A stretch of 50,965 nt of DNA from a virus, in IMG/VR virus record IMGVR_UViG_3300020476_000004, positions 1-50,965 of that record, one strand, 5' to 3'. The notes under the pieces are model-generated. The model saw nothing but the letters and a program-made list of their open reading frames with translations. It was not told the origin of the DNA and searched no databases. This document shows, in pieces, positions 1 to 50,965 of the stretch. The stretch's first letter is position 1. Each line of letters opens with the position of its first letter. The position numbers and the translations under genes are program-made.

Positions 1-610
1 CCAGACTAGGGGTTCCCGACTCCCACTTGGGGCGTGTCTCCTCGGCCTTCTTAATAACGGCACTCAGCTCGGCTACAATCCCGTCTACGTCTGAGCGGTT
101 AAAGGTATGGTGAAGACTCGCGTTGTGTTTGGGTACGTAGAACACGAATACTATTTTCTCTATGTCGGGGAACTTCTGGAAAGCTCCGACTGTATAAGCT
201 TTCGCTTGCCAGTTCTTGTCGGGCGGGTCGATGATACTTATACCTGTTTTGTAATCTGCCATTACGGCTTCACCCGACTCAAGGATGAGGAACCTGTCGC
301 AGGTCCCCCATGTTCCTGTCCCGTCCAGTTCAACGTCGACTTGGATCTCGTTGTGCTCTTCGGTAACGGGTGGGAAATTCCCCATGAATGCACTCTCCAT
401 CTCAATGATCTGCTCATAAATGGATAGTTCTTCTTCGTTATGTAGAGCCGAAGGATCGTGTACTTCCAACGCTTCGTGAATGCGGGTACCCATTTCAGCG
501 GCGGCGTTTGTGCCGTCCCTGCCGTGGTAGCCCCCACAGCCTGCCAAGTACTTGAGGCTGGAAGGACTGAATTCTGCGTGTCCTCTGGATGAGTGGTCTG
601 GTGTGTTCAT
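1..610 (-). CDS. PD-(D/E)XK nuclease, RecB/Cas4-like, partial at left edge
   Basis: Continuous minus-strand frame from an ATG at 610 running off the left edge (203 codons visible). It carries the signature of the RecB/Cas4/AddB-type exonuclease fold: GTRIHE at residues 41-46 (motif with the conserved His), WGTCDRF near 101-107 (acidic metal ligand D105), ADYKTG at 118-123 (D119 and K121 of the catalytic core) and a following Q-x3-Y (Q135). Such phage enzymes trim or resect DNA in recombination and replication. The ATG overlaps the TGA of the upstream helicase (ATGA), so the two are probably translated together. The C-terminus is missing, so processivity or single-strand polarity cannot be judged. 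Confidence 0.85.
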   Translation of the reverse strand, partial: MNTPDHSSRGHAEFSPSSLKYLAGCGGYHGRDGTNAAAEMGTRIHEALEVHDPSALHNEEELSIYEQIIEMESAFMGNFPPVTEEHNEIQVDVELDGTGTWGTCDRFLILESGEAVMADYKTGISIIDPPDKNWQAKAYTVGAFQKFPDIEKIVFVFYVPKHNASLHHTFNRSDVDGIVAELSAVIKKAEETRPKWESGTPSL

Positions 611-1902
611 TCTCCGTGTAGTTCTTTAATGTTGAGTGCTTTCCGTTGCACCGAGGCCATGACCGATTCTTCGATTGTCCCGGCGGCAACTAGGATCTTT
701 TGAATGGCATCACTTTTGCCTCCGTTTCTGTGAATCCGCCCTAATGTCTGTAAATAACTCTTAGCGTCGAAGGTTGGACTTATAAGTGAAATTCTCGGCC
801 TATGGCCGTGGGTGTCGTGGAGGGAGATCCCTGTACCCCCTGCTGCAATATTGGCCACAACACAATGTGTTTTATCTGCTTGGAAATCGTCGATAACTTT
901 TTGCCGCGCTTCGGCTGTCTGGCCCCCCTCAATTCTCCCGCATTTTAGTAAACCGCATAGTGCGTCCACGGTGGCTTTATAGTTAACGAACAGAACCACA
1001 CTGTTACCTTCGTGTATCAGGTCGCTGGCGATGTCCACCATTTCAGGGACCTTGAAAGATTCTGCGAGTTGGCGGGCACGACCTAGGTTCACAATCAGGT
1101 GTTCGCTATCGGCTACGGTGCCGTTTTCGATATAGTCTGTAATGATGTCTGGAGTTATTCCCAAGGTGTCATAAGCGTCCATGATCTTGTTGGAGTCCTT
1201 GAAGTCAATGGGTTCCACGAAAACCATGTTGTCGCGGAATGAGTCGGGGAAGTCTTTAACAGTTAGTCTGCGGGCACATTGTCCATACATCTCTGCGTGT
1301 AGTTCCTTGAGCGCCCCCCGCCGCAAGAGCTTCCAGTTGTTCCATTGGTCTTTGAAGCAGCCCTTTTTACGCATCCACTTAAACCAGTTATGGAGGGGGA
1401 ATACGTCTTTGTTGAGGGAGTGTAGTCCGAGGCAGAATCCTAACGCCCGCATCTCTACAGGGGATTCACTGGCGGTGGCGGACATTCCGTGGACCCGGAA
1501 TTTCTGTAGGACTAGGGAAATCAATAGCTGGGCGTTGAGGGTGAAGGGGCCTTTAGCTTTGTGGATTTCATCCATTAGTACGAAAGTGTTCCGCGGTAAG
1601 TGCCATTTGAAAATTTTCTTGCCCTTCCGGCTCATGAATTCTGTGTTGCCGGTACGTATTTTTTCGTAGTTGAGGACAAATACGGGATCAATACCGAATT
1701 CCTCAAGCTCACGTTCCCAGCTGGTAATGACTGCCTTGGGACAGATTACCGCAACTGGGAACCCCAGCATCTTAGCGATGTAACAGGCGACCACGGTTTT
1801 ACCACACCCTGTACTGGAACCGTCTAAGGTGTTTATACGTCTGGCTAGCAGATTGATAAAGAAGTCTGCTACTACTTGTTGCGGTGTGTAGAGTGATTTC
1901 AC
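607..1902 (-). CDS. SF2 DNA helicase / SNF2-like ATPase
   Basis: A 431-residue superfamily 2 helicase. Motif I (Walker A) is GSSTGCGKT at 28-36, motif Ia is around AVICPKAVITSW (51-62), the Walker B/DExH box is LMDEIHKAKG (109-118), and motif III is the SAT in HGMSATASES. The second RecA domain has VVLFVNYKAT, GGTGISL and the arginine-finger motif QTLGRIHRNGGK. The spacing and the IHRNGG ending resemble phage UvsW/SNF2-like enzymes that remodel branched DNA. The start is GTG at 1902 with no clear SD. It lies between a RuvC-like resolvase and a RecB-like nuclease, fitting recombination or replication-fork processing. The exact substrate is not visible. Confidence 0.88.
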   Translation of the reverse strand: MKSLYTPQQVVADFFINLLARRINTLDGSSTGCGKTVVACYIAKMLGFPVAVICPKAVITSWERELEEFGIDPVFVLNYEKIRTGNTEFMSRKGKKIFKWHLPRNTFVLMDEIHKAKGPFTLNAQLLISLVLQKFRVHGMSATASESPVEMRALGFCLGLHSLNKDVFPLHNWFKWMRKKGCFKDQWNNWKLLRRGALKELHAEMYGQCARRLTVKDFPDSFRDNMVFVEPIDFKDSNKIMDAYDTLGITPDIITDYIENGTVADSEHLIVNLGRARQLAESFKVPEMVDIASDLIHEGNSVVLFVNYKATVDALCGLLKCGRIEGGQTAEARQKVIDDFQADKTHCVVANIAAGGTGISLHDTHGHRPRISLISPTFDAKSYLQTLGRIHRNGGKSDAIQKILVAAGTIEESVMASVQRKALNIKELHGE

Positions 1903-1923
1903 TCGGGCTATTTACCAGATCTT

Positions 1924-2427
1924 TCAGCCACTACCAGAAAATTCTTTAATTTCTTTTCCACGGATGTAGAGCGCAATCAGGTAGGCGTCTATCATTCCGT
2001 CGTGGGGGGTGCGGCATCTCTTATTCTTGAGCCAGTTTTCTTGGGGCGCGCGCTCTTCTGCGACAGCCAGAGCCGCTTCTTTTGTTTTACCTTTGAGGGT
2101 GTTCCCCAATATGTGCTTCTGCCACTTATGGACGCTGACCCTCTTGACTACATAGTCATGTGACTCAGCCATCCCCAATAGCTTCCCGAAGCTAATCGCC
2201 ATTGAGCGCACTGCTTGTGAGCTTTTGGCGTGGGCTAGCGGTTCTTCGATGGCTAGCTCAAAAGGGGTGCAGAGGTCGGTCAGCCAGTTGTTAACCTTAC
2301 GGATGTCTATCTCCCGTTTCTTGGATCGTTGGAGACAAGGCATAGGGATCTTGTCTATTATTGAGCCGTCGTGTTTTGAGATGGCACACAACCCCCCGTC
2401 CAAGCCGTTATCTACACCTACGATCAT
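1924..2427 (-). CDS. RuvC-like Holliday-junction resolvase
   Basis: A 167-residue RNase H-fold nuclease of the RuvC type. The first beta strand carries the catalytic acid in IVGVDNGLDGG (D6), the second acid is in AIEEPLAHAK (E61/E62), and the C-terminal helix has HDGMIDAYLIALY (H142, D143, D147), which supplies the remaining metal ligands. The length matches bacterial and phage RuvC (about 150-175). It would cleave four-way junctions before packaging. Its ATG overlaps the TGA of the preceding 84-residue gene (ATGA). Confidence 0.87.
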   Translation of the reverse strand: MIVGVDNGLDGGLCAISKHDGSIIDKIPMPCLQRSKKREIDIRKVNNWLTDLCTPFELAIEEPLAHAKSSQAVRSMAISFGKLLGMAESHDYVVKRVSVHKWQKHILGNTLKGKTKEAALAVAEERAPQENWLKNKRCRTPHDGMIDAYLIALYIRGKEIKEFSGSG

Positions 2428-2678
2428 GCAAGTTGGTCTATTAGCTTCGCTGAGACTAACAGACCATTACCCGATTCGGGAACGAAAAGATCCATGTTCT
2501 TTTGCAGGCATCTAAGGAAAGCTACTTCCTTTCCTGTATTGGGTACCACGCGATAGAACCGCCCGACTAAAGCTACTTTCTTGAACTTAAAGTCGTTAAT
2601 ATCGGGGAGCTGTACCCGCACTATCGCGGCGGGTTCCTCTTCCTTGACCCTATTCTGGAACATTTCATTCATCTGCAA
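2424..2678 (-). CDS. Hypothetical protein, 84 aa
   Basis: Small protein with no recognised family. It has a charged N-terminus followed by alternating hydrophobic residues suggesting a compact beta-rich fold (AAIVRVQLPDIN, KKVALVGRFYRVV). It overlaps the upstream gene by 14 nt and the RuvC gene by 4 nt, so it belongs to the DNA-processing operon; a nucleic-acid-binding or accessory role is a guess from position only. Confidence 0.7.
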   Translation of the reverse strand: MQMNEMFQNRVKEEEPAAIVRVQLPDINDFKFKKVALVGRFYRVVPNTGKEVAFLRCLQKNMDLFVPESGNGLLVSAKLIDQLA

Positions 2679-3012
2679 GGATACTGGTGTCCAGAAAACA
2701 TGGAGTCGAAGGGCCTAAGTAAGTTCTAATCAGGGTGTTTATAGCTTCTTGCGCCAGCTCTTCTGATAAGTCGTGTTTTTCACGCAGTATGTTTTTAACC
2801 ATGTCGGTGCTGTAACAGGCTCGCGGGTGGGTATCCGCCCCCTCGATGACGCCGATTAAAGCATCTTGTAACTCCGCAAGGAGAATGAAGGGTTTTTCAG
2901 GAGCTTTGACTGGTTTTGACGGGGCGTTTATGTACGCGCTCCTGTCAAAGGACAGGTCGTCCATCCTACCTGAGTCAAAATCGTCGAAGTTGTTAATCAT
3001 TGTCTGGGTCAA
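2665..3012 (-). CDS. Hypothetical protein, 115 aa
   Basis: Unrecognised acidic protein beginning with a D/S-rich stretch (FDDFDSGRMDD) and continuing as a mostly helical domain (LLAELQDALIGVIEG, MVKNILREKHDLSEELAQEAINTLI). It overlaps the HTH gene upstream by 20 nt and the next gene by 14 nt, so it is part of the same translated block. The C-terminal half resembles a small helical adaptor domain; no catalytic motif is visible. Confidence 0.7.
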   Translation of the reverse strand: MTQTMINNFDDFDSGRMDDLSFDRSAYINAPSKPVKAPEKPFILLAELQDALIGVIEGADTHPRACYSTDMVKNILREKHDLSEELAQEAINTLIRTYLGPSTPCFLDTSILADE

Positions 3013-3586
3013 TATCTATGACTTTCTTGGGGCTTATGGCCCCACCCCCACGATCCGCCTTGGTGTTGTTAAGGATAGAGATGTCTATTTGCATGGCGCT
3101 GGCCCCGCCCCCCTTTGCGTTGAGCCCGAGGTTTCGCCGGATTAGTTGATCCAGTTCTGATAGTTCTCTTACGGTCTTTGGTCCCCGCAGGTTGGTAACA
3201 CTGTCCCGCAGGAGTTTAATCCCGGCGGCAGCTATGTAATGTTGGTATTTGTCCGCTGGCGTTGATTGCCGTTCCGCTATCTCCATCATGGTATGGTCCT
3301 CGTCCTTTCTCGCGTCGTGCTGGGAACAAAGGATAGCTTCATTTGTCATGTTGTGGAGTTCATCGTCGATGTCTGCTGCCAGCTGGTCATCGGGGGGATC
3401 ATCACTTACGACGGGCGGGTGGGGCACGTTACCCCCTTTCCTTGGGGGGAGCCCCATTGCCTTGAACCATCGGCGTACAGTTCCTGAATGAACTCCAAGC
3501 TCACGCGCAATGACGTTCATCTTGTAGTTCTTATTGTGCATCTCTAAAGCCCTTTGCTTTAGATCGTCTTTGGGGTTGTCACTCAC
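2993..3586 (-). CDS. Helix-turn-helix DNA-binding protein, possible small terminase subunit
   Basis: A 197-residue protein whose N-terminus (about residues 10-50) is a homeodomain-like helix-turn-helix: ALEMHNKNYKMNVIARELGV followed by a recognition helix with SGTVRRWFKAMGL. The rest is acidic and helical, then a G/A-rich linker. The GTG start at 3586 is only 30 bp from the divergent large terminase gene. HTH plus helical oligomerisation region and adjacency to TerL fit a small terminase subunit (TerS) that recognises the packaging site; it could instead be a repressor of this divergent pair. Being on the opposite strand from TerL is unusual for TerS. Confidence 0.65.
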   Translation of the reverse strand: MSDNPKDDLKQRALEMHNKNYKMNVIARELGVHSGTVRRWFKAMGLPPRKGGNVPHPPVVSDDPPDDQLAADIDDELHNMTNEAILCSQHDARKDEDHTMMEIAERQSTPADKYQHYIAAAGIKLLRDSVTNLRGPKTVRELSELDQLIRRNLGLNAKGGGASAMQIDISILNNTKADRGGGAISPKKVIDIDPDND

Positions 3587-3616
3587 AAGAACGGTAATTA
3601 CTTTGGTGGTTTAATT
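3587..3616. promoter_or_regulatory. Short divergent intergenic region between HTH gene and terL
   Basis: Only 30 bp separate two divergent start codons. The region is AT-rich (GGTAATTACTTTGG, GGTTTAATT) with no SD for either gene and no full sigma70-type promoter, so promoters would have to lie partly inside the coding sequences. It is a plausible site for autoregulation by the adjacent HTH protein, but no operator is proven. Confidence 0.25.
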
Positions 3617-5401
3617 ATGGCTTCAAAGAAGAAGACCTTCAAGCAGATACTAGAACCACGAATTGATCCTAAGTCCAAGCGAATGGACATAGGTGGGTTA
3701 TTGATTCCCCCGACCAGTTTAATAACCGCTTTACTTTATGGGTTCGCTCACCACACCCATGCCAAGGCAAAAGAGTATTACTTTTGGAGGGTATGTGATG
3801 AGTTGTGGAATCATGCGGACTTGCCCGAAAAGCTGATGGTGCGCCATCCGTGGGCGGAAGAAATGATTCGGTGCGCCATTGAGCATAAGTACTTGGCGAT
3901 TGGTGGGTCGGCTTCATCCGGTAAGTCTCACACGATGGCGGCATGGGGCATAGTAAACTGGTTGTCCCAGCCAAAGGACACGCTGGTGTTGATGACTTCC
4001 ACCACATTGCGTGAAGCGCGTAAACGTATCTGGGGGTCGGTGATGTCTTTGTTAACTGTCATTGAAGGGGCTCCGGTTAAAATCAGGGATTCGATAGGGA
4101 ACGCGGCTTATGTGGATGAGAAGGGGACGCTTATTGAACGGGCGGGGCTTAGTCTTATCTCTGCTGAAAAATCCAAGACGAGGGAAGCAGTTGGTAAGTT
4201 CATCGGGATTAAGCAGAAGCGGGTGATTCTTGTTGGGGACGAATTGTCAGAACTGTCTGAGGCTATTCTACAGGCTGGATTGACCAACCTTTCCAAAAAC
4301 CCTGAGTTCCAACTCATCGGGATGTCGAACCCCAACAGCAGGTTTGACGCTTTCGGTATCTGGTCCCAACCCAAAGAGGGGTGGGATTCGGTGGATACTA
4401 ATACATACGATAACTGGGAGACAAAGTGGGGTGGGCATTACCTGCGGTTGGACGGGGAGCGGTCCCCCAACATCGTGGCGGGGGAGACACTGTTTCCGTG
4501 GTTGCCGACACAGGAAAAACTCGATGAGGATAAGGCTCTGTTGGGGATGGAGTCGCGGGGGTATATGCGGATGGTACGGGCGGTTTTCTTTGACTCAGAC
4601 GAAACCACCGGAATCTACAGTGAATCTGAGTTAGCTACCTGTGGGGCCATGAACAAAGTAGAGTGGGCTGGTAAACCTGTGTACATAGCTGGGTGTGACC
4701 CCGCGTTCACCAATGGGGGCGACCGTACGATTCTGTATACCGCGGCGGTTGGGTATGATAAATCCGGTCAATACGTAATAGAGTTCGGTGAAGCAATTCA
4801 TTTGAATGACGATGCGACTAACAAGGCCGTTCCACGGACTTATCAAATCGTTCGGCAGATTAAGGAACATTGCGAGAACCGGAAAATTCAGCCCGAGAAT
4901 GTAGCGGTTGATGCTACCGGAGCGGGAGCCCCCTTTTGTGATGTGTTGGCAGGAGAGTGGGCAGGTACATTTCTGCGGGTAAGTTTTGGGGGTAAGCCTA
5001 GTGACAAGCGTGTCAGCCTGAGTAGCAAACTAACGGGGGCTGAGATGTACACGAACCGTGTATCCGAGATGTGGTTCGTGGGAAAAGAATTGATGAGGAC
5101 TAAACAGGTGTTCGGGGTGGGACCAGACTTGGCACAAGAGATCACGGGGCGCAATTACGATCTGGTTAAGACGGGGTCGCTCAAGGTGAAGATCGAGCCT
5201 AAGCCTGAGTTCAAGGGTCGGTTCGGCAGGAGCCCCGACTTGGCAGACGCCGCATTTCTAGCTCTTGATTGCGCGCGCCAGCGTCTCGGCCTTGTAGCGA
5301 TTGACCCACCCCAGTCGGGTTCTGGGCCTGTTCGCCCCCCTGTGACCATCAAGCAGTTGAATGGGGCGTTAAGCAACCCCGACGCAGTATTGCTGGATTG
5401 A
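3617..5401 (+). CDS. terL: Terminase large subunit (packaging ATPase-nuclease)
   Basis: A 594-residue DNA-packaging motor. The ATPase domain has Walker A GGSASSGKS at 96-104, an adenine-binding/motif II region (LVLMTSTTLREARKR) and Walker B with catalytic Glu in RVILVGDELSEL (about 203-213). The nuclease domain is RNase H-like: IAGCDPAFTNGGD near 357, VAVDATGAGAPF near 434 and SPDLADAAFLALD near 540 supply the three acidic metal sites. Length and order are normal for phage TerL. It translocates DNA into the prohead through the portal (encoded at 40520) and cuts concatemers. The start ATG follows an AT-rich leader without SD. Confidence 0.95.
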   Translation: MASKKKTFKQILEPRIDPKSKRMDIGGLLIPPTSLITALLYGFAHHTHAKAKEYYFWRVCDELWNHADLPEKLMVRHPWAEEMIRCAIEHKYLAIGGSASSGKSHTMAAWGIVNWLSQPKDTLVLMTSTTLREARKRIWGSVMSLLTVIEGAPVKIRDSIGNAAYVDEKGTLIERAGLSLISAEKSKTREAVGKFIGIKQKRVILVGDELSELSEAILQAGLTNLSKNPEFQLIGMSNPNSRFDAFGIWSQPKEGWDSVDTNTYDNWETKWGGHYLRLDGERSPNIVAGETLFPWLPTQEKLDEDKALLGMESRGYMRMVRAVFFDSDETTGIYSESELATCGAMNKVEWAGKPVYIAGCDPAFTNGGDRTILYTAAVGYDKSGQYVIEFGEAIHLNDDATNKAVPRTYQIVRQIKEHCENRKIQPENVAVDATGAGAPFCDVLAGEWAGTFLRVSFGGKPSDKRVSLSSKLTGAEMYTNRVSEMWFVGKELMRTKQVFGVGPDLAQEITGRNYDLVKTGSLKVKIEPKPEFKGRFGRSPDLADAAFLALDCARQRLGLVAIDPPQSGSGPVRPPVTIKQLNGALSNPDAVLLD

Positions 5402-5426
5402 CTTATATTCCCTGAAATATAGTATA
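5398..5426 (+). promoter_or_regulatory. Candidate promoter after terL
   Basis: TTGACT overlapping the terL stop is followed by an AT-rich ATATAGTATA stretch at 5417-5426, a few bases before the next ATG at 5431. The -35-like hexamer and TAGTAT are about 16 bp apart. The very short leader would give an almost leaderless transcript. TTGACW plus ATATAG also appears at 39379 and 44937, though with a longer spacer there. Confidence 0.3.
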
Positions 5427-5430
5427 CGGC

Positions 5431-6195
5431 ATGGCTACAGCTCGTCAAAAATTTGCAGATGTTCTCCGTAAACACCGCATCGAAGGAATGGGCCGCGATG
5501 ATATGCTGGGTAGGTATAAGCATTTAGGTGTGAGTGGGTTTAACCTGAAGACCAAGGAAGGAGATCCTGACCTGTCTGGACTTGGTGATAAAGTATCGGA
5601 CGATTTCATTGACGATACCACATTTACGACCTTTGTTGACAAGCTTTACTCGGGGAAGATGGACACGGCGAGGGATAGACAGCAAAGGAGGCAAATCGAA
5701 CGCCATGATTTTGCAAAGCAGCAGAGGGCGAAAAAGCGGAGCCGGGAAGCTGCATTTGTGGATAAGATGGATCGGCAGCGGAAGGAGAGTGCCGCGAAGT
5801 TTGGGGGCAAGATGGGGGACGGCCCAGACACTCCCGGTTTGGATAGGATCGCCGCGATGCAGGGCACAAAAATGGGTACGAGCACCGCCCACACAGGGGA
5901 AATTGCCAAGGGGGTTGGGCCACAGTCCCGTCGGACGGTAACTCCTAGGTCGGCGGTACATGGGGTTGAGGCGCGCGCCCACGAAAAGGCCGGAAATAAA
6001 GCGGCGGCAGCGCAAGCCCGTGCGAGACAATTCGCAGAACGCGCAGGAGAACCCAATATCAGGGGGCAGGCAGAGAAAGAGCGGGAGCGGAAGCGCGAAC
6101 GAGACGCCAGAGGTGCACACCTAGAAGATAAGGCAGGTAAGGAGAAAGATGCAGCTGAAGCCCGACGGAAAGCCGAAGCCGAGAGAAACAGATAG
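5431..6195 (+). CDS. Charged helical protein, 254 aa, unknown
   Basis: Unrecognised protein placed between terL and the giant gene. Residues 1-70 look like a small folded domain (ARQKFADVLRKHRIEGMG, then FIDDTTFTTFVDKL). From about residue 75 it is extremely K/R/E/A-rich and predicted helical or disordered, ending in long A-E-R-K coiled-coil-like stretches. It lacks enzyme motifs. The size, charge and neighbours fit a virion-internal or assembly protein packaged with the giant protein. It ends 2 bp before the next ATG. Confidence 0.75.
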   Translation: MATARQKFADVLRKHRIEGMGRDDMLGRYKHLGVSGFNLKTKEGDPDLSGLGDKVSDDFIDDTTFTTFVDKLYSGKMDTARDRQQRRQIERHDFAKQQRAKKRSREAAFVDKMDRQRKESAAKFGGKMGDGPDTPGLDRIAAMQGTKMGTSTAHTGEIAKGVGPQSRRTVTPRSAVHGVEARAHEKAGNKAAAAQARARQFAERAGEPNIRGQAEKERERKRERDARGAHLEDKAGKEKDAAEARRKAEAERNR

Positions 6196-6197
6196 CG

Positions 6198-7430
6198 ATG
6201 GCTGAACCAGACCTTAAGCAGGGCGTAGATGCCCTTAAGAATAGATTTGATCTGCAGGCCCCCGTTACGCGTGAGGAACGGGATGCCGAAAGAATCCACT
6301 ATGAGCGGTACATTGCACCGCGTCTGGAGAGCATTACGGAATCTTATGACCGTATAACCAAGCGGAGACAGGATGCGCGGCTTGCGGAAAAGAAGGAACT
6401 AGAGCTGGATGAGTCGATCAAGAAATTGAAAGCCGCGAACGCGGTCGACAACGATGCGGGTGAGGTTATGGGTGTAATTGGAGAGCGGTATAACCGGATA
6501 AAAAATCGGATCACCAACCTCCATCTTGTGCCAAATCCTGACAGGGATGACGTCGATGAGGCGATATTAGCTGGGGACTTTGTCCCAGCCAGTGTGGCTC
6601 AAATGAAGGCCAATTTTAGTGAGGTGTCGGCTATGTATTCTGACTTTAATTTAATGCAGGCTATATCCACACAGGACAACCATGTGAATATCAATACGAG
6701 CTTCAAGACTCTTTTGGCCGAGGGAGATAAAAAAATCCAAGCGGCAGAAAAAACGCGCAACAACCGGTCTAAATTGGTGGAGCGTATGGAGGAACTACAA
6801 GCTTATCATAAGGAGGGTGCCGACAAATACGAGCTGGCGGTGGAGAGGTTTCGCGCCACTAATAGTATACCCGAGTTCAAAAGCGTTGTTGATGCGGGGC
6901 ACCGTGAATTAGATTTAGCGCGGAGAGGTGCAACACTCAGGTTGAAGGAGGTTCAAGACCTCAGGGATGAAATTGTCCACAAGCGTCGGCATCTTAAAAC
7001 TGACCCCCGAGCTGAGAGGACAGGGGCATTGAATATTCCGTATATGCGGGCGGCACATGATCCTATTTTCGTCGGAAGTGTATATAACAGGTTTCTCTCT
7101 TTAATTGATTCTGAGACCCTTGATGAGGACCAGTTTAAGGCTCTGGTTGGAAGGAGCAAAAAAGAGGCCCAGAAGGCATTGGATCAGGGGCAGTACGACG
7201 ACGAAGGCGAAAGAGCAGAGCATAAGCCAAAAGAAGAGGGCGGGTATCCGACAGAGTCCAAGTTCGATAAATTTACTAATGACTTATACAAAAATATACT
7301 TCTATTTTTGGACAAGGAATCAACCTCGGTTCAACAACGCGCGCTAAGACTAGGAGTGCCCGCACCCGACGACCGGCAACTTCAGGTCGACCCCGCTCTT
7401 GAAGCTGCCGCCAACGAATCAAAGAAGTAA
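6198..7430 (+). CDS. Coiled-coil protein, 410 aa, probable internal virion or assembly protein
   Basis: Almost entirely alpha-helical with heptad patterns (ESITESYDRITKRRQDARLAEK, ERMEELQAYHKEGADKYELA) and many E/K/R residues. No signal peptide, membrane segment or enzyme motif is visible. It follows the 254-residue protein by 2 bp and precedes the giant gene by 21 bp, so the three probably form one transcription unit. By analogy with podovirus ejectosome cassettes, where helical internal proteins precede a very large one, it may be an internal core protein; this is inference from context. Confidence 0.75.
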   Translation: MAEPDLKQGVDALKNRFDLQAPVTREERDAERIHYERYIAPRLESITESYDRITKRRQDARLAEKKELELDESIKKLKAANAVDNDAGEVMGVIGERYNRIKNRITNLHLVPNPDRDDVDEAILAGDFVPASVAQMKANFSEVSAMYSDFNLMQAISTQDNHVNINTSFKTLLAEGDKKIQAAEKTRNNRSKLVERMEELQAYHKEGADKYELAVERFRATNSIPEFKSVVDAGHRELDLARRGATLRLKEVQDLRDEIVHKRRHLKTDPRAERTGALNIPYMRAAHDPIFVGSVYNRFLSLIDSETLDEDQFKALVGRSKKEAQKALDQGQYDDEGERAEHKPKEEGGYPTESKFDKFTNDLYKNILLFLDKESTSVQQRALRLGVPAPDDRQLQVDPALEAAANESKK

Positions 7431-7451
7431 CCTTTAACTACATAATTAAGC

Positions 7452-10400
7452 ATGGCGTTGACTCCAGCTTTTCTCAAATCGTTACCCTCCTACTCAGAGT
7501 GGAAGGAAGATAATCCTGTCGATAGACTTGGGCGTCCCATACGGGCCGACAATGAATTCAATTTACGAAAAGGCTATGCCGATTTCGTGGAAAAAAGTAC
7601 CCCTCAAGCGACCCCCGATCAGCGGGCTATGCTTCGGGAAAAAGACCTCAAGCATCTTGCGGAGTCGCCAGAGATTGAATCCGAAGAGGAGTTCCTAGCG
7701 GCACTGAAGCGGTATAATGCTATTTCGACTCGTGAGAAAACGGAGCGAATTTTTCGAGATACCGTAGATGGCGGGGTGCGCGGCGATGCCCCTGCGTATT
7801 ATTTTCTGGGCGATGCCCTTAATGGGCAGGCGACCCGCCAACAACTTGAAGCGGATGAATTCGATGCCACTGAATTCTTAAGGATTTCCGACAAGATGGA
7901 GGACATCGCCTCGGGGCGCGGAAACAAACCTCAGATTGATAAGCGCCCTCGGCACATCGAACTCGGTATATCTCTTGAGGAATACTATAAGAACCCGCAA
8001 CTCCAACGAATAACATTCACCTCTCCTGCGGAACGCGATCCCGAAGCATTCACTATAAGTGAAACGGAACAGGCTTACTACGACCGTTTCGCAGAAATGG
8101 TTGGACAGTACTCTGAGGAAGTCTGGCCGGATTATAAGAAGTTGGTCCAGCGCCAAGTTGGGGCGGTAGCTATTGATGTCCCACGCATAAACCCCGTCAC
8201 CAAAGAGACGGAAAATATGTTTGTGCTTATGGACGATGTCCCCGACGACCAGCATGAGGCGGCGGTAGAAAAGAGTATTCAAGCAGGATTACTGCACCCT
8301 GATTTTAAGGAGAATGCTCTCAAGGCCCTCAAGGCTAAAGACAAAGATGGCAATCTAGAGGTAGATGTCAGGAATTATTACGAGGCCCTGCAAAAGGTAC
8401 AGTCCGCAGCCAATATAGCTGATACTCCCGTTGAGGGAGAGTCTCGACTTCGCGGCCTGCCTCTGGACGTCGTCGACCCCGAATCTGTCCAACACAACTT
8501 TAAGGATAGTTTAAGGCGGCTTTCCCGGCAAGCGGCCCTTTCTCACTCAAAACACGGGGGCGTCAAGCTTCCTTTTGTTAGATCCCCCAAGGGGCAAATC
8601 TTGCCCCAGACTGAACTAATTGAGGGGAAAGCCACTCTTTTTAAGCCGGGGGAACTCCTTCAGCAGGATTATAAAAATCTTCTGGATCAGTTCAGAGGTG
8701 CATACCGCGGATCAGTAGAACATCTCAGCGATGAGGTAGTTCTGAAGGCCCTGCAGGACACTGTCTATAATATGGCGGTTTCAAGCGGGCTGATGCCTTT
8801 TCATGAGGGTAAGAAAAAATTACCCAAGTTAGAAGGTGCTGTGGGGGCGGCTATCAAAGGCGTGGCCTACCCCTTTGTGTCGGAGCGGGATGTGGGGTCT
8901 AGGCTTGCGGGTAACATATACACAACCGAGTACGGGGCTAGATTGGTACACCCACGGCTTCTTGTGGCTAAGAATGATTTTGCTGCCCTCAAGCGCAACG
9001 CAGAAAAGCTAGGGACTACTGAGGATAAGTTGGAACTTGAGCGGCTGACTTACCTTGAGAATAATTATGACCGGTTTCTCGATGATATTTTCAATTCAAC
9101 TGCCGACATACGTAACTCATGGATTACCCATGTGGGAAAAGAGGCGAGCGCCCCCTTCTCCCTTGACCGAGAGGAGGCTGAAAAAGTAGCTAAAGGCAGA
9201 ATTGATGTCGAAATCTTGGCGAACTGGCTAGACACCGAGAAGGGAACAAACTGGATCAATAGATTGGGGCAATCGGCTATTCAGGGCTCGGGCGATTTAG
9301 TTGGTATGGCGCTCATGGGGGGCGGAAAGCTGGTGAATAAAGCAACCGGAGTCTGGGGAGACGCTGCTGATTTTTGGACTGGCAAGGGAAGTGGATATGA
9401 CCGTGTAGATATTTCTGATGACCCCGTAAATCCTGAAGGGTTGGAAAAGGCTGGGGCGCACATTCTGCTACGCAGTGCCAAGGAGCGGCAAGCTAACCGC
9501 GCTGTTGCGGGAATGTTTGGGCGGAAGCATTCTTTTATGGATGTTGGTTCGACGATGGCAGTACCTTTGATCATTGATCTTTCAGCGTCGGCGGCACTCG
9601 CCGTCCCTACAGCTGGAATAGGTTCCACTGCTTATGCGTCAGCGGCATTTGCTAAGTATGGGCTTAAAGCGACCGCTAAGTCATACTTGCATGGGGCGGT
9701 GGGGATGGGCCTCAGAAACATTCTCAGGGAGGGAGCCGAAGATTCTGTTCAGGTCGCGCTTGAGAAAGCTTATGCAAAAGGATTCCTCAAAACTCTTCCG
9801 TCGGTTAAAGTTATAGGTAAAGGCGCGGACAAGTGGCTACCAAGTTCTAGCGCAGTGGGTTTCAGGAGTCCGTACGCGGTGGGCACACGCGGCGGAAAAC
9901 GGGCGCAAATATCCTTTGCGAATCTGCCGAAAGGCGTATTACCAAAACGGTACGTTGAAAATATAATCAAGAACTCAGGTTCTGTTAACAAGCTGTCGGG
10001 AGTCCTTCCGTCGAGTATGCGAGCCGAAGCCGCGACTGATGCTCTAGTGGCTATCAGCAAGGGGATTAAGGCTGGGCAATACCCCGCTATTTCAGCGCCC
10101 GCTTTCCTTAGGTCTGCGGGGCACACTTATGGGGACATTCATATGGCACTACAAGGGGCCGTTGGGCCAGATGGCAAACCCTTGTCCCCCGCTGAAATTC
10201 ATGACCGCGCTTTTGGGGGTTCAGTCATGGCGGGGATGTTCACGGTAGCTACCGTGGTTGGGCTACAGCGAATTGGTATGGGGGGACTTGAAGACTGGGT
10301 AACCGGTGGGGCCACCATTGGACAAGTTCGCCGTGTGTTTGAAAAATTACGTACAAAGAAATACCTTACGGATGACGAGGCAGTAATCGACATGATTAAG

Positions 10401-13400
10401 CAAGTCGTCGGAGAGGGCCTCAAGAGTGTTTCCGGTAGATTCAAGGGGCCTATTGCCCGAGGCGCTTTGTATGAGTCTCTTCAGGAGGGGTCTGATGCGT
10501 GGTTGAATACCTTCGCGCGTTCATTTGCGATGGAGATGACTTCTGAAGACGACTGGAACCGCCCGTTCATGACGCGTGTCCATGAGATGCTAATGGGGGC
10601 CGCTTATGGGCTTGGCCTTGGGGCTATGGGGGGTGCCTTGCATCGGGTCAGACGGCCCCAGAGTCCGATTGATCAGATGCGGACCCAGCAAGATGTTCTT
10701 GCGAAGCTTAGTCTCAAGGTTCATGACCGGTTGGTATCGAAGCTGGAAGAGACTGGGAGCACTGAAACTGCAGCTACGGTAAAAGAAATTTTTAGCCAGC
10801 TCGATCTCATGGCGCGGGCATCTCCTGAGAAGGACGTCCGCAAGAAACTGGAATCTGAAAAAGCTGCAACAGAGACAGGCGAAAACTATGAGGAAAATAA
10901 AGCCGCTGAAATTATAGAGCGACTAGCGGAGCTGCACGCAAACCCGCTTCCCTCAGATGCCCCCGTAGAAGCAAAAGAAAAGTTAAGGGATGAGGCAGCT
11001 GAACTTTGGCAGGAATACCAGATCCTCAAGGGCAAGTTAGAGGAGACCCCTGAATCTGCTCCCGAAGCCGAAGCCGAAGCCGTAGGCGAGAAAACGGAAT
11101 CTACGACGGAGTCTCCTGAAGAGCCCGCCCAGTCCGAAGAGGACCAGCAGCTTGATAACACGCAATTTACGCTGACTATGCTCGGCCTAGTTGATCTGGA
11201 AGCCGACTTACTCGCGGCTGCTAACGATCCGCTATCCACCCCTGAGGAAGATCGCCAAACATTGATAGATCTGATCAATGAACAATATGATAAAGTCAAA
11301 GACAATACTCGGGAAACAGAGGGGATAAAAGGTCGGCAGAAGTACGCACAAGCGCGCGACTATCTAATTGCACAGATAACTACGGGAGTTACGGAAAAGG
11401 CAGCTGGGACGGCACAGAAGGGGGCGAGCACGGAAAGTATCCAGTCCGCGATTGACGAGGTTTTGTCCGAAGACGCAGACGCTGCCGATGCCAAGTTAGC
11501 ATCCGGTACCGGAGAAGCTGTAATTACTCGCACGGCAAAAGAAGAACTGATCGAGGGCCTCAAGCAAATTCTGGAGGCGGAAAATACCGCGCGCCCAGTA
11601 GGGGAACAGGTAACTCCCGAGATTATCGGGGTCGAGGCAAACCGAATGGTGAGTAGACTCATGGAGTCCGTGCGCCGCGATCTAAAGGAGACCGAAGACT
11701 TGGCGAAGTTCGATTCGTTAGAAGAAGAACTCAGGGGTCGGTTAGAGGATGCCCAAAAGGCGCACGATGGGGTCAAGGCCGCGGCCCGAAAAGGGGGGCG
11801 TAGAGAATATCAGGGAGGGGTGTCGAAAGGGTATTTCACTGAGACCCCTAATGAAGGGACCATCGCTGGGTTACAAGAGGTTATAGATACAAGACGAGAT
11901 GAGATTGCGCGGGGGGTCGGGACTAATAAATCACAGCCTACACGGAAGCAGCAGCTAATCATCTTAGAGTCATTGCTAGAGACGTTGCAGGGGTTCAGAA
12001 AGATGAACCTGCGGCGTGAGCAAATCAAGGGCCAGCAGGATGAGGAGCGGAGGATACGTGAATTCCAGCAGGCTGAGGAAGCTCGGGCGCGCATGGAAGC
12101 TGAGAAGCAAGCCGCTGAAGAAGCTGCTGAAGAAGCTGCTGAAGAAGACGCGGATATCGCGGGGAAGGATGAAGCGGATGCGCCAGCCGCCGAGGATTCG
12201 CAGGAGACGGTCTCCCTCCAGAGGGAAACTTTCGTCCAAAACATGATCCGTGCGGGGGCACTAAAGTCGGGGAGTGCGGGGGAGCACAGTGTTGCAGTCA
12301 TGGGGCTGCCAAAGAGATTGAATCTTTCTTCAGCAGAGCGGGGGCAAACGGGGGAGGAAATTCGCGAAGGTGTTAAAATAGAATTCCCGTCCCTGTCGTT
12401 TAATGAGAACAACCGTCCGGTCACATACGATTATTTGCGTGAGGCGTATGCAGCTCAGGGAGTCATTATCAATGATGACCAGTGGGCTACCGTAAGATCT
12501 TCCGGTGTTAAGTTTGGAGGTTCCAATATATGGCTTATAAAGGACATTGATGGGGGGATCTTTGATGATGGGCGTGGTGAGCGGACCGGGCATGATGTGG
12601 TTCTGTTTAACAACGACCCACGGTCCATGAGAAAGGCTTTCGACGACGTTGGCCACGAAAGTATAATGGTCCCTAATGGGTTCAACCGTACGAAAGTTAA
12701 TAAGACTTTCCGCGGTGACAAAACAGGCAGGTCCTTGTCACAGGACACGGGGGTGGTCAAAGATATTTTCTACCCTGTAGAATTAGACACCGAAACGGAA
12801 ACGAGCATCACAGGTCTTACAGCCAGAACTTATGGGGCAACCCCCGAGGAGATAACTTACAAGATCTCTTCACGCGCGCAGACCCTGATGGAGTTCATCA
12901 ACCCAGACACTCCGATAATCGTTAGGTTAGATGAAACCGACCCAGTAGACGCAAAGGCTCCGCAATCTGTGCGTGAGTCCTCTATCAAAGCATACAAGAG
13001 GGAATTTACAGCGTGGTTAAATGGGAATGTCGAAGCTGGTAAAACGCCTATCAACAAGGAGGCACTGGGTAAAATACTACGAGCAGATTCCTCTACCACC
13101 CGAGAGGGTATCCGCTCGTTGTATTTTACGGGGCTTTCTGCGCGAGCAGATAGAGCGGTTGTTGAGGTGGCGCTTCTTCAGGCCCTTGCTAACAAGGCAG
13201 AGGGGCAGAGTGACGCTGACGCTATGATGTCTGTCCTTAAGGAAAGGATAACACTGTCGGAAAAGACTACATCCACGGATGAGTTTAAGAGCGCAGTCAC
13301 GGCGTTTGAGTCTCTTATAGGCCGCGACGTAACTTTCGAGTCGGACAAAACCACGCTGGCGTTCGTTTTGTCTGAATTTCTTATGGGGGATCGCCTCGCT

Positions 13401-16400
13401 ACGGCTGGACCGCTTGGGGTCGAAATGGAAGCTGACCCCGATTTGGATATTGTGGATTGGGTTCTGGGGCGCGTTGCCGACACGGTCCGCAAGTCCGCAA
13501 CTGAAGGAAAGTTACCTCGTAACGAGTCAGCAGCGGACCCCGAGGCATGGAGTCCCCCGCGCGAAGGGGGCACGCTTCGCCGCAAAGACCCGCCACCGGT
13601 ACCCAACCTGTACAACCCGAAGAACGATCTACTCAACCTGCAGACAAAATACGCGCAGCTCTTGAATTCCGATAATGTTCAGCGAAAAGCGAGCGGTACT
13701 ATGGCGCATCTGGACGACGCAGATAGTGGGGACGGTGTCCAAGCCCTTCTTGCAGAGGAGGGGCCTGCATCCTCAGTCGATGAGCCTAGAGTTTCTGAGG
13801 AGTTGGAACAGGCCGCGGCACGGCTAGAAAACCTACCCGAGGCCGAAGTCGTAATGACGGGAGTTCGGCAAGCACTTGCTACTACTCTTGCTGAGAGCGA
13901 GAAGGTGGTGGAAGCACTTGAGACCTTACAGGAAGGTATTCTTACTGACCTTGATTTGGAGTCCCCACCACTTAAATCCCCTCTTGAGACGTACCAGCAA
14001 GTTGAACGCCTTTTACACGCAGCTTTTGTTTCCCCCGAGCATCAGGAATATGTCAGGGGGCAACTCGCGGAGAGGCGCGCGAAGTTCTTGGAGACGTTTG
14101 TTATAGAGACTGGGAAATCAGAACAGGGGCTACTAGCTCTCATGGACTTGGTGGCTTCAAGAATAGTTAACCTAAAGCCCCAAGACGCCACGCAGTTAAA
14201 GATAATCCGTTCGTGGTTTTCCAAACCCGAAGAGAGTATTGCCGAAGCCTCCTTGAGTCAAATTGTCGAAGTAGTAATGGCCTATAGGGCGGAACGAGCG
14301 GCCAAAGCGCCGTCGTACGTCGACGGGGTACACAGGCCGATGATTGAATATAGGAATACGGAGGATATTGCCGAGCTTGGTCTTGTAGACGGGGATATGT
14401 CTACAGTTATTGAAGCTCTAAGGAATATGGAGGGCCGGGTGGATGTCATAGGAGACGACCCCATGAAGAAGCTCGCTTCCACGCTTTTCCTAGAATATGA
14501 GGAGTTCCTTAACACCCTCGATATTCGGATTATCAAGGGTGCCCCATATTTCGCAGGCAGCTACGATGAGGAGCTGGGGATGATATTCATCAACACGAAC
14601 GGACGTTACGGTGAAGGGGTGAGTTCAGTTCTTCTTCATGAGGTTGGGCACGCGATCTTCCAGAAGATCATGACGACTCCTGATGAAGACCTTACACCCC
14701 CACAACGGGCAGCGCGTAAGGAGATGCGTGTTGTTTACGAGCGCGCGAAGGAACAATGGGTCAAGGCTAAGTCCAAAGGCAAGGCTGACCCCGTGATGGA
14801 CTATGTATTTGGTACAGGCCGAGCGACCCTACGCGCCCGCAGGAATAGGATAGTCGACCCCCTGACGGGGCTCGCGCAGATTGATTTTACGGGGGGTGAC
14901 CTGCGCCGCGTAAGAGGGATGCTGGCGAGTGGGGATATTTCTAGTTCAAGTGAACGGGAACTGGATCTAAGTCAGCCAACTGCCCCCGATATCATTCTAC
15001 CCCGCGCGCAGGGATCTTCATTTGAGGAGTTTTACACGGTCTGGATGAGTTCGACGAGTTTCCAAGCCGCCACTAGAAAAATAGCGGTCCAGAACCGGAG
15101 CCTGTTCCGTCGGATCATGGATGGGATTTTGAAACTGTTTGGCAAAACTCCGGGGGTTTATACCGAAGCAGAGCAAGCATTAGAGGCGGTGTTTGATTTT
15201 ACAAACCACCGGAATTCCAACGAGGTTACCCAGCTCTATGAGGAACAACGTGGTGAAATTGTCGGGGCAGTCGCGCACTATGTTAAGGAACAGAATTTTC
15301 TCCGCAGTCGATACAATGCTCTGCGGGGCACCTTTGGATTGTTATCCGACTTTGACCCTTTATTGGGTGATCCGACGGGCACTGTGGGGCGGGCAGATTA
15401 TACCAATGTTAATATGCCCGGGTATCCATATGGTGGAGTTTTCGATTTACAGGACACCGTGTGGTGGCAAACACGTACTTCGTTCAAAACATCGGATGGG
15501 GCGGGGCTACAGGTAGAGCGAGATCTTTTTGAGGAATACAGCAAGGCTGCCCAAGAGTGGCACAAGGCGGCCATAGACCTACAACACGACCCTGACTTCG
15601 GAACTAAGTCGAACTCAATCGACTATGACGACTATGTGGGGAAGAGGGATGAGTTTATCCGAAAGGCCAATCTAGTTGTCTTTGAGCGGCTTTTAAAGGA
15701 CGAGGTATCCAGACGGGTTCCCTCGGGGATGCGTATTGTTTATCTAAATTCAGATTCCCCCCTCCTTAAATCAACGGACGGGGCTATCGACAACTCGGAT
15801 CAAATAGCGTTCCAGACATGGAGTGATACTATAGATGTGGGGGATCTGCGTTCCGTTGCCCCCGCCCCCCTTATGGTAGTTGTCTTGGACAATGCTATGG
15901 ACAGCGTCCACACCGAGGTGGGGCTTGTGGGGATGAGTGAGTTTCTGGACCGAGGCGACCCCAAGCAGTTTGACAAAGTGATCCCGCCCGGTCCCACTTA
16001 TATAACTAACTTCGGGCCGCGGCCAAGTAGTCTTGCACGCCGAGATAATGCTCTGCGGTTCCGCGATAATATCGAGGCTTTAGTTACGGAAGAACTTGTC
16101 CACGCTGTTGACGAATTAAGTTCGACTGACGCCGAAATAGATCAGGTTATTGAGGAGATTGGAATCGAGGGGCTCATTGAAATGTCCGCTGAATATCATC
16201 TAGTCTCTCCGAGATTTGAACGTGAGCGGGAACGGAGAGGTTACGTGCCAAAGGAGCGTGATACGCATGACGCGGTTGTGGCTACAATGAAAGACCCGAA
16301 CGACCCGGATCACTCCAATACACGGAGAATTATATTGGCCGAAGGTGTCCGCGCCGAAGTCCAGAAACGCATTACTGGACGGCCTTCAGAAGACGTTTCC

Positions 16401-19400
16401 CTCGGGAACATAGGGTGGAGAGAGCGTTTTTATATTGGCGAATCTGCCCCCGGATCGCCCTTCATGCGGCTAGTTCGTAGGCAGCTTACGGGCTTCTTTA
16501 CCAAGGTGATGACTCAGCTGGGAGATATGCGGGCACGGGTAGGCACTGAGGTGCGTAGTAACCCCCGTTTGCAAGAGATGGCCCACAGAGTCCACCTCAA
16601 TCTTAAGGCCCTGTATAATGAGGAGTCAGAGGAATTGGGGTTTTTGACACACGACCGACAAACCGAGTTGAAGGCGGGCCGTATGCCAGAGTTTGATCCG
16701 TCCGACCCGAACAGTGGGGTGAAGCAGGCGATTGCATCCTTTGATGCTCTTGATTCTGTGTACCATGCTACTCACCGGGATGTCCCCCTCCCTCCGTTAA
16801 GACGGGTTATTGGTGAGGATTCGGAAACGGATTTCATCCTCGGTTTGGAGCGGGTCTTGAAACGGAATGAGGAAGGGCAGATCTTTATTGGGGCTCATAA
16901 GTACCCACTACCGAAGAGTGGCCTCGTATCGGAAGAGCGGTTCAAGAAAATGTTGGGTAAGCGGGGCGTGACCCTTGCGGTCTGGGAGGCAATGAAGGTT
17001 GCTTACCCAGAGCTGGTTGTAGATCCGGCTGACGTTATTCGTAAAGCTTATAGCAGGGCCGATCTTCAAGCTTCTTTGAGAGAACTTGAGGACAATCTCA
17101 CGTGGGATGAGTACGACCATCGCCAGCGCCCCGCAGAGGGCTCCGAGGTTTATGAGTCCATAGACTCATGGATAGAAGAGCAGCAGGCGCTGGGCATGAC
17201 CCCGCAAGAGATTGACGCTGCGTATGTGAAGGAGGTTCGGGAGGCCGGGGGGCACGAAGTTCTAGATACAGTAACATTGGGGAGGACTGAATCTGAATTT
17301 CAGGATCTAGCAATTCGTACTCGGACCGAGATCAAGAATAAAGCCCGCCGCAATGTGGCCTACACCGACCCCGTGGTCGACGTCCCTAGGTTGGTGGAAA
17401 TCTTGGAAACGCAGGACGTAAATATCCGCACAGTAGACCCCACGGGCGTGATTACCTACAACGTGAAAGAACGCACCGTCGCCGCTGCAAAGGAATGGCC
17501 ATTTATCACCGTAGAACATATCGGGGTGGGCGACTCCCCAGTGGTATACGACTCCAAGGCCAGAGAACTGAAGCAGGAATATGGAGACTTGCAACATGAG
17601 GTCGAAAACCTACTGGAATCTGATCCAGACGCGGCGGTTCCCGACCCACAATATGACACATGGTGGACGCTAGTGACCGACATAGTCGAACTGGGTGAGA
17701 CCGACTGGGACATTAAATGGGAAACCCAAGACGTTGGAGACGGATTCGCGGGAAGAGGCGATGACCTTGCAAGCATCAAGCGTATGCTGACTAAAGAATT
17801 TGGGGTGCAAAATGAGAATACCTTGGAGCAGGTCGCCACTAAAATGAACCGCCTACATGAACTTTATCTACAGCTGGAGGCGCTCTCGGACCCCAACCTC
17901 CACGATAATACAGAAAATTTCGCGGAGAACTATGGGAACGTAGCTCCAGACGAGTACGAAGCGTTTAACCCGCAGACAGGTCTCGGCAACACGGCGGTTA
18001 TCGTAAGGGTAAAAGGAATTCATGAGTACGGCCACACGGATAAGCCTGACACCCTTGTCTGGGTGCGTGGTAAGTTTATTGGGGGTGACGATGGTAAAAT
18101 CATTTTCCGGGTTGATGAGATCCAGAGTGACGCAGCCCAGCGAGCCCAGAAAAATAAGCCTACCTTCAAGTGGAGAGAAGGACTGGTAATTGACAATTCC
18201 TTACATGTATATAGCGGGAGTACGGGAAGCTTTGTTAGGGGAGTATGGCAAGGGCAGGAGCTTGATCGTGTCGATATTCTGCAGGGCGGATCACGGGAAT
18301 TTAGAAGGGCATTATCTAACGAAATAAAAGCGAGCGTAGGTCCTAGTGGGTACGCCCCCTACACTGCAAAGATGCACCGGGATATTACGGAATCGGGCCA
18401 CCCCCTCTACCCACACGCATCCACTATCGGGCTACGTGCTGCCATTACTCATGCCCTGCAGCATGGGGCGGATTCAATTTTCGTGCCCGACGGCGGCACG
18501 GCGATGTTGACTGAGGGGCACCACCTGACCGCGAAGCGTCTATACGGCAATAATGTAGATGAGATCCCTGAGATACGGGGCAAACGTGAATTCCAGTCGA
18601 ATGTCATATCAGGCAGCGTCTACAGACCACCAAGCAGGGAACTCGTCTTTACGGGGAGGGTAGGTTGGGGCTACCCCGACGCCACCGCCTTCGCAGTTCC
18701 CCGTCTTGAAGCTCTGAAGATACCACATGATGGAGAGGAAAGATGGGACTCGATGGTTCGGGAGGCGGTCTTGAGAGACCACGCTGCGAAGGTCAACCGT
18801 CTGCAGGGCCGTGACACCGGAGAACTGGAAACAGGCCTTCCTATCGGAGCGTCGGTAGCTGGTGATCCTGCGATGAAGTTTGAGGTAATGGTCGGGGACA
18901 CTATGGTTAAATATACAACCATGACTGTTCCGGTTAGTCCTGACGCCACCTTGCATCTGTCCCCCGAAAACCAAGCTATCGCGGATGAAGCCCTCCAAAT
19001 GAGCACAATCATCCAGACCGAGAAGGGTATGCGTCTTGCGTATGACAACACTCTGCCTGACGGTATGGCTAAGCTAACCGGGGACTCCGGTACAACTGTG
19101 GACTTAGGTCAGCATAAGTTCGCCACAAAACGAATGGCGGGGGTTGCTGCATTGGCTGATGATGACGGTACCTTTCAAACCGCGATATTAAATCCTGACG
19201 GAACTCCGCACTCAGGCACAACAGGCAAACTCTTCAGCCTTGAAGGTGCCAAGACCAAGGAAGAGGAAGCAGGGGGCATCCCCCTTGTCGGGCGCAATTT
19301 CCGCTTCAAACAAAAGCGGTTCAAGGAGCGGTTCAAGGGAAGAAGAAAGACGAACTGGTATGACCAGCGGCGTGTACCCGATGAGCAGCAGCGGGTGGTC

Positions 19401-22400
19401 GAAGCCGCTCTACGCAAAAAGTTTGTGGAGGGGATTGAAGTGGGGCAGTTTTTTGAGAATGGGAAGTTTCTTCACTACGACGATATAGAAGGTAAATGGG
19501 GCTCCCATTTACCCAAACAATGGGCGGCGATTATTACTCGGGGGAAACAGGACCCGCGGGTAATGCGTATGGTCAAGGACTACGAACGGTGGTCGGAGGC
19601 AGCAAATGCCTTGTTGAAGTCAGACCTGACATTATTGGAGAAGCTCCTCACTAAAGCTTATAAGGGACCGACCACCGCCCCGCCCGACGTTCAGGCTGCA
19701 TTAAACCTCGCAGTGGGCACGACAGATAAAGTGGATGTGGATGTGGAGACAAAGAAAGGAGTGATAGCAAACTTCAAGCGGGTGGTTAAACAGGTGCGTG
19801 CAGAAGTATTAGCCAACAAGCGTCCGGTGGAACATAGTAGTGAAGAGGCTATAAAGAGCCTGAAGGAGACCTTGGTGACCAAGGTCCTTGAACGCCTAAG
19901 GTTTCATAAGATCCAAGAGCTAAAGGCCCAGCAGAAGACGGCGTATAAGTTCTTGGAGCAGGATACCGAGCTAGGTCCCGCTATTGTGGACTCTCTTAAA
20001 GCTACTAGGGCTACTATCGACAGCCTCAGTACGCTCGTCTCCAAGCAGTTCAAACTGTCCGACGTCAACGGCGGTAAAATTGGGCTCACTTTTGATAGTA
20101 TGCTAGGGCTGTACCTCACGCGGGGCTACCGGATTTTCAATGACTTAGCTTACTTGACGGAAGTAATGAACCCCGACGGTAAGTTTCAAGACCGGAGGGA
20201 TGCCGCCCTACCGTTCTTTGAACAGGAACAGATCAAGGTTCACAAGAAGCTGATCGAGCAAGAGCTTGAGGGAGAAATATTGAAGTTAGACAAGGGCATA
20301 GCCTTTACCGACCCCGCAGCTGAAGCCCATGCCAAGGTACTCAAGGGTCTATCCAGCAAGGACTATAAGGCGGAAGTTAACCGCAGGGCTGAACAGAAAC
20401 TTAAGGACAACCCCGAGCTGGCTGCGGGGGCCTTGAATGCTTTTCTGGCTGATATTGAAGCCACTGCCCGAGGACGATCTGAAGGAGCAATGTCTCCTGA
20501 AAAGATGAAAAAGGAACTAGGGGAAGGGGTGTACCAATTATCGCGGGTGGAAGTGGATAACCTGAGAGCCAAGGCTGATATTGATGAGGGGGTCCGGTAC
20601 CTCTTGGGACAGTTTGGACTCCAGAGAACTGAGGATGGTTCTTTTGAAGAGCAAGGGCTCGCCAACCTGCACTCTACCTTAGCGACTCTTACTCGCATGG
20701 CCGAAGGTATTACATTCTGGAATGACCTTAAAACAGTTGGGGGAGTAAAAGACGGAGATTTAGAAAACGCTTTTGTGTACACCTTGGAAGAGGCCCAACA
20801 AGCTGGGTTAACCAAAGAAGGTGCGCGCCCCTATGTTAACGCCCGTACAGGGCACCGACTGACTATGACGTCCTTAGGGGAAGAGGGCGAAGGAGTGGCG
20901 GGGGTATTCGACCCGACCTTCGATATGTATGTCCCCGAAGATCTTTACCAGTCCATGCGGAGGTATAAGAGAATTACACGGGGTAACCTCCATACGTGGT
21001 TAAGTGAACTGAGTAAGGGAGAGAAGGGGGGCGCGCGGCTGGGTTCCTACGCGGCCCACATATTCCTTAAGATGAACGCGTTGATGTTATTTACTAAGAC
21101 GGTTCTTAATGTCCCCGCGTACCACCTCCGCAACGCGATCACAGCTCTGACGTCCTATAGTGCCGCGGCTGCGGTTTCTCCAGTGGGTGTCATGAATGAA
21201 TTCTTCTGGGCGTTTGCGCGGTCTAGGGCCGCTGCCCGAGGAGAAAGCAAAGTAAAGTCCCTAGTCTTTGGGAGAGACCCCCGGATCAAAACTGGAGAGC
21301 AGATCCTCATGCAGCGAATAGGGGTAGACCAAGGAAACATGGACGTTAACTTCCTGTCACAACTGGCTCAGAAGAGTAAGCAAGACCCCTATCAACTGTT
21401 TTATGATGGGTTTCGTGAGATCATGGACCTGCACCCCGCGGACATGACGGAGGAAGGCATGGTTAAAAAAGGCTTATTGAAACTGAAGCGGGGTGCTAAA
21501 GGGGGAGAGAAGTATGTGATAGGTCCTGTGTTCCAGCGACTTTCGGACTTCGCGCAGGGCATCGACGCCGCCGCGAAGATAGCCATGTTTAAGAAGGAAC
21601 TTAAGGTTCTTAGACAGGCGAAGAAGTCTGACCAAGATAATAAGGTGGATACTGGGTATCACAACATGACGGATGAGCAGATGGAATTTGAGGCTGCGCG
21701 GAAGACACGGGCGATGTCCCCCACTTACTCGGAAGCCCCGTTGTTTGCCAAATGGTACCGCAAAGCTAACCCCATATGGGGAGATCCCTTTGGTTCTTTC
21801 TTCCTCGATCAGTTCAGGATCGTCTGGAACCAGAGCATGGGTATCCCAAGCGAAGAACAAAAAAGTGGTAACCCCATTATCCGTAATCGGGGATACCTGA
21901 GACAAACTCTTGCGCTTGGCGTACACTCAGCGACCCCTGCAGCAGCGGTGGGGTCAGCCCTTTTGTTGGGGATCAACCCCACTGATGAAGAGGAAGAGCT
22001 TCTCAAGGCAGCTGCCCCCGCTTGGGGTAAGTTGAATCAGTGGATTTATATGCCGGGGGATGTGGCCAATAAGATATTTGGGTTTATGCCGGGAGCTTCT
22101 TACGACCCCGATGAATTGTACGCACTGGATCTCACGTACATCAACGCCTCGTCCCCAGTCTTTGATGGGGCAACGGCGGGCATACTGGAGGTTTTCCGTG
22201 GGGATTACGACGACGCCGCTCGGAACATAGTCGAAGGATATGTAGGGCGGTTTGTGCGCCCCAGTTTAATAGGGGGTCTGGTGGGTGAAGCGTTTAATAA
22301 CAAAGATGGCCGTGTGTACGATGAGCAGATCGACTCCTTATCGACTAAGGCGTTCAAGTCACTGGGGTACATAGCCCAACGTGGCGTGGAACCGGGGAAT

Positions 22401-22973
22401 GCCCGACGGTTACGTAAGTACAAGGAGTCACAGAAGGCTGATGACGATACCTATAGGGGTACGTTTGAAGAGACACTAACGCAGATCGTCTCGCCTGCTT
22501 CCCCCAGAATAGTTCGTCTGGACATGGCGGTTTACAACTATGCGCGGGAAGCACAGGAAGATCGTCGGGAATTGACGAGCAGTGTCTACAAACAGCTTCG
22601 TGACCCTAGTACAGGGTTAGCAGATGCGGACATTGAGAAGCTGGCCAAACTGATTATCGCCCAGCGCCGGGACATCGACCAACGTCTTGGCCATTTGACC
22701 AAGACCGCGATGGACTTGGGGGCGTTAAGCGCCTCCCGTGAAAGACTCCGCACCATGTTAATGCGAACGAATATTGGTTCCGACCGAGCGGGGGCAATTC
22801 TTGATGGCGCTACCGAACGCTTTATACCTGATAAGAACAATCGGGAAGAATTCCTAGGCCCCGAGAGTCCTCCGTGGAAACGGGAGCGGTTCAATAAATT
22901 TGAGGAAGCCCTTCGCAAGCATGGCCCCCAGTATCGGTTTACCGATCCCGAGACGGGTCTGGAAATACGTTAG
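7452..22973 (+). CDS. Giant 5173-aa virion-associated multidomain protein
   Basis: An uninterrupted 15.5-kb gene. Visible landmarks: an N-terminal unknown region; glycine/alanine-rich hydrophobic stretches near residues 706-740, 920-945 and 1045-1065 that could contact membranes; an acidic coiled-coil and EEAAEEAAEE low-complexity zone around 1080-1600; a zincin motif HEVGH at 2396-2400; a second metallopeptidase-like helix EELVHAVDE at 2880-2888 with Glu in place of the first His; an EIQSD motif at 3556-3560 and a YDNTLP motif at 3864, which together mark a domain common in large polyvalent phage proteins; and a C-terminal TVLNVPAYHLRNAI segment of the same families. Such proteins are usually ejected with the DNA and degrade, modify or protect. 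Function is inferred; the open frame is certain. Confidence 0.9.
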   Translation: MALTPAFLKSLPSYSEWKEDNPVDRLGRPIRADNEFNLRKGYADFVEKSTPQATPDQRAMLREKDLKHLAESPEIESEEEFLAALKRYNAISTREKTERIFRDTVDGGVRGDAPAYYFLGDALNGQATRQQLEADEFDATEFLRISDKMEDIASGRGNKPQIDKRPRHIELGISLEEYYKNPQLQRITFTSPAERDPEAFTISETEQAYYDRFAEMVGQYSEEVWPDYKKLVQRQVGAVAIDVPRINPVTKETENMFVLMDDVPDDQHEAAVEKSIQAGLLHPDFKENALKALKAKDKDGNLEVDVRNYYEALQKVQSAANIADTPVEGESRLRGLPLDVVDPESVQHNFKDSLRRLSRQAALSHSKHGGVKLPFVRSPKGQILPQTELIEGKATLFKPGELLQQDYKNLLDQFRGAYRGSVEHLSDEVVLKALQDTVYNMAVSSGLMPFHEGKKKLPKLEGAVGAAIKGVAYPFVSERDVGSRLAGNIYTTEYGARLVHPRLLVAKNDFAALKRNAEKLGTTEDKLELERLTYLENNYDRFLDDIFNSTADIRNSWITHVGKEASAPFSLDREEAEKVAKGRIDVEILANWLDTEKGTNWINRLGQSAIQGSGDLVGMALMGGGKLVNKATGVWGDAADFWTGKGSGYDRVDISDDPVNPEGLEKAGAHILLRSAKERQANRAVAGMFGRKHSFMDVGSTMAVPLIIDLSASAALAVPTAGIGSTAYASAAFAKYGLKATAKSYLHGAVGMGLRNILREGAEDSVQVALEKAYAKGFLKTLPSVKVIGKGADKWLPSSSAVGFRSPYAVGTRGGKRAQISFANLPKGVLPKRYVENIIKNSGSVNKLSGVLPSSMRAEAATDALVAISKGIKAGQYPAISAPAFLRSAGHTYGDIHMALQGAVGPDGKPLSPAEIHDRAFGGSVMAGMFTVATVVGLQRIGMGGLEDWVTGGATIGQVRRVFEKLRTKKYLTDDEAVIDMIKQVVGEGLKSVSGRFKGPIARGALYESLQEGSDAWLNTFARSFAMEMTSEDDWNRPFMTRVHEMLMGAAYGLGLGAMGGALHRVRRPQSPIDQMRTQQDVLAKLSLKVHDRLVSKLEETGSTETAATVKEIFSQLDLMARASPEKDVRKKLESEKAATETGENYEENKAAEIIERLAELHANPLPSDAPVEAKEKLRDEAAELWQEYQILKGKLEETPESAPEAEAEAVGEKTESTTESPEEPAQSEEDQQLDNTQFTLTMLGLVDLEADLLAAANDPLSTPEEDRQTLIDLINEQYDKVKDNTRETEGIKGRQKYAQARDYLIAQITTGVTEKAAGTAQKGASTESIQSAIDEVLSEDADAADAKLASGTGEAVITRTAKEELIEGLKQILEAENTARPVGEQVTPEIIGVEANRMVSRLMESVRRDLKETEDLAKFDSLEEELRGRLEDAQKAHDGVKAAARKGGRREYQGGVSKGYFTETPNEGTIAGLQEVIDTRRDEIARGVGTNKSQPTRKQQLIILESLLETLQGFRKMNLRREQIKGQQDEERRIREFQQAEEARARMEAEKQAAEEAAEEAAEEDADIAGKDEADAPAAEDSQETVSLQRETFVQNMIRAGALKSGSAGEHSVAVMGLPKRLNLSSAERGQTGEEIREGVKIEFPSLSFNENNRPVTYDYLREAYAAQGVIINDDQWATVRSSGVKFGGSNIWLIKDIDGGIFDDGRGERTGHDVVLFNNDPRSMRKAFDDVGHESIMVPNGFNRTKVNKTFRGDKTGRSLSQDTGVVKDIFYPVELDTETETSITGLTARTYGATPEEITYKISSRAQTLMEFINPDTPIIVRLDETDPVDAKAPQSVRESSIKAYKREFTAWLNGNVEAGKTPINKEALGKILRADSSTTREGIRSLYFTGLSARADRAVVEVALLQALANKAEGQSDADAMMSVLKERITLSEKTTSTDEFKSAVTAFESLIGRDVTFESDKTTLAFVLSEFLMGDRLATAGPLGVEMEADPDLDIVDWVLGRVADTVRKSATEGKLPRNESAADPEAWSPPREGGTLRRKDPPPVPNLYNPKNDLLNLQTKYAQLLNSDNVQRKASGTMAHLDDADSGDGVQALLAEEGPASSVDEPRVSEELEQAAARLENLPEAEVVMTGVRQALATTLAESEKVVEALETLQEGILTDLDLESPPLKSPLETYQQVERLLHAAFVSPEHQEYVRGQLAERRAKFLETFVIETGKSEQGLLALMDLVASRIVNLKPQDATQLKIIRSWFSKPEESIAEASLSQIVEVVMAYRAERAAKAPSYVDGVHRPMIEYRNTEDIAELGLVDGDMSTVIEALRNMEGRVDVIGDDPMKKLASTLFLEYEEFLNTLDIRIIKGAPYFAGSYDEELGMIFINTNGRYGEGVSSVLLHEVGHAIFQKIMTTPDEDLTPPQRAARKEMRVVYERAKEQWVKAKSKGKADPVMDYVFGTGRATLRARRNRIVDPLTGLAQIDFTGGDLRRVRGMLASGDISSSSERELDLSQPTAPDIILPRAQGSSFEEFYTVWMSSTSFQAATRKIAVQNRSLFRRIMDGILKLFGKTPGVYTEAEQALEAVFDFTNHRNSNEVTQLYEEQRGEIVGAVAHYVKEQNFLRSRYNALRGTFGLLSDFDPLLGDPTGTVGRADYTNVNMPGYPYGGVFDLQDTVWWQTRTSFKTSDGAGLQVERDLFEEYSKAAQEWHKAAIDLQHDPDFGTKSNSIDYDDYVGKRDEFIRKANLVVFERLLKDEVSRRVPSGMRIVYLNSDSPLLKSTDGAIDNSDQIAFQTWSDTIDVGDLRSVAPAPLMVVVLDNAMDSVHTEVGLVGMSEFLDRGDPKQFDKVIPPGPTYITNFGPRPSSLARRDNALRFRDNIEALVTEELVHAVDELSSTDAEIDQVIEEIGIEGLIEMSAEYHLVSPRFERERERRGYVPKERDTHDAVVATMKDPNDPDHSNTRRIILAEGVRAEVQKRITGRPSEDVSLGNIGWRERFYIGESAPGSPFMRLVRRQLTGFFTKVMTQLGDMRARVGTEVRSNPRLQEMAHRVHLNLKALYNEESEELGFLTHDRQTELKAGRMPEFDPSDPNSGVKQAIASFDALDSVYHATHRDVPLPPLRRVIGEDSETDFILGLERVLKRNEEGQIFIGAHKYPLPKSGLVSEERFKKMLGKRGVTLAVWEAMKVAYPELVVDPADVIRKAYSRADLQASLRELEDNLTWDEYDHRQRPAEGSEVYESIDSWIEEQQALGMTPQEIDAAYVKEVREAGGHEVLDTVTLGRTESEFQDLAIRTRTEIKNKARRNVAYTDPVVDVPRLVEILETQDVNIRTVDPTGVITYNVKERTVAAAKEWPFITVEHIGVGDSPVVYDSKARELKQEYGDLQHEVENLLESDPDAAVPDPQYDTWWTLVTDIVELGETDWDIKWETQDVGDGFAGRGDDLASIKRMLTKEFGVQNENTLEQVATKMNRLHELYLQLEALSDPNLHDNTENFAENYGNVAPDEYEAFNPQTGLGNTAVIVRVKGIHEYGHTDKPDTLVWVRGKFIGGDDGKIIFRVDEIQSDAAQRAQKNKPTFKWREGLVIDNSLHVYSGSTGSFVRGVWQGQELDRVDILQGGSREFRRALSNEIKASVGPSGYAPYTAKMHRDITESGHPLYPHASTIGLRAAITHALQHGADSIFVPDGGTAMLTEGHHLTAKRLYGNNVDEIPEIRGKREFQSNVISGSVYRPPSRELVFTGRVGWGYPDATAFAVPRLEALKIPHDGEERWDSMVREAVLRDHAAKVNRLQGRDTGELETGLPIGASVAGDPAMKFEVMVGDTMVKYTTMTVPVSPDATLHLSPENQAIADEALQMSTIIQTEKGMRLAYDNTLPDGMAKLTGDSGTTVDLGQHKFATKRMAGVAALADDDGTFQTAILNPDGTPHSGTTGKLFSLEGAKTKEEEAGGIPLVGRNFRFKQKRFKERFKGRRKTNWYDQRRVPDEQQRVVEAALRKKFVEGIEVGQFFENGKFLHYDDIEGKWGSHLPKQWAAIITRGKQDPRVMRMVKDYERWSEAANALLKSDLTLLEKLLTKAYKGPTTAPPDVQAALNLAVGTTDKVDVDVETKKGVIANFKRVVKQVRAEVLANKRPVEHSSEEAIKSLKETLVTKVLERLRFHKIQELKAQQKTAYKFLEQDTELGPAIVDSLKATRATIDSLSTLVSKQFKLSDVNGGKIGLTFDSMLGLYLTRGYRIFNDLAYLTEVMNPDGKFQDRRDAALPFFEQEQIKVHKKLIEQELEGEILKLDKGIAFTDPAAEAHAKVLKGLSSKDYKAEVNRRAEQKLKDNPELAAGALNAFLADIEATARGRSEGAMSPEKMKKELGEGVYQLSRVEVDNLRAKADIDEGVRYLLGQFGLQRTEDGSFEEQGLANLHSTLATLTRMAEGITFWNDLKTVGGVKDGDLENAFVYTLEEAQQAGLTKEGARPYVNARTGHRLTMTSLGEEGEGVAGVFDPTFDMYVPEDLYQSMRRYKRITRGNLHTWLSELSKGEKGGARLGSYAAHIFLKMNALMLFTKTVLNVPAYHLRNAITALTSYSAAAAVSPVGVMNEFFWAFARSRAAARGESKVKSLVFGRDPRIKTGEQILMQRIGVDQGNMDVNFLSQLAQKSKQDPYQLFYDGFREIMDLHPADMTEEGMVKKGLLKLKRGAKGGEKYVIGPVFQRLSDFAQGIDAAAKIAMFKKELKVLRQAKKSDQDNKVDTGYHNMTDEQMEFEAARKTRAMSPTYSEAPLFAKWYRKANPIWGDPFGSFFLDQFRIVWNQSMGIPSEEQKSGNPIIRNRGYLRQTLALGVHSATPAAAVGSALLLGINPTDEEEELLKAAAPAWGKLNQWIYMPGDVANKIFGFMPGASYDPDELYALDLTYINASSPVFDGATAGILEVFRGDYDDAARNIVEGYVGRFVRPSLIGGLVGEAFNNKDGRVYDEQIDSLSTKAFKSLGYIAQRGVEPGNARRLRKYKESQKADDDTYRGTFEETLTQIVSPASPRIVRLDMAVYNYAREAQEDRRELTSSVYKQLRDPSTGLADADIEKLAKLIIAQRRDIDQRLGHLTKTAMDLGALSASRERLRTMLMRTNIGSDRAGAILDGATERFIPDKNNREEFLGPESPPWKRERFNKFEEALRKHGPQYRFTDPETGLEIR

Positions 22974-23193
22974 GGTCACCCGAAGCATACTTGCGCCGGA
23001 TCACGTTCAAGCGACTAGCTATCTTCTTGCCGAGATCATCGGGGTCCATGTGACCGAAGAACGGATACCCGAGGGTATCATTCTCTATCGGGTAGATCCG
23101 TATGGAATCAGGGATCACTTCGTCCCCCGCTACCACACCGTCGATCATGATCGGCAACCCGTTGGGGCGGAACTCGCGTACCATTTCAATCAT
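22939..23193 (-). CDS. Hypothetical protein, 84 aa (last gene of minus operon)
   Basis: Unrecognised small protein with a beta-rich N-terminus (GLPIMIDGVVAGDEV, SIRIYPIEND) and a basic C-terminal helix. Its 3' end overlaps the 3' end of the giant gene by 35 nt on the opposite strand, so the two operons are tail-to-tail with no intergenic terminator. Its ATG overlaps the stop of the upstream gene (ATGA). Confidence 0.72.
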   Translation of the reverse strand: MIEMVREFRPNGLPIMIDGVVAGDEVIPDSIRIYPIENDTLGYPFFGHMDPDDLGKKIASRLNVIRRKYASGDPNVFPDPSRDR

Positions 23194-23492
23194 AGTTCCG
23201 GTATCTCGGTTGGGGTTAATAGCATGAGCGCCTGTTGGAGTTTATCCAAGTCCTCTTCTGCTATGGGTTTGTCCAGTTCCCACGGACCATAGCCACAGGC
23301 GATTGCGATTGCGTGTGCATAACTGTCTCGCTTTTCCGCACTGTAGGTTGTCTTTGATCGCAGGGACATATTGGGGGTGTAGGCAATCACCGCCCACCCA
23401 TTGACTGCTTCGTTGTCAGGTTTAGACTGCATCTTAACGGGTACTCCGTTAATATCAATCACCTGCATATTTATCCTTGGGGGTATACTCAT
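23190..23492 (-). CDS. Hypothetical protein, 100 aa
   Basis: Unrecognised. It starts by ATGA overlap with the upstream gene; an internal Met (residue 9, MQVIDINGVPV) is an alternative start. The sequence mixes beta (WAVIAYTPN) and helix (EEDLDKLQQALMLL) and shows no motif of known function. It is part of a run of four overlapping small genes. Confidence 0.72.
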   Translation of the reverse strand: MSIPPRINMQVIDINGVPVKMQSKPDNEAVNGWAVIAYTPNMSLRSKTTYSAEKRDSYAHAIAIACGYGPWELDKPIAEEDLDKLQQALMLLTPTEIPEL

Positions 23493-23794
23493 GGTCTCTT
23501 GAAGGTCATTCCGTCCGAGAAGGGGATGGGTTTGCGATCAGGTCCGACAGATACCCACCACTTGAAGTCTTCCTGACTCACCCAGAAGTCTAAGCCGTAG
23601 GCACTGGCGGTTTCGTTCATCCGTCTTTTGGTGGTGGCGGTTAGCCAGCCACCGGAGTTCAACGTAATGGTGTCCGGTGTGAACTCCACTATGTTCGTAT
23701 CGTGGTAGCGAACGGCGGTCTTCAGGCCCATCTTGTCAGACAGGTCGAGTACCTTCGTCGCAGTCTTCCCCTTGAGGAGATTACTTATGCTCAT
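23489..23794 (-). CDS. Conserved phage protein of unknown function, 101 aa
   Basis: Contains the pattern ITLNSGGWLTATTKRRMNE and then WVSQEDFKWWVSV, a combination I recognise from small uncharacterised proteins in many unrelated phages (GGW-x-T-x-TTK-x-RMN). The family is usually encoded in early regions and has no assigned function. Overlaps by 4 nt with the downstream gene and by 14 nt with the upstream one. Confidence 0.78.
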   Translation of the reverse strand: MSISNLLKGKTATKVLDLSDKMGLKTAVRYHDTNIVEFTPDTITLNSGGWLTATTKRRMNETASAYGLDFWVSQEDFKWWVSVGPDRKPIPFSDGMTFKRP

Positions 23795-24038
23795 TTGTTT
23801 GTTCTTTGTACTTGGTTAATGCCTCCTCCATACGGGCAGCGAGGTCCGCCAACCACGGTCCAGTGGACACGGCGTTGATGGTGAGGCTTGTGCTTATGTC
23901 TCTGATCTCACGGAGGAGATCGGCGGTTGCTTCTCGTTCCCTGTGGAGTTCTTCCCGTAACTCAGCAAGCGGTAACTGCTGCTGTGATATACGCTTGATA
24001 GCGGGCATCCATTTACTTACGTCTATTGGGTCACTCAT
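23781..24038 (-). CDS. Hypothetical helical protein, 85 aa
   Basis: Unrecognised, largely alpha-helical and acidic (QQLPLAELREELHREREATADLL), so probably a coiled-coil dimer. No enzyme motif. Tightly packed: 14 nt overlap with the next gene, 6 nt after the previous stop. Confidence 0.7.
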   Translation of the reverse strand: MSDPIDVSKWMPAIKRISQQQLPLAELREELHREREATADLLREIRDISTSLTINAVSTGPWLADLAARMEEALTKYKEQTNEHK

Positions 24039-24044
24039 AATTCA

Positions 24045-24203
24045 TTAACGGTCGTTGTCCTTTGGCTTACACCCCACGCCATCTTCATCCATGTTACAGG
24101 GTTCAGGGTTCAGGGTTAAGAGTTCAGGGTTGTCTGTCCGCTTCCGTCGCAGGACAAGAAGCAGGGTTAAGGGTACAAGAATCAGGAATAATAATTCATT
24201 CAT
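24045..24203 (-). CDS. Small single-pass membrane protein, 52 aa
   Basis: Starts with a hydrophobic helix (NELLFLILVPLTLLLVL) followed by RRKR, a classic N-out/C-in membrane anchor. The soluble tail contains the peptide NPELLTLNPEPCN, which is the translation of the local 7-bp tandem repeat (units GGTTCAG/GGTTAAG at 24096-24130 on the plus strand), so the repeat has been absorbed into the reading frame. The start chosen is ATG 24203, 4 nt after the upstream stop; an in-frame ATG at 24230 lies inside the upstream gene. Confidence 0.6.
   Translation of the reverse strand: MNELLFLILVPLTLLLVLRRKRTDNPELLTLNPEPCNMDEDGVGCKPKDNDR
24096..24130 (-). repeat. Heptamer tandem repeat inside a CDS
   Basis: About four tandem degenerate copies of a 7-bp unit (plus strand GGTTCAG, GGTTAAG, AGTTCAG). 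They lie in frame inside the 52-residue membrane protein gene and encode L-N-P-E-type residues. Same family as the repeats at 24373, 24660, 24866, 31215, 35014, 37563 and 39820. Confidence 0.75.
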
Positions 24204-24207
24204 GGTT

Positions 24208-24372
24208 TCAATATGGTTTGTGTATAACATATGCTTGGTGTCTTTCCCCTTCGTAGTTAAACGTAACGAGATCGCGTCCGTTAATGTCTTCCTCTATGTT
24301 AAGGAACTCGACATTATCCAGACGGACCTCCTCTCCATCCAACGTGACGTAGGGTATGTATGGGTGACTCAT
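24208..24372 (-). CDS. Hypothetical protein, 54 aa
   Basis: Minus-strand frame beginning MSHPYIPYVTLDGEEV and ending HQAYVIHKPY, stop at 24208. It is acidic with alternating beta pattern and looks like a real small domain rather than chance reading. The ATG at 24372 comes immediately after a heptamer repeat array that contains the stop of the upstream gene. Function unknown. Confidence 0.6.
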   Translation of the reverse strand: MSHPYIPYVTLDGEEVRLDNVEFLNIEEDINGRDLVTFNYEGERHQAYVIHKPY

Positions 24373-24394
24373 GATTCAGGAATCAGGAATCAGC
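24373..24394 (-). repeat. Heptamer tandem repeat at gene junction
   Basis: Three 7-bp units (plus strand GATTCAG GAATCAG GAATCAG). On the coding (minus) strand each unit supplies a TGA, and because 7 is not a multiple of 3 the three units stop all three frames. The upstream HTH gene terminates inside it and the next ATG (24372) directly follows. Confidence 0.85.
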
Positions 24395-24625
24395 ATCCTT
24401 AACTCGGCAGACGGGGGGATCGACTTTGTTAAGCCCTTGCTGAATACACTCGTCGAGGGACCAAAGGTCGATGAGACGTCGCCCCCGCTTAGCATTCGGT
24501 CTTTTCACAAGAGACGACTGGATAAGCCCGTCTCTTATGAAATCCCAGAGGTAGCGTTCCGAAAGTCCGCTATACTTTGCCGCATCTTTGAGTGTGACCC
24601 ATCTTGGTTGTAGTTGTTGGTTCAT
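24383..24625 (-). CDS. Excisionase-like winged-helix DNA-binding protein, 80 aa
   Basis: Carries a MerR/excisionase-type HTH: WVTLKDAAKYSGLSERYLWDF (residues 9-29), then a wing with RRLIDLWSLDECI. This is the usual layout of helix_turn_helix_17/Xis-like regulators (about 60-80 residues). The gene may be a regulator or accessory protein; no integrase is visible nearby. It ends in residues DADS encoded by the heptamer repeat. Its start codon overlaps the stop of a 10-codon leader ORF. Confidence 0.78.
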   Translation of the reverse strand: MNQQLQPRWVTLKDAAKYSGLSERYLWDFIRDGLIQSSLVKRPNAKRGRRLIDLWSLDECIQQGLNKVDPPVCRVKDADS

Positions 24626-24654
24626 TGTATTGTCTTTTCTATTGTCAGGTTCAT
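24622..24654 (-). CDS. Leader mini-ORF A, 10 aa
   Basis: Ten codons, MNLTIEKTIQ, whose TGA overlaps the ATG of the HTH gene as ATGA. The same mini-ORF is duplicated exactly at 24828-24860 before a different gene. Likely role is translational coupling; the peptide itself may be irrelevant. Expression is not proven. Confidence 0.4.
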   Translation of the reverse strand: MNLTIEKTIQ

Positions 24655-24680
24655 GTGTCGATTCAGGAATCAGGATTCAG
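24622..24680 (-). repeat. 59-bp leader cassette, copy A
   Basis: Exact 59-bp direct repeat of 24828-24886 (offset 206). In minus orientation it consists of three heptamer stop units, a spacer CGACAC, a 10-codon ORF (MNLTIEKTIQ) and the ATG of the next gene. It includes the ends of two adjacent genes and so behaves as an intergenic module. Confidence 0.92.
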
Positions 24681-24831
24681 CATCCTGTGCAGCCCACCGA
24701 GTTGACCACGCTCTCCGTGAGCCGTTGGTTGTTCGCCAGAACTTGCCATCTTCAAAGATGGAATAAGTCCCATGCCGCCACGGTTCTGTCGGACTCCATG
24801 AGAACTTAACTATTCTTCGTGTGGTAATCAT
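24670..24831 (-). CDS. Hypothetical basic protein, 53 aa
   Basis: Minus-strand frame starting MITTRRIVKFSW and rich in Trp and Arg (GKFWRTTNGSRRAWSTRW). It ends AES within the heptamer array, exactly as its neighbour ends in DADS. The aromatic/basic pattern suggests a small nucleic-acid-binding or beta-barrel fold; no family recognised. Its ATG overlaps the stop of leader mini-ORF B. Confidence 0.62.
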   Translation of the reverse strand: MITTRRIVKFSWSPTEPWRHGTYSIFEDGKFWRTTNGSRRAWSTRWAAQDAES

Positions 24832-24860
24832 TGTATTGTCTTTTCTATTGTCAGGTTCAT
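24828..24860 (-). CDS. Leader mini-ORF B, 10 aa
   Basis: Identical in sequence to leader mini-ORF A. Its TGA overlaps the ATG at 24831. Perfect conservation is explained by recent duplication, so conservation alone does not prove selection on the peptide. Confidence 0.4.
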   Translation of the reverse strand: MNLTIEKTIQ

Positions 24861-24886
24861 GTGTCGATTCAGGAATCAGGATTCAG
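24828..24886 (-). repeat. 59-bp leader cassette, copy B
   Basis: Second exact copy of the 59-bp module (see 24622). It lies between the DNA-glycosylase-sized conserved gene at 24869 and the 53-residue gene. Three heptamer units at its upstream end hold the upstream gene's stop codon. Confidence 0.92.
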
Positions 24887-25342
24887 GAACCAGTCAGGGG
24901 TATCACGCCCCGACCACTTGGCGAAGTAACTCTTCTCACCGTTGTAGTAGGCACGGTAAGCAGTCACTGCGAATACTCGTTTGTATTCTTCCGGCATGGC
25001 CTGAGCGAATGGGGTGAGACCCTGCTTGCTCAAGCCTAGCTTTGAGTAGTTAGCTGCACACCAGTGTATGACATCAGTTGACTTGTGCGTCTTGCCATAA
25101 CGGTAGGTGTACTCGCGGCACATCTCATCGGCATGGGTGAGTAGCCAATCATAGTTGTCCTTGGATTCCCTAGCCCAGATGGTGCATGGGTGATTGTAGA
25201 AGGCGCGCTTGTATGGGGCATCACCCTTGGGGTAGGCCGCACACAACATCTGCGCTGACTCAAGGATCATCTTGACCACATGCTTGTCGCACAGTTGCTG
25301 TGCGGCGGTGGTCGGATCTTTATCTACGACAAATATATTCAT
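24869..25342 (-). CDS. Conserved phage protein, 157 aa (CDKHVVKMILE family), function unknown
   Basis: Begins MNIFVVDKDPTTAAQQLCDKHVVKMILESAQML, an N-terminal signature (D-x-DP-x-AA-x4-CDKHVVKM-x-LE-x-AQ-L) that I know from many lytic phage genomes where it is annotated only as hypothetical. Conserved polar residues C, D, K and H in one helix, and HPCTIWARES further on, suggest an active site, but I do not assign a reaction. The C-terminus NPDS comes from the heptamer repeat. The start overlaps the stop of a 13-codon mini-gene. Confidence 0.75.
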   Translation of the reverse strand: MNIFVVDKDPTTAAQQLCDKHVVKMILESAQMLCAAYPKGDAPYKRAFYNHPCTIWARESKDNYDWLLTHADEMCREYTYRYGKTHKSTDVIHWCAANYSKLGLSKQGLTPFAQAMPEEYKRVFAVTAYRAYYNGEKSYFAKWSGRDTPDWFLNPDS

Positions 25343-25380
25343 GCGTCTGGGTCAGGGACAGGTTTATGTTGGCCGCTCAT
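25339..25380 (-). CDS. 13-aa bridging mini-gene
   Basis: MSGQHKPVPDPDA. Its ATG overlaps the TGA of the upstream 148-residue gene (ATGA) and its own TGA overlaps the ATG of the downstream gene (ATGA). It exactly fills the 34-nt gap, letting ribosomes pass from one gene to the next without a free intergenic stretch. Peptide function unlikely; coupling role inferred. Confidence 0.45.
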   Translation of the reverse strand: MSGQHKPVPDPDA

Positions 25381-25823
25381 GTTTTAGGAACTTCGTATTC
25401 ATCACAGAACCCGAAGGATTCGATCTCATTGTTTTCCTCTATCTGTCTAATACGATCTCTCATTGCGCCACAAAACTCAGGAACTGGGATGTCCCCGAAG
25501 GATTCCTTCGACTCAATGGATGCCGCGCAATCAAACATATAGTTCATTAACGCACCCGACTCATTTGTATGCTCCAATACCGGTGGCTTGTTCGCGGTTA
25601 CACGAATCACGGTACGGGGTGGGGGTGCATCGGGATTGATGCCTCGGGCGGCTACCTGATTAAGGAGATGCACAATGTTGGCACGGGTATTCTCAATGTC
25701 CCATGTTACAAACTGCGCTTCCTCAGGGAACTCACGCTTAACTTCTTTCAATGCTCGTTGAGCGGCGGCTTTTTTGTCAAACCACTCGCGGTTATTGGAA
25801 CAGCTTACTTCGTATATTTTCAT
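25377..25823 (-). CDS. Hypothetical protein, 148 aa
   Basis: Unrecognised. N-terminal half has beta/alpha character (MKIYEVSCSNNREWFDKKAAAQRALKEVK cut here into a short domain), the middle has a proline-rich NPDAPPPRTVIRV segment, and the C-terminal helix MRDRIRQIEENNEIE is acidic. No motif known to me. Part of the coupled minus operon. Confidence 0.72.
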   Translation of the reverse strand: MKIYEVSCSNNREWFDKKAAAQRALKEVKREFPEEAQFVTWDIENTRANIVHLLNQVAARGINPDAPPPRTVIRVTANKPPVLEHTNESGALMNYMFDCAASIESKESFGDIPVPEFCGAMRDRIRQIEENNEIESFGFCDEYEVPKT

Positions 25824-25844
25824 GTGTTTGGTATCTATTTTGGT

Positions 25845-27182
25845 TTATCCAAGGAGAGTCATGGTTGATTCAGCTTCTGCTTCTGCTTCTGCTTCGATAG
25901 TCGCAGCAGGGTCGGCCATCTCGGTAGCCGCCGCGCTCCGAAGAACCGCAAGGGATTCCTCGTTCTCATCGGACAGGCTGAACCCGAAGGGCTTAGGCTC
26001 GGTAAAGCCCAACCGCTCAAACAAGTCTACAAACATAGACCAGTTGGCCCGTAGCTTGGTAAAGCTCGGTATCCCCAGCCCCATGTAACAATCATTGGGT
26101 TGGTATATGGTGTCCTCGCTACACCGCTGATCCCAGTACCGCTGTGTAATTCTACAGGCTTCTTCATAATCCGTACGGTACCGATTATCTTCGTGGACGC
26201 AACGGGTCTTCCAGTTCTTGTCCACTACCTTATACAGATCCCGGTCGCTGTGATAAGAATTGTTCACAATAAACGGGAACTCCTCCTCTACAATGTGAGA
26301 CAGGACATGAGTAGACCCGCTCCCAACTGTATCTGTGTCGACTCGGTCGGAACTGTACGCCTCACCCAAGGATTGGGAGAAGGCGATCCACCTATCCACA
26401 TACTCAAGAGGCTCCTCGGTATGCACCGCTTTCTTGATTGCCTCAAGCGCGGTCTCAAGTTTCTTCAACTCTGGTGAGTTAAGATACTGGGTCGCCGCTG
26501 CCCCGAATGAATTGCGAGCGTTGACCCGCACCGCACAGTTGTTGGTGAGGTAATGCGCCCAGCCCAGTTGCCAGTTGCGTTCTGCCATGTCCTCCCCGCA
26601 CACATCCACAAAGACTTTATGGAATACCCTGAGGAGTATATCCATAGGATCTACAGTACGCGCCCTTGCGGGGATACGCACACCGTGCATGGCTGCAGTT
26701 GGGAGTTGCAGGATACAGGACTTATACAGCTTGTCGTATTCCCACTTGGCATCGCGGCGAGCGAACAAGGTATGGCTCCTGAACAGGGACGACCAGCTAC
26801 CCGGTTCATCTGAGCCAACGAACAACCATCGTTGGTTACCCTCAGTCCCATCATCTACCCTCTTGGTTATGGAATCAGGGAGGGCTACCACAAGTGGTAC
26901 CCAGTCCTTGATCGTCATGTCGTCGTCGGCAAGGAAGTCGTTGGGGTTCTGATAGGCCCGCCCCAGAGGGTGGGTCGCGTCATCCCTGAGACTCCTCTCC
27001 TTTGCTTCCTTGCCCGTCACGGCGTAGTCACGATCTTCCTCCCCGTCATCGCGGTAGATGTCGGCACCCGTGATGCTTGACTTGGCCATCAGTACCCCGT
27101 TACGGGCGCGGACCAGCGTGGTTTGTGCATTGCACTTGAAAGGTTCGCGGTGGAACCATTCGATTACTTCTTCGGTTTTCAT
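25845..27182 (-). CDS. Hypothetical protein, 445 aa
   Basis: One of the longest genes of the early operon and not recognised. It starts MKTEEVIEWFHREPFKC, contains several Trp/Tyr/His-rich segments (ERNWQLGWAHYLTNN, SYHSDRDLYKVVDKNW), and ends with an acidic AEAEAEAEAES tail coded by a GCTTCT hexamer repeat at 25876-25899. No P-loop, zinc cluster or membrane helix is visible. It lies directly downstream of the VWA/MoxR genes, so it may act with them; this is only positional. DUF932-like membership was considered but not supported. Confidence 0.75.
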   Translation of the reverse strand: MKTEEVIEWFHREPFKCNAQTTLVRARNGVLMAKSSITGADIYRDDGEEDRDYAVTGKEAKERSLRDDATHPLGRAYQNPNDFLADDDMTIKDWVPLVVALPDSITKRVDDGTEGNQRWLFVGSDEPGSWSSLFRSHTLFARRDAKWEYDKLYKSCILQLPTAAMHGVRIPARARTVDPMDILLRVFHKVFVDVCGEDMAERNWQLGWAHYLTNNCAVRVNARNSFGAAATQYLNSPELKKLETALEAIKKAVHTEEPLEYVDRWIAFSQSLGEAYSSDRVDTDTVGSGSTHVLSHIVEEEFPFIVNNSYHSDRDLYKVVDKNWKTRCVHEDNRYRTDYEEACRITQRYWDQRCSEDTIYQPNDCYMGLGIPSFTKLRANWSMFVDLFERLGFTEPKPFGFSLSDENEESLAVLRSAAATEMADPAATIEAEAEAEAESTMTLLG

Positions 27183-27184
27183 AT

Positions 27185-27490
27185 TTACTTAGCTTGGTTT
27201 GTGTTGTTTGGATTGACGGACAACAAATGAACCGTCTTTGCATTTATATGTGCTTCTAATACTTTGTCATCCAGTTGAACTGGAATAATTGAAAAGGTGT
27301 AGCGGTTGTTAAGCCATGTGGCTAAGGCTACACGATTGTCCACAGGGACAGAGATCGTACTAAGTTTCAGGTTCGTGACGGCACCGCGCAGATCATCGTG
27401 AAATGTCTGCGCGGTACCTTTATCAGCGAACCATACCTCAGTAACGTCCCCGCCTTTGTGCTGGCGGAAAGCTACCAAATGTATGTTCAT
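27185..27490 (-). CDS. Hypothetical protein, 101 aa
   Basis: Unrecognised small protein with beta strands (MNIHLVAFRQHKGGDVTEVWF, TISVPVDNRVALATWL) and no motif. Its ATG overlaps the upstream VWA gene's stop as TGATG, and it ends 2 nt before the next ATG, so it is a cotranslated part of the VWA-MoxR cluster. Confidence 0.72.
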   Translation of the reverse strand: MNIHLVAFRQHKGGDVTEVWFADKGTAQTFHDDLRGAVTNLKLSTISVPVDNRVALATWLNNRYTFSIIPVQLDDKVLEAHINAKTVHLLSVNPNNTNQAK

Positions 27491-28848
27491 CAGGTGGTAG
27501 CTTGGTCGATCTGGTAGAGGTCGATGACGTCCCCGAACGGATACTCGTCAGCCCCCTTACCCCAAGTGAGCCAGAGGACTGGCACGTTGGGAGGGGAATC
27601 GGGGAAAACTCCCCAACCATCGGTCACGTACACGATCACCCGCGGGTCCACTTGGTTTTCCTCGATCCAGTCGAAGGCGGGACGGAAGTCCGTACCACCA
27701 CGGCCATGTATCGTCAGGTCAACTGGTTCGTATGGGGCATACTCCCGTACCTTGGCAACCTGACAGTCTACATCCATATGAATGAGCCTGTCGGCGTTGA
27801 GGGTGTGAACTGAATCCTGAATAACGGAACAGGTCACTTCGTGGACACGGGTGGGCATAGACCCACTGGTGTCATTGACGAACACCAAGGAGCCAAGACG
27901 CTCGTCCTCCATACCCGCCACACATATATCGTGGTTGGCAAGGAACCGCTTGTCGGGCTTGGTTGAGCCTTCGTCCATACAGAACTCGTCTGCATACTTC
28001 TGCAGAATATCCTTCATGTTCAAAGGAGACTTCTGCAACTGCTGAAGTTTCTCCAAGAACTCACCCGGAGCATCACCGCGCAGCTTGGAGGCATGGATGG
28101 AGGTAGATAGAATCTCCCGCCACTTGTCCTCCTGCTCGGCAATCTCCTCAGGCGTACCCTTGGGGATCTCAAACTCACCGGGCGACACAGGCTCGGGTAA
28201 GGGTTGGCCACCAGATCCACCTTCCGGTTTGTCTGGCTTAGTGCCGGAACCATCCTTGGATTCACCATCCTTGGAGTCGTCTGGCTTGGTGCCTTCACCT
28301 TCCTCACCACCTTTACCATCACCATCACCTTCGCTCTCACCTCCTCCTTCGTCTCCCTCAGGAGGCTTAGGTGGTGGCGGCGGTGGCGGTGGCGGTGGCA
28401 ACTCTTCCGCTTGGAGGATCTTATAGATAGCCTCCGCGGCCTTTGTCTTGAACCGCTCAAGATCAACACACCCATCCTTAGGTAGGACGATTGGTCTGCT
28501 GGCTGTGTTACTATACTCAGTCAGCAGGTTGTTGATCTCATAGTCACACGCTCTGTTGGCCATTCGTCGATCCGCCGAAGCGAACCGGACTAGGTGACCG
28601 AACAGTGGGTGACACACCTCATGAATGAGGAGGCCGACCAGTTCATAGTCGTTCAGTGTCGCTGTGAAATCAGGATTAAACCTGATAACACGACCATCCG
28701 TACAAGCCGTGGGGATTGTACGGTCCAATACTAGCGGCATACCCGCCATTGCTGGTGCGAAGAACGGGTGGTCCTTCATCACCGTGTTAGTCGCGGACTT
28801 TAACCGCGCTCGTTGCAGCTCATCTAGAGCTGTGTTGTCTGCACTCAT
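27490..28848 (-). CDS. VWA-domain protein with N-terminal metallopeptidase-like domain
   Basis: A 452-residue two-domain protein. The N-terminal domain has a zincin helix LLIHEVCHPLFGH (HEVCH at 76-80), as in the putative metallopeptidase half of DUF2201-type proteins. A disordered linker follows (ten consecutive prolines, then G/E/D/K-rich to about residue 225). The C-terminal domain is von Willebrand factor A-like, with a MIDAS-type motif VNDTSGSM near 335 and VIVYVTDGWG near 415. Such proteins pair with MoxR-family AAA+ ATPases, here encoded 0.25 kb upstream, as chaperone-like complexes that remodel or insert cofactors into targets. Presence in a phage early operon is unusual. Confidence 0.87.
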   Translation of the reverse strand: MSADNTALDELQRARLKSATNTVMKDHPFFAPAMAGMPLVLDRTIPTACTDGRVIRFNPDFTATLNDYELVGLLIHEVCHPLFGHLVRFASADRRMANRACDYEINNLLTEYSNTASRPIVLPKDGCVDLERFKTKAAEAIYKILQAEELPPPPPPPPPPKPPEGDEGGGESEGDGDGKGGEEGEGTKPDDSKDGESKDGSGTKPDKPEGGSGGQPLPEPVSPGEFEIPKGTPEEIAEQEDKWREILSTSIHASKLRGDAPGEFLEKLQQLQKSPLNMKDILQKYADEFCMDEGSTKPDKRFLANHDICVAGMEDERLGSLVFVNDTSGSMPTRVHEVTCSVIQDSVHTLNADRLIHMDVDCQVAKVREYAPYEPVDLTIHGRGGTDFRPAFDWIEENQVDPRVIVYVTDGWGVFPDSPPNVPVLWLTWGKGADEYPFGDVIDLYQIDQATT

Positions 28849-29137
28849 AAGATATAAGTTCTTTATGCAATAATGCTATAGCTTCGAAGTCATCTCTGTG
28901 TTTTACCCACAGTTCGTAAACGTGGGGTGACCCATACACTTCCATGCGTGGTGCCATGATTACTATGTGCTGCTCTGCTCCGTTGGCTTTCAGCCACTTC
29001 CTGAACCAGAACATCACAAGCCCATCCCACTCCGCGCCACGTAGTTCGTGGTCAACGGAAGCGGGATGGTTGTGAAGGATGTGGTCTACCAGATCACTAC
29101 TTGAGAAGCTCACCTTTGTGTTTGAGTTGCCATTCAA
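28820..29137 (-). CDS. Hypothetical protein, 105 aa
   Basis: Unrecognised protein between the MoxR-like and VWA genes, overlapping both (41 nt and 29 nt). The long overlap with the ATPase suggests the true start may be a GTG at 29113 (VSFSSSDLVDHIL). It has a Trp/His-rich central part (DHELRGAEWDGLVMFWFRKW) and hydrophobic C-terminal helix. Position implies a partner or adaptor of the AAA+/VWA pair. Confidence 0.65.
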   Translation of the reverse strand: MNGNSNTKVSFSSSDLVDHILHNHPASVDHELRGAEWDGLVMFWFRKWLKANGAEQHIVIMAPRMEVYGSPHVYELWVKHRDDFEAIALLHKELISYECRQHSSR

Positions 29138-30233
29138 TCAAGGCACGCTCAGTACTCAAGTCTTTTCTCTTGCGACGGAGGCGGTTGCCAACCATAGACT
29201 CCATAGACTCCAGATCATCTGGACTATTGAGGTTAGGGTCGGTCAACCTGTGACTCAGGAGAAGTACATCTGACAGATTGTCCTTCTCAGCAAGGGTCAC
29301 CAGCTTACTAGCGACGATGTACTTGAGGTCGGGGCGTTCCACGATCCGTCTCAGGTCACAGTTACGGGCATCGGCCAGCAACTCACCGACATCACCACAG
29401 GTAGCATAGAGCTGCACGAAGGTGACAAACTCCTGCCCAGCCTTGGCACCTATACACCCACAAACATCTGCCTTGAACAGGCGGGTGTTGTCGGTAGCTA
29501 CCATCTCGGAAGGATCGGAGTACGTGGTGAGGTACTGGTCCAGCTTGGTGTACGAACGGGAAGTAGACTGAGCCTGCTCCCCATCCCACTTGTCCATGTT
29601 GTCACAGTAGAGGGACTCGTTGTGAGCCTGAAGGAACCCGTAGACATACTCAGTCTGCGCGTTATCCATCAACCAATCGAGGGTTCCCTTGATCGAGGGT
29701 TCCAACTGATAGATGCTGAACCTGTCCATGACTGAAGCAGGCGCACGGCTAGCCTGACAGTGATGCTTCTGCCCATTGGCAGCGGCCACCATCATGGTGT
29801 TGCGGGGGAACTTGTAGGTTCCAATCATGCGTTCCAGCACAGCCTGCTGGGCTACCTTGATAACCGAAGCGTTGGCGTTGAACAGCTCATCCCAGAAGAT
29901 GAGATACTTCTTGTCGCAGTCGGGTTCGGGGAACACCTCGTCGATGTACCAAACCATGCGTTCCTTCTCACGATCAGGGACACCGAAGCCCTTGATGTCG
30001 TTGAAGGTATTGTAGGACAGGTACACAGGGATGTATATCATCCCATTGTCGTGTGCAAACTGCTCTACCTGCGCGCTCTTACTGACACCGGGAGGGCCAA
30101 CAAGAAGTACGGGTTTGTATTTACCGGCTTGTTCACCGGTAGGATTATCTGCCCGCCATGCCCGCCTAAGGATAGGCTGGATCATCTCGGGGGTACTGGT
30201 TGGTAGCGGGACCACCGCATCATTTTCACTCAT
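29097..30233 (-). CDS. MoxR-family AAA+ ATPase
   Basis: A 378-residue AAA+ protein. Walker A GPPGVSKS lies at 46-53, Walker B is KKYLIFWDELFNA near 110, and the sensor-1 strand NTMMVAAANGQ is near 145-155. The C-terminal lid is helical. The arrangement matches MoxR/RavA/CbbQ-type ATPases that work with a VWA partner, here at 27490-28848. In bacteria these pairs mature or remodel protein complexes; a phage copy may act on a host complex or on virion assembly. The target cannot be read from sequence. Confidence 0.88.
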   Translation of the reverse strand: MSENDAVVPLPTSTPEMIQPILRRAWRADNPTGEQAGKYKPVLLVGPPGVSKSAQVEQFAHDNGMIYIPVYLSYNTFNDIKGFGVPDREKERMVWYIDEVFPEPDCDKKYLIFWDELFNANASVIKVAQQAVLERMIGTYKFPRNTMMVAAANGQKHHCQASRAPASVMDRFSIYQLEPSIKGTLDWLMDNAQTEYVYGFLQAHNESLYCDNMDKWDGEQAQSTSRSYTKLDQYLTTYSDPSEMVATDNTRLFKADVCGCIGAKAGQEFVTFVQLYATCGDVGELLADARNCDLRRIVERPDLKYIVASKLVTLAEKDNLSDVLLLSHRLTDPNLNSPDDLESMESMVGNRLRRKRKDLSTERALIEWQLKHKGELLK

Positions 30234-30246
30234 ACGTATATACTGG

Positions 30247-31170
30247 TTACAGTTGGATCAGGTCTTTCATTCGGTTAGCTCCAGCAATGACCTTGTTGCG
30301 GGAGTGTTCATTGGCTTTCAAAATGTCAGCATCGAGATCCTCAAGGAGGCTCTTGCCGATAAGGATAGCTTCGTCCAGATCAGTGCTGGGTCGGGGGGCC
30401 TTGCGTTCCGCCATCTCCAGCTTCTCTACGAGTCGCTCTACTACAGACTCCGTGATAGGGCTGCGGCTGGACTTGTTCTTAGCCTCGCACTGCTGGCCCA
30501 CATGGGCTGCGGACTTAATCACTTCCTTCGTGACGTCGAGGGTTACAGCCTGAAGTCCGTACTCCACCTGTTCCTTCTTACGCTCGTCGAGTTTCTCCAT
30601 CTCATGACGGAGCCGCTCGTCGAATACATCCGGCATGAACGATGTTACAATCGGGTCCTCAAACGTAGTGAAGGAGATACGATCCCCAACTGCATCTTGG
30701 GAAGGGAACCGGTGTTTGAACCTGATGAAGTCGTCCCCAAGACCTCGGCTAGTCGCAGCCTTGAGGAGAAGGTCAGGGTAACGCCGGATGAAGTCCTGCT
30801 TGGCCAGCTCAAACCGCTGCCTGTACTTGGACATTGTATCCAGATACTCAGACAGGTAATCAGTGGACAGGAAGTACCAACATCCACGGGTGGATATCTT
30901 CACCTGCTCGTCGGGGTCGGGCTTGTAGTCAAGCCAAGGGGCAGAGACTAGCCGTTGGAATGCGGCTCGTCCATCGTCCTCAACGTCTTTCAGTGCCTTG
31001 ATGTCATCGGAATCGACTAAGTGTATCTGATGCTTGTGCAGATTCGCATTGGCATCTTTCTTCTTAGCCTGCTCTGCTGCTGCTTGCTTGTCTTGAACCT
31101 GTGGGTTGAAGTTGCATACAGTCAGCCTTACTTTGATCCCCTCGCTAGAGGGGGTAGGTGTACTACTCAT
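30247..31170 (-). CDS. Hypothetical protein, 307 aa, upstream of MoxR gene
   Basis: Unrecognised. N-terminus is low-complexity (SSTPTPSSEG) and A/K/Q-rich; the remainder is a mixed charged domain with helices such as YRQRFELAKQDFIRRYPDLLLKA and HEMEKLDERKKEQVE. No nucleotide-binding or zinc motif. It precedes the AAA+ gene by 13 nt and is probably the third component of that cluster, perhaps a substrate adaptor. Confidence 0.75.
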   Translation of the reverse strand: MSSTPTPSSEGIKVRLTVCNFNPQVQDKQAAAEQAKKKDANANLHKHQIHLVDSDDIKALKDVEDDGRAAFQRLVSAPWLDYKPDPDEQVKISTRGCWYFLSTDYLSEYLDTMSKYRQRFELAKQDFIRRYPDLLLKAATSRGLGDDFIRFKHRFPSQDAVGDRISFTTFEDPIVTSFMPDVFDERLRHEMEKLDERKKEQVEYGLQAVTLDVTKEVIKSAAHVGQQCEAKNKSSRSPITESVVERLVEKLEMAERKAPRPSTDLDEAILIGKSLLEDLDADILKANEHSRNKVIAGANRMKDLIQL

Positions 31171-31214
31171 TTGCTTATACTTTGATTCCTTATGTGTGGT
31201 TAACCCTACAACCT

Positions 31215-31241
31215 GCAGGAATCAGGATACAGGATGCAGGG
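31215..31241 (-). repeat. Heptamer tandem repeat in a 89-bp intergenic gap
   Basis: Units on the plus strand: GAATCAG, GATACAG, GATGCAG. It lies between the HExxH gene (stop 31260) and the start at 31170, so it does not hold the upstream stop here. A 20-codon minus-strand ORF could start just before it and run through it (stop before 31190). Confidence 0.75.
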
Positions 31242-31259
31242 TTGGTTTGCATTGTGACG

Positions 31260-31571
31260 TCAGCGGACGTCGGGAGGAGTGTTGAAGGAGTTCTTGGTGT
31301 TCACCCCATGCTCATCATATGGGTCGGAGTCGTGTGACGTAACGGCATCATTGAACATGAAGTCCTGTGCGGGGTGGTGTGACGTAACGGCATCATTGTT
31401 CATGAAGTCCTGTGAAGCCCAGCTCATCATCAGATACTTAGATAAACTTACCCCATACCTATCGAGGCATACGTGGTTCAACTCATGTATAAGGATTGCT
31501 TCCCTGTGCTCGTCCTTGAGGGTAAGGCGCAATGCCCACCTCAGGATTATCATTTTAATTTTGGTCTTCAT
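31260..31571 (-). CDS. Short HExxH zinc-protein with 15-aa repeat
   Basis: A 103-residue protein. The first part has a basic amphipathic stretch and then AILIHELNHVCLDRYG, a zincin-type helix (HELNH near 28-32). The second half contains two near-identical 15-residue repeats (QDFMNNDAVTSH and QDFMFNDAVTSH), reflecting a 45-bp duplication at 31332-31369/31377-31414. There is no third zinc ligand region of normal size, so this may be a truncated metallopeptidase or an inhibitor-like domain. Confidence 0.7.
   Translation of the reverse strand: MKTKIKMIILRWALRLTLKDEHREAILIHELNHVCLDRYGVSLSKYLMMSWASQDFMNNDAVTSHHPAQDFMFNDAVTSHDSDPYDEHGVNTKNSFNTPPDVR
31332..31414 (-). repeat. 45-bp tandem duplication in HELNH gene
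   Basis: Two 38-nt segments (31332-31369 and 31377-31414) matching at 36 of 38 positions, period 45 bp, hence in frame. They encode the repeated DAVTSH peptide. Looks like a recent slippage duplication. Confidence 0.85.
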
Positions 31572-31574
31572 AAT

Positions 31575-32231
31575 CTAACTCTTGGGGATGGGTTCAAAGA
31601 ATACCTCATCAGGTTTGTGCACATACTTCATGGCATCCTCCTTGAGGACACGGGGTACCTTGCCGTTGATAATACTATCCAGCTTGGCGGGCAGGTAGCC
31701 TGCTGCCTCAAGTGAGAACAGGAACCAGCGTTCGTCTTGCTCATCCTGCCATGCTGACTCTGCATCCCGGTGGTTCCTCAAGTGGAGGTGGCCGTGGATG
31801 TTGAGGTCGATACCATCGGGCAGACGATACTCATGAAACCGTGGTGGTTCTTCACAACTATACTGTTGTGTCATCACAGGATGGTGGCTGAACATGATGG
31901 TCTTACCCCCATACGGAAGGGTAAAGGTTTCCACCACAGCAGAGAACCCTGCGCGCAGATACCAGTGGGGCGAGTGACCGTCATGGTTACCGAGGCACAG
32001 GATCTTGGTCCGTGCTGGACACTGAGCCAAGTAGTCGGGGAGCTGCTCCTCATCCTTGTCGATCACATCCCCGAGGTGGATGAGGATGTCCTGTGGGAAG
32101 AGTCGTTTCAACCCTTCCCCTGATAAGGCCGTGTGGTTAGGGGGCCTGACCCCACGCCTGACTATGCTAGAGAGATTCTCTGGCGTATCTATGTGGGTAT
32201 CACTGATTACCCAATATGTTGGTGGTCTCAT
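31575..32231 (-). CDS. Calcineurin-like metallophosphoesterase
   Basis: A 218-residue enzyme with all five metallophosphoesterase motifs in order: ISDTHID (D-x-H, near residues 9-15), HLGDVID (GD-x-x-D), CLGNHDGH (GNHD), SHHPV (H-x2) and IHGHLHL (GH-x-H). This fold hydrolyses phosphomonoesters, diesters or cyclic nucleotides with two metal ions. Phage members act on DNA, RNA or signalling nucleotides such as cyclic dinucleotides; the substrate here is open. It lies 3 nt after the HELNH gene's start in the operon order. Confidence 0.9.
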   Translation of the reverse strand: MRPPTYWVISDTHIDTPENLSSIVRRGVRPPNHTALSGEGLKRLFPQDILIHLGDVIDKDEEQLPDYLAQCPARTKILCLGNHDGHSPHWYLRAGFSAVVETFTLPYGGKTIMFSHHPVMTQQYSCEEPPRFHEYRLPDGIDLNIHGHLHLRNHRDAESAWQDEQDERWFLFSLEAAGYLPAKLDSIINGKVPRVLKEDAMKYVHKPDEVFFEPIPKS

Positions 32232-32236
32232 GTCTA

Positions 32237-32692
32237 CTATTGGTTGAACCCGATGGTGTTTTTCACGGGATCTTCTTTGTCAGCTTCTGGTAAATCGGAG
32301 GCAGATCCTACTGGAGCGAATGCCCACAGATCACAGCCGGTAAAGCCTTTCATCTGTGAGAGAGTCCGTTTCAGTAGAACTACATCCCGCTCAGTGATGT
32401 GGAGAAACGCCCCATCAGCTTCATTGGACTGAACCACAAGCTCATATGAGAGATTGGTCTTGTGTCCGCGGTTACCGCAATGGATGCAGCGTTTCTTAAC
32501 GCTTACCTCCGACCCCTCAAAGACGGCGAATAACGTGTGGCTACGATAGTCCGCGCCGGGGTGCCACTGTTCTTCAGCAGCCTTAGCTACGGCTTCCATG
32601 ATTTCGTTGTCTATCTCTTCGGCTTTCTCTTCCGTGTCGCACAGGCGATTAAGGTAGAGATCTATCTTCAGGTTCTCAGGTTGTATTTTCAT
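32237..32692 (-). CDS. Hypothetical protein, 151 aa, with possible zinc knuckle
   Basis: Start chosen at ATG 32692 (MKIQPENLKID), because the longer frame to 32749 overlaps the preceding gene. An N-terminal helix is acidic; the centre has KKRCIHCGNRGHKT, a C-x2-C plus His that could be half of a zinc site; the rest is mixed alpha/beta. No family recognised. Confidence 0.7.
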   Translation of the reverse strand: MKIQPENLKIDLYLNRLCDTEEKAEEIDNEIMEAVAKAAEEQWHPGADYRSHTLFAVFEGSEVSVKKRCIHCGNRGHKTNLSYELVVQSNEADGAFLHITERDVVLLKRTLSQMKGFTGCDLWAFAPVGSASDLPEADKEDPVKNTIGFNQ

Positions 32693-32697
32693 AACGC

Positions 32698-33102
32698 TTA
32701 TCTTATTGCTGCCACAATGGCATAGATGATGCCCCCAAGGGCAATCCAAGGCAGCACCACACGCAGGGTGCGGGCTACCTTACTACTCTTCCGTCGGTTA
32801 ACTTGACGGAACCTACGTTTGCCTAGGTCAGGCCACTCACTTTTCTTTGTCATAGGTCTATTATTCCAATCCTCTAGAGCCCTTAGATAGGCGTGCCTCT
32901 GCTCACGCCGTACGAGTCCGTGGATTACTTTACCGTGGGCACGGCTGGGTTCTTTAGTTAGGTCCAGCCAACAGTCGAAGGTGCTTTCATCCACACCTGT
33001 AGCTTCACAGATTACCTTCCGAATATTACGGACATAGGTGTCCGACTTGTTTCGGAGCAGATCTATAAGCAGCTGATTGAAGAAGAAGGGTTGGTGGATC
33101 AT
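32698..33102 (-). CDS. Hypothetical protein with C-terminal membrane anchor, 134 aa
   Basis: N-terminal two-thirds is soluble and basic (QRHAYLRALEDWNNR, RRFRQVNRRKSSK), and the C-terminus is a hydrophobic helix VVLPWIALGGIIYAIVAAI ending in Arg. This is a tail-anchored topology with the basic part probably cytoplasmic. It could be a membrane-tethering or lysis-timing factor; function not recognised. Overlaps the upstream gene by 4 nt. Confidence 0.72.
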   Translation of the reverse strand: MIHQPFFFNQLLIDLLRNKSDTYVRNIRKVICEATGVDESTFDCWLDLTKEPSRAHGKVIHGLVRREQRHAYLRALEDWNNRPMTKKSEWPDLGKRRFRQVNRRKSSKVARTLRVVLPWIALGGIIYAIVAAIR

Positions 33103-33647
33103 CGGTGTACGGATTTGCGGAAGTGCTTACGCACCTCATCGAAGTTATGTTTAAGGCTCCCCTCATTTATTCGACACAGGCTAGCCGTGTTCTCAATCAG
33201 GCGCACAGTGGTATGCACACAAACGAACAACTCGACCAGCCCGTTACGGTTGAAGATGTTCCTGTAATTATTAGTACCGAAGACGTCTATCGCATACCTC
33301 ACTTTCACACGACCCTCTTCATCAAGGAACTCATCCAGTAATCGGGACAAGCGGGCCTCCTGTGATGGGGGTGATGTTATACCTGCACGTTGCAAGACTT
33401 CTTCTACCTCCACACGGAGCAGCTTGAGGATGGTGCCAAGGTCTGCCTCGGGATCGTCTATGTGTTCGGCATCCCAGAGGAATTCAGTTGAATCCTGTAG
33501 CTCGGCCACACTCTCGGGCATATTTATACCCGCCCACTCATCGGTGTAGATAGTCTCACCAGTGAGGTTGATGTGTTCGACGCACCCCACATCCTTGGAG
33601 GTGGAGGCATCGAAGTATGTAATGCGGAAGGATTTATTTGTTCTCAT
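33099..33647 (-). CDS. Hypothetical protein, 182 aa
   Basis: Unrecognised, acidic in the middle (WDAEHIDDPEADLGTILKLL), helical C-terminal part ending with basic residues. No motif. It overlaps the 59-residue gene upstream by 14 nt and the membrane-anchored gene downstream by 4 nt. Confidence 0.72.
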   Translation of the reverse strand: MRTNKSFRITYFDASTSKDVGCVEHINLTGETIYTDEWAGINMPESVAELQDSTEFLWDAEHIDDPEADLGTILKLLRVEVEEVLQRAGITSPPSQEARLSRLLDEFLDEEGRVKVRYAIDVFGTNNYRNIFNRNGLVELFVCVHTTVRLIENTASLCRINEGSLKHNFDEVRKHFRKSVHR

Positions 33648-33813
33648 CTTTAAATGCGTAGGCTAGTGAGTTAACCCCTGCTTGAGGGGGAGGGACATCC
33701 GCAGGCTTGGGTTCAGTAATGAAGTCCGCAACCTTGCGGCGGTGGAGTGGGGGCTTGGCGGGATCATTGAGATCCGCTTCAACCAAGGCCCGTGTCTCAG
33801 GTGACATACTCAT
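33634..33813 (-). CDS. Hypothetical protein, 59 aa
   Basis: Minus-strand frame from ATG 33813 to TAA at 33634, starting MSMSPETRALVEADLND and containing a proline-rich middle (EPKPADVPPPQAG). It overlaps the next gene by 14 nt, a coupling spacing typical of this operon, which supports it as real although it is just under the usual size cutoff. Function unknown. Confidence 0.62.
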   Translation of the reverse strand: MSMSPETRALVEADLNDPAKPPLHRRKVADFITEPKPADVPPPQAGVNSLAYAFKDENK

Positions 33814-33816
33814 GCT

Positions 33817-33984
33817 CTACCTGTTGGCTATACGTTTGGTGAGACGGGCGCGCTCTTTGACTGCGCCTCGCCCCTTACCGTTAATCTTATCCAGCCTCTT
33901 GAGCTGGGATTCGTCAGACCGCTCGGCACGGGCTGCTTGTCTTTGGGTTGCACGCTCTTGGCGTGCTCTCTTACTTCCTTTCAT
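33817..33984 (-). CDS. Small basic protein, 55 aa
   Basis: Begins MKGSKRARQERATQRQAAR and is dominated by K/R/Q/E, so it is a likely helical nucleic-acid- or ribosome-binding protein. A TTG start at 34035 would add 17 residues, but those are not protein-like and ATG 33984 is preferred. It stops 3 nt before the next ATG. Family not recognised. Confidence 0.6.
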   Translation of the reverse strand: MKGSKRARQERATQRQAARAERSDESQLKRLDKINGKGRGAVKERARLTKRIANR

Positions 33985-34368
33985 AAGAATTGTTTGTGTT
34001 GGAGAGGGTTCCGTCAGGGTTAGTACCCTCATCAAAGATGTTTGACCACTTGAGTGGGTGTTGGAAAGTGCTTACCGCCCCGCTGTGTGTATCCAGAGCG
34101 TCCTCTGTTGGGCAGTGTAAGTAACTTCACCAGTAACACCGGCGTCACAGGTTACCCTCGACCAGCATCCGGTTCCTGATTACTTACTCTGCAGTTTCGA
34201 TACACACAGCAGGCAAGAGTCATGTGTTTCCATTCTCCGATACCTAAGGGTCGGGTGGAATGACTCTACGGCAGTGCATGGTGGACTGCCGCCATTGCGG
34301 GGCGGACTGCCACCTCCAGCATACCTATCCTCACCGTGTGAAGGCACACTCCACCATGAGGGCTGTTG

Positions 34369-34440
34369 CAAAAAGTGAAAGGGGCTGAGCCACGACGACC
34401 TACGTCGGTAGTTAACCGACTTCTGTGGCAGCCCAGCCCC
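34369..34440 (-). terminator. Three-tier hairpin with T-rich tail, terminator-like (minus)
   Basis: Outer arms GGGGCTG/CAGCCCC (34381-34387 with 34434-34440), middle arms GCCAC/GTGGC, and inner arms GTCGGT/ACCGAC (34404-34420). On the minus strand the hairpin is followed by TTTCACTTTTTGC, giving an intrinsic-terminator-like arrangement for the upstream minus genes (34599-36446). The stem is longer than a typical terminator, so it could also be a structured RNA element. Confidence 0.45.
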
Positions 34441-34523
34441 CCGTTACCAACGGAAGTCGGTGGGTCGACCACCACCTAGTTCCTAGGAAAGGATTCGGCT
34501 TACCAAGCCCAGCCCACCACTAC

Positions 34524-34547
34524 GGCACTGACGGGAATCGAACCCGC
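34524..34547 (-). other. tRNA T-arm-like motif
   Basis: Minus strand reads GCGGG-TTCGATT-CCCGT followed by CAGTGCC, an excellent T-stem/T-loop and 3' acceptor-like sequence. No matching 5' acceptor, D-arm or anticodon arm is found at normal distance: upstream sequence has only a 3-bp anticodon-like stem without U33. It is either a tRNA remnant or a tRNA-mimicking element within the structured tract. Confidence 0.35.
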
Positions 34548-34598
34548 TGTTTGATCCTTTCGTTCAGGTAAATGCTCCCCCTTTGATGCGGGTTGGTT

Positions 34599-34763
34599 TT
34601 ACGTGGCCTCTTCGACTGCACGGCGGAGGCGGGGAGCCTTCCTCAAAGCATCGTTGTTTCCTCTGGCCTGAGCTTCGTTAGCCAGTGTCGGTATTATCCC
34701 CCGACTGGGTTCCCCCTCCAACAACGTGCCATAATGGGGGATGACATGGGCCACTTTACCCAT
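34599..34763 (-). CDS. Hypothetical protein, 54 aa
   Basis: Frame from ATG 34763 to TAA 34599, starting MGKVAHVIPHYGTLLEGEPS and ending LRRAVEEAT. Composition is protein-like (balanced charge, hydrophobic periodicity, NDALRKAPRLRRAVEE helix). It lies alone between two hairpin-rich tracts and has no SD, so expression is less certain than for its neighbours. Family unknown. Confidence 0.5.
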   Translation of the reverse strand: MGKVAHVIPHYGTLLEGEPSRGIIPTLANEAQARGNNDALRKAPRLRRAVEEAT

Positions 34764-35031
34764 GCCGTTCGGCGTTCGCAGGCAGCAAGCTCAAACATGG
34801 CGAGCCGCCAGAAAGTTATAGCCCCTGTGGGTAGGAGATCAACCCTACCTTAGTATTCCGACCCGACGCAGGGGCGCATCGGGAAGGACGGTATTTGTAA
34901 CTGCCCCTTGCCCACCGCTACCAATGTAGCTTGAGTGGATCGGACAAGCAGCGCACACCTTACGGCGCGCCGTGGTGCCGCTGCCGTGTTACCCCGCCGT
35001 CGTTCGGGGTAAAGGGTTCAGGAATCAGGGT
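34764..35031 (-). other. Noncoding hairpin-rich spacer
   Basis: A 268-bp gap. It holds the hairpin TTACCCC/GGGGTAA (34989-35012), a stem GGTAGG/CCTACC near 34830-34850, and a stem CCGATGC/GCGTCGG near 34861-34883. A 38-codon GTG-started frame exists on the minus strand but is not persuasive. No terminator T-tract. Confidence 0.35.
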
Positions 35032-35034
35032 TCA
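35014..35034 (-). repeat. Heptamer tandem repeat after a gene stop
   Basis: Units GGTTCAG GAATCAG GGTTCA on the plus strand, directly downstream of (and overlapping) the stop of the 52-residue membrane protein gene on the minus strand. Gives TGA in successive frames on the coding strand. Confidence 0.8.
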
Positions 35035-35190
35035 ATGGTGGGTGTCCCACCACTTGGAGAACACTAGTTTGATTCTCCAGTCGGGGTCAAGCTTTCCCAA
35101 GGATAGGACAAGGACAAGTCCCTCGGCAATGGAGACCAAGCCGTAGAGGATTCCCTTCTTACGACTGCTGTGATTGTTTACACGGATCAT
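35032..35190 (-). CDS. Small membrane protein, 52 aa
   Basis: Frame from ATG 35190 to TGA 35032. It has a basic N-terminus (NNHSSRKK), one hydrophobic helix (GILYGLVSIAEGLVLVLSLG) and a polar C-terminus with FSKWWDTHH. The ATG overlaps the stop of the preceding gene (ATGA), and the stop falls in the heptamer repeat. Likely a host-membrane effector; no family assigned. Confidence 0.62.
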   Translation of the reverse strand: MIRVNNHSSRKKGILYGLVSIAEGLVLVLSLGKLDPDWRIKLVFSKWWDTHH

Positions 35191-35372
35191 GATTCAGGAT
35201 GGGGGTTCACTTTATACTGTGTCTTCCGATACCTCTTCCAACACCTAGCATTCCAAGTGCTGGGCGACAGGTCATCATAGGCAGATGGGGGTCTAGCCTT
35301 GGGCCTGACCCGAGACGCCAGTGCCTTGCGGCACCGTGGTCGGCGGTAGAAGATATAGGATTTAGCACTCAT
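35187..35372 (-). CDS. Small basic protein, 61 aa
   Basis: Begins MSAKSYIFYRRPRCRKAL and is rich in Arg, Lys, Tyr and Trp (WNARCWKRYRK), with C-terminal PHPES supplied by a heptamer unit. ATGA overlaps at both ends fix the boundaries (start shares bases with the 77-residue gene's stop, stop with the membrane protein's start). Probably binds nucleic acid; not recognised. Confidence 0.65.
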   Translation of the reverse strand: MSAKSYIFYRRPRCRKALASRVRPKARPPSAYDDLSPSTWNARCWKRYRKTQYKVNPHPES

Positions 35373-35602
35373 GGTTTTGGTTGTCGGTCGGGATGCTCCC
35401 GCACTATACGGAAGAACTCCTTTTGTGTCACCCCCTCCACTGTCTGGATGGGGCGGGGCCTGCAGGTAGTCACCCCATTCCGGGTGACGACCACGGGGTT
35501 GGCCCCGTCGATGATTGTCCCCGCCTTTTCGGGCGGGGAGTAGACCCCGTACACCGTGTTGTGTGGCCACGGGGACTTATAGTTGGGATCGAACGGTCTC
35601 AT
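35369..35602 (-). CDS. Hypothetical protein, 77 aa
   Basis: Unrecognised; starts MRPFDPNYKSPWPHNTVYGV, proline-rich, with beta strands (GANPVVVTRNGVTTCR) and a C-terminal helix. Ends by ATGA overlap with the next gene. No motif visible. Confidence 0.68.
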   Translation of the reverse strand: MRPFDPNYKSPWPHNTVYGVYSPPEKAGTIIDGANPVVVTRNGVTTCRPRPIQTVEGVTQKEFFRIVREHPDRQPKP

Positions 35603-35617
35603 ATTATGTAGTTCATT

Positions 35618-35956
35618 TCAGGCGAAATACCAGTGGGTTGCCCCACCCTGTTTCCCCAGTGTAGCTGACACCAAGAGCATCGCTACCTTGTGGAGGATAT
35701 ACAATTCATCATCCCTCGACCTCGCATAAATCAAGGCACCATCAGGAATACCACCACGCGCCAACACATGACACCTCTCGATGAAGTCGTCGATGTCCTG
35801 TTCCTTTGTGTTGGCATCCTCAAATTCGGTGTTCAGCCCAAGCTCGCTCAGAATGATCCGGGTGTTGGAGTTACTGAGGTTCACCTCGTAGGGAACCTCC
35901 ACGAAACCCCACACCTTCTCAGATTCCTGCTTGGCAGGATAGAATGAGGCGCTCAT
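35618..35956 (-). CDS. Hypothetical protein, 112 aa
   Basis: Unrecognised mixed alpha/beta protein (EVNLSNSNTRIILSELG, ALIYARSRDDELYILHKVAMLLV). Its ATG shares the ATGA with the upstream membrane protein's stop. 15 nt gap to the next gene. No catalytic motif visible. Confidence 0.7.
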   Translation of the reverse strand: MSASFYPAKQESEKVWGFVEVPYEVNLSNSNTRIILSELGLNTEFEDANTKEQDIDDFIERCHVLARGGIPDGALIYARSRDDELYILHKVAMLLVSATLGKQGGATHWYFA

Positions 35957-36183
35957 TGGTCTCGAAAGGCTAAGGGATACCTCCGACGGAGGTGGTATTC
36001 GTCCTCAGCCTTGGCCTGTAGTATAGAGCAGGCTACTGAGGTGATGATACCCAATAGGGCAACCGAAGCTGGTAACAGCTCGACTCCCTTGGCGTAGTAG
36101 TCTACGCCGATTCTGATTACACCTGCAAAGAACAGGGCAACCCCAAGGCCCGTAAGGGCGCGGTATATTAGTATGTGTTTCAT
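35953..36183 (-). CDS. Two-helix membrane protein, 76 aa
   Basis: Start taken at ATG 36183 (MKHILIYRALTG), because it forms an ATGA overlap with the upstream stop; an ATG at 36201 is also in frame. Two hydrophobic helices: ALTGLGVALFFAGVIRIGV and LPASVALLGIITSVACSIL, joined by a short loop, with a charged C-terminal tail. This is holin-like in size and topology, but early-operon position argues for another membrane role. Confidence 0.7.
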   Translation of the reverse strand: MKHILIYRALTGLGVALFFAGVIRIGVDYYAKGVELLPASVALLGIITSVACSILQAKAEDEYHLRRRYPLAFRDQ

Positions 36184-36446
36184 GATCCTCCGAGGTTCCA
36201 TGCGCGGCCAAGTGAGTTGAAGGAGTTGTTATCAAACACCTCCCGCAGTTGGCGGGGCTGGGGTTCAGGTTCGGGTTCAAGCATACGGGCAACGTGTGCT
36301 GCTCTCATCTGCTGAAGTCTGAAGTCACAGGGGATTACCCTTGGACGTCCTTTGCCTTTACTATTGAGCGGCTTGGAGGGGTGGCGTTGCCCTGAATACA
36401 GGCGGGCTTCCCCTATAGTAGCCGCATGATACGGATTCTTATTCAT
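36180..36446 (-). CDS. Hypothetical protein, 88 aa (start uncertain)
   Basis: ATG at 36446 gives MNKNPYHAATIGEARLYSG and a basic middle followed by EPEPEPQPRQLREV, whose coding repeats resemble the local heptamers. The frame stays open and protein-like upstream to a TTG at 36563, which would add 39 residues (beginning MGEISSTPYERGDVV), so the true protein may be 127 residues. No family recognised. Confidence 0.62.
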   Translation of the reverse strand: MNKNPYHAATIGEARLYSGQRHPSKPLNSKGKGRPRVIPCDFRLQQMRAAHVARMLEPEPEPQPRQLREVFDNNSFNSLGRAWNLGGS

Positions 36447-36789
36447 TATATGGTCAGGTTGTGGTGTAGATACTGGGAAAGAGTGGCCAGATTGGTTTTC
36501 TGAGGTTCTGGCCGGACCTACTACGTCTCCCCGTTCGTATGGGGTAGAGGAGATTTCACCCAAGTCCTTTCTAGATAGGACCTCCGCTAACTACGTGCCT
36601 AGCCAGCGACAATTTGTTGCTCGGACACGCAAGAGTGGTGTGAGAGTGAGTACGGGCTTGCATCCGGTTTTACTTCGGGTGCGACGGGCCTTTGCGGGGC
36701 TGGCGAAGCACACGATTCTACTCATTCACTACTAAGGGTGATCAATCCCGTTTCGCTTCCGTCTCTTACGGCTCTCACATTAAAGTCGT

Positions 36790-37022
36790 AGGCAGTTTAA
36801 CCTCATGCCTAGGAGCGGGCGTGCTTCACACGACACCCAGCGTGTCTCCTTTTCTGTAGTATGAGGCAGGAGATGTGCGCCTTGAACCAATCGGCGGTTC
36901 ACTACCGTGCGGATTTGTCATTCTCCCACCGCGGGAAGACTCATGTGGTATACGACTCCAATGCCAGAGTGCTAGAGGAGAAGGTTAGGTGTTAACAGGC
37001 AGTTTAGCCTCATGCCTAGGAG
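36790..37022 (-). repeat. 26-nt direct repeat pair in ncRNA tract
   Basis: 36790-36815 and 36997-37022 match at 25 of 26 positions (core AGGCAGTTTA, then CCTCATGCCTAGGAG). Each copy contains the inverted pair AGGC/GCCT, so both may form the same stem-loop. Period 207 bp. Confidence 0.88.
36826..36921 (-). CDS. Possible 31-aa peptide
   Basis: Frame MTNPHGSEPPIGSRRT... ending GDTLGVV, from ATG 36921; ATGA overlap with an 8-codon frame upstream. Protein-like but short and inside the structured tract, so it may be chance. Confidence 0.2.
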   Translation of the reverse strand: MTNPHGSEPPIGSRRTSPASYYRKGDTLGVV

Positions 37023-37142
37023 GGATCGCATGGACTCGGCGGTAATCAGAATGCTTCAAGATGCACCTTGAAGTGTTCCTACGCCAAGGTCACGGTGTCC
37101 AGTGACTGCCTTCCCCATGCGAAAGCTGCAGGATACAGGAGT

Positions 37143-37319
37143 AAAGTCTGCTCCCCTTTTCGGTTGTTAATGAGGGAGGGAGCGACCCTTGGACCTTATC
37201 GGCAGTCCATACCATACTCACGCGGGATTGGTGAGCTAGTCAACAAGCTCTGAGTATGCGTGAGCGAACTCTGTTTCCGGCTGGAAAGTCTGCTCCCCAA
37301 TGTTACCGGGTGGGGGAGC
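37143..37319 (-). repeat. Repeated stem-loop module AAAGTCTGCTCCCC
   Basis: The 14-mer occurs exactly at 37143-37156 and 37285-37298. Each is followed within 15-30 nt by a complementary GGGAGC or GGGGAGC, so both copies can form a GCTCCC/GGGAGC helix with the same flanking sequence. Duplicated domain inside the candidate RNA. Confidence 0.75.
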
Positions 37320-37562
37320 GGCACCCGTTTGTGTTGGGCCGTTATCGTACCTCGTGCAGGCAGCACCCGGAGGCTTACCAATCTTACTTCACGATCCGCT
37401 ACCACTACTCGACGGACAACCAGCTAGCTTTAGGCTGCAGTCCATATATTAACCGGTCTTCTGCTTACGCATCACGGTCTAAGCTGGATGGTCCCAAGGC
37501 TCCACCATCTCTGGCGGGGCATCAAGCACACATGGAATTCACCGCTTTCTCCGGTATCTGTA

Positions 37563-37596
37563 TACAGGATACAGGATACAGGATACAGGATTCAGG
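37563..37596 (-). repeat. Heptamer tandem repeat, four to five units
   Basis: Plus strand: ACAGGAT units in tandem (three GATACAG, then GATTCAG). This is the purest array in the window. It abuts the imperfect palindrome at 37595-37638. Most units here read CTGTATC on the minus strand, so they lack the TGA of other arrays. Confidence 0.88.
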
Positions 37597-37638
37597 TGAA
37601 GTGGTCCGCCAGTATCGAGACTGGCAGACCAGTTCACC
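37595..37638 (-). terminator. 18-bp imperfect hairpin downstream of 37669 gene
   Basis: Arms of 18 nt (37595-37612 and 37621-37638) pair at 16 positions around an 8-nt loop; arms begin GGTGAA and end GCCAG. It lies 31 bp downstream of the minus-strand gene ending at 37669. No T-run follows, so it may be an mRNA 3'-end stabiliser or processing site rather than an intrinsic terminator. Confidence 0.5.
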
Positions 37639-37668
37639 CGGCCCACTAAGGGGCAGGGTAAGGGGTGA

Positions 37669-38085
37669 TTAACCCTTGGGCGCGGCCTTGATAGCCTTGC
37701 GCTTCTGCACTTGGAGCACCTCATCGAAGTCGGCAGCGTGACGCTGGACCCTGATGATAGTCCCGCTCTTGCGGAACTGGCGGATGGAGGAAGTCTGCTT
37801 ACCCTTGGCCATCGAAGCGATGGTCTTGTTGTAAGCCTTCTTCTCCTCGGAGTAACGAGAAGAGAGCTGCTTCCACAGTTCCGGCTCGGAGTCGCGGATT
37901 CCCTTGAGGGTATCGGCATTGGTCCGAGTGTCGGCAGCCTTCTCCTTACCCTTGAGGTCAGGATCAGCCAGTGCGAAGAGCAGCCATTGCCGCATAGGCA
38001 GCAACTTATGCCCGTCATCATGACGGTTCTCTTTCATTACGATGGGGCTAGTAGCCAATATGGTATTAACGATTGTGTTAGACAT
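37669..38085 (-). CDS. Hypothetical protein, 138 aa
   Basis: Unrecognised basic protein. An N-terminal segment (IVNTILATSPIVMKENR) is followed by a helical, Lys-rich domain (ELWKQLSSRYSEEKKAYNK, DEVLQVQKRKAIKAAPK). It is flanked by structured noncoding tracts on both sides and so may be separately regulated from the rest of the operon. Possible nucleic-acid binding from charge only. Confidence 0.68.
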   Translation of the reverse strand: MSNTIVNTILATSPIVMKENRHDDGHKLLPMRQWLLFALADPDLKGKEKAADTRTNADTLKGIRDSEPELWKQLSSRYSEEKKAYNKTIASMAKGKQTSSIRQFRKSGTIIRVQRHAADFDEVLQVQKRKAIKAAPKG

Positions 38086-38093
38086 AACGGTTT

Positions 38094-38282
38094 CTATTTG
38101 GGATCATGGTCTGGGTCGGCTGCATTAGTGCCTACGGCCCAGACCAGAGCCCCCTCGCAGGATAACTCCTGCGAGGGAGCCTCATCGTTCAAGTTTTTGT
38201 CCAAGTCTCTTGATGACTCTAGACTATCTGGCGATCTATCCGTTACCGGACGGGCCGTTAAAACCCTGTTCCCTTTGATCAC
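38094..38282 (-). CDS. Possible acidic protein, 62 aa, containing two hairpins
   Basis: GTG-started frame beginning MIKGNRVLTARPVTDRS, acidic in the second half, stop 9 nt before the next ATG; a GAAGG lies about 13 nt before the start. Its DNA contains two strong inverted repeats (38108-38145, 38152-38177), so this stretch may instead be a regulatory leader of the downstream gene. The composition is protein-like. Confidence 0.45.
   Translation of the reverse strand: MIKGNRVLTARPVTDRSPDSLESSRDLDKNLNDEAPSQELSCEGALVWAVGTNAADPDHDPK
38108..38145. promoter_or_regulatory. Hairpin with 8-bp arms upstream of 37669 gene
   Basis: GGTCTGGG (38108-38115) pairs perfectly with CCCAGACC (38138-38145). Close to the start codon at 38085 in minus orientation; could shape the leader of that mRNA. 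Confidence 0.45.
38152..38177. promoter_or_regulatory. Perfect 11-bp stem, 4-nt loop
   Basis: CCCTCGCAGGA (38152-38162), loop TAAC, TCCTGCGAGGG (38167-38177). The strongest perfect hairpin in the window. It lacks a U-tract on either side, so a simple intrinsic terminator is unlikely; a protein-binding or processing hairpin is possible. Confidence 0.6.
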
Positions 38283-39011
38283 CGCGCTGGCTTCCCTTCA
38301 AAATCTCCCAGAAGCTGCAGTTGCCTAAACGACGCCTCTATTTGACGCCGACACGCTTTAGTCCCGTTGTTCCCGCTACCGGGAAGATGTAACCCTAGTC
38401 AGACACGACACCTGTCCTAGTCTACATGACGTTCAGTTCTCCGAAACCTTTTACTCCTTGGCAGTCGGCGGTATTGAATCCTTGGCGTTATCAGCCTGTG
38501 GAAGTTCCGAGCCAGTGAGCGTCACGAAACGCTACTCTGCCGCATTCGGTTGAACCTAACACTCCTTGTCTCCCTAACTCCCCGTTAGGATTGACGGCGT
38601 AAGCAAGAGCCGCGCCGTCGAACCGCGTCACCAGTCCACAAGGATTATACGATGGTGCTATCATCGGTATGCTTTTCACTTCCAGCATACAAGACCGAGA
38701 GAGTTGAACCCCATCATGGGAACGGCAGACTCGCGCCGTGACGACCCACGTGGGGAAAACTACGCATCGTGATGCGACAGTGAAAACCAGAATTCGTCCT
38801 TTGATTTTCTCGACCTTTGTTGCGGGGCGGGTGACTGAACACCTTGGCCGTTGGCCCCGGTCCCGTGAAGGACACCACCCTATGGGAACACACCCGGACA
38901 GCATGAAACCGCCGCCTGAACCACGCATCATGGATCTTGCAACACGCCACCCGTCCCCCCACGCCTTTTCGCCCAGCCTGTGTATTGTGTGTGTATGTTG
39001 TGTGAAAAAAT
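38283..39011. other. Gene-poor tract upstream of minus operon
   Basis: About 730 bp that is open in several frames because stops are rare, without a clearly real long gene; one 65-residue frame (38491-38688) is listed separately. It is the upstream end of the minus operon and is divergent from the 39012 gene, so operon promoters are expected here, but no good -35/-10 pair stands out. May continue the structured-RNA character of 36564-37594. Confidence 0.35.
38491..38688 (-). CDS. Possible hypothetical protein, 65 aa
   Basis: ATG 38688 gives MLEVKSIPMIAPSYNPCG and a C-terminal region AYAVNPNGELGRQGVLG that looks protein-like. The frame is open far upstream (to 39021), but that part is Cys/Arg/Trp-rich and not protein-like. 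Moderate to low confidence. Confidence 0.35.
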   Translation of the reverse strand: MLEVKSIPMIAPSYNPCGLVTRFDGAALAYAVNPNGELGRQGVLGSTECGRVAFRDAHWLGTSTG

Positions 39012-39293
39012 TTGACACCACCCAAATGCACGGTAAAAAGCGTGATGCGCGACGAAAAGAAGCACGAATACTACGTAAAAAATAAGGAAGCGCGCAAGCG
39101 GTACCAAAGAAATTACTACACCGCTAACAAGCGTAAGATACTGGCGAAGAGGGCCTTAGACCTCTTAGCAGACCCCGAATTATTTGAGAAAAAGCGCGCA
39201 TATAACCGCGCATATTACCTTAAAAATCGTGCACGGTTAAAGGCACAGCGTCTCGCCAAAGCGGCTGCCGCGAAGGCGAAAGATTCGGGGTAG
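39012..39293 (+). CDS. Small very basic protein, 93 aa (or 82 aa)
   Basis: Rich in K, R, A and Y with repeated tyrosine-arginine motifs (KNKEARKRYQRNYY, KKRAYNRAYYLKNRARLK), a pattern seen in small phage and plasmid DNA-binding proteins. Helical, pI very high, ending in an A/K-rich tail. An internal ATG at 39045 (MRDEKKHEYY) may be the true start. First gene of the short plus-strand pair; function not known. Confidence 0.65.
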   Translation: MTPPKCTVKSVMRDEKKHEYYVKNKEARKRYQRNYYTANKRKILAKRALDLLADPELFEKKRAYNRAYYLKNRARLKAQRLAKAAAAKAKDSG

Positions 39294-39296
39294 GTC

Positions 39297-39410
39297 AGTC
39301 AAACAAAAGTTCAAATCCGACCCCCCACCCTAAAAGTTTCTTCTAGAGAAGCTCAAACAAAAGTTCTAGAAATTAAGTTTGACTAACTCTAGAAGAAAGT
39401 TTTTATATAG
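39297..39410 (+). promoter_or_regulatory. Inverted-repeat region with candidate promoter upstream of 39427
   Basis: Between 39293 and 39427. AGTCAAAC (39298) pairs with GTTTGACT (39377), and CTTCTAGAG near 39339 pairs with CTCTAGAAG near 39386, so the region can form a large hairpin or cruciform. A promoter-like TTGACT (39379) and ATATAG (39405) lie 26 bp apart start to start, just like TTGACA/ATATAG at 44937/44962. CAAACAAAAGTTC is also present twice as a direct repeat. It may combine a terminator for 39012 with a promoter for 39427. Confidence 0.45.
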
Positions 39411-39426
39411 GGGGTAACGAAAACGA

Positions 39427-39891
39427 TTGAAAATGACGACGCTCCCACAGCCCAGACCGATCCCGAACGCCCGCGATTATACCCTGTTATCCTCGGGGTA
39501 CGTCTTCAATATCAAGACTTGCAAGCGCCTGCGCCGTCAGTGGAACGGTAATCGCTGGAAGACGCTGCTTACCAATAATGACGGTAAACGCGTCCATTTC
39601 GACCACGATTCGTTGGACTCACCCGCCCCCGAGTTGTCACTCAAGCACATCCTTGATTTCGAGGGTGCGCGGCCCATCCCCGAGTTTCCTCGCTTTGTAG
39701 TGACCTCCTACGGCTGCGTCTACTGCGTGAAGCCCGAATCCCGTGGCCGGAAGTCTGGACGGGTCTACGCGGTCGCTGAGTTCATGCGCCGCAATACACG
39801 GTACGTATCCCTGAAACACGAATCAGGAATCAGGAAGCAGGTCCCCGTGGACAAGCTCATAAAGAGTGTGTGGGGAGAAGATGGTGTATAA
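39427..39891 (+). CDS. NUMOD4-like two-repeat protein, 154 aa, no nuclease domain
   Basis: Contains two similar halves. The first is RPIPNARDYTLLSSGYVFNIKTCKRLR (split here by a loop) and the second is RPIPEFPRFVVTSYGCVYCVK. Both follow the NUMOD4-type pattern (P-I-P-x-F-x-x-Y-x-V-S-x-x-G-x-V-x-x), usually attached to HNH homing nucleases for DNA recognition. No HNH motif is present, so it is either a degenerate homing endonuclease or a DNA-binding protein. A heptamer repeat is embedded in frame at 39820-39842 (ESGIRKQ). Confidence 0.65.
   Translation: MKMTTLPQPRPIPNARDYTLLSSGYVFNIKTCKRLRRQWNGNRWKTLLTNNDGKRVHFDHDSLDSPAPELSLKHILDFEGARPIPEFPRFVVTSYGCVYCVKPESRGRKSGRVYAVAEFMRRNTRYVSLKHESGIRKQVPVDKLIKSVWGEDGV
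39820..39842 (+). repeat. Heptamer repeat inside a plus-strand CDS
   Basis: Units GAATCAG GAATCAG GAAGCAG. Here the gene is on the opposite strand to other array-bearing genes, so the units read HESGIRKQ and not stops. Shows the repeat spreads regardless of gene orientation. Confidence 0.85.
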
Positions 39892-39946
39892 CCCCCTTAA
39901 CGTGCGGTAGTAAGGGCAGCGGGCGCGGCTGCGAGGGCACTTATAT

Positions 39947-39960
39947 GGTTTATATAAACC
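39947..39960. promoter_or_regulatory. 14-bp perfect palindrome
   Basis: GGTTTATATAAACC, perfectly self-complementary, 56 bp after the stop of the 39427 gene. Suitable for a dimeric DNA-binding protein or as part of a plus-strand small frame (39945-40121) that I do not accept. Confidence 0.4.
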
Positions 39961-40055
39961 GTAAAAGGTTCCCCCAACCCACCCCCGTGAAAACCTTGAT
40001 TGGCACGACACGTTACACGGATGTGTCGAAAAAGGACGATAAAATCGACATGAAA

Positions 40056-40119
40056 AGCGTGGGAGCCCCGATTGATCCTGCCAGAACAATCGGAAGGAGT
40101 AGGGCCAGACTCCCACGCT
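40056..40119. terminator. Bipartite hairpin between convergent genes
   Basis: Outer arms AGCGTGGGAG (40056-40065) and CTCCCACGCT (40110-40119) pair perfectly over 10 bp. Inner arms CCGATTG (40068-40074) and CAATCGG (40087-40093) pair over 7 bp. On the minus strand the structure is followed by TTTTCATG, fitting termination of the lipoprotein transcript; it may also stop the plus-strand transcript. Confidence 0.6.
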
Positions 40120-40125
40120 AAGACC

Positions 40126-40344
40126 CTACTCTGCTGTCTCGCCCGTATCAGATTCTTCCTCAGTAGGAACGAGGTCGACCCCGATACAGAATCTTGGCGG
40201 CATGGGCCTGAGGTTGAGGTCCAGTTGAGCCGAAGTAGAGGGCTCAGTGAACGGCAACGGAACAGAGCCGCCCAAGTCCATTGTGGAGCAGGAAGTCATA
40301 AGTCCGACGAACCCTGCCCCAATCACGAATAGTTTGGTTTTCAT
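40126..40344 (-). CDS. Lipoprotein, 72 aa
   Basis: Begins MKTKLFVIGAGFVGLMTSC: basic N-terminus, hydrophobic core and lipobox LMTSC with the lipidated Cys at 19, after which the mature peptide is acidic and proline-rich (STMDLGGSVPLPFTEPSTSAQ). An outer-membrane spanin subunit (Rz1-like) is one possibility; superinfection-exclusion lipoproteins are another. An earlier in-frame ATG (40374) overlaps the stop of a 28-residue membrane peptide by ATGA, so a longer start is possible. Confidence 0.7.
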   Translation of the reverse strand: MKTKLFVIGAGFVGLMTSCSTMDLGGSVPLPFTEPSTSAQLDLNLRPMPPRFCIGVDLVPTEEESDTGETAE

Positions 40345-40370
40345 GCGCCCGCGTTTTAGCCCTTGGAATA

Positions 40371-40457
40371 TCATATGTCCAGAATTTTCAGTGTGATCCA
40401 AATAACAGATACTGCGATCACCAGACTAAGGACCGTTGTTGCTTGGTCGTCTATCAT
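40371..40457 (-). CDS. Tiny transmembrane peptide, 28 aa
   Basis: Frame from ATG 40457 to TGA 40371, starting MIDDQATT and continuing as one hydrophobic helix (VLSLVIAVSVIWITLKIL). It is followed immediately by the ATG of the lipoprotein frame (ATGA overlap). A small membrane peptide next to a lipoprotein suggests a lysis or exclusion pair, but 28 residues is short for an i-spanin, so the pairing is only a hypothesis. Confidence 0.45.
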   Translation of the reverse strand: MIDDQATTVLSLVIAVSVIWITLKILDI

Positions 40458-40519
40458 GCACTCAGGAGTAGGGATTTACAGAATTGACTATTTTGCCCTG
40501 AAAGGCTATCACATAAACG

Positions 40520-42739
40520 ATGAGCGACCGCCCACTGGATATTGACGGGTTGGATCTGGGCTCCCTGACCGAAAAAGGGAAACCTGTAACCACTCGCCTC
40601 AAGGATGTTAAGAGTGCTGTCAGTATTTTCAGCACTCTTTTGCGGGCCGACGAGAAGTCCTCGGTGAACCGCGCCAGAGTAGATGCCATGTTCGACGGAG
40701 CTGCTCCGTACAACGCAAGTAATCTCGCGGTGAGCGGCCAACAGCTCAAAACAAACCTGAATTTTGGAGATGCCCAACGACTTTTGGATATTAGTCTGTC
40801 TGCTTATGTTGACCTTTATTCTTCTTTGGAACGACTCATTGAAGTTACGGGAACTCAAGGCGAGGCGAGCGAAATCAAACCGGCGGAAGAAATCGTCGCG
40901 GAAGAACTGACCCACCTGATTCGTGGGTGGCCCGAGTTCCACAACGCGTACCTTAGGCTCTGCACGACCTTTATTAAACACGGAGTCGCTGTAGCTTACT
41001 TCGACTCGCCGGATGACTGGCGTTTCCGCGTCGGCGGGTTTACCGACATCCTGATTCCACGGCAGACGCCTGCGAATGAGGAGTGCATAGACATCGCCAT
41101 CGGTCGCCGCAACTACCTGCTGCACGAACTATATAATTACATCAAGAACCCGGAAGCGGCCACCAAGGTGGGGTGGAATGTGGCTGAGGTGAAGCGGGTC
41201 ATTGCTAAGAACGCCACAACTTCGGGCCGCACTTACGACAATGCCGATTATGAGCGGATGCAGGCCGAGATGAAGAACAACGACATCTACGAGGGAATCC
41301 AGAACCCCTCCGTACGGGTCCTTCACTACTGGGTCAAGGAGATGGACGGCAGTGTTAGTCACTACATCTCAGCGGAAGACACTCCGAAGGACTTCCTGTA
41401 TAAGAAAGTTTCCAGATATGAAAAGGCCGAGCAGGCATACGTGATGTTCACCTATGGCGTCGGCAGCAACGGTACATACCATTCGATTCGTGGCCTAGGC
41501 CAACGCATCTTCGCCCACGTACAGACCAGTAACCGACTGCGTTGCCAGCAGATCGACGGAGCAATGCTCGCGTCTGCGGTGATGATCCAACCCGAAACAC
41601 AAAGGTCTCTGGACGAACTGCAATTCACTTACTATGGCGCTTACGCCGTACTGAGCCCGAATGTAAACATCGTTGAAAAAGCTATCCCGAATCTCGGCAC
41701 CGCCGTTCAACCCGCACTGGAAGATCTCACCAACCAGTTGCAGCTCAATACTGATACTGTCAGTACATATGGCCCGAATCAGGGTTCACCGTACAGGAAT
41801 CAGATGCAGGTTGTGGCTGACATGGATGTCACCACCCGCCTTTCGGGCGCGAGCCTGAACTTGTTCTACGCCAGTTGGAACAGGTTACTGCGCGAGGTGG
41901 TGCGCCGTGTGGTCACAACTAAGAAACCCGACGCCGCTATCAAGGATTTCTATAATCGTTGCGAAGCCCGCGGCGTGCCCCCTGAATTTATAAAGACTTT
42001 GGACGTCGACCGTACGAGAGCCGTCCGGTCCATCGGCAATGGGAGCCACGCCAACAGAGTAGTGGCTCTTCGTGAGCTTCAGGGGATCAGTGGTCAGTTT
42101 GATGACGTCGGCAGGCGCAACCTGACCCGCGATATTGTTTCTACCAGAGTGGGGCACGATCTTGCCGACCGGTATGTTCCTGCTGAGGTCGAAAAGCGCC
42201 CGACCATCGACCTCAAGATTGCCTACTTTGAGAATCAGCAGCTCATGGCGGGGCAGGCGGTACCAGTTGTGGGTAACGAGCTTCACGGCACCCATCTGGA
42301 GGTTCATGTCCCGGCGCTAGCCCAGCTTATAGAGCAGCTTAATGTGGGCGAGGCCGATCCGATGCAGGCGATGCCGACTCTACAGGCTTTCTATGAGCAT
42401 ATCAGCCAGACCGTCCAATTTGCCGCAGGCGACCCCGCCCTTGAAGGGCTGGTTGGGCAGACGCAACAGATACTTCAGTTCGCTGAAGAAGCCATTAACA
42501 ACACCGCTAAAGCCCTTCAGAAAGTTCAACGGGATCAAGCGCAACAAGCCCCGCCCGAGGGAGAAGAAGCAGCACCCCCACAACAAGATCCCAAGGTAGC
42601 GGAGCATCAGGTCAAGATGCAGATCGCCCAAGAAAAAGCGGAACTTGATATGGCGATTAAGCAGAAAAAACATGAGCAAGAAATGGCTTTGCGGGACGCA
42701 AAAGCCGCTCTAGAGTTCCGCGAGAATAGTGAATTCTAA
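40520..42739 (+). CDS. Portal protein (head-tail connector)
   Basis: A 739-residue protein at the start of the structural operon. The N-terminal 250 residues have the portal-like pattern with alternating helices and a conserved tryptophan region (FIKHGVAVAYFDSPDDWRFRV), and the C-terminal 100 residues are Q/A/E-rich with a coiled-coil (HQVKMQIAQEKAELDMAI), as in large podovirus portals. It forms the dodecameric ring through which TerL packages DNA. The next gene overlaps its 3' end by 11 nt. Assignment rests on length, order and composition. Confidence 0.82.
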   Translation: MSDRPLDIDGLDLGSLTEKGKPVTTRLKDVKSAVSIFSTLLRADEKSSVNRARVDAMFDGAAPYNASNLAVSGQQLKTNLNFGDAQRLLDISLSAYVDLYSSLERLIEVTGTQGEASEIKPAEEIVAEELTHLIRGWPEFHNAYLRLCTTFIKHGVAVAYFDSPDDWRFRVGGFTDILIPRQTPANEECIDIAIGRRNYLLHELYNYIKNPEAATKVGWNVAEVKRVIAKNATTSGRTYDNADYERMQAEMKNNDIYEGIQNPSVRVLHYWVKEMDGSVSHYISAEDTPKDFLYKKVSRYEKAEQAYVMFTYGVGSNGTYHSIRGLGQRIFAHVQTSNRLRCQQIDGAMLASAVMIQPETQRSLDELQFTYYGAYAVLSPNVNIVEKAIPNLGTAVQPALEDLTNQLQLNTDTVSTYGPNQGSPYRNQMQVVADMDVTTRLSGASLNLFYASWNRLLREVVRRVVTTKKPDAAIKDFYNRCEARGVPPEFIKTLDVDRTRAVRSIGNGSHANRVVALRELQGISGQFDDVGRRNLTRDIVSTRVGHDLADRYVPAEVEKRPTIDLKIAYFENQQLMAGQAVPVVGNELHGTHLEVHVPALAQLIEQLNVGEADPMQAMPTLQAFYEHISQTVQFAAGDPALEGLVGQTQQILQFAEEAINNTAKALQKVQRDQAQQAPPEGEEAAPPQQDPKVAEHQVKMQIAQEKAELDMAIKQKKHEQEMALRDAKAALEFRENSEF

Positions 42740-43055
42740 AGAACTCCTCCAGTTACATGATGAGACTTGCAAGGAATGCAAGGACATCATGCGAACGAAA
42801 AATTCCGACTACACGGGGGGCAAGGATGCCGTGGACCCGTTCGCCAATTTCAAAAGCAGCGCCGTGATCGGTATTCACCCCGTTCATGGACTCCTGATGC
42901 GGGTACTGGACAAGATTCAAAGAATTCGTTCATTCGTGAATGATAAAGAGTTACAGGTCCCCGACGAGAGTGTAGAAGATGCCTGCCACGACATCGTCAA
43001 CTACGCGATTCTGGCAAAAGCCATGCTCTCGGAAGAGCGGAAAAATTCTAAGTAA
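42729..43055 (+). CDS. DUF1599-like nucleotide-modification-associated protein
   Basis: A 108-residue protein with HDETCKECKDIMRTKNSDYTG, then DPFANFK and HGLLMRVLDKIQRIRSFV, ending EDACHDIVNYAILAKAML. This is the DUF1599 / nucleotide-modification-associated domain 1 pattern (K-x-x-DY, F-x-N-F, R-x-x-DK-x-x-R, E-x-x-x-D-x-x-NY), a MazG-like all-helical family that binds nucleotides or supports base hypermodification. Finding it between portal and scaffold genes is out of place and suggests insertion of a metabolic gene. Confidence 0.78.
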   Translation: MNSKELLQLHDETCKECKDIMRTKNSDYTGGKDAVDPFANFKSSAVIGIHPVHGLLMRVLDKIQRIRSFVNDKELQVPDESVEDACHDIVNYAILAKAMLSEERKNSK

Positions 43056-43352
43056 ATGCCCAAGGCTATAACTCCTCCTGTTCCGGTAGATCGCTGGTAC
43101 AAAGACCTCGCCGCAGTCAAAGAGCTGCACGACATTTTGGAATCGGCTGTTTTCCAGAAAGCGGTCGCAACGCTTAAAGAAATAGCTGGACCTTCTTTCA
43201 ATACTTTGCAGGATGAAGGCCATAATAGTACCCGCCACGCGTGGTATGCTGGGTATCGGGATGCTTTTAATGACCTCTACAAACTAACCAAGATCCATAA
43301 TTCTAAATCCAGTACCCACCATTCCGACGAGTGGACCCATATTGAGTCATGA
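43056..43352 (+). CDS. Hypothetical protein, 98 aa
   Basis: Starts MPKAITPPVPVDRWYKDL and contains two amphipathic helices (AVKELHDILESAVFQKAVATLKEI) followed by HAWYAGYRDAFNDLYKL. Similar small helical proteins occur between portal and scaffold genes in other podovirus genomes, as head-assembly factors. It overlaps the next gene by 4 nt. Confidence 0.7.
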   Translation: MPKAITPPVPVDRWYKDLAAVKELHDILESAVFQKAVATLKEIAGPSFNTLQDEGHNSTRHAWYAGYRDAFNDLYKLTKIHNSKSSTHHSDEWTHIES

Positions 43353-44572
43353 GCGAAGAAGCCGCCCCCGCCCCAGAAGCTACCGAAGTAGCCGAGCCGA
43401 CGCCAGAAGTCGCCGTTGAGGCACTACCGGAAACCGGAACCGAGAACATTAGTTTTACCGATGCGCTGGAGGAGGCGTTGACCCGAGTAGAAGATGCCTC
43501 GGAGGCGATTTCAACGCCCGAGCCCACCCCCGAGCCCACCCCCGAAACCGCACCAGAACCAGAAGCTACTGCTGAAGACCCCGTTCCTGTGGCGGAAGAA
43601 AGTACCGAAGCTGCGGACGCCGCCCCCCTTGACCAGTTGAGTGAAGATGTTGGGGATGATTGGACACCCAAGGCGGCTAATCGGTTCAAGCAGCTCAAGG
43701 AGGAGCTTAAGAACAGCTCGTCTGAACTGGAAAATTTACGGCAAAAAAGTATCGAGCACGAAGCCCGTATCAAGGAGCTGACGGCCATCAATGAGTCGGA
43801 GGACCCCAAAGCGATGCAGGAAAAGCTCGCCCAGTATGAGCAGGAAAAAATGTTCACCAATCTGGAGGAGACTGAGTCTTATAAAGAAAGGGTCACCAGA
43901 CCCCTACAGGACTTATTGAATCAAACTGAAGCGGTAGCCAATAAATATGGTATAGATAATGAAGCTCTCATGGATGCCGTTGCTATGGATGATGAGGCCG
44001 CGCAGGATAAGGCTTTAGAAGATCTTCTTAGTCTGGCGACGGATAGGGACAAATCACGTGTTTACCGTGTAATTGAAAACATCGAGCCCCTTATGGCTGT
44101 TCGGCAGGAGATGCACGAAAATGTAGCCCAAGCCATTGCCGAGGCTAAGGAAGCCGATGAGCAGCAAGCCAATCAGAAAATTGCCCAGCAAGCCAAGATA
44201 CGACAGCAAGTGGCTTCTGAAGTTGGAGACCGCGTAGCGGAAAAATTGCCCTTTTTAAGCGCCCTTGAGGGGTTTGATATGTCCGCGGCCAAGGAAGCCG
44301 CCACAAATTCAGACCCCGCCACCATCCATCCAGTTGACCACGCCTACAACTCCATCGCGTCCAAGATCCTACCCACGGTGGTAAAGGAGTACGCGTCTAT
44401 GCGAAAAGAAGTTGAGATGCTGACCGACCGTCTGGCTGAATATGAAGGGGCTGAACCCACGGTGTCCAGCGGTACCGCGGTCACCCCAGCCGCTGCTATG
44501 GGGCAGGCTAGCGAGGGCATGACTTTTGAAGAGTCCGTTAATGCTGCCTTTGCAGGCACGGGCATGGGCTAA
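43349..44572 (+). CDS. Scaffolding-type capsid assembly protein
   Basis: A 407-residue acidic protein. The N-terminal 110 residues are disordered, P/E/A-rich (TPEPTPEPTPETAPEPE), the middle is a coiled-coil (KQLKEELKNSSSELENLRQK) and the C-terminal half has helices and ends with a G/A-rich tail. The composition and place directly before the capsid gene match phage scaffolds that direct prohead assembly and are then removed. No protease motif is seen in it, so any scaffold protease must be elsewhere. Confidence 0.78.
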   Translation: MSEEAAPAPEATEVAEPTPEVAVEALPETGTENISFTDALEEALTRVEDASEAISTPEPTPEPTPETAPEPEATAEDPVPVAEESTEAADAAPLDQLSEDVGDDWTPKAANRFKQLKEELKNSSSELENLRQKSIEHEARIKELTAINESEDPKAMQEKLAQYEQEKMFTNLEETESYKERVTRPLQDLLNQTEAVANKYGIDNEALMDAVAMDDEAAQDKALEDLLSLATDRDKSRVYRVIENIEPLMAVRQEMHENVAQAIAEAKEADEQQANQKIAQQAKIRQQVASEVGDRVAEKLPFLSALEGFDMSAAKEAATNSDPATIHPVDHAYNSIASKILPTVVKEYASMRKEVEMLTDRLAEYEGAEPTVSSGTAVTPAAAMGQASEGMTFEESVNAAFAGTGMG

Positions 44573-44618
44573 CCACCCCCTTGACCCCTAAGTGGCTCTG
44601 TGGGATGATGGTCCCATC

Positions 44619-44927
44619 ATGTCCACTGCTCCTAAAGGCGATTCCCGAATCGCACTGTATGTAGGTCTGGCGATTCAGGCTGCTGGCATTGTTTGGTGGG
44701 CGTCCAACCTCAACTCTCAAGTTCAGCACAATGATTTTCAAATCCAAATGGTGGTCAAAGACGTCCACAAAAACTCTGAATTTGTGGAGCTTTGGCCTGC
44801 TGGTAAGTGGGGCTCTGGCGAGTTGCCTTCTGATACGAGACAGGACCTCCACATCTCAGAACTACAAAAGCGGGTTGAGAAATTGATGGGGGAGCTTTAC
44901 ACGTTAAGGACGAATAAGGCTGAATAA
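44619..44927 (+). CDS. Membrane-anchored coiled-coil protein, 102 aa
   Basis: Start taken at ATG 44619 (MSTAPKGDSRI) instead of GTG 44592, because the former directly precedes a hydrophobic helix (IALYVGLAIQAAGIVWWAS) and starts a credible N-in anchor. The C-terminal part has a coiled-coil LHISELQKRVEKLMGELY. Topology resembles an i-spanin/Rz-like or a holin-associated protein, but it sits inside the capsid operon. A 7-bp inverted repeat ATGATGG/CCATCAT overlaps the start. Confidence 0.6.
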   Translation: MSTAPKGDSRIALYVGLAIQAAGIVWWASNLNSQVQHNDFQIQMVVKDVHKNSEFVELWPAGKWGSGELPSDTRQDLHISELQKRVEKLMGELYTLRTNKAE

Positions 44928-44936
44928 ATTACCTAG

Positions 44937-44966
44937 TTGACATTTCTGCGGGTATACGTTTATATA
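44937..44966 (+). promoter_or_regulatory. Strong sigma70-like promoter upstream of capsid gene
   Basis: TTGACA (44937-44942), 18-bp spacer, TATATA (44961-44966). The -35 box is a perfect consensus. It lies about 210 bp upstream of the capsid start at 45179, so it would give a long leader with the 28-bp repeats downstream. Similar TTGACT/ATATAG arrangement at 39379. Confidence 0.6.
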
Positions 44967-44982
44967 GCCCCCTGACGCAGCT

Positions 44983-45084
44983 GGTTGCTCTAGCCATTAA
45001 ATAGTTCTACAAGTTGCCGAAGACATCGAGCGTTGACTCACCCACATAGACAGGCCGGTTGCTCTAGCCATTAAATAGTTCTAC
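44983..45084 (+). repeat. 28-bp perfect direct repeat in capsid gene leader
   Basis: Two identical 28-bp segments at 44983-45010 and 45057-45084 (74 bp apart), containing TTAAATAGTTCTAC. Position between a strong promoter and the capsid start suggests binding sites for a regulator or sites in the mRNA leader. Confidence 0.9.
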
Positions 45085-45178
45085 CCACGGTCCGTCCCCA
45101 ACCTTCTATTTTAGTCAGGCCGCTTTAAGACCCAGACAGGGGAGTGGTCTATTTCCTCAACTCAACTTTTCTAATACA

Positions 45179-46561
45179 ATGGCATTCGGACCTCCCGGCT
45201 CACTAACCAGTCCCACGACTGGCGCAGGGGCTGACATTAACACGATTCTGACCCAAGAAGCTGGGCGGATTGGCAATGATATTCATAAAGCCACTCTGCA
45301 CACCAGTCCTTGGATCGACCTCATCAAAAAAGCCTCCTTCCCTGAAGGCATGGGCTATCAACTCAGCACGCTGGTTTATGACCGTGCGCTGCCTATCACG
45401 CCCTTGGCAAATAGCCTTGGGTCCTCTCCCGCAAACTCAGAAGTTGGCACGGATTGGTCTGCGATGGGCAATGACACGCTCGGCGCTTCTCGCGGGTTCA
45501 CCGCTTTGCAGACTGACACGACTGCCTCGCTCCCAACTGAAGGCAGCAATGTTAACATCATCGACTTCTCCAAGCAGCTCAAGACTTACAGTCTCAGCCG
45601 CGCAGTAATCGAATCCCCGCGTATCAACGTCGAGGAACTTCGCTACGCTGTGCATCGCACCGAGCAGCTTCGGGCTATCATGGATCTCCTCAAGGAATCC
45701 ACCCGTCAGTCTTGGGAAGATCGCTACCGCCAACAGTTTGGTATGCAGGCCGACAACGTGGTCTACGCCCAAGCCTCTGGCACTGTCTTCTCCACAGGAG
45801 CGGAAGGCAAAGCCCTCTACGGCGGGATCGCAGCAGATGAGAGCGACATGCTCAATGTTGACGACACCATCACTGATGGTGGTGATGCTACAGCCGCAGG
45901 AGATGTGGTTAATACTGACGCCAACATCTCCAACGCACTTCTGGATAAAGCATATTTCCAGCTTGTTCGTAAAGGTGCTGGCAACAACGCCTACGGTCGT
46001 GAGAACGGACGCCCCGTGTTCACCCTTGTGTGTTCCTCGGAGGCTTCCTACCAACTCCAGACCGAAGCAGGTTTCCGCGATGACATCCGCTACAACAATG
46101 CCAAGGTCAGCGATCTCATCGCCCCTCTGGGTGTTGAGAAGTCCTTCAGGGGGTTCTACCACCTGATTGATGACATGGCTCCTCGTTTCGAGCTTGGGTT
46201 GACAGGCACCAACAACCACTTGGTTCAAGTCCCCGTCTATGATGTGGATCAGACCAATAATAAGATCGTGATGAACACGGCCTACGACAGCGCCCCTGTT
46301 GAAGCCGCATTCATCCTTCACCAAGATGTAATGGAGTCCTTGATTCCTGCACCCATTGGTAATGTAAGTGGTCTCAAGTTTGATCCCGTGTCATACAAAG
46401 GCGAATTCAAGTGGACGAATATTGCCGATGTTATTCGCAATCCTGATGGCCAAATTGGTTTCTTCAGGGGGATCATGGCCAGTGCGTCGAAGCCGATCAA
46501 AACCGAATTCGGCTACGTCATCCTCTTCCTCCGCACCAGCAGCACTCCCGCTGCTGTGTAG
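45179..46561 (+). CDS. Major capsid protein
   Basis: A 460-residue protein right after the scaffold and a dedicated promoter. Features fitting an HK97-like capsid: N-terminal arm (INTILTQEAGRIGND), a central helix-rich spine (RAIMDLLKESTRQSWEDRYR) and later beta-rich domains with many Gly/Asn/Thr. Length, gene order and abundant-gene context (promoter, leader repeats, 3' hairpin) support this. It could be confirmed by fold prediction; no single motif is diagnostic. Confidence 0.82.
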   Translation: MAFGPPGSLTSPTTGAGADINTILTQEAGRIGNDIHKATLHTSPWIDLIKKASFPEGMGYQLSTLVYDRALPITPLANSLGSSPANSEVGTDWSAMGNDTLGASRGFTALQTDTTASLPTEGSNVNIIDFSKQLKTYSLSRAVIESPRINVEELRYAVHRTEQLRAIMDLLKESTRQSWEDRYRQQFGMQADNVVYAQASGTVFSTGAEGKALYGGIAADESDMLNVDDTITDGGDATAAGDVVNTDANISNALLDKAYFQLVRKGAGNNAYGRENGRPVFTLVCSSEASYQLQTEAGFRDDIRYNNAKVSDLIAPLGVEKSFRGFYHLIDDMAPRFELGLTGTNNHLVQVPVYDVDQTNNKIVMNTAYDSAPVEAAFILHQDVMESLIPAPIGNVSGLKFDPVSYKGEFKWTNIADVIRNPDGQIGFFRGIMASASKPIKTEFGYVILFLRTSSTPAAV

Positions 46562-46568
46562 GTTTAAC

Positions 46569-46608
46569 TTGTGCGGGGTAGCGGCTTAACCCGTTACCCC
46601 GCGCACAA
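46569..46608 (+). terminator. Long hairpin after capsid gene
   Basis: Arms TTGTGC-GGGGTAGCGG and CCCGTTACCCC-GCGCACAA (about 16 bp with a 2-nt bulge) around CTTAA. No T-run on the plus strand, so it may act as a partial terminator or as an mRNA 3'-end protector that raises capsid message stability. Confidence 0.55.
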
Positions 46609-46622
46609 CCCACTATACGATC

Positions 46623-46823
46623 ATGCCTACCTTAGATGATGCCCCGACCTTAGAGACACTTTCACAAGTTGATCTTTTGGGTAGCAACGCTGGAGCAAAA
46701 ACTGCTCTTGCTACACAAGACCTTGTTTTGATTTACGACATGTCGGAACAAAAAATCAAAGCGGTCACCGTGGAAGATTTTCTTGAAGCAACTACGACTG
46801 GATCTGCTTCTGCTACAACTTAA
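46623..46823 (+). CDS. Hypothetical protein, 66 aa
   Basis: Short acidic protein starting MPTLDDAPTLETLSQVDL and containing a beta-strand motif (ATQDLVLIYDMSEQKI) that resembles small head-decoration or tail-accessory peptides. It is bracketed by the two hairpins flanking the capsid gene and shares the leader TACGATCATG with the 46898 gene. Confidence 0.68.
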   Translation: MPTLDDAPTLETLSQVDLLGSNAGAKTALATQDLVLIYDMSEQKIKAVTVEDFLEATTTGSASATT

Positions 46824-46846
46824 TTCCACCTCCAACCCTAACCATA

Positions 46847-46890
46847 AATCCCGAACCCTGAGTAACCCTTCGGGGTTCGGGATTTTACTT
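46847..46890 (+). terminator. Intrinsic terminator
   Basis: Perfect 12-bp stem AATCCCGAACCC (46847-46858) and GGGTTCGGGATT (46873-46884), followed by a short T-rich stretch TTACTTTAC. This is the clearest intrinsic terminator in the window and separates the capsid/decoration cassette from the 503-residue protein gene. Confidence 0.85.
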
Positions 46891-46897
46891 TACGATC

Positions 46898-48409
46898 ATG
46901 GCTACTAAGAAGAAACCGCGCCGGATTACCCAAGAAGAACTCGCGGGGATGCACTACGATCCCGTGGAGAAGGTATATTATGACACCTCGGAGCTTGAGG
47001 AGCGCGGCATGGATGTGCCCGAGTGGGCGAGAGGAGGCGATAAATCCGAGGATTTTAAGCCCACTCATGTGCTATCTGAATCGGGCAGGCTCGTTCCTGT
47101 CGGCGGCGAAACCGGACCCGCCCCCGACCCTGCCGTCGCCCGAGGGGGTGGCAAGTTTCACGCCCCCGCAGAGGGGAAAATTGTTTGGCAAGAGAAAGAC
47201 GACGACGGCAATATAACTTATGAGGAGCGTGAGTATCCGGCACGTACGATCCACTTTAGAAATAGGGCAGAGTTAAAAGCAGAGTTAGAACGCCGCCGTA
47301 TTCAAGCGACAGATCAAAAGACCTTTCCATTTGATCGTGGCCGAGACGGCCTATACGGCCTCGTTCCTTACGACGAGTATCAAATGTCGCGGAAAGTAGA
47401 TGCGGCCAATCGACTAAGCGAGGAGTTAAGGGAGAAAGAGAAGAAGATAAGCCAACGTGTAGACGAGCTACCTTCGCGTGATCCAGAGACCACCACCGTT
47501 TCTAAACAGAAAAAGGGAAAAGGGGAGGGAGGGGAACCCGTAAAAGACCAACCCCAACCATCTGATCTAGACGCACCCCCCGAAGGAGCCCCAGATAAGT
47601 TTGAGCCCGCGCCTACAAAAGGTCCTGTTGAGCAGGCGAGGGAAACCCCAGAAGATAAAGCGGAGCCTTCGCAGCCGGATGTTGGAGACGTCGTTGAAGA
47701 GCGCGATTTTGACCCGCTTGATAGAGAACTGACCGTTGCAGAACGAGAGGAGATCGAAGCCGAGCTAGCTAAGCTGGACGAAAAGATCGACCCGTTGGGG
47801 GAGGCTATGAAAGCCGACGAAGAAGAGCCCGACCCAACCACCATCGTCGGTGATGATGAAGAAATAACGGTACCCAGACTCACCCCATCGGAAATACCAG
47901 AATCCGGTACCCCAGAGCTTACGGATGTGGTGATGGAGGAGTTGGAAAAGGGCGCGCCCCCGATGGAGGAGGCCAAGACCAAAGATACTCCCGCTGGGGA
48001 TATCCCAGCCCCGCCTTCACTGAATGAACCAGAGCCCATTGGAGGCCCAGACCTTACGGATGTAAAGTTGGAAGAGTTGGAAGAGTCGGAAGAGCTGGAG
48101 GGTGTTATTACTGCGGAAGAGGTCGAGGCACTCGCTGCAAAACTCCCTTCTAAAGAGTTTGGGTTTGATTGGCATAAACAATTCTTGCAAGAATTCATTA
48201 CTAAGCGTGCATATGATCCAACGAGCTTGCGGGATCGAATGAGGATGGAGTTCCTGATTAAATTCTTTGGAGATGAGTACCCCGTCAACCCCGGACTTAG
48301 AGCCGAAATGGGCACAAAAGCCCTTAACGAGATGCACGAGGATCTAGAAGAGAGTATTCAGGCCGCGGAAAAACGACGCCGAGATGCGCTAGGTAAAGAC
48401 GCCGAATAA
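46898..48409 (+). CDS. Acidic low-complexity protein with repeats, 503 aa
   Basis: N-terminal 130 residues include a region (KPRRITQEELAGMHYDPVEK, YYDTSELEERGM) that may be a small folded domain; residues about 180-430 are D/E/P-rich and contain imperfect repeats ELTDVVMEELEK and DLTDVKLEELEE; the C-terminal 80 residues are helical (FDWHKQFLQEFITKRAYDP). Function not recognised. Position after the capsid and TACGATCATG leader suggest a structural or head-completion role. Confidence 0.72.
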   Translation: MATKKKPRRITQEELAGMHYDPVEKVYYDTSELEERGMDVPEWARGGDKSEDFKPTHVLSESGRLVPVGGETGPAPDPAVARGGGKFHAPAEGKIVWQEKDDDGNITYEEREYPARTIHFRNRAELKAELERRRIQATDQKTFPFDRGRDGLYGLVPYDEYQMSRKVDAANRLSEELREKEKKISQRVDELPSRDPETTTVSKQKKGKGEGGEPVKDQPQPSDLDAPPEGAPDKFEPAPTKGPVEQARETPEDKAEPSQPDVGDVVEERDFDPLDRELTVAEREEIEAELAKLDEKIDPLGEAMKADEEEPDPTTIVGDDEEITVPRLTPSEIPESGTPELTDVVMEELEKGAPPMEEAKTKDTPAGDIPAPPSLNEPEPIGGPDLTDVKLEELEESEELEGVITAEEVEALAAKLPSKEFGFDWHKQFLQEFITKRAYDPTSLRDRMRMEFLIKFFGDEYPVNPGLRAEMGTKALNEMHEDLEESIQAAEKRRRDALGKDAE

Positions 48410-48449
48410 AGGACCCTTGAAACCCAACCCCCACCCTGTAAACTAAGTC

Positions 48450-48863
48450 ATGGCCGCTAAATCAGTAACACATTCAGTTTCCCTCGCTGTGGGGAATATA
48501 GCACTGGCCCTCAGCGATTCATCAACCGCAACCGCTAACCCAACAGATTATTTGTTGGCCACGCAGACTGTCTCTACCAGTTACGAGGCGTTAGACGATG
48601 GTGAAGTTGACCCCGCTTCTTGTCTGGTCATGTTGCTTATTAAGAACGAAAACACGACTGGATCTTCTGAGTTACAGCTATCACTCGACGGACATCTCGC
48701 AGACGATGGAGACGTAGGCACGAATCCAACCATTCACCTTGTCCTGCACAACGGACAAACCAATCTGATAAGCATAGAGAACTACGGTAACGTGAGAATA
48801 AAAAGTAACACGGGCAGCGTAGAAGTTACTTACATGGCCGTCCAAATCGGAGCTAATACTTAA
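48450..48863 (+). CDS. Beta-rich structural protein, 137 aa (decoration or fibre type)
   Basis: Ser/Thr/Asn/Asp-rich beta pattern (LVMLLIKNENTTG, LQLSLDGHLADDGD, ISIENYGNVRIKSNTGSVEVTYMAVQ), typical of phage head-decoration, tail or baseplate beta-sandwich proteins. No enzyme motif. Leader lacks SD. Confidence 0.65.
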   Translation: MAAKSVTHSVSLAVGNIALALSDSSTATANPTDYLLATQTVSTSYEALDDGEVDPASCLVMLLIKNENTTGSSELQLSLDGHLADDGDVGTNPTIHLVLHNGQTNLISIENYGNVRIKSNTGSVEVTYMAVQIGANT

Positions 48864-48875
48864 AAACCAACAATC

Positions 48876-49202
48876 ATGGCAACATCCAATATCGACAAAC
48901 AATCCTTCGGGCAGGCTGGAGCAACACTACTTAGTGGCACTGAAGGAGTGGCAAAAGAAATATGTGCTATCCTCATTATTGAGAATACCATCTTCGATGG
49001 TCACGACGACGACACCGACGGATATGCAGACGCTGACCATACTAAATGGCCTGAGTTCACTGACTCTGCCGTAGCCGCAAAACAACTGTTCCGAACCACG
49101 GCTGCTGATGGCGTAACCGTCCCTGCTGGAGTAACAATCTACGGTCAGTTTGTTTCAGTTAAGCTCCGCTCTGGAACCGTTCTCTGCTACCACGCCGCCT
49201 GA
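48876..49202 (+). CDS. Small beta-rich structural protein, 108 aa
   Basis: Has a hydrophobic beta core (ICAILIIENTIFDG), then an acidic DDDTDGYADADHTK loop that could bind calcium, and beta strands GVTIYGQFVSVKLRSG. Resembles small phage decoration or baseplate proteins. Ends by TGATG with the next gene, so translated together. Confidence 0.66.
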   Translation: MATSNIDKQSFGQAGATLLSGTEGVAKEICAILIIENTIFDGHDDDTDGYADADHTKWPEFTDSAVAAKQLFRTTAADGVTVPAGVTIYGQFVSVKLRSGTVLCYHAA

Positions 49203-50167
49203 TGCGCTTAGGGCAGTCAATCGGTCTGGCCGCGCACCAGAAGAAACCTTCTGCTGCGGCAACGCCTATGTTGCTGGACAGGGACGGGATGCCGACAGCT
49301 ACTCTTGCATACAGCCTAAGAAAGCTGCGGGAAGACTACACGGGCAAGTCGGTCAGGGTCCGAAGGGCTTCCGATAGTGTCGAGGTAGATGTCGATTTTG
49401 ACGACGAAAACAAGGTCAGCGGGTCTTCTGTTATAACGGTTACTTCTGGCTCTTACAGCGGCGCAATGACTTTGGCCGCGTTTTCTTCAGGGACAACAAT
49501 CCATGTAACTACATGGTGGGACCAAGTTGGGACGGCACAAAGCGCCTACCAAACAACTGCGGGGTCTCAGCCTGTTCTGGCGTCAGACTATAGCACGTTA
49601 GAGTTCTCTGCCTCCTACGGTAACTACCTGCAAACAACCCATGTCCCAGCCGAGGGAGGAGACGGAACAGATGTCGGAGACTCAAACACATGGATGACCG
49701 TGTCTAAGTATATTGACACTGATAACGACAGGCATGAGCTAGTTTCCGCTTTATATTATTACCCTGCTTATGGCCGCTCTTTGTATGTTGAGGCAGACGT
49801 ATACAAGTTTGATGTAGGGGGTGGCGGCGGCAATACCGATATTGACACTTTGAATAGCTCGACCACTGCCAGCACCAGTGACATTGAAGTAGTCATCGCC
49901 TCTTATATGCCTGCGGAACCCGGCAATGAGATGCAAATAAAGGTAAATGGGTCCGATAAGTCGCCAGCGAGTTCTTCGCACAACGTAAACTCGTTTAGTT
50001 ACGGCCATTTTCATATTGGATATTGCAACTACCCTTACTTCACAACCGACAAGTGGGACGGGAAAATTTATGAGGTAGTTGCTTGGGAGAACACCGCAGC
50101 CTTCAACGCATCAAGCGCAACTGCCGGGACTGTTTGGGAAGACGCTGAAGCCTACTACGACCTATAA
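49202..50167 (+). CDS. Fibre/decoration protein with lectin-like (arabinofuranosidase B/LamG-type) domain
   Basis: A 321-residue protein beginning MRLGQSIGLAAHQKKPSAA. Residues 25-85 carry AYSLRKLREDYTGKSVRVRR, a pattern frequent in phage proteins carrying the jelly-roll/lectin-like domain of arabinofuranosidase B type (Y-S-L-R-x-L-x-x-x-Y-T-G-x-x-V-R-V-R-R). The centre is G/S/N-rich, and the last part has KIYEVVAWENTAAF, the usual end of LamG-like sandwich domains. Likely a surface-binding tail or capsid protein; sugar-binding is inferred from the family. Confidence 0.75.
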   Translation: MRLGQSIGLAAHQKKPSAAATPMLLDRDGMPTATLAYSLRKLREDYTGKSVRVRRASDSVEVDVDFDDENKVSGSSVITVTSGSYSGAMTLAAFSSGTTIHVTTWWDQVGTAQSAYQTTAGSQPVLASDYSTLEFSASYGNYLQTTHVPAEGGDGTDVGDSNTWMTVSKYIDTDNDRHELVSALYYYPAYGRSLYVEADVYKFDVGGGGGNTDIDTLNSSTTASTSDIEVVIASYMPAEPGNEMQIKVNGSDKSPASSSHNVNSFSYGHFHIGYCNYPYFTTDKWDGKIYEVVAWENTAAFNASSATAGTVWEDAEAYYDL

Positions 50168-50180
50168 TGCACGACCTATA

Positions 50181-50426
50181 ATGGCTAAATACTTAAAGTT
50201 CAAAACGAAGAAGGGAGCCGAAAAGCGCAGCAAGGCGCTTTGGGGTGGGGACAAAGACGCCATTACCCAGCATCTCTACGGTTTCGTAGAAAGCAAAAAG
50301 ACAACAGGAGGCAGTTTTTTAATCGTCCCAGATGACGGAGGAGAGCTGACCGCTGAAGAGAAGGACAAATTGCAAGGGATCTCAGAATACAAAGAGTGGA
50401 TGGAGAAATACCTTGCCCCCGAATAG
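50181..50426 (+). CDS. Small basic protein, 81 aa
   Basis: Start chosen at ATG 50181 (MAKYLKFKTKKGAEKRSKAL), since the longer frame from 50079 overlaps the preceding gene. Short basic N-terminus, acidic C-terminal helix (EEKDKLQGISEYKEWMEKYL). Likely a small structural or chaperone protein between fibre genes; not recognised. Confidence 0.68.
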   Translation: MAKYLKFKTKKGAEKRSKALWGGDKDAITQHLYGFVESKKTTGGSFLIVPDDGGELTAEEKDKLQGISEYKEWMEKYLAPE

Positions 50427-50432
50427 TGAACC

Positions 50433-50965
50433 ATGCCCATCAAACGCGCATCAACGGTCTCGGGCCAGCCAGCACCCGAACGCCAGAGCGTCCTCTCGTT
50501 TGTATCACCGAGCGTAGCGGACCTGCTGTTCTTTGAGACGGTTGATGCAAAGACGGTTGGGGCTGGGTCGGGAAAAACCCTTACAAACTCAATTAAGTCT
50601 ACTGCTAACCTATCCTCACCTACGACCGACGGGCCTGACGGGGTAGTAGAAGGGGGGCAGCACACAAACGGGTTCAGCGTTTCTTTTACATCCACCGCCC
50701 ACGGGTTTGTTGTAGGCGATGTAGTAGTCATTAAAGATGTCGGGTGTTCGGGGGTAAGCCTTAATGGGAGGCACAAGATCACGGCGAAAACTGATAATAC
50801 CTTTACTGTTTTTATAAGGGACGACCCCTCGACCATTTCGTTTACGAGTGGTTCTCGCGCCTACAAGTCCCACCCAAGTTACGGTACCGCCCACCCCGAT
50901 ACTGAAAACTTTCCACGCCACAAGCTGTGCCACGTAAAGCAAGCCGATCCCGAAGGGTTGTTTTT
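50433..50965 (+). CDS. Structural (tail) protein, partial at right edge
   Basis: ATG 50433 opens a frame that runs past the right edge (177 codons visible), starting MPIKRASTVSGQPAPERQSV. It is S/T/G/V-rich and beta-patterned (FSVSFTSTAHGFVVGDVVVI, NTFTVFIRDDP), like phage tail or baseplate proteins. It follows the 81-residue gene by 6 nt. Product cannot be named without the rest. Confidence 0.7.
   Translation, partial: MPIKRASTVSGQPAPERQSVLSFVSPSVADLLFFETVDAKTVGAGSGKTLTNSIKSTANLSSPTTDGPDGVVEGGQHTNGFSVSFTSTAHGFVVGDVVVIKDVGCSGVSLNGRHKITAKTDNTFTVFIRDDPSTISFTSGSRAYKSHPSYGTAHPDTENFPRHKLCHVKQADPEGLF

Follow-up and report, generated by a model that had tools for sequence, protein, structure and literature searches.

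Why does the same short sequence stand unchanged before two different genes of one phage? The window analyzed here is a stretch of 50,965 nt, which is a virus record (IMG/VR record IMGVR_UViG_3300020476_000004). Two of its segments, 24622-24680 and 24828-24886, agree at every one of their 59 bp (minus-strand sequence CTGAATCCTGATTCCTGAATCGACACATGAACCTGACAATAGAAAAGACAATACAATGA), with a start-to-start distance of 206 bp, and chance is excluded as the origin of an exact repeat of this length. We conclude that the two 59-mers are probably the direct repeats bounding a single gene, acquired recently and horizontally via recombination between gene-junction sequences.

Layout of the duplicated junction

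The genes of this region are arrayed on the minus strand in the order 445-aa ORF, 148-aa ORF, pyrimidine-dimer glycosylase gene, 53-aa ORF, HTH_17 gene and 54-aa ORF. The 59-mer is found at the junction of the glycosylase gene and the 53-aa ORF, and again at the junction of the 53-aa ORF and the HTH gene (Table 1). On the minus strand it is composed of 21 nt of heptamers (three CTGAWTC units), a 5-nt spacer and a 33-nt mini-ORF of 10 codons, the TGA of which overlaps the ATG of the next gene in the motif ATGA. Direct comparison confirmed what a preliminary description made from the sequence alone had reported: the identity over 59 bp, the three heptamers with TGA in three frames, the mini-ORF MNLTIEKTIQ, and the ATGA overlap with two different downstream ORFs. 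The module has indeed been copied so that it ends exactly at the start codons of two different genes. Only the spacer, given there as 6 nt, had to be corrected to 5 nt (GACAC), counted from the last full heptamer to the mini-ORF.

The heptamers were also rightly described as gene terminators, as the stop codons of the preceding genes lie inside the arrays. The stop of the glycosylase gene is the third TGA of its array; for the 53-aa ORF, as for the HTH gene, it is the second. Three successive genes are capped by heptamers with stops in all frames. Any three units stop all frames because seven is a multiple of three, plus one. The nearest homologues of the glycosylase end soon after a common W-F, while the window array adds LNPDS and a stop. 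Among 80 related loci, no three-unit heptamer array was found beside the glycosylase gene. As for the rest of the window, a single ORF of 5173 codons occupies positions 7452-22973 on the plus strand, about 30% of the record, and a 45-bp unit is present at 31325-31414 in two tandem copies that are 91% alike.

Table 1. Features of the duplicated junction and of the heptamer arrays in the window
Feature	Position	Strand	Remarks
59-mer, copy 1	24828..24886	minus	precedes 53-aa ORF; three heptamers, 5-nt spacer, mini-ORF, ATGA
59-mer, copy 2 (identical)	24622..24680	minus	precedes HTH gene; exact G001 match over 59 nt only
Mini-ORF MNLTIEKTIQ, copy 1	24828..24860	minus	
Mini-ORF, copy 2	24622..24654	minus	
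Pyrimidine-dimer DNA glycosylase gene	24869..25342	minus	PF03013, phrog_624; 98.3% nt identity to G001
53-aa ORF (53 codons), read as acquired horizontally	24670..24831	minus	no Pfam match, no PHROG match
Helix-turn-helix (HTH_17) gene	24383..24625	minus	95.1% nt identity to G001
Donated stretch	24686..24834	minus	149 nt identical to G004; 24686-24832, 147 nt, identical to G003
27-nt end of 53-aa ORF (AGGATGCTGAATCCTGATTCCTGAATC)	24660..24686	minus	equals 3' end of G001 HTH gene, unlike donor end
Heptamer array closing glycosylase gene	24866..24889	minus	
Heptamer array closing 53-aa ORF	24660..24683	minus	
Heptamer array closing HTH gene	24369..24396	minus	third array, missed by the preliminary description
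CCTGNNN arrays (CCTGAAT, CCTGATT, CCTGTAT, CCTGAAC)	24093-24131, 24369-24396, 31216-31240, 35012-35029, 37558-37597, 39813-39842	minus	

Relatives of the window and the joints of the 53-aa ORF

An exact search of 2.9 million viral contigs with the 38-nt core of the 59-mer yielded one other contig, G001, which carries it in a single copy. There the glycosylase gene, one 59-mer and the HTH gene directly adjoin, without the 53-aa ORF, and the 206 bp by which the window exceeds G001 at this junction correspond to one more 59-mer and the 53-codon ORF. The two are collinear over much of their length, with about 90% identity upstream of the locus and 92.7% identity in the 54-aa ORF. In a third relative, G002, the whole block from the glycosylase gene to the 54-aa ORF is missing; G002 also holds at 12010-12137 a 129-bp insert relative to the window, the start of which looks tRNA-like. 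The contigs are metagenome assemblies, and the sampling of related contigs suggests a marine phage.

The 53-aa ORF was found in two further, more distant phages, G003 and G004, where it lies among other genes; annotated phages gave only weak matches (E 4 to 9). Elsewhere, alignments over 300 nt between the window and G003 are about 58-78% identical, with short ones up to 87%. The copy of the ORF in G003 and G004 is associated with neither the heptamers nor the 59-mer.

The joints of the ORF can be read from these sequences. Identity to G003 and G004 begins at or just before the ATG (AATG or ACAATG), and the 5' limit of the donated stretch is the ACAATGA around the start codon. At the other end the donor match stops at GCACA, after which the window continues with GGATGCTGAATCC and the donors with AGATGCGGCAACC. 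The 27-nt match to the HTH gene of G001 starts at the last A of the donor match, and past it comes GACACATG, known from the junction of the glycosylase and HTH genes. The additional 206 nt therefore comprise the body of the incoming ORF, an HTH-type tail with heptamers, and the resident leader. Note that the 27-nt match is in part the 21 nt that the arrays behind the glycosylase and HTH genes of G001 have in common, so that AGGATG alone points to the HTH tail; the HTH tail of the window itself differs from the match by one base. The window matches G001 exactly over 239 nt, from within the glycosylase gene to the end of copy 1 of the 59-mer, which is thus the resident junction.

According to the proposed history, the ancestral junction would be the one still found in G001, with the glycosylase gene followed by the heptamer array, the leader and the HTH gene. 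A 53-codon ORF from a phage like G003 or G004 would have been spliced in exactly at the start codon, at the shared ACAATGA, and its 3' end joined at the shared GATGC to the tail of the HTH gene with its heptamer array. This array would then lead back into the HTH leader, which would leave leader and array present twice. The simplest route may have taken two steps: unequal exchange between the identical 21-nt arrays flanking the HTH gene would have doubled the leader and the HTH gene, and the first HTH body would then have been replaced by the incoming ORF. The array identity in G001 appears sufficient to bring both junctions together. A leader-HTH tandem, the intermediate of this route, was not found, and the same product could also have arisen in one event with several template switches. 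The history is weakened by the shortness of the microhomologies at the two ends of the ORF, 5-7 nt. We infer the order of the steps, the recombinase and any expression of the ORF. The direction of transfer, into the window, is judged from the chimeric tail in the window and from the tail common to G003 and G004. Expression of the neighbouring genes would be preserved, since a start codon is the point of entry for the insert and any frame that runs into the array is brought to a stop.

Alternative explanations of the repeat

The preliminary description had taken the 59-mer for a self-contained translation-junction element, in which the array would end the upstream gene in any frame and the mini-ORF, acting by coupling, would restart translation of the next. 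In the full form of this reading, the module spreads between junctions because of this function. Each copy does end at the ATGA of a different gene, the upstream genes do terminate within the heptamer array, and coupling is plausible in these phages: in a survey based on simple ORF calls, motifs resembling Shine-Dalgarno sequences were nearly absent from the window (2 of 58 starts) and, in the window as well as in G001 and G002, same-strand genes were most often joined by ATGA. The search of related phages that had been suggested for this purpose did find the 59-mer in G001, but as a single copy before the same HTH gene; the module was found before no other gene in the viral contigs or in annotated phage and plasmid records, and its core is absent from those annotated records. 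Of 148 ATGA starts in five related genomes, 21 (14%) are preceded by an in-frame mini-ORF that terminates at the TGA of this motif, a share not clearly above the 12% of shuffled leaders. With the core in one other of 2.9 million viral contigs and the mini-ORF near its shuffled rate, copying for the sake of translation is unsupported, and we regard it as improbable. The extra 59-mer arrives with a horizontally acquired ORF and is explained without selection for a module; insertion of one ORF, rather than the spread of a translation element, accounts for the duplication.

For the mini-ORF, a role as an A-rich, unstructured leader is more likely than a coding one. Leaders in these phages are rich in A, which makes up 53% of the final 30 nt in the leader of the 59-mer, and the 59-mer folds at -0.9 kcal/mol (z +1.57), less structured than its shuffles. 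Judged by its composition, it could well serve as an efficient initiation region of the A-rich, unstructured, Shine-Dalgarno-poor kind. Three other candidates were rejected. The leader halves, searched separately in the viral contigs as possible remnants of a deleted gene, were found in G001 only. A promoter inside the 59-mer was represented by one 9-of-12 match, in a region where 4 promoter-like matches were found against 2.2 expected, though a promoter of a non-sigma-70 type at the locus is conceivable. RNA structure in the 59-mer was discarded owing to its weak folding, and an Rfam scan of positions 22000-40500 returned no match.

Another explanation is that the common ancestor of the window and G001 possessed both 59-mers and the 53-aa ORF, which G001 recently lost. 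Recombination between the 59-bp repeats would give exactly the sequence of G001, and such a loss may have come later in the course of the history proposed above. As the sole explanation it is unlikely: the origin of the repeats is left unexplained, and an ORF identity of 147/147 to phages this different points to recent transfer. A gene with a 59-bp repeated element also recalls the '59-base element' of integrons, and perfect direct repeats flanking an insert would suit transposition with a 59-bp target duplication. Site-specific insertion of either kind is nevertheless extremely improbable, as the 59-mer displays no imperfect inverted repeats of the attC type (-0.9 kcal/mol, z +1.57) and neither of its strands contains a GTTRRRY core site, the 53-aa ORF, with no transposase or integrase match, is all that the inserted DNA encodes, and the donor copy is devoid of both heptamers and 59-mer. 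Finally, the assembly may have joined pieces that do not occur together in one phage. The 59-bp repeat forms a loop in an assembly graph, so the number of 206-bp units is uncertain and the copy number of the 59-mer in the phage could differ from the assembly. A chimera, however, would require long shared words at the ends of the ORF, where the microhomologies are only 5-7 nt, and we consider an artefact very unlikely.

Heptamer arrays, gene junctions and related systems

Short tandemly repeated heptamers (STRR-like) occur in cyanobacteria. The arrays found here resemble them as intergenic heptanucleotide repeats, CTGAWTC in this case, that are also present in many unrelated contigs, and differ in that they close genes with stops as well. 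Arrays of 3 to 15 CTGAWTC units were detected in viral contigs and in bacterial genomes of many phyla (L009-L084, L093-L117). Intergenic ones have a same-strand gene upstream in 46 cases versus 9, a count in which many contigs look like near-copies. Assignment of a host from the heptamer was abandoned, the 25 matches being spread over genomes of many phyla and uninformative. All 19 occurrences of CCTGNNNCCTG are on the minus strand, with none on the plus strand. The CCTGNNN arrays of the window lie mostly at gene junctions of the minus-strand region, part of them common to G002 and part absent there. Several show features of their own. At 31210-31250 (minus strand) there is a strong hairpin (-21.7 kcal/mol, z -3.74) whose upper part consists of the heptamers and whose sequence is nearly identical in G002. 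The array at 35012-35029 adjoins the edge of a 242-bp insertion in G002. A small hydrophobic ORF (MNELLFLILVPL...) at 24045-24230 (minus strand) has its tail lengthened by a heptamer array relative to the G002 version, which ends with DDPKP.

Gains and losses at gene junctions were also seen among the relatives. G003 has one whole ORF more than G004, directly before the 53-aa ORF and flanked on each side by a copy of AATGATTA, which is the start-codon sequence in both places. In G002, 563 bp are inserted where one gene stops and the next starts, and TGAACAA is repeated there. Among 17 simple indels of the relatives, a set based on simple ORF calls in which some events are counted more than once, an end lies no farther than 10 nt from a start codon in 7, and no farther than 10 nt from a stop codon in 9, each against 0.8 expected from random placement. 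Breakpoints favour gene junctions, not specifically starts. This bias is no proof of mechanism, because selection against broken genes gives the same pattern.

Gain of a gene flanked by direct repeats has already been described in mycobacteriophages, and the present case is of that kind. In LRRHood, genes 43-46 form a 1.35-kb segment between 29-bp direct repeats, and relatives have this repeat only once (PMC3029335). Common to both cases are an extra segment with a short perfect direct repeat on either side, a single copy of that repeat in relatives, and the placement of one repeat at the end of a gene and of the other upstream of a gene. The acquisition in LRRHood could not be reconstructed, whereas here the identical ORF is visible in other phages and the insert is one small ORF that entered at its start codon. 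Gene 68 of Island3, compared with Brujita, has its 3' end in common with a neighbour via a recombining sequence of about 50 bp (PMC3029335); it is likewise a single small ORF, present or absent, with a 3' end resembling that of the neighbouring gene. In the present case, by contrast, the repeat takes in a heptamer stop array as well as the leader, as far as the start codon of the following gene. The hallmarks of such gains are all found at this locus, namely flanking repeats of 59 bp, the single copy in G001 and the ORF in G003 and G004. What is new is that the apparent donor is visible and the chimeric 3' end readable.

Other repeats at gene junctions fit less well. Start Associated Sequences of cluster K mycobacteriophages and cluster EF Microbacterium phages (PMC3203893, PMC7302621) also lie immediately upstream of the starts of different genes, in one orientation and in a non-structural region. 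These are 13 bp long, with about 10-19 copies per genome and a Shine-Dalgarno core in cluster K, while two 59-mers are present in the window and one in G001, without AGGAG. The promoter-early stem-loops of T4-type phages (Arbiol 2010), in the part of their account given in PMC4503421, are similarly repeated junction sequences that help genes to shuffle. The 59-mer differs in having no hairpin and one promoter-like match, the scan being near chance level.

Two explanations of phage mosaicism are under debate, random joining followed by selection and recombination at shared short junction sequences (PMC3029335, PMC3945230). With the recipient state, the apparent donor and the product all available at this locus, the joints of a single acquisition are resolved down to the base. 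A more far-reaching and, at present, doubtful idea is that heptamer stop arrays and start-codon leaders serve this phage group as a functional docking site for new genes, where ORFs would enter at ATGA and be capped in any frame, each insertion regenerating the array-leader unit and building an integrase-free row of captured genes. If the arrays are such docking sites, they would show how small genes may be gained without harm to their neighbours.
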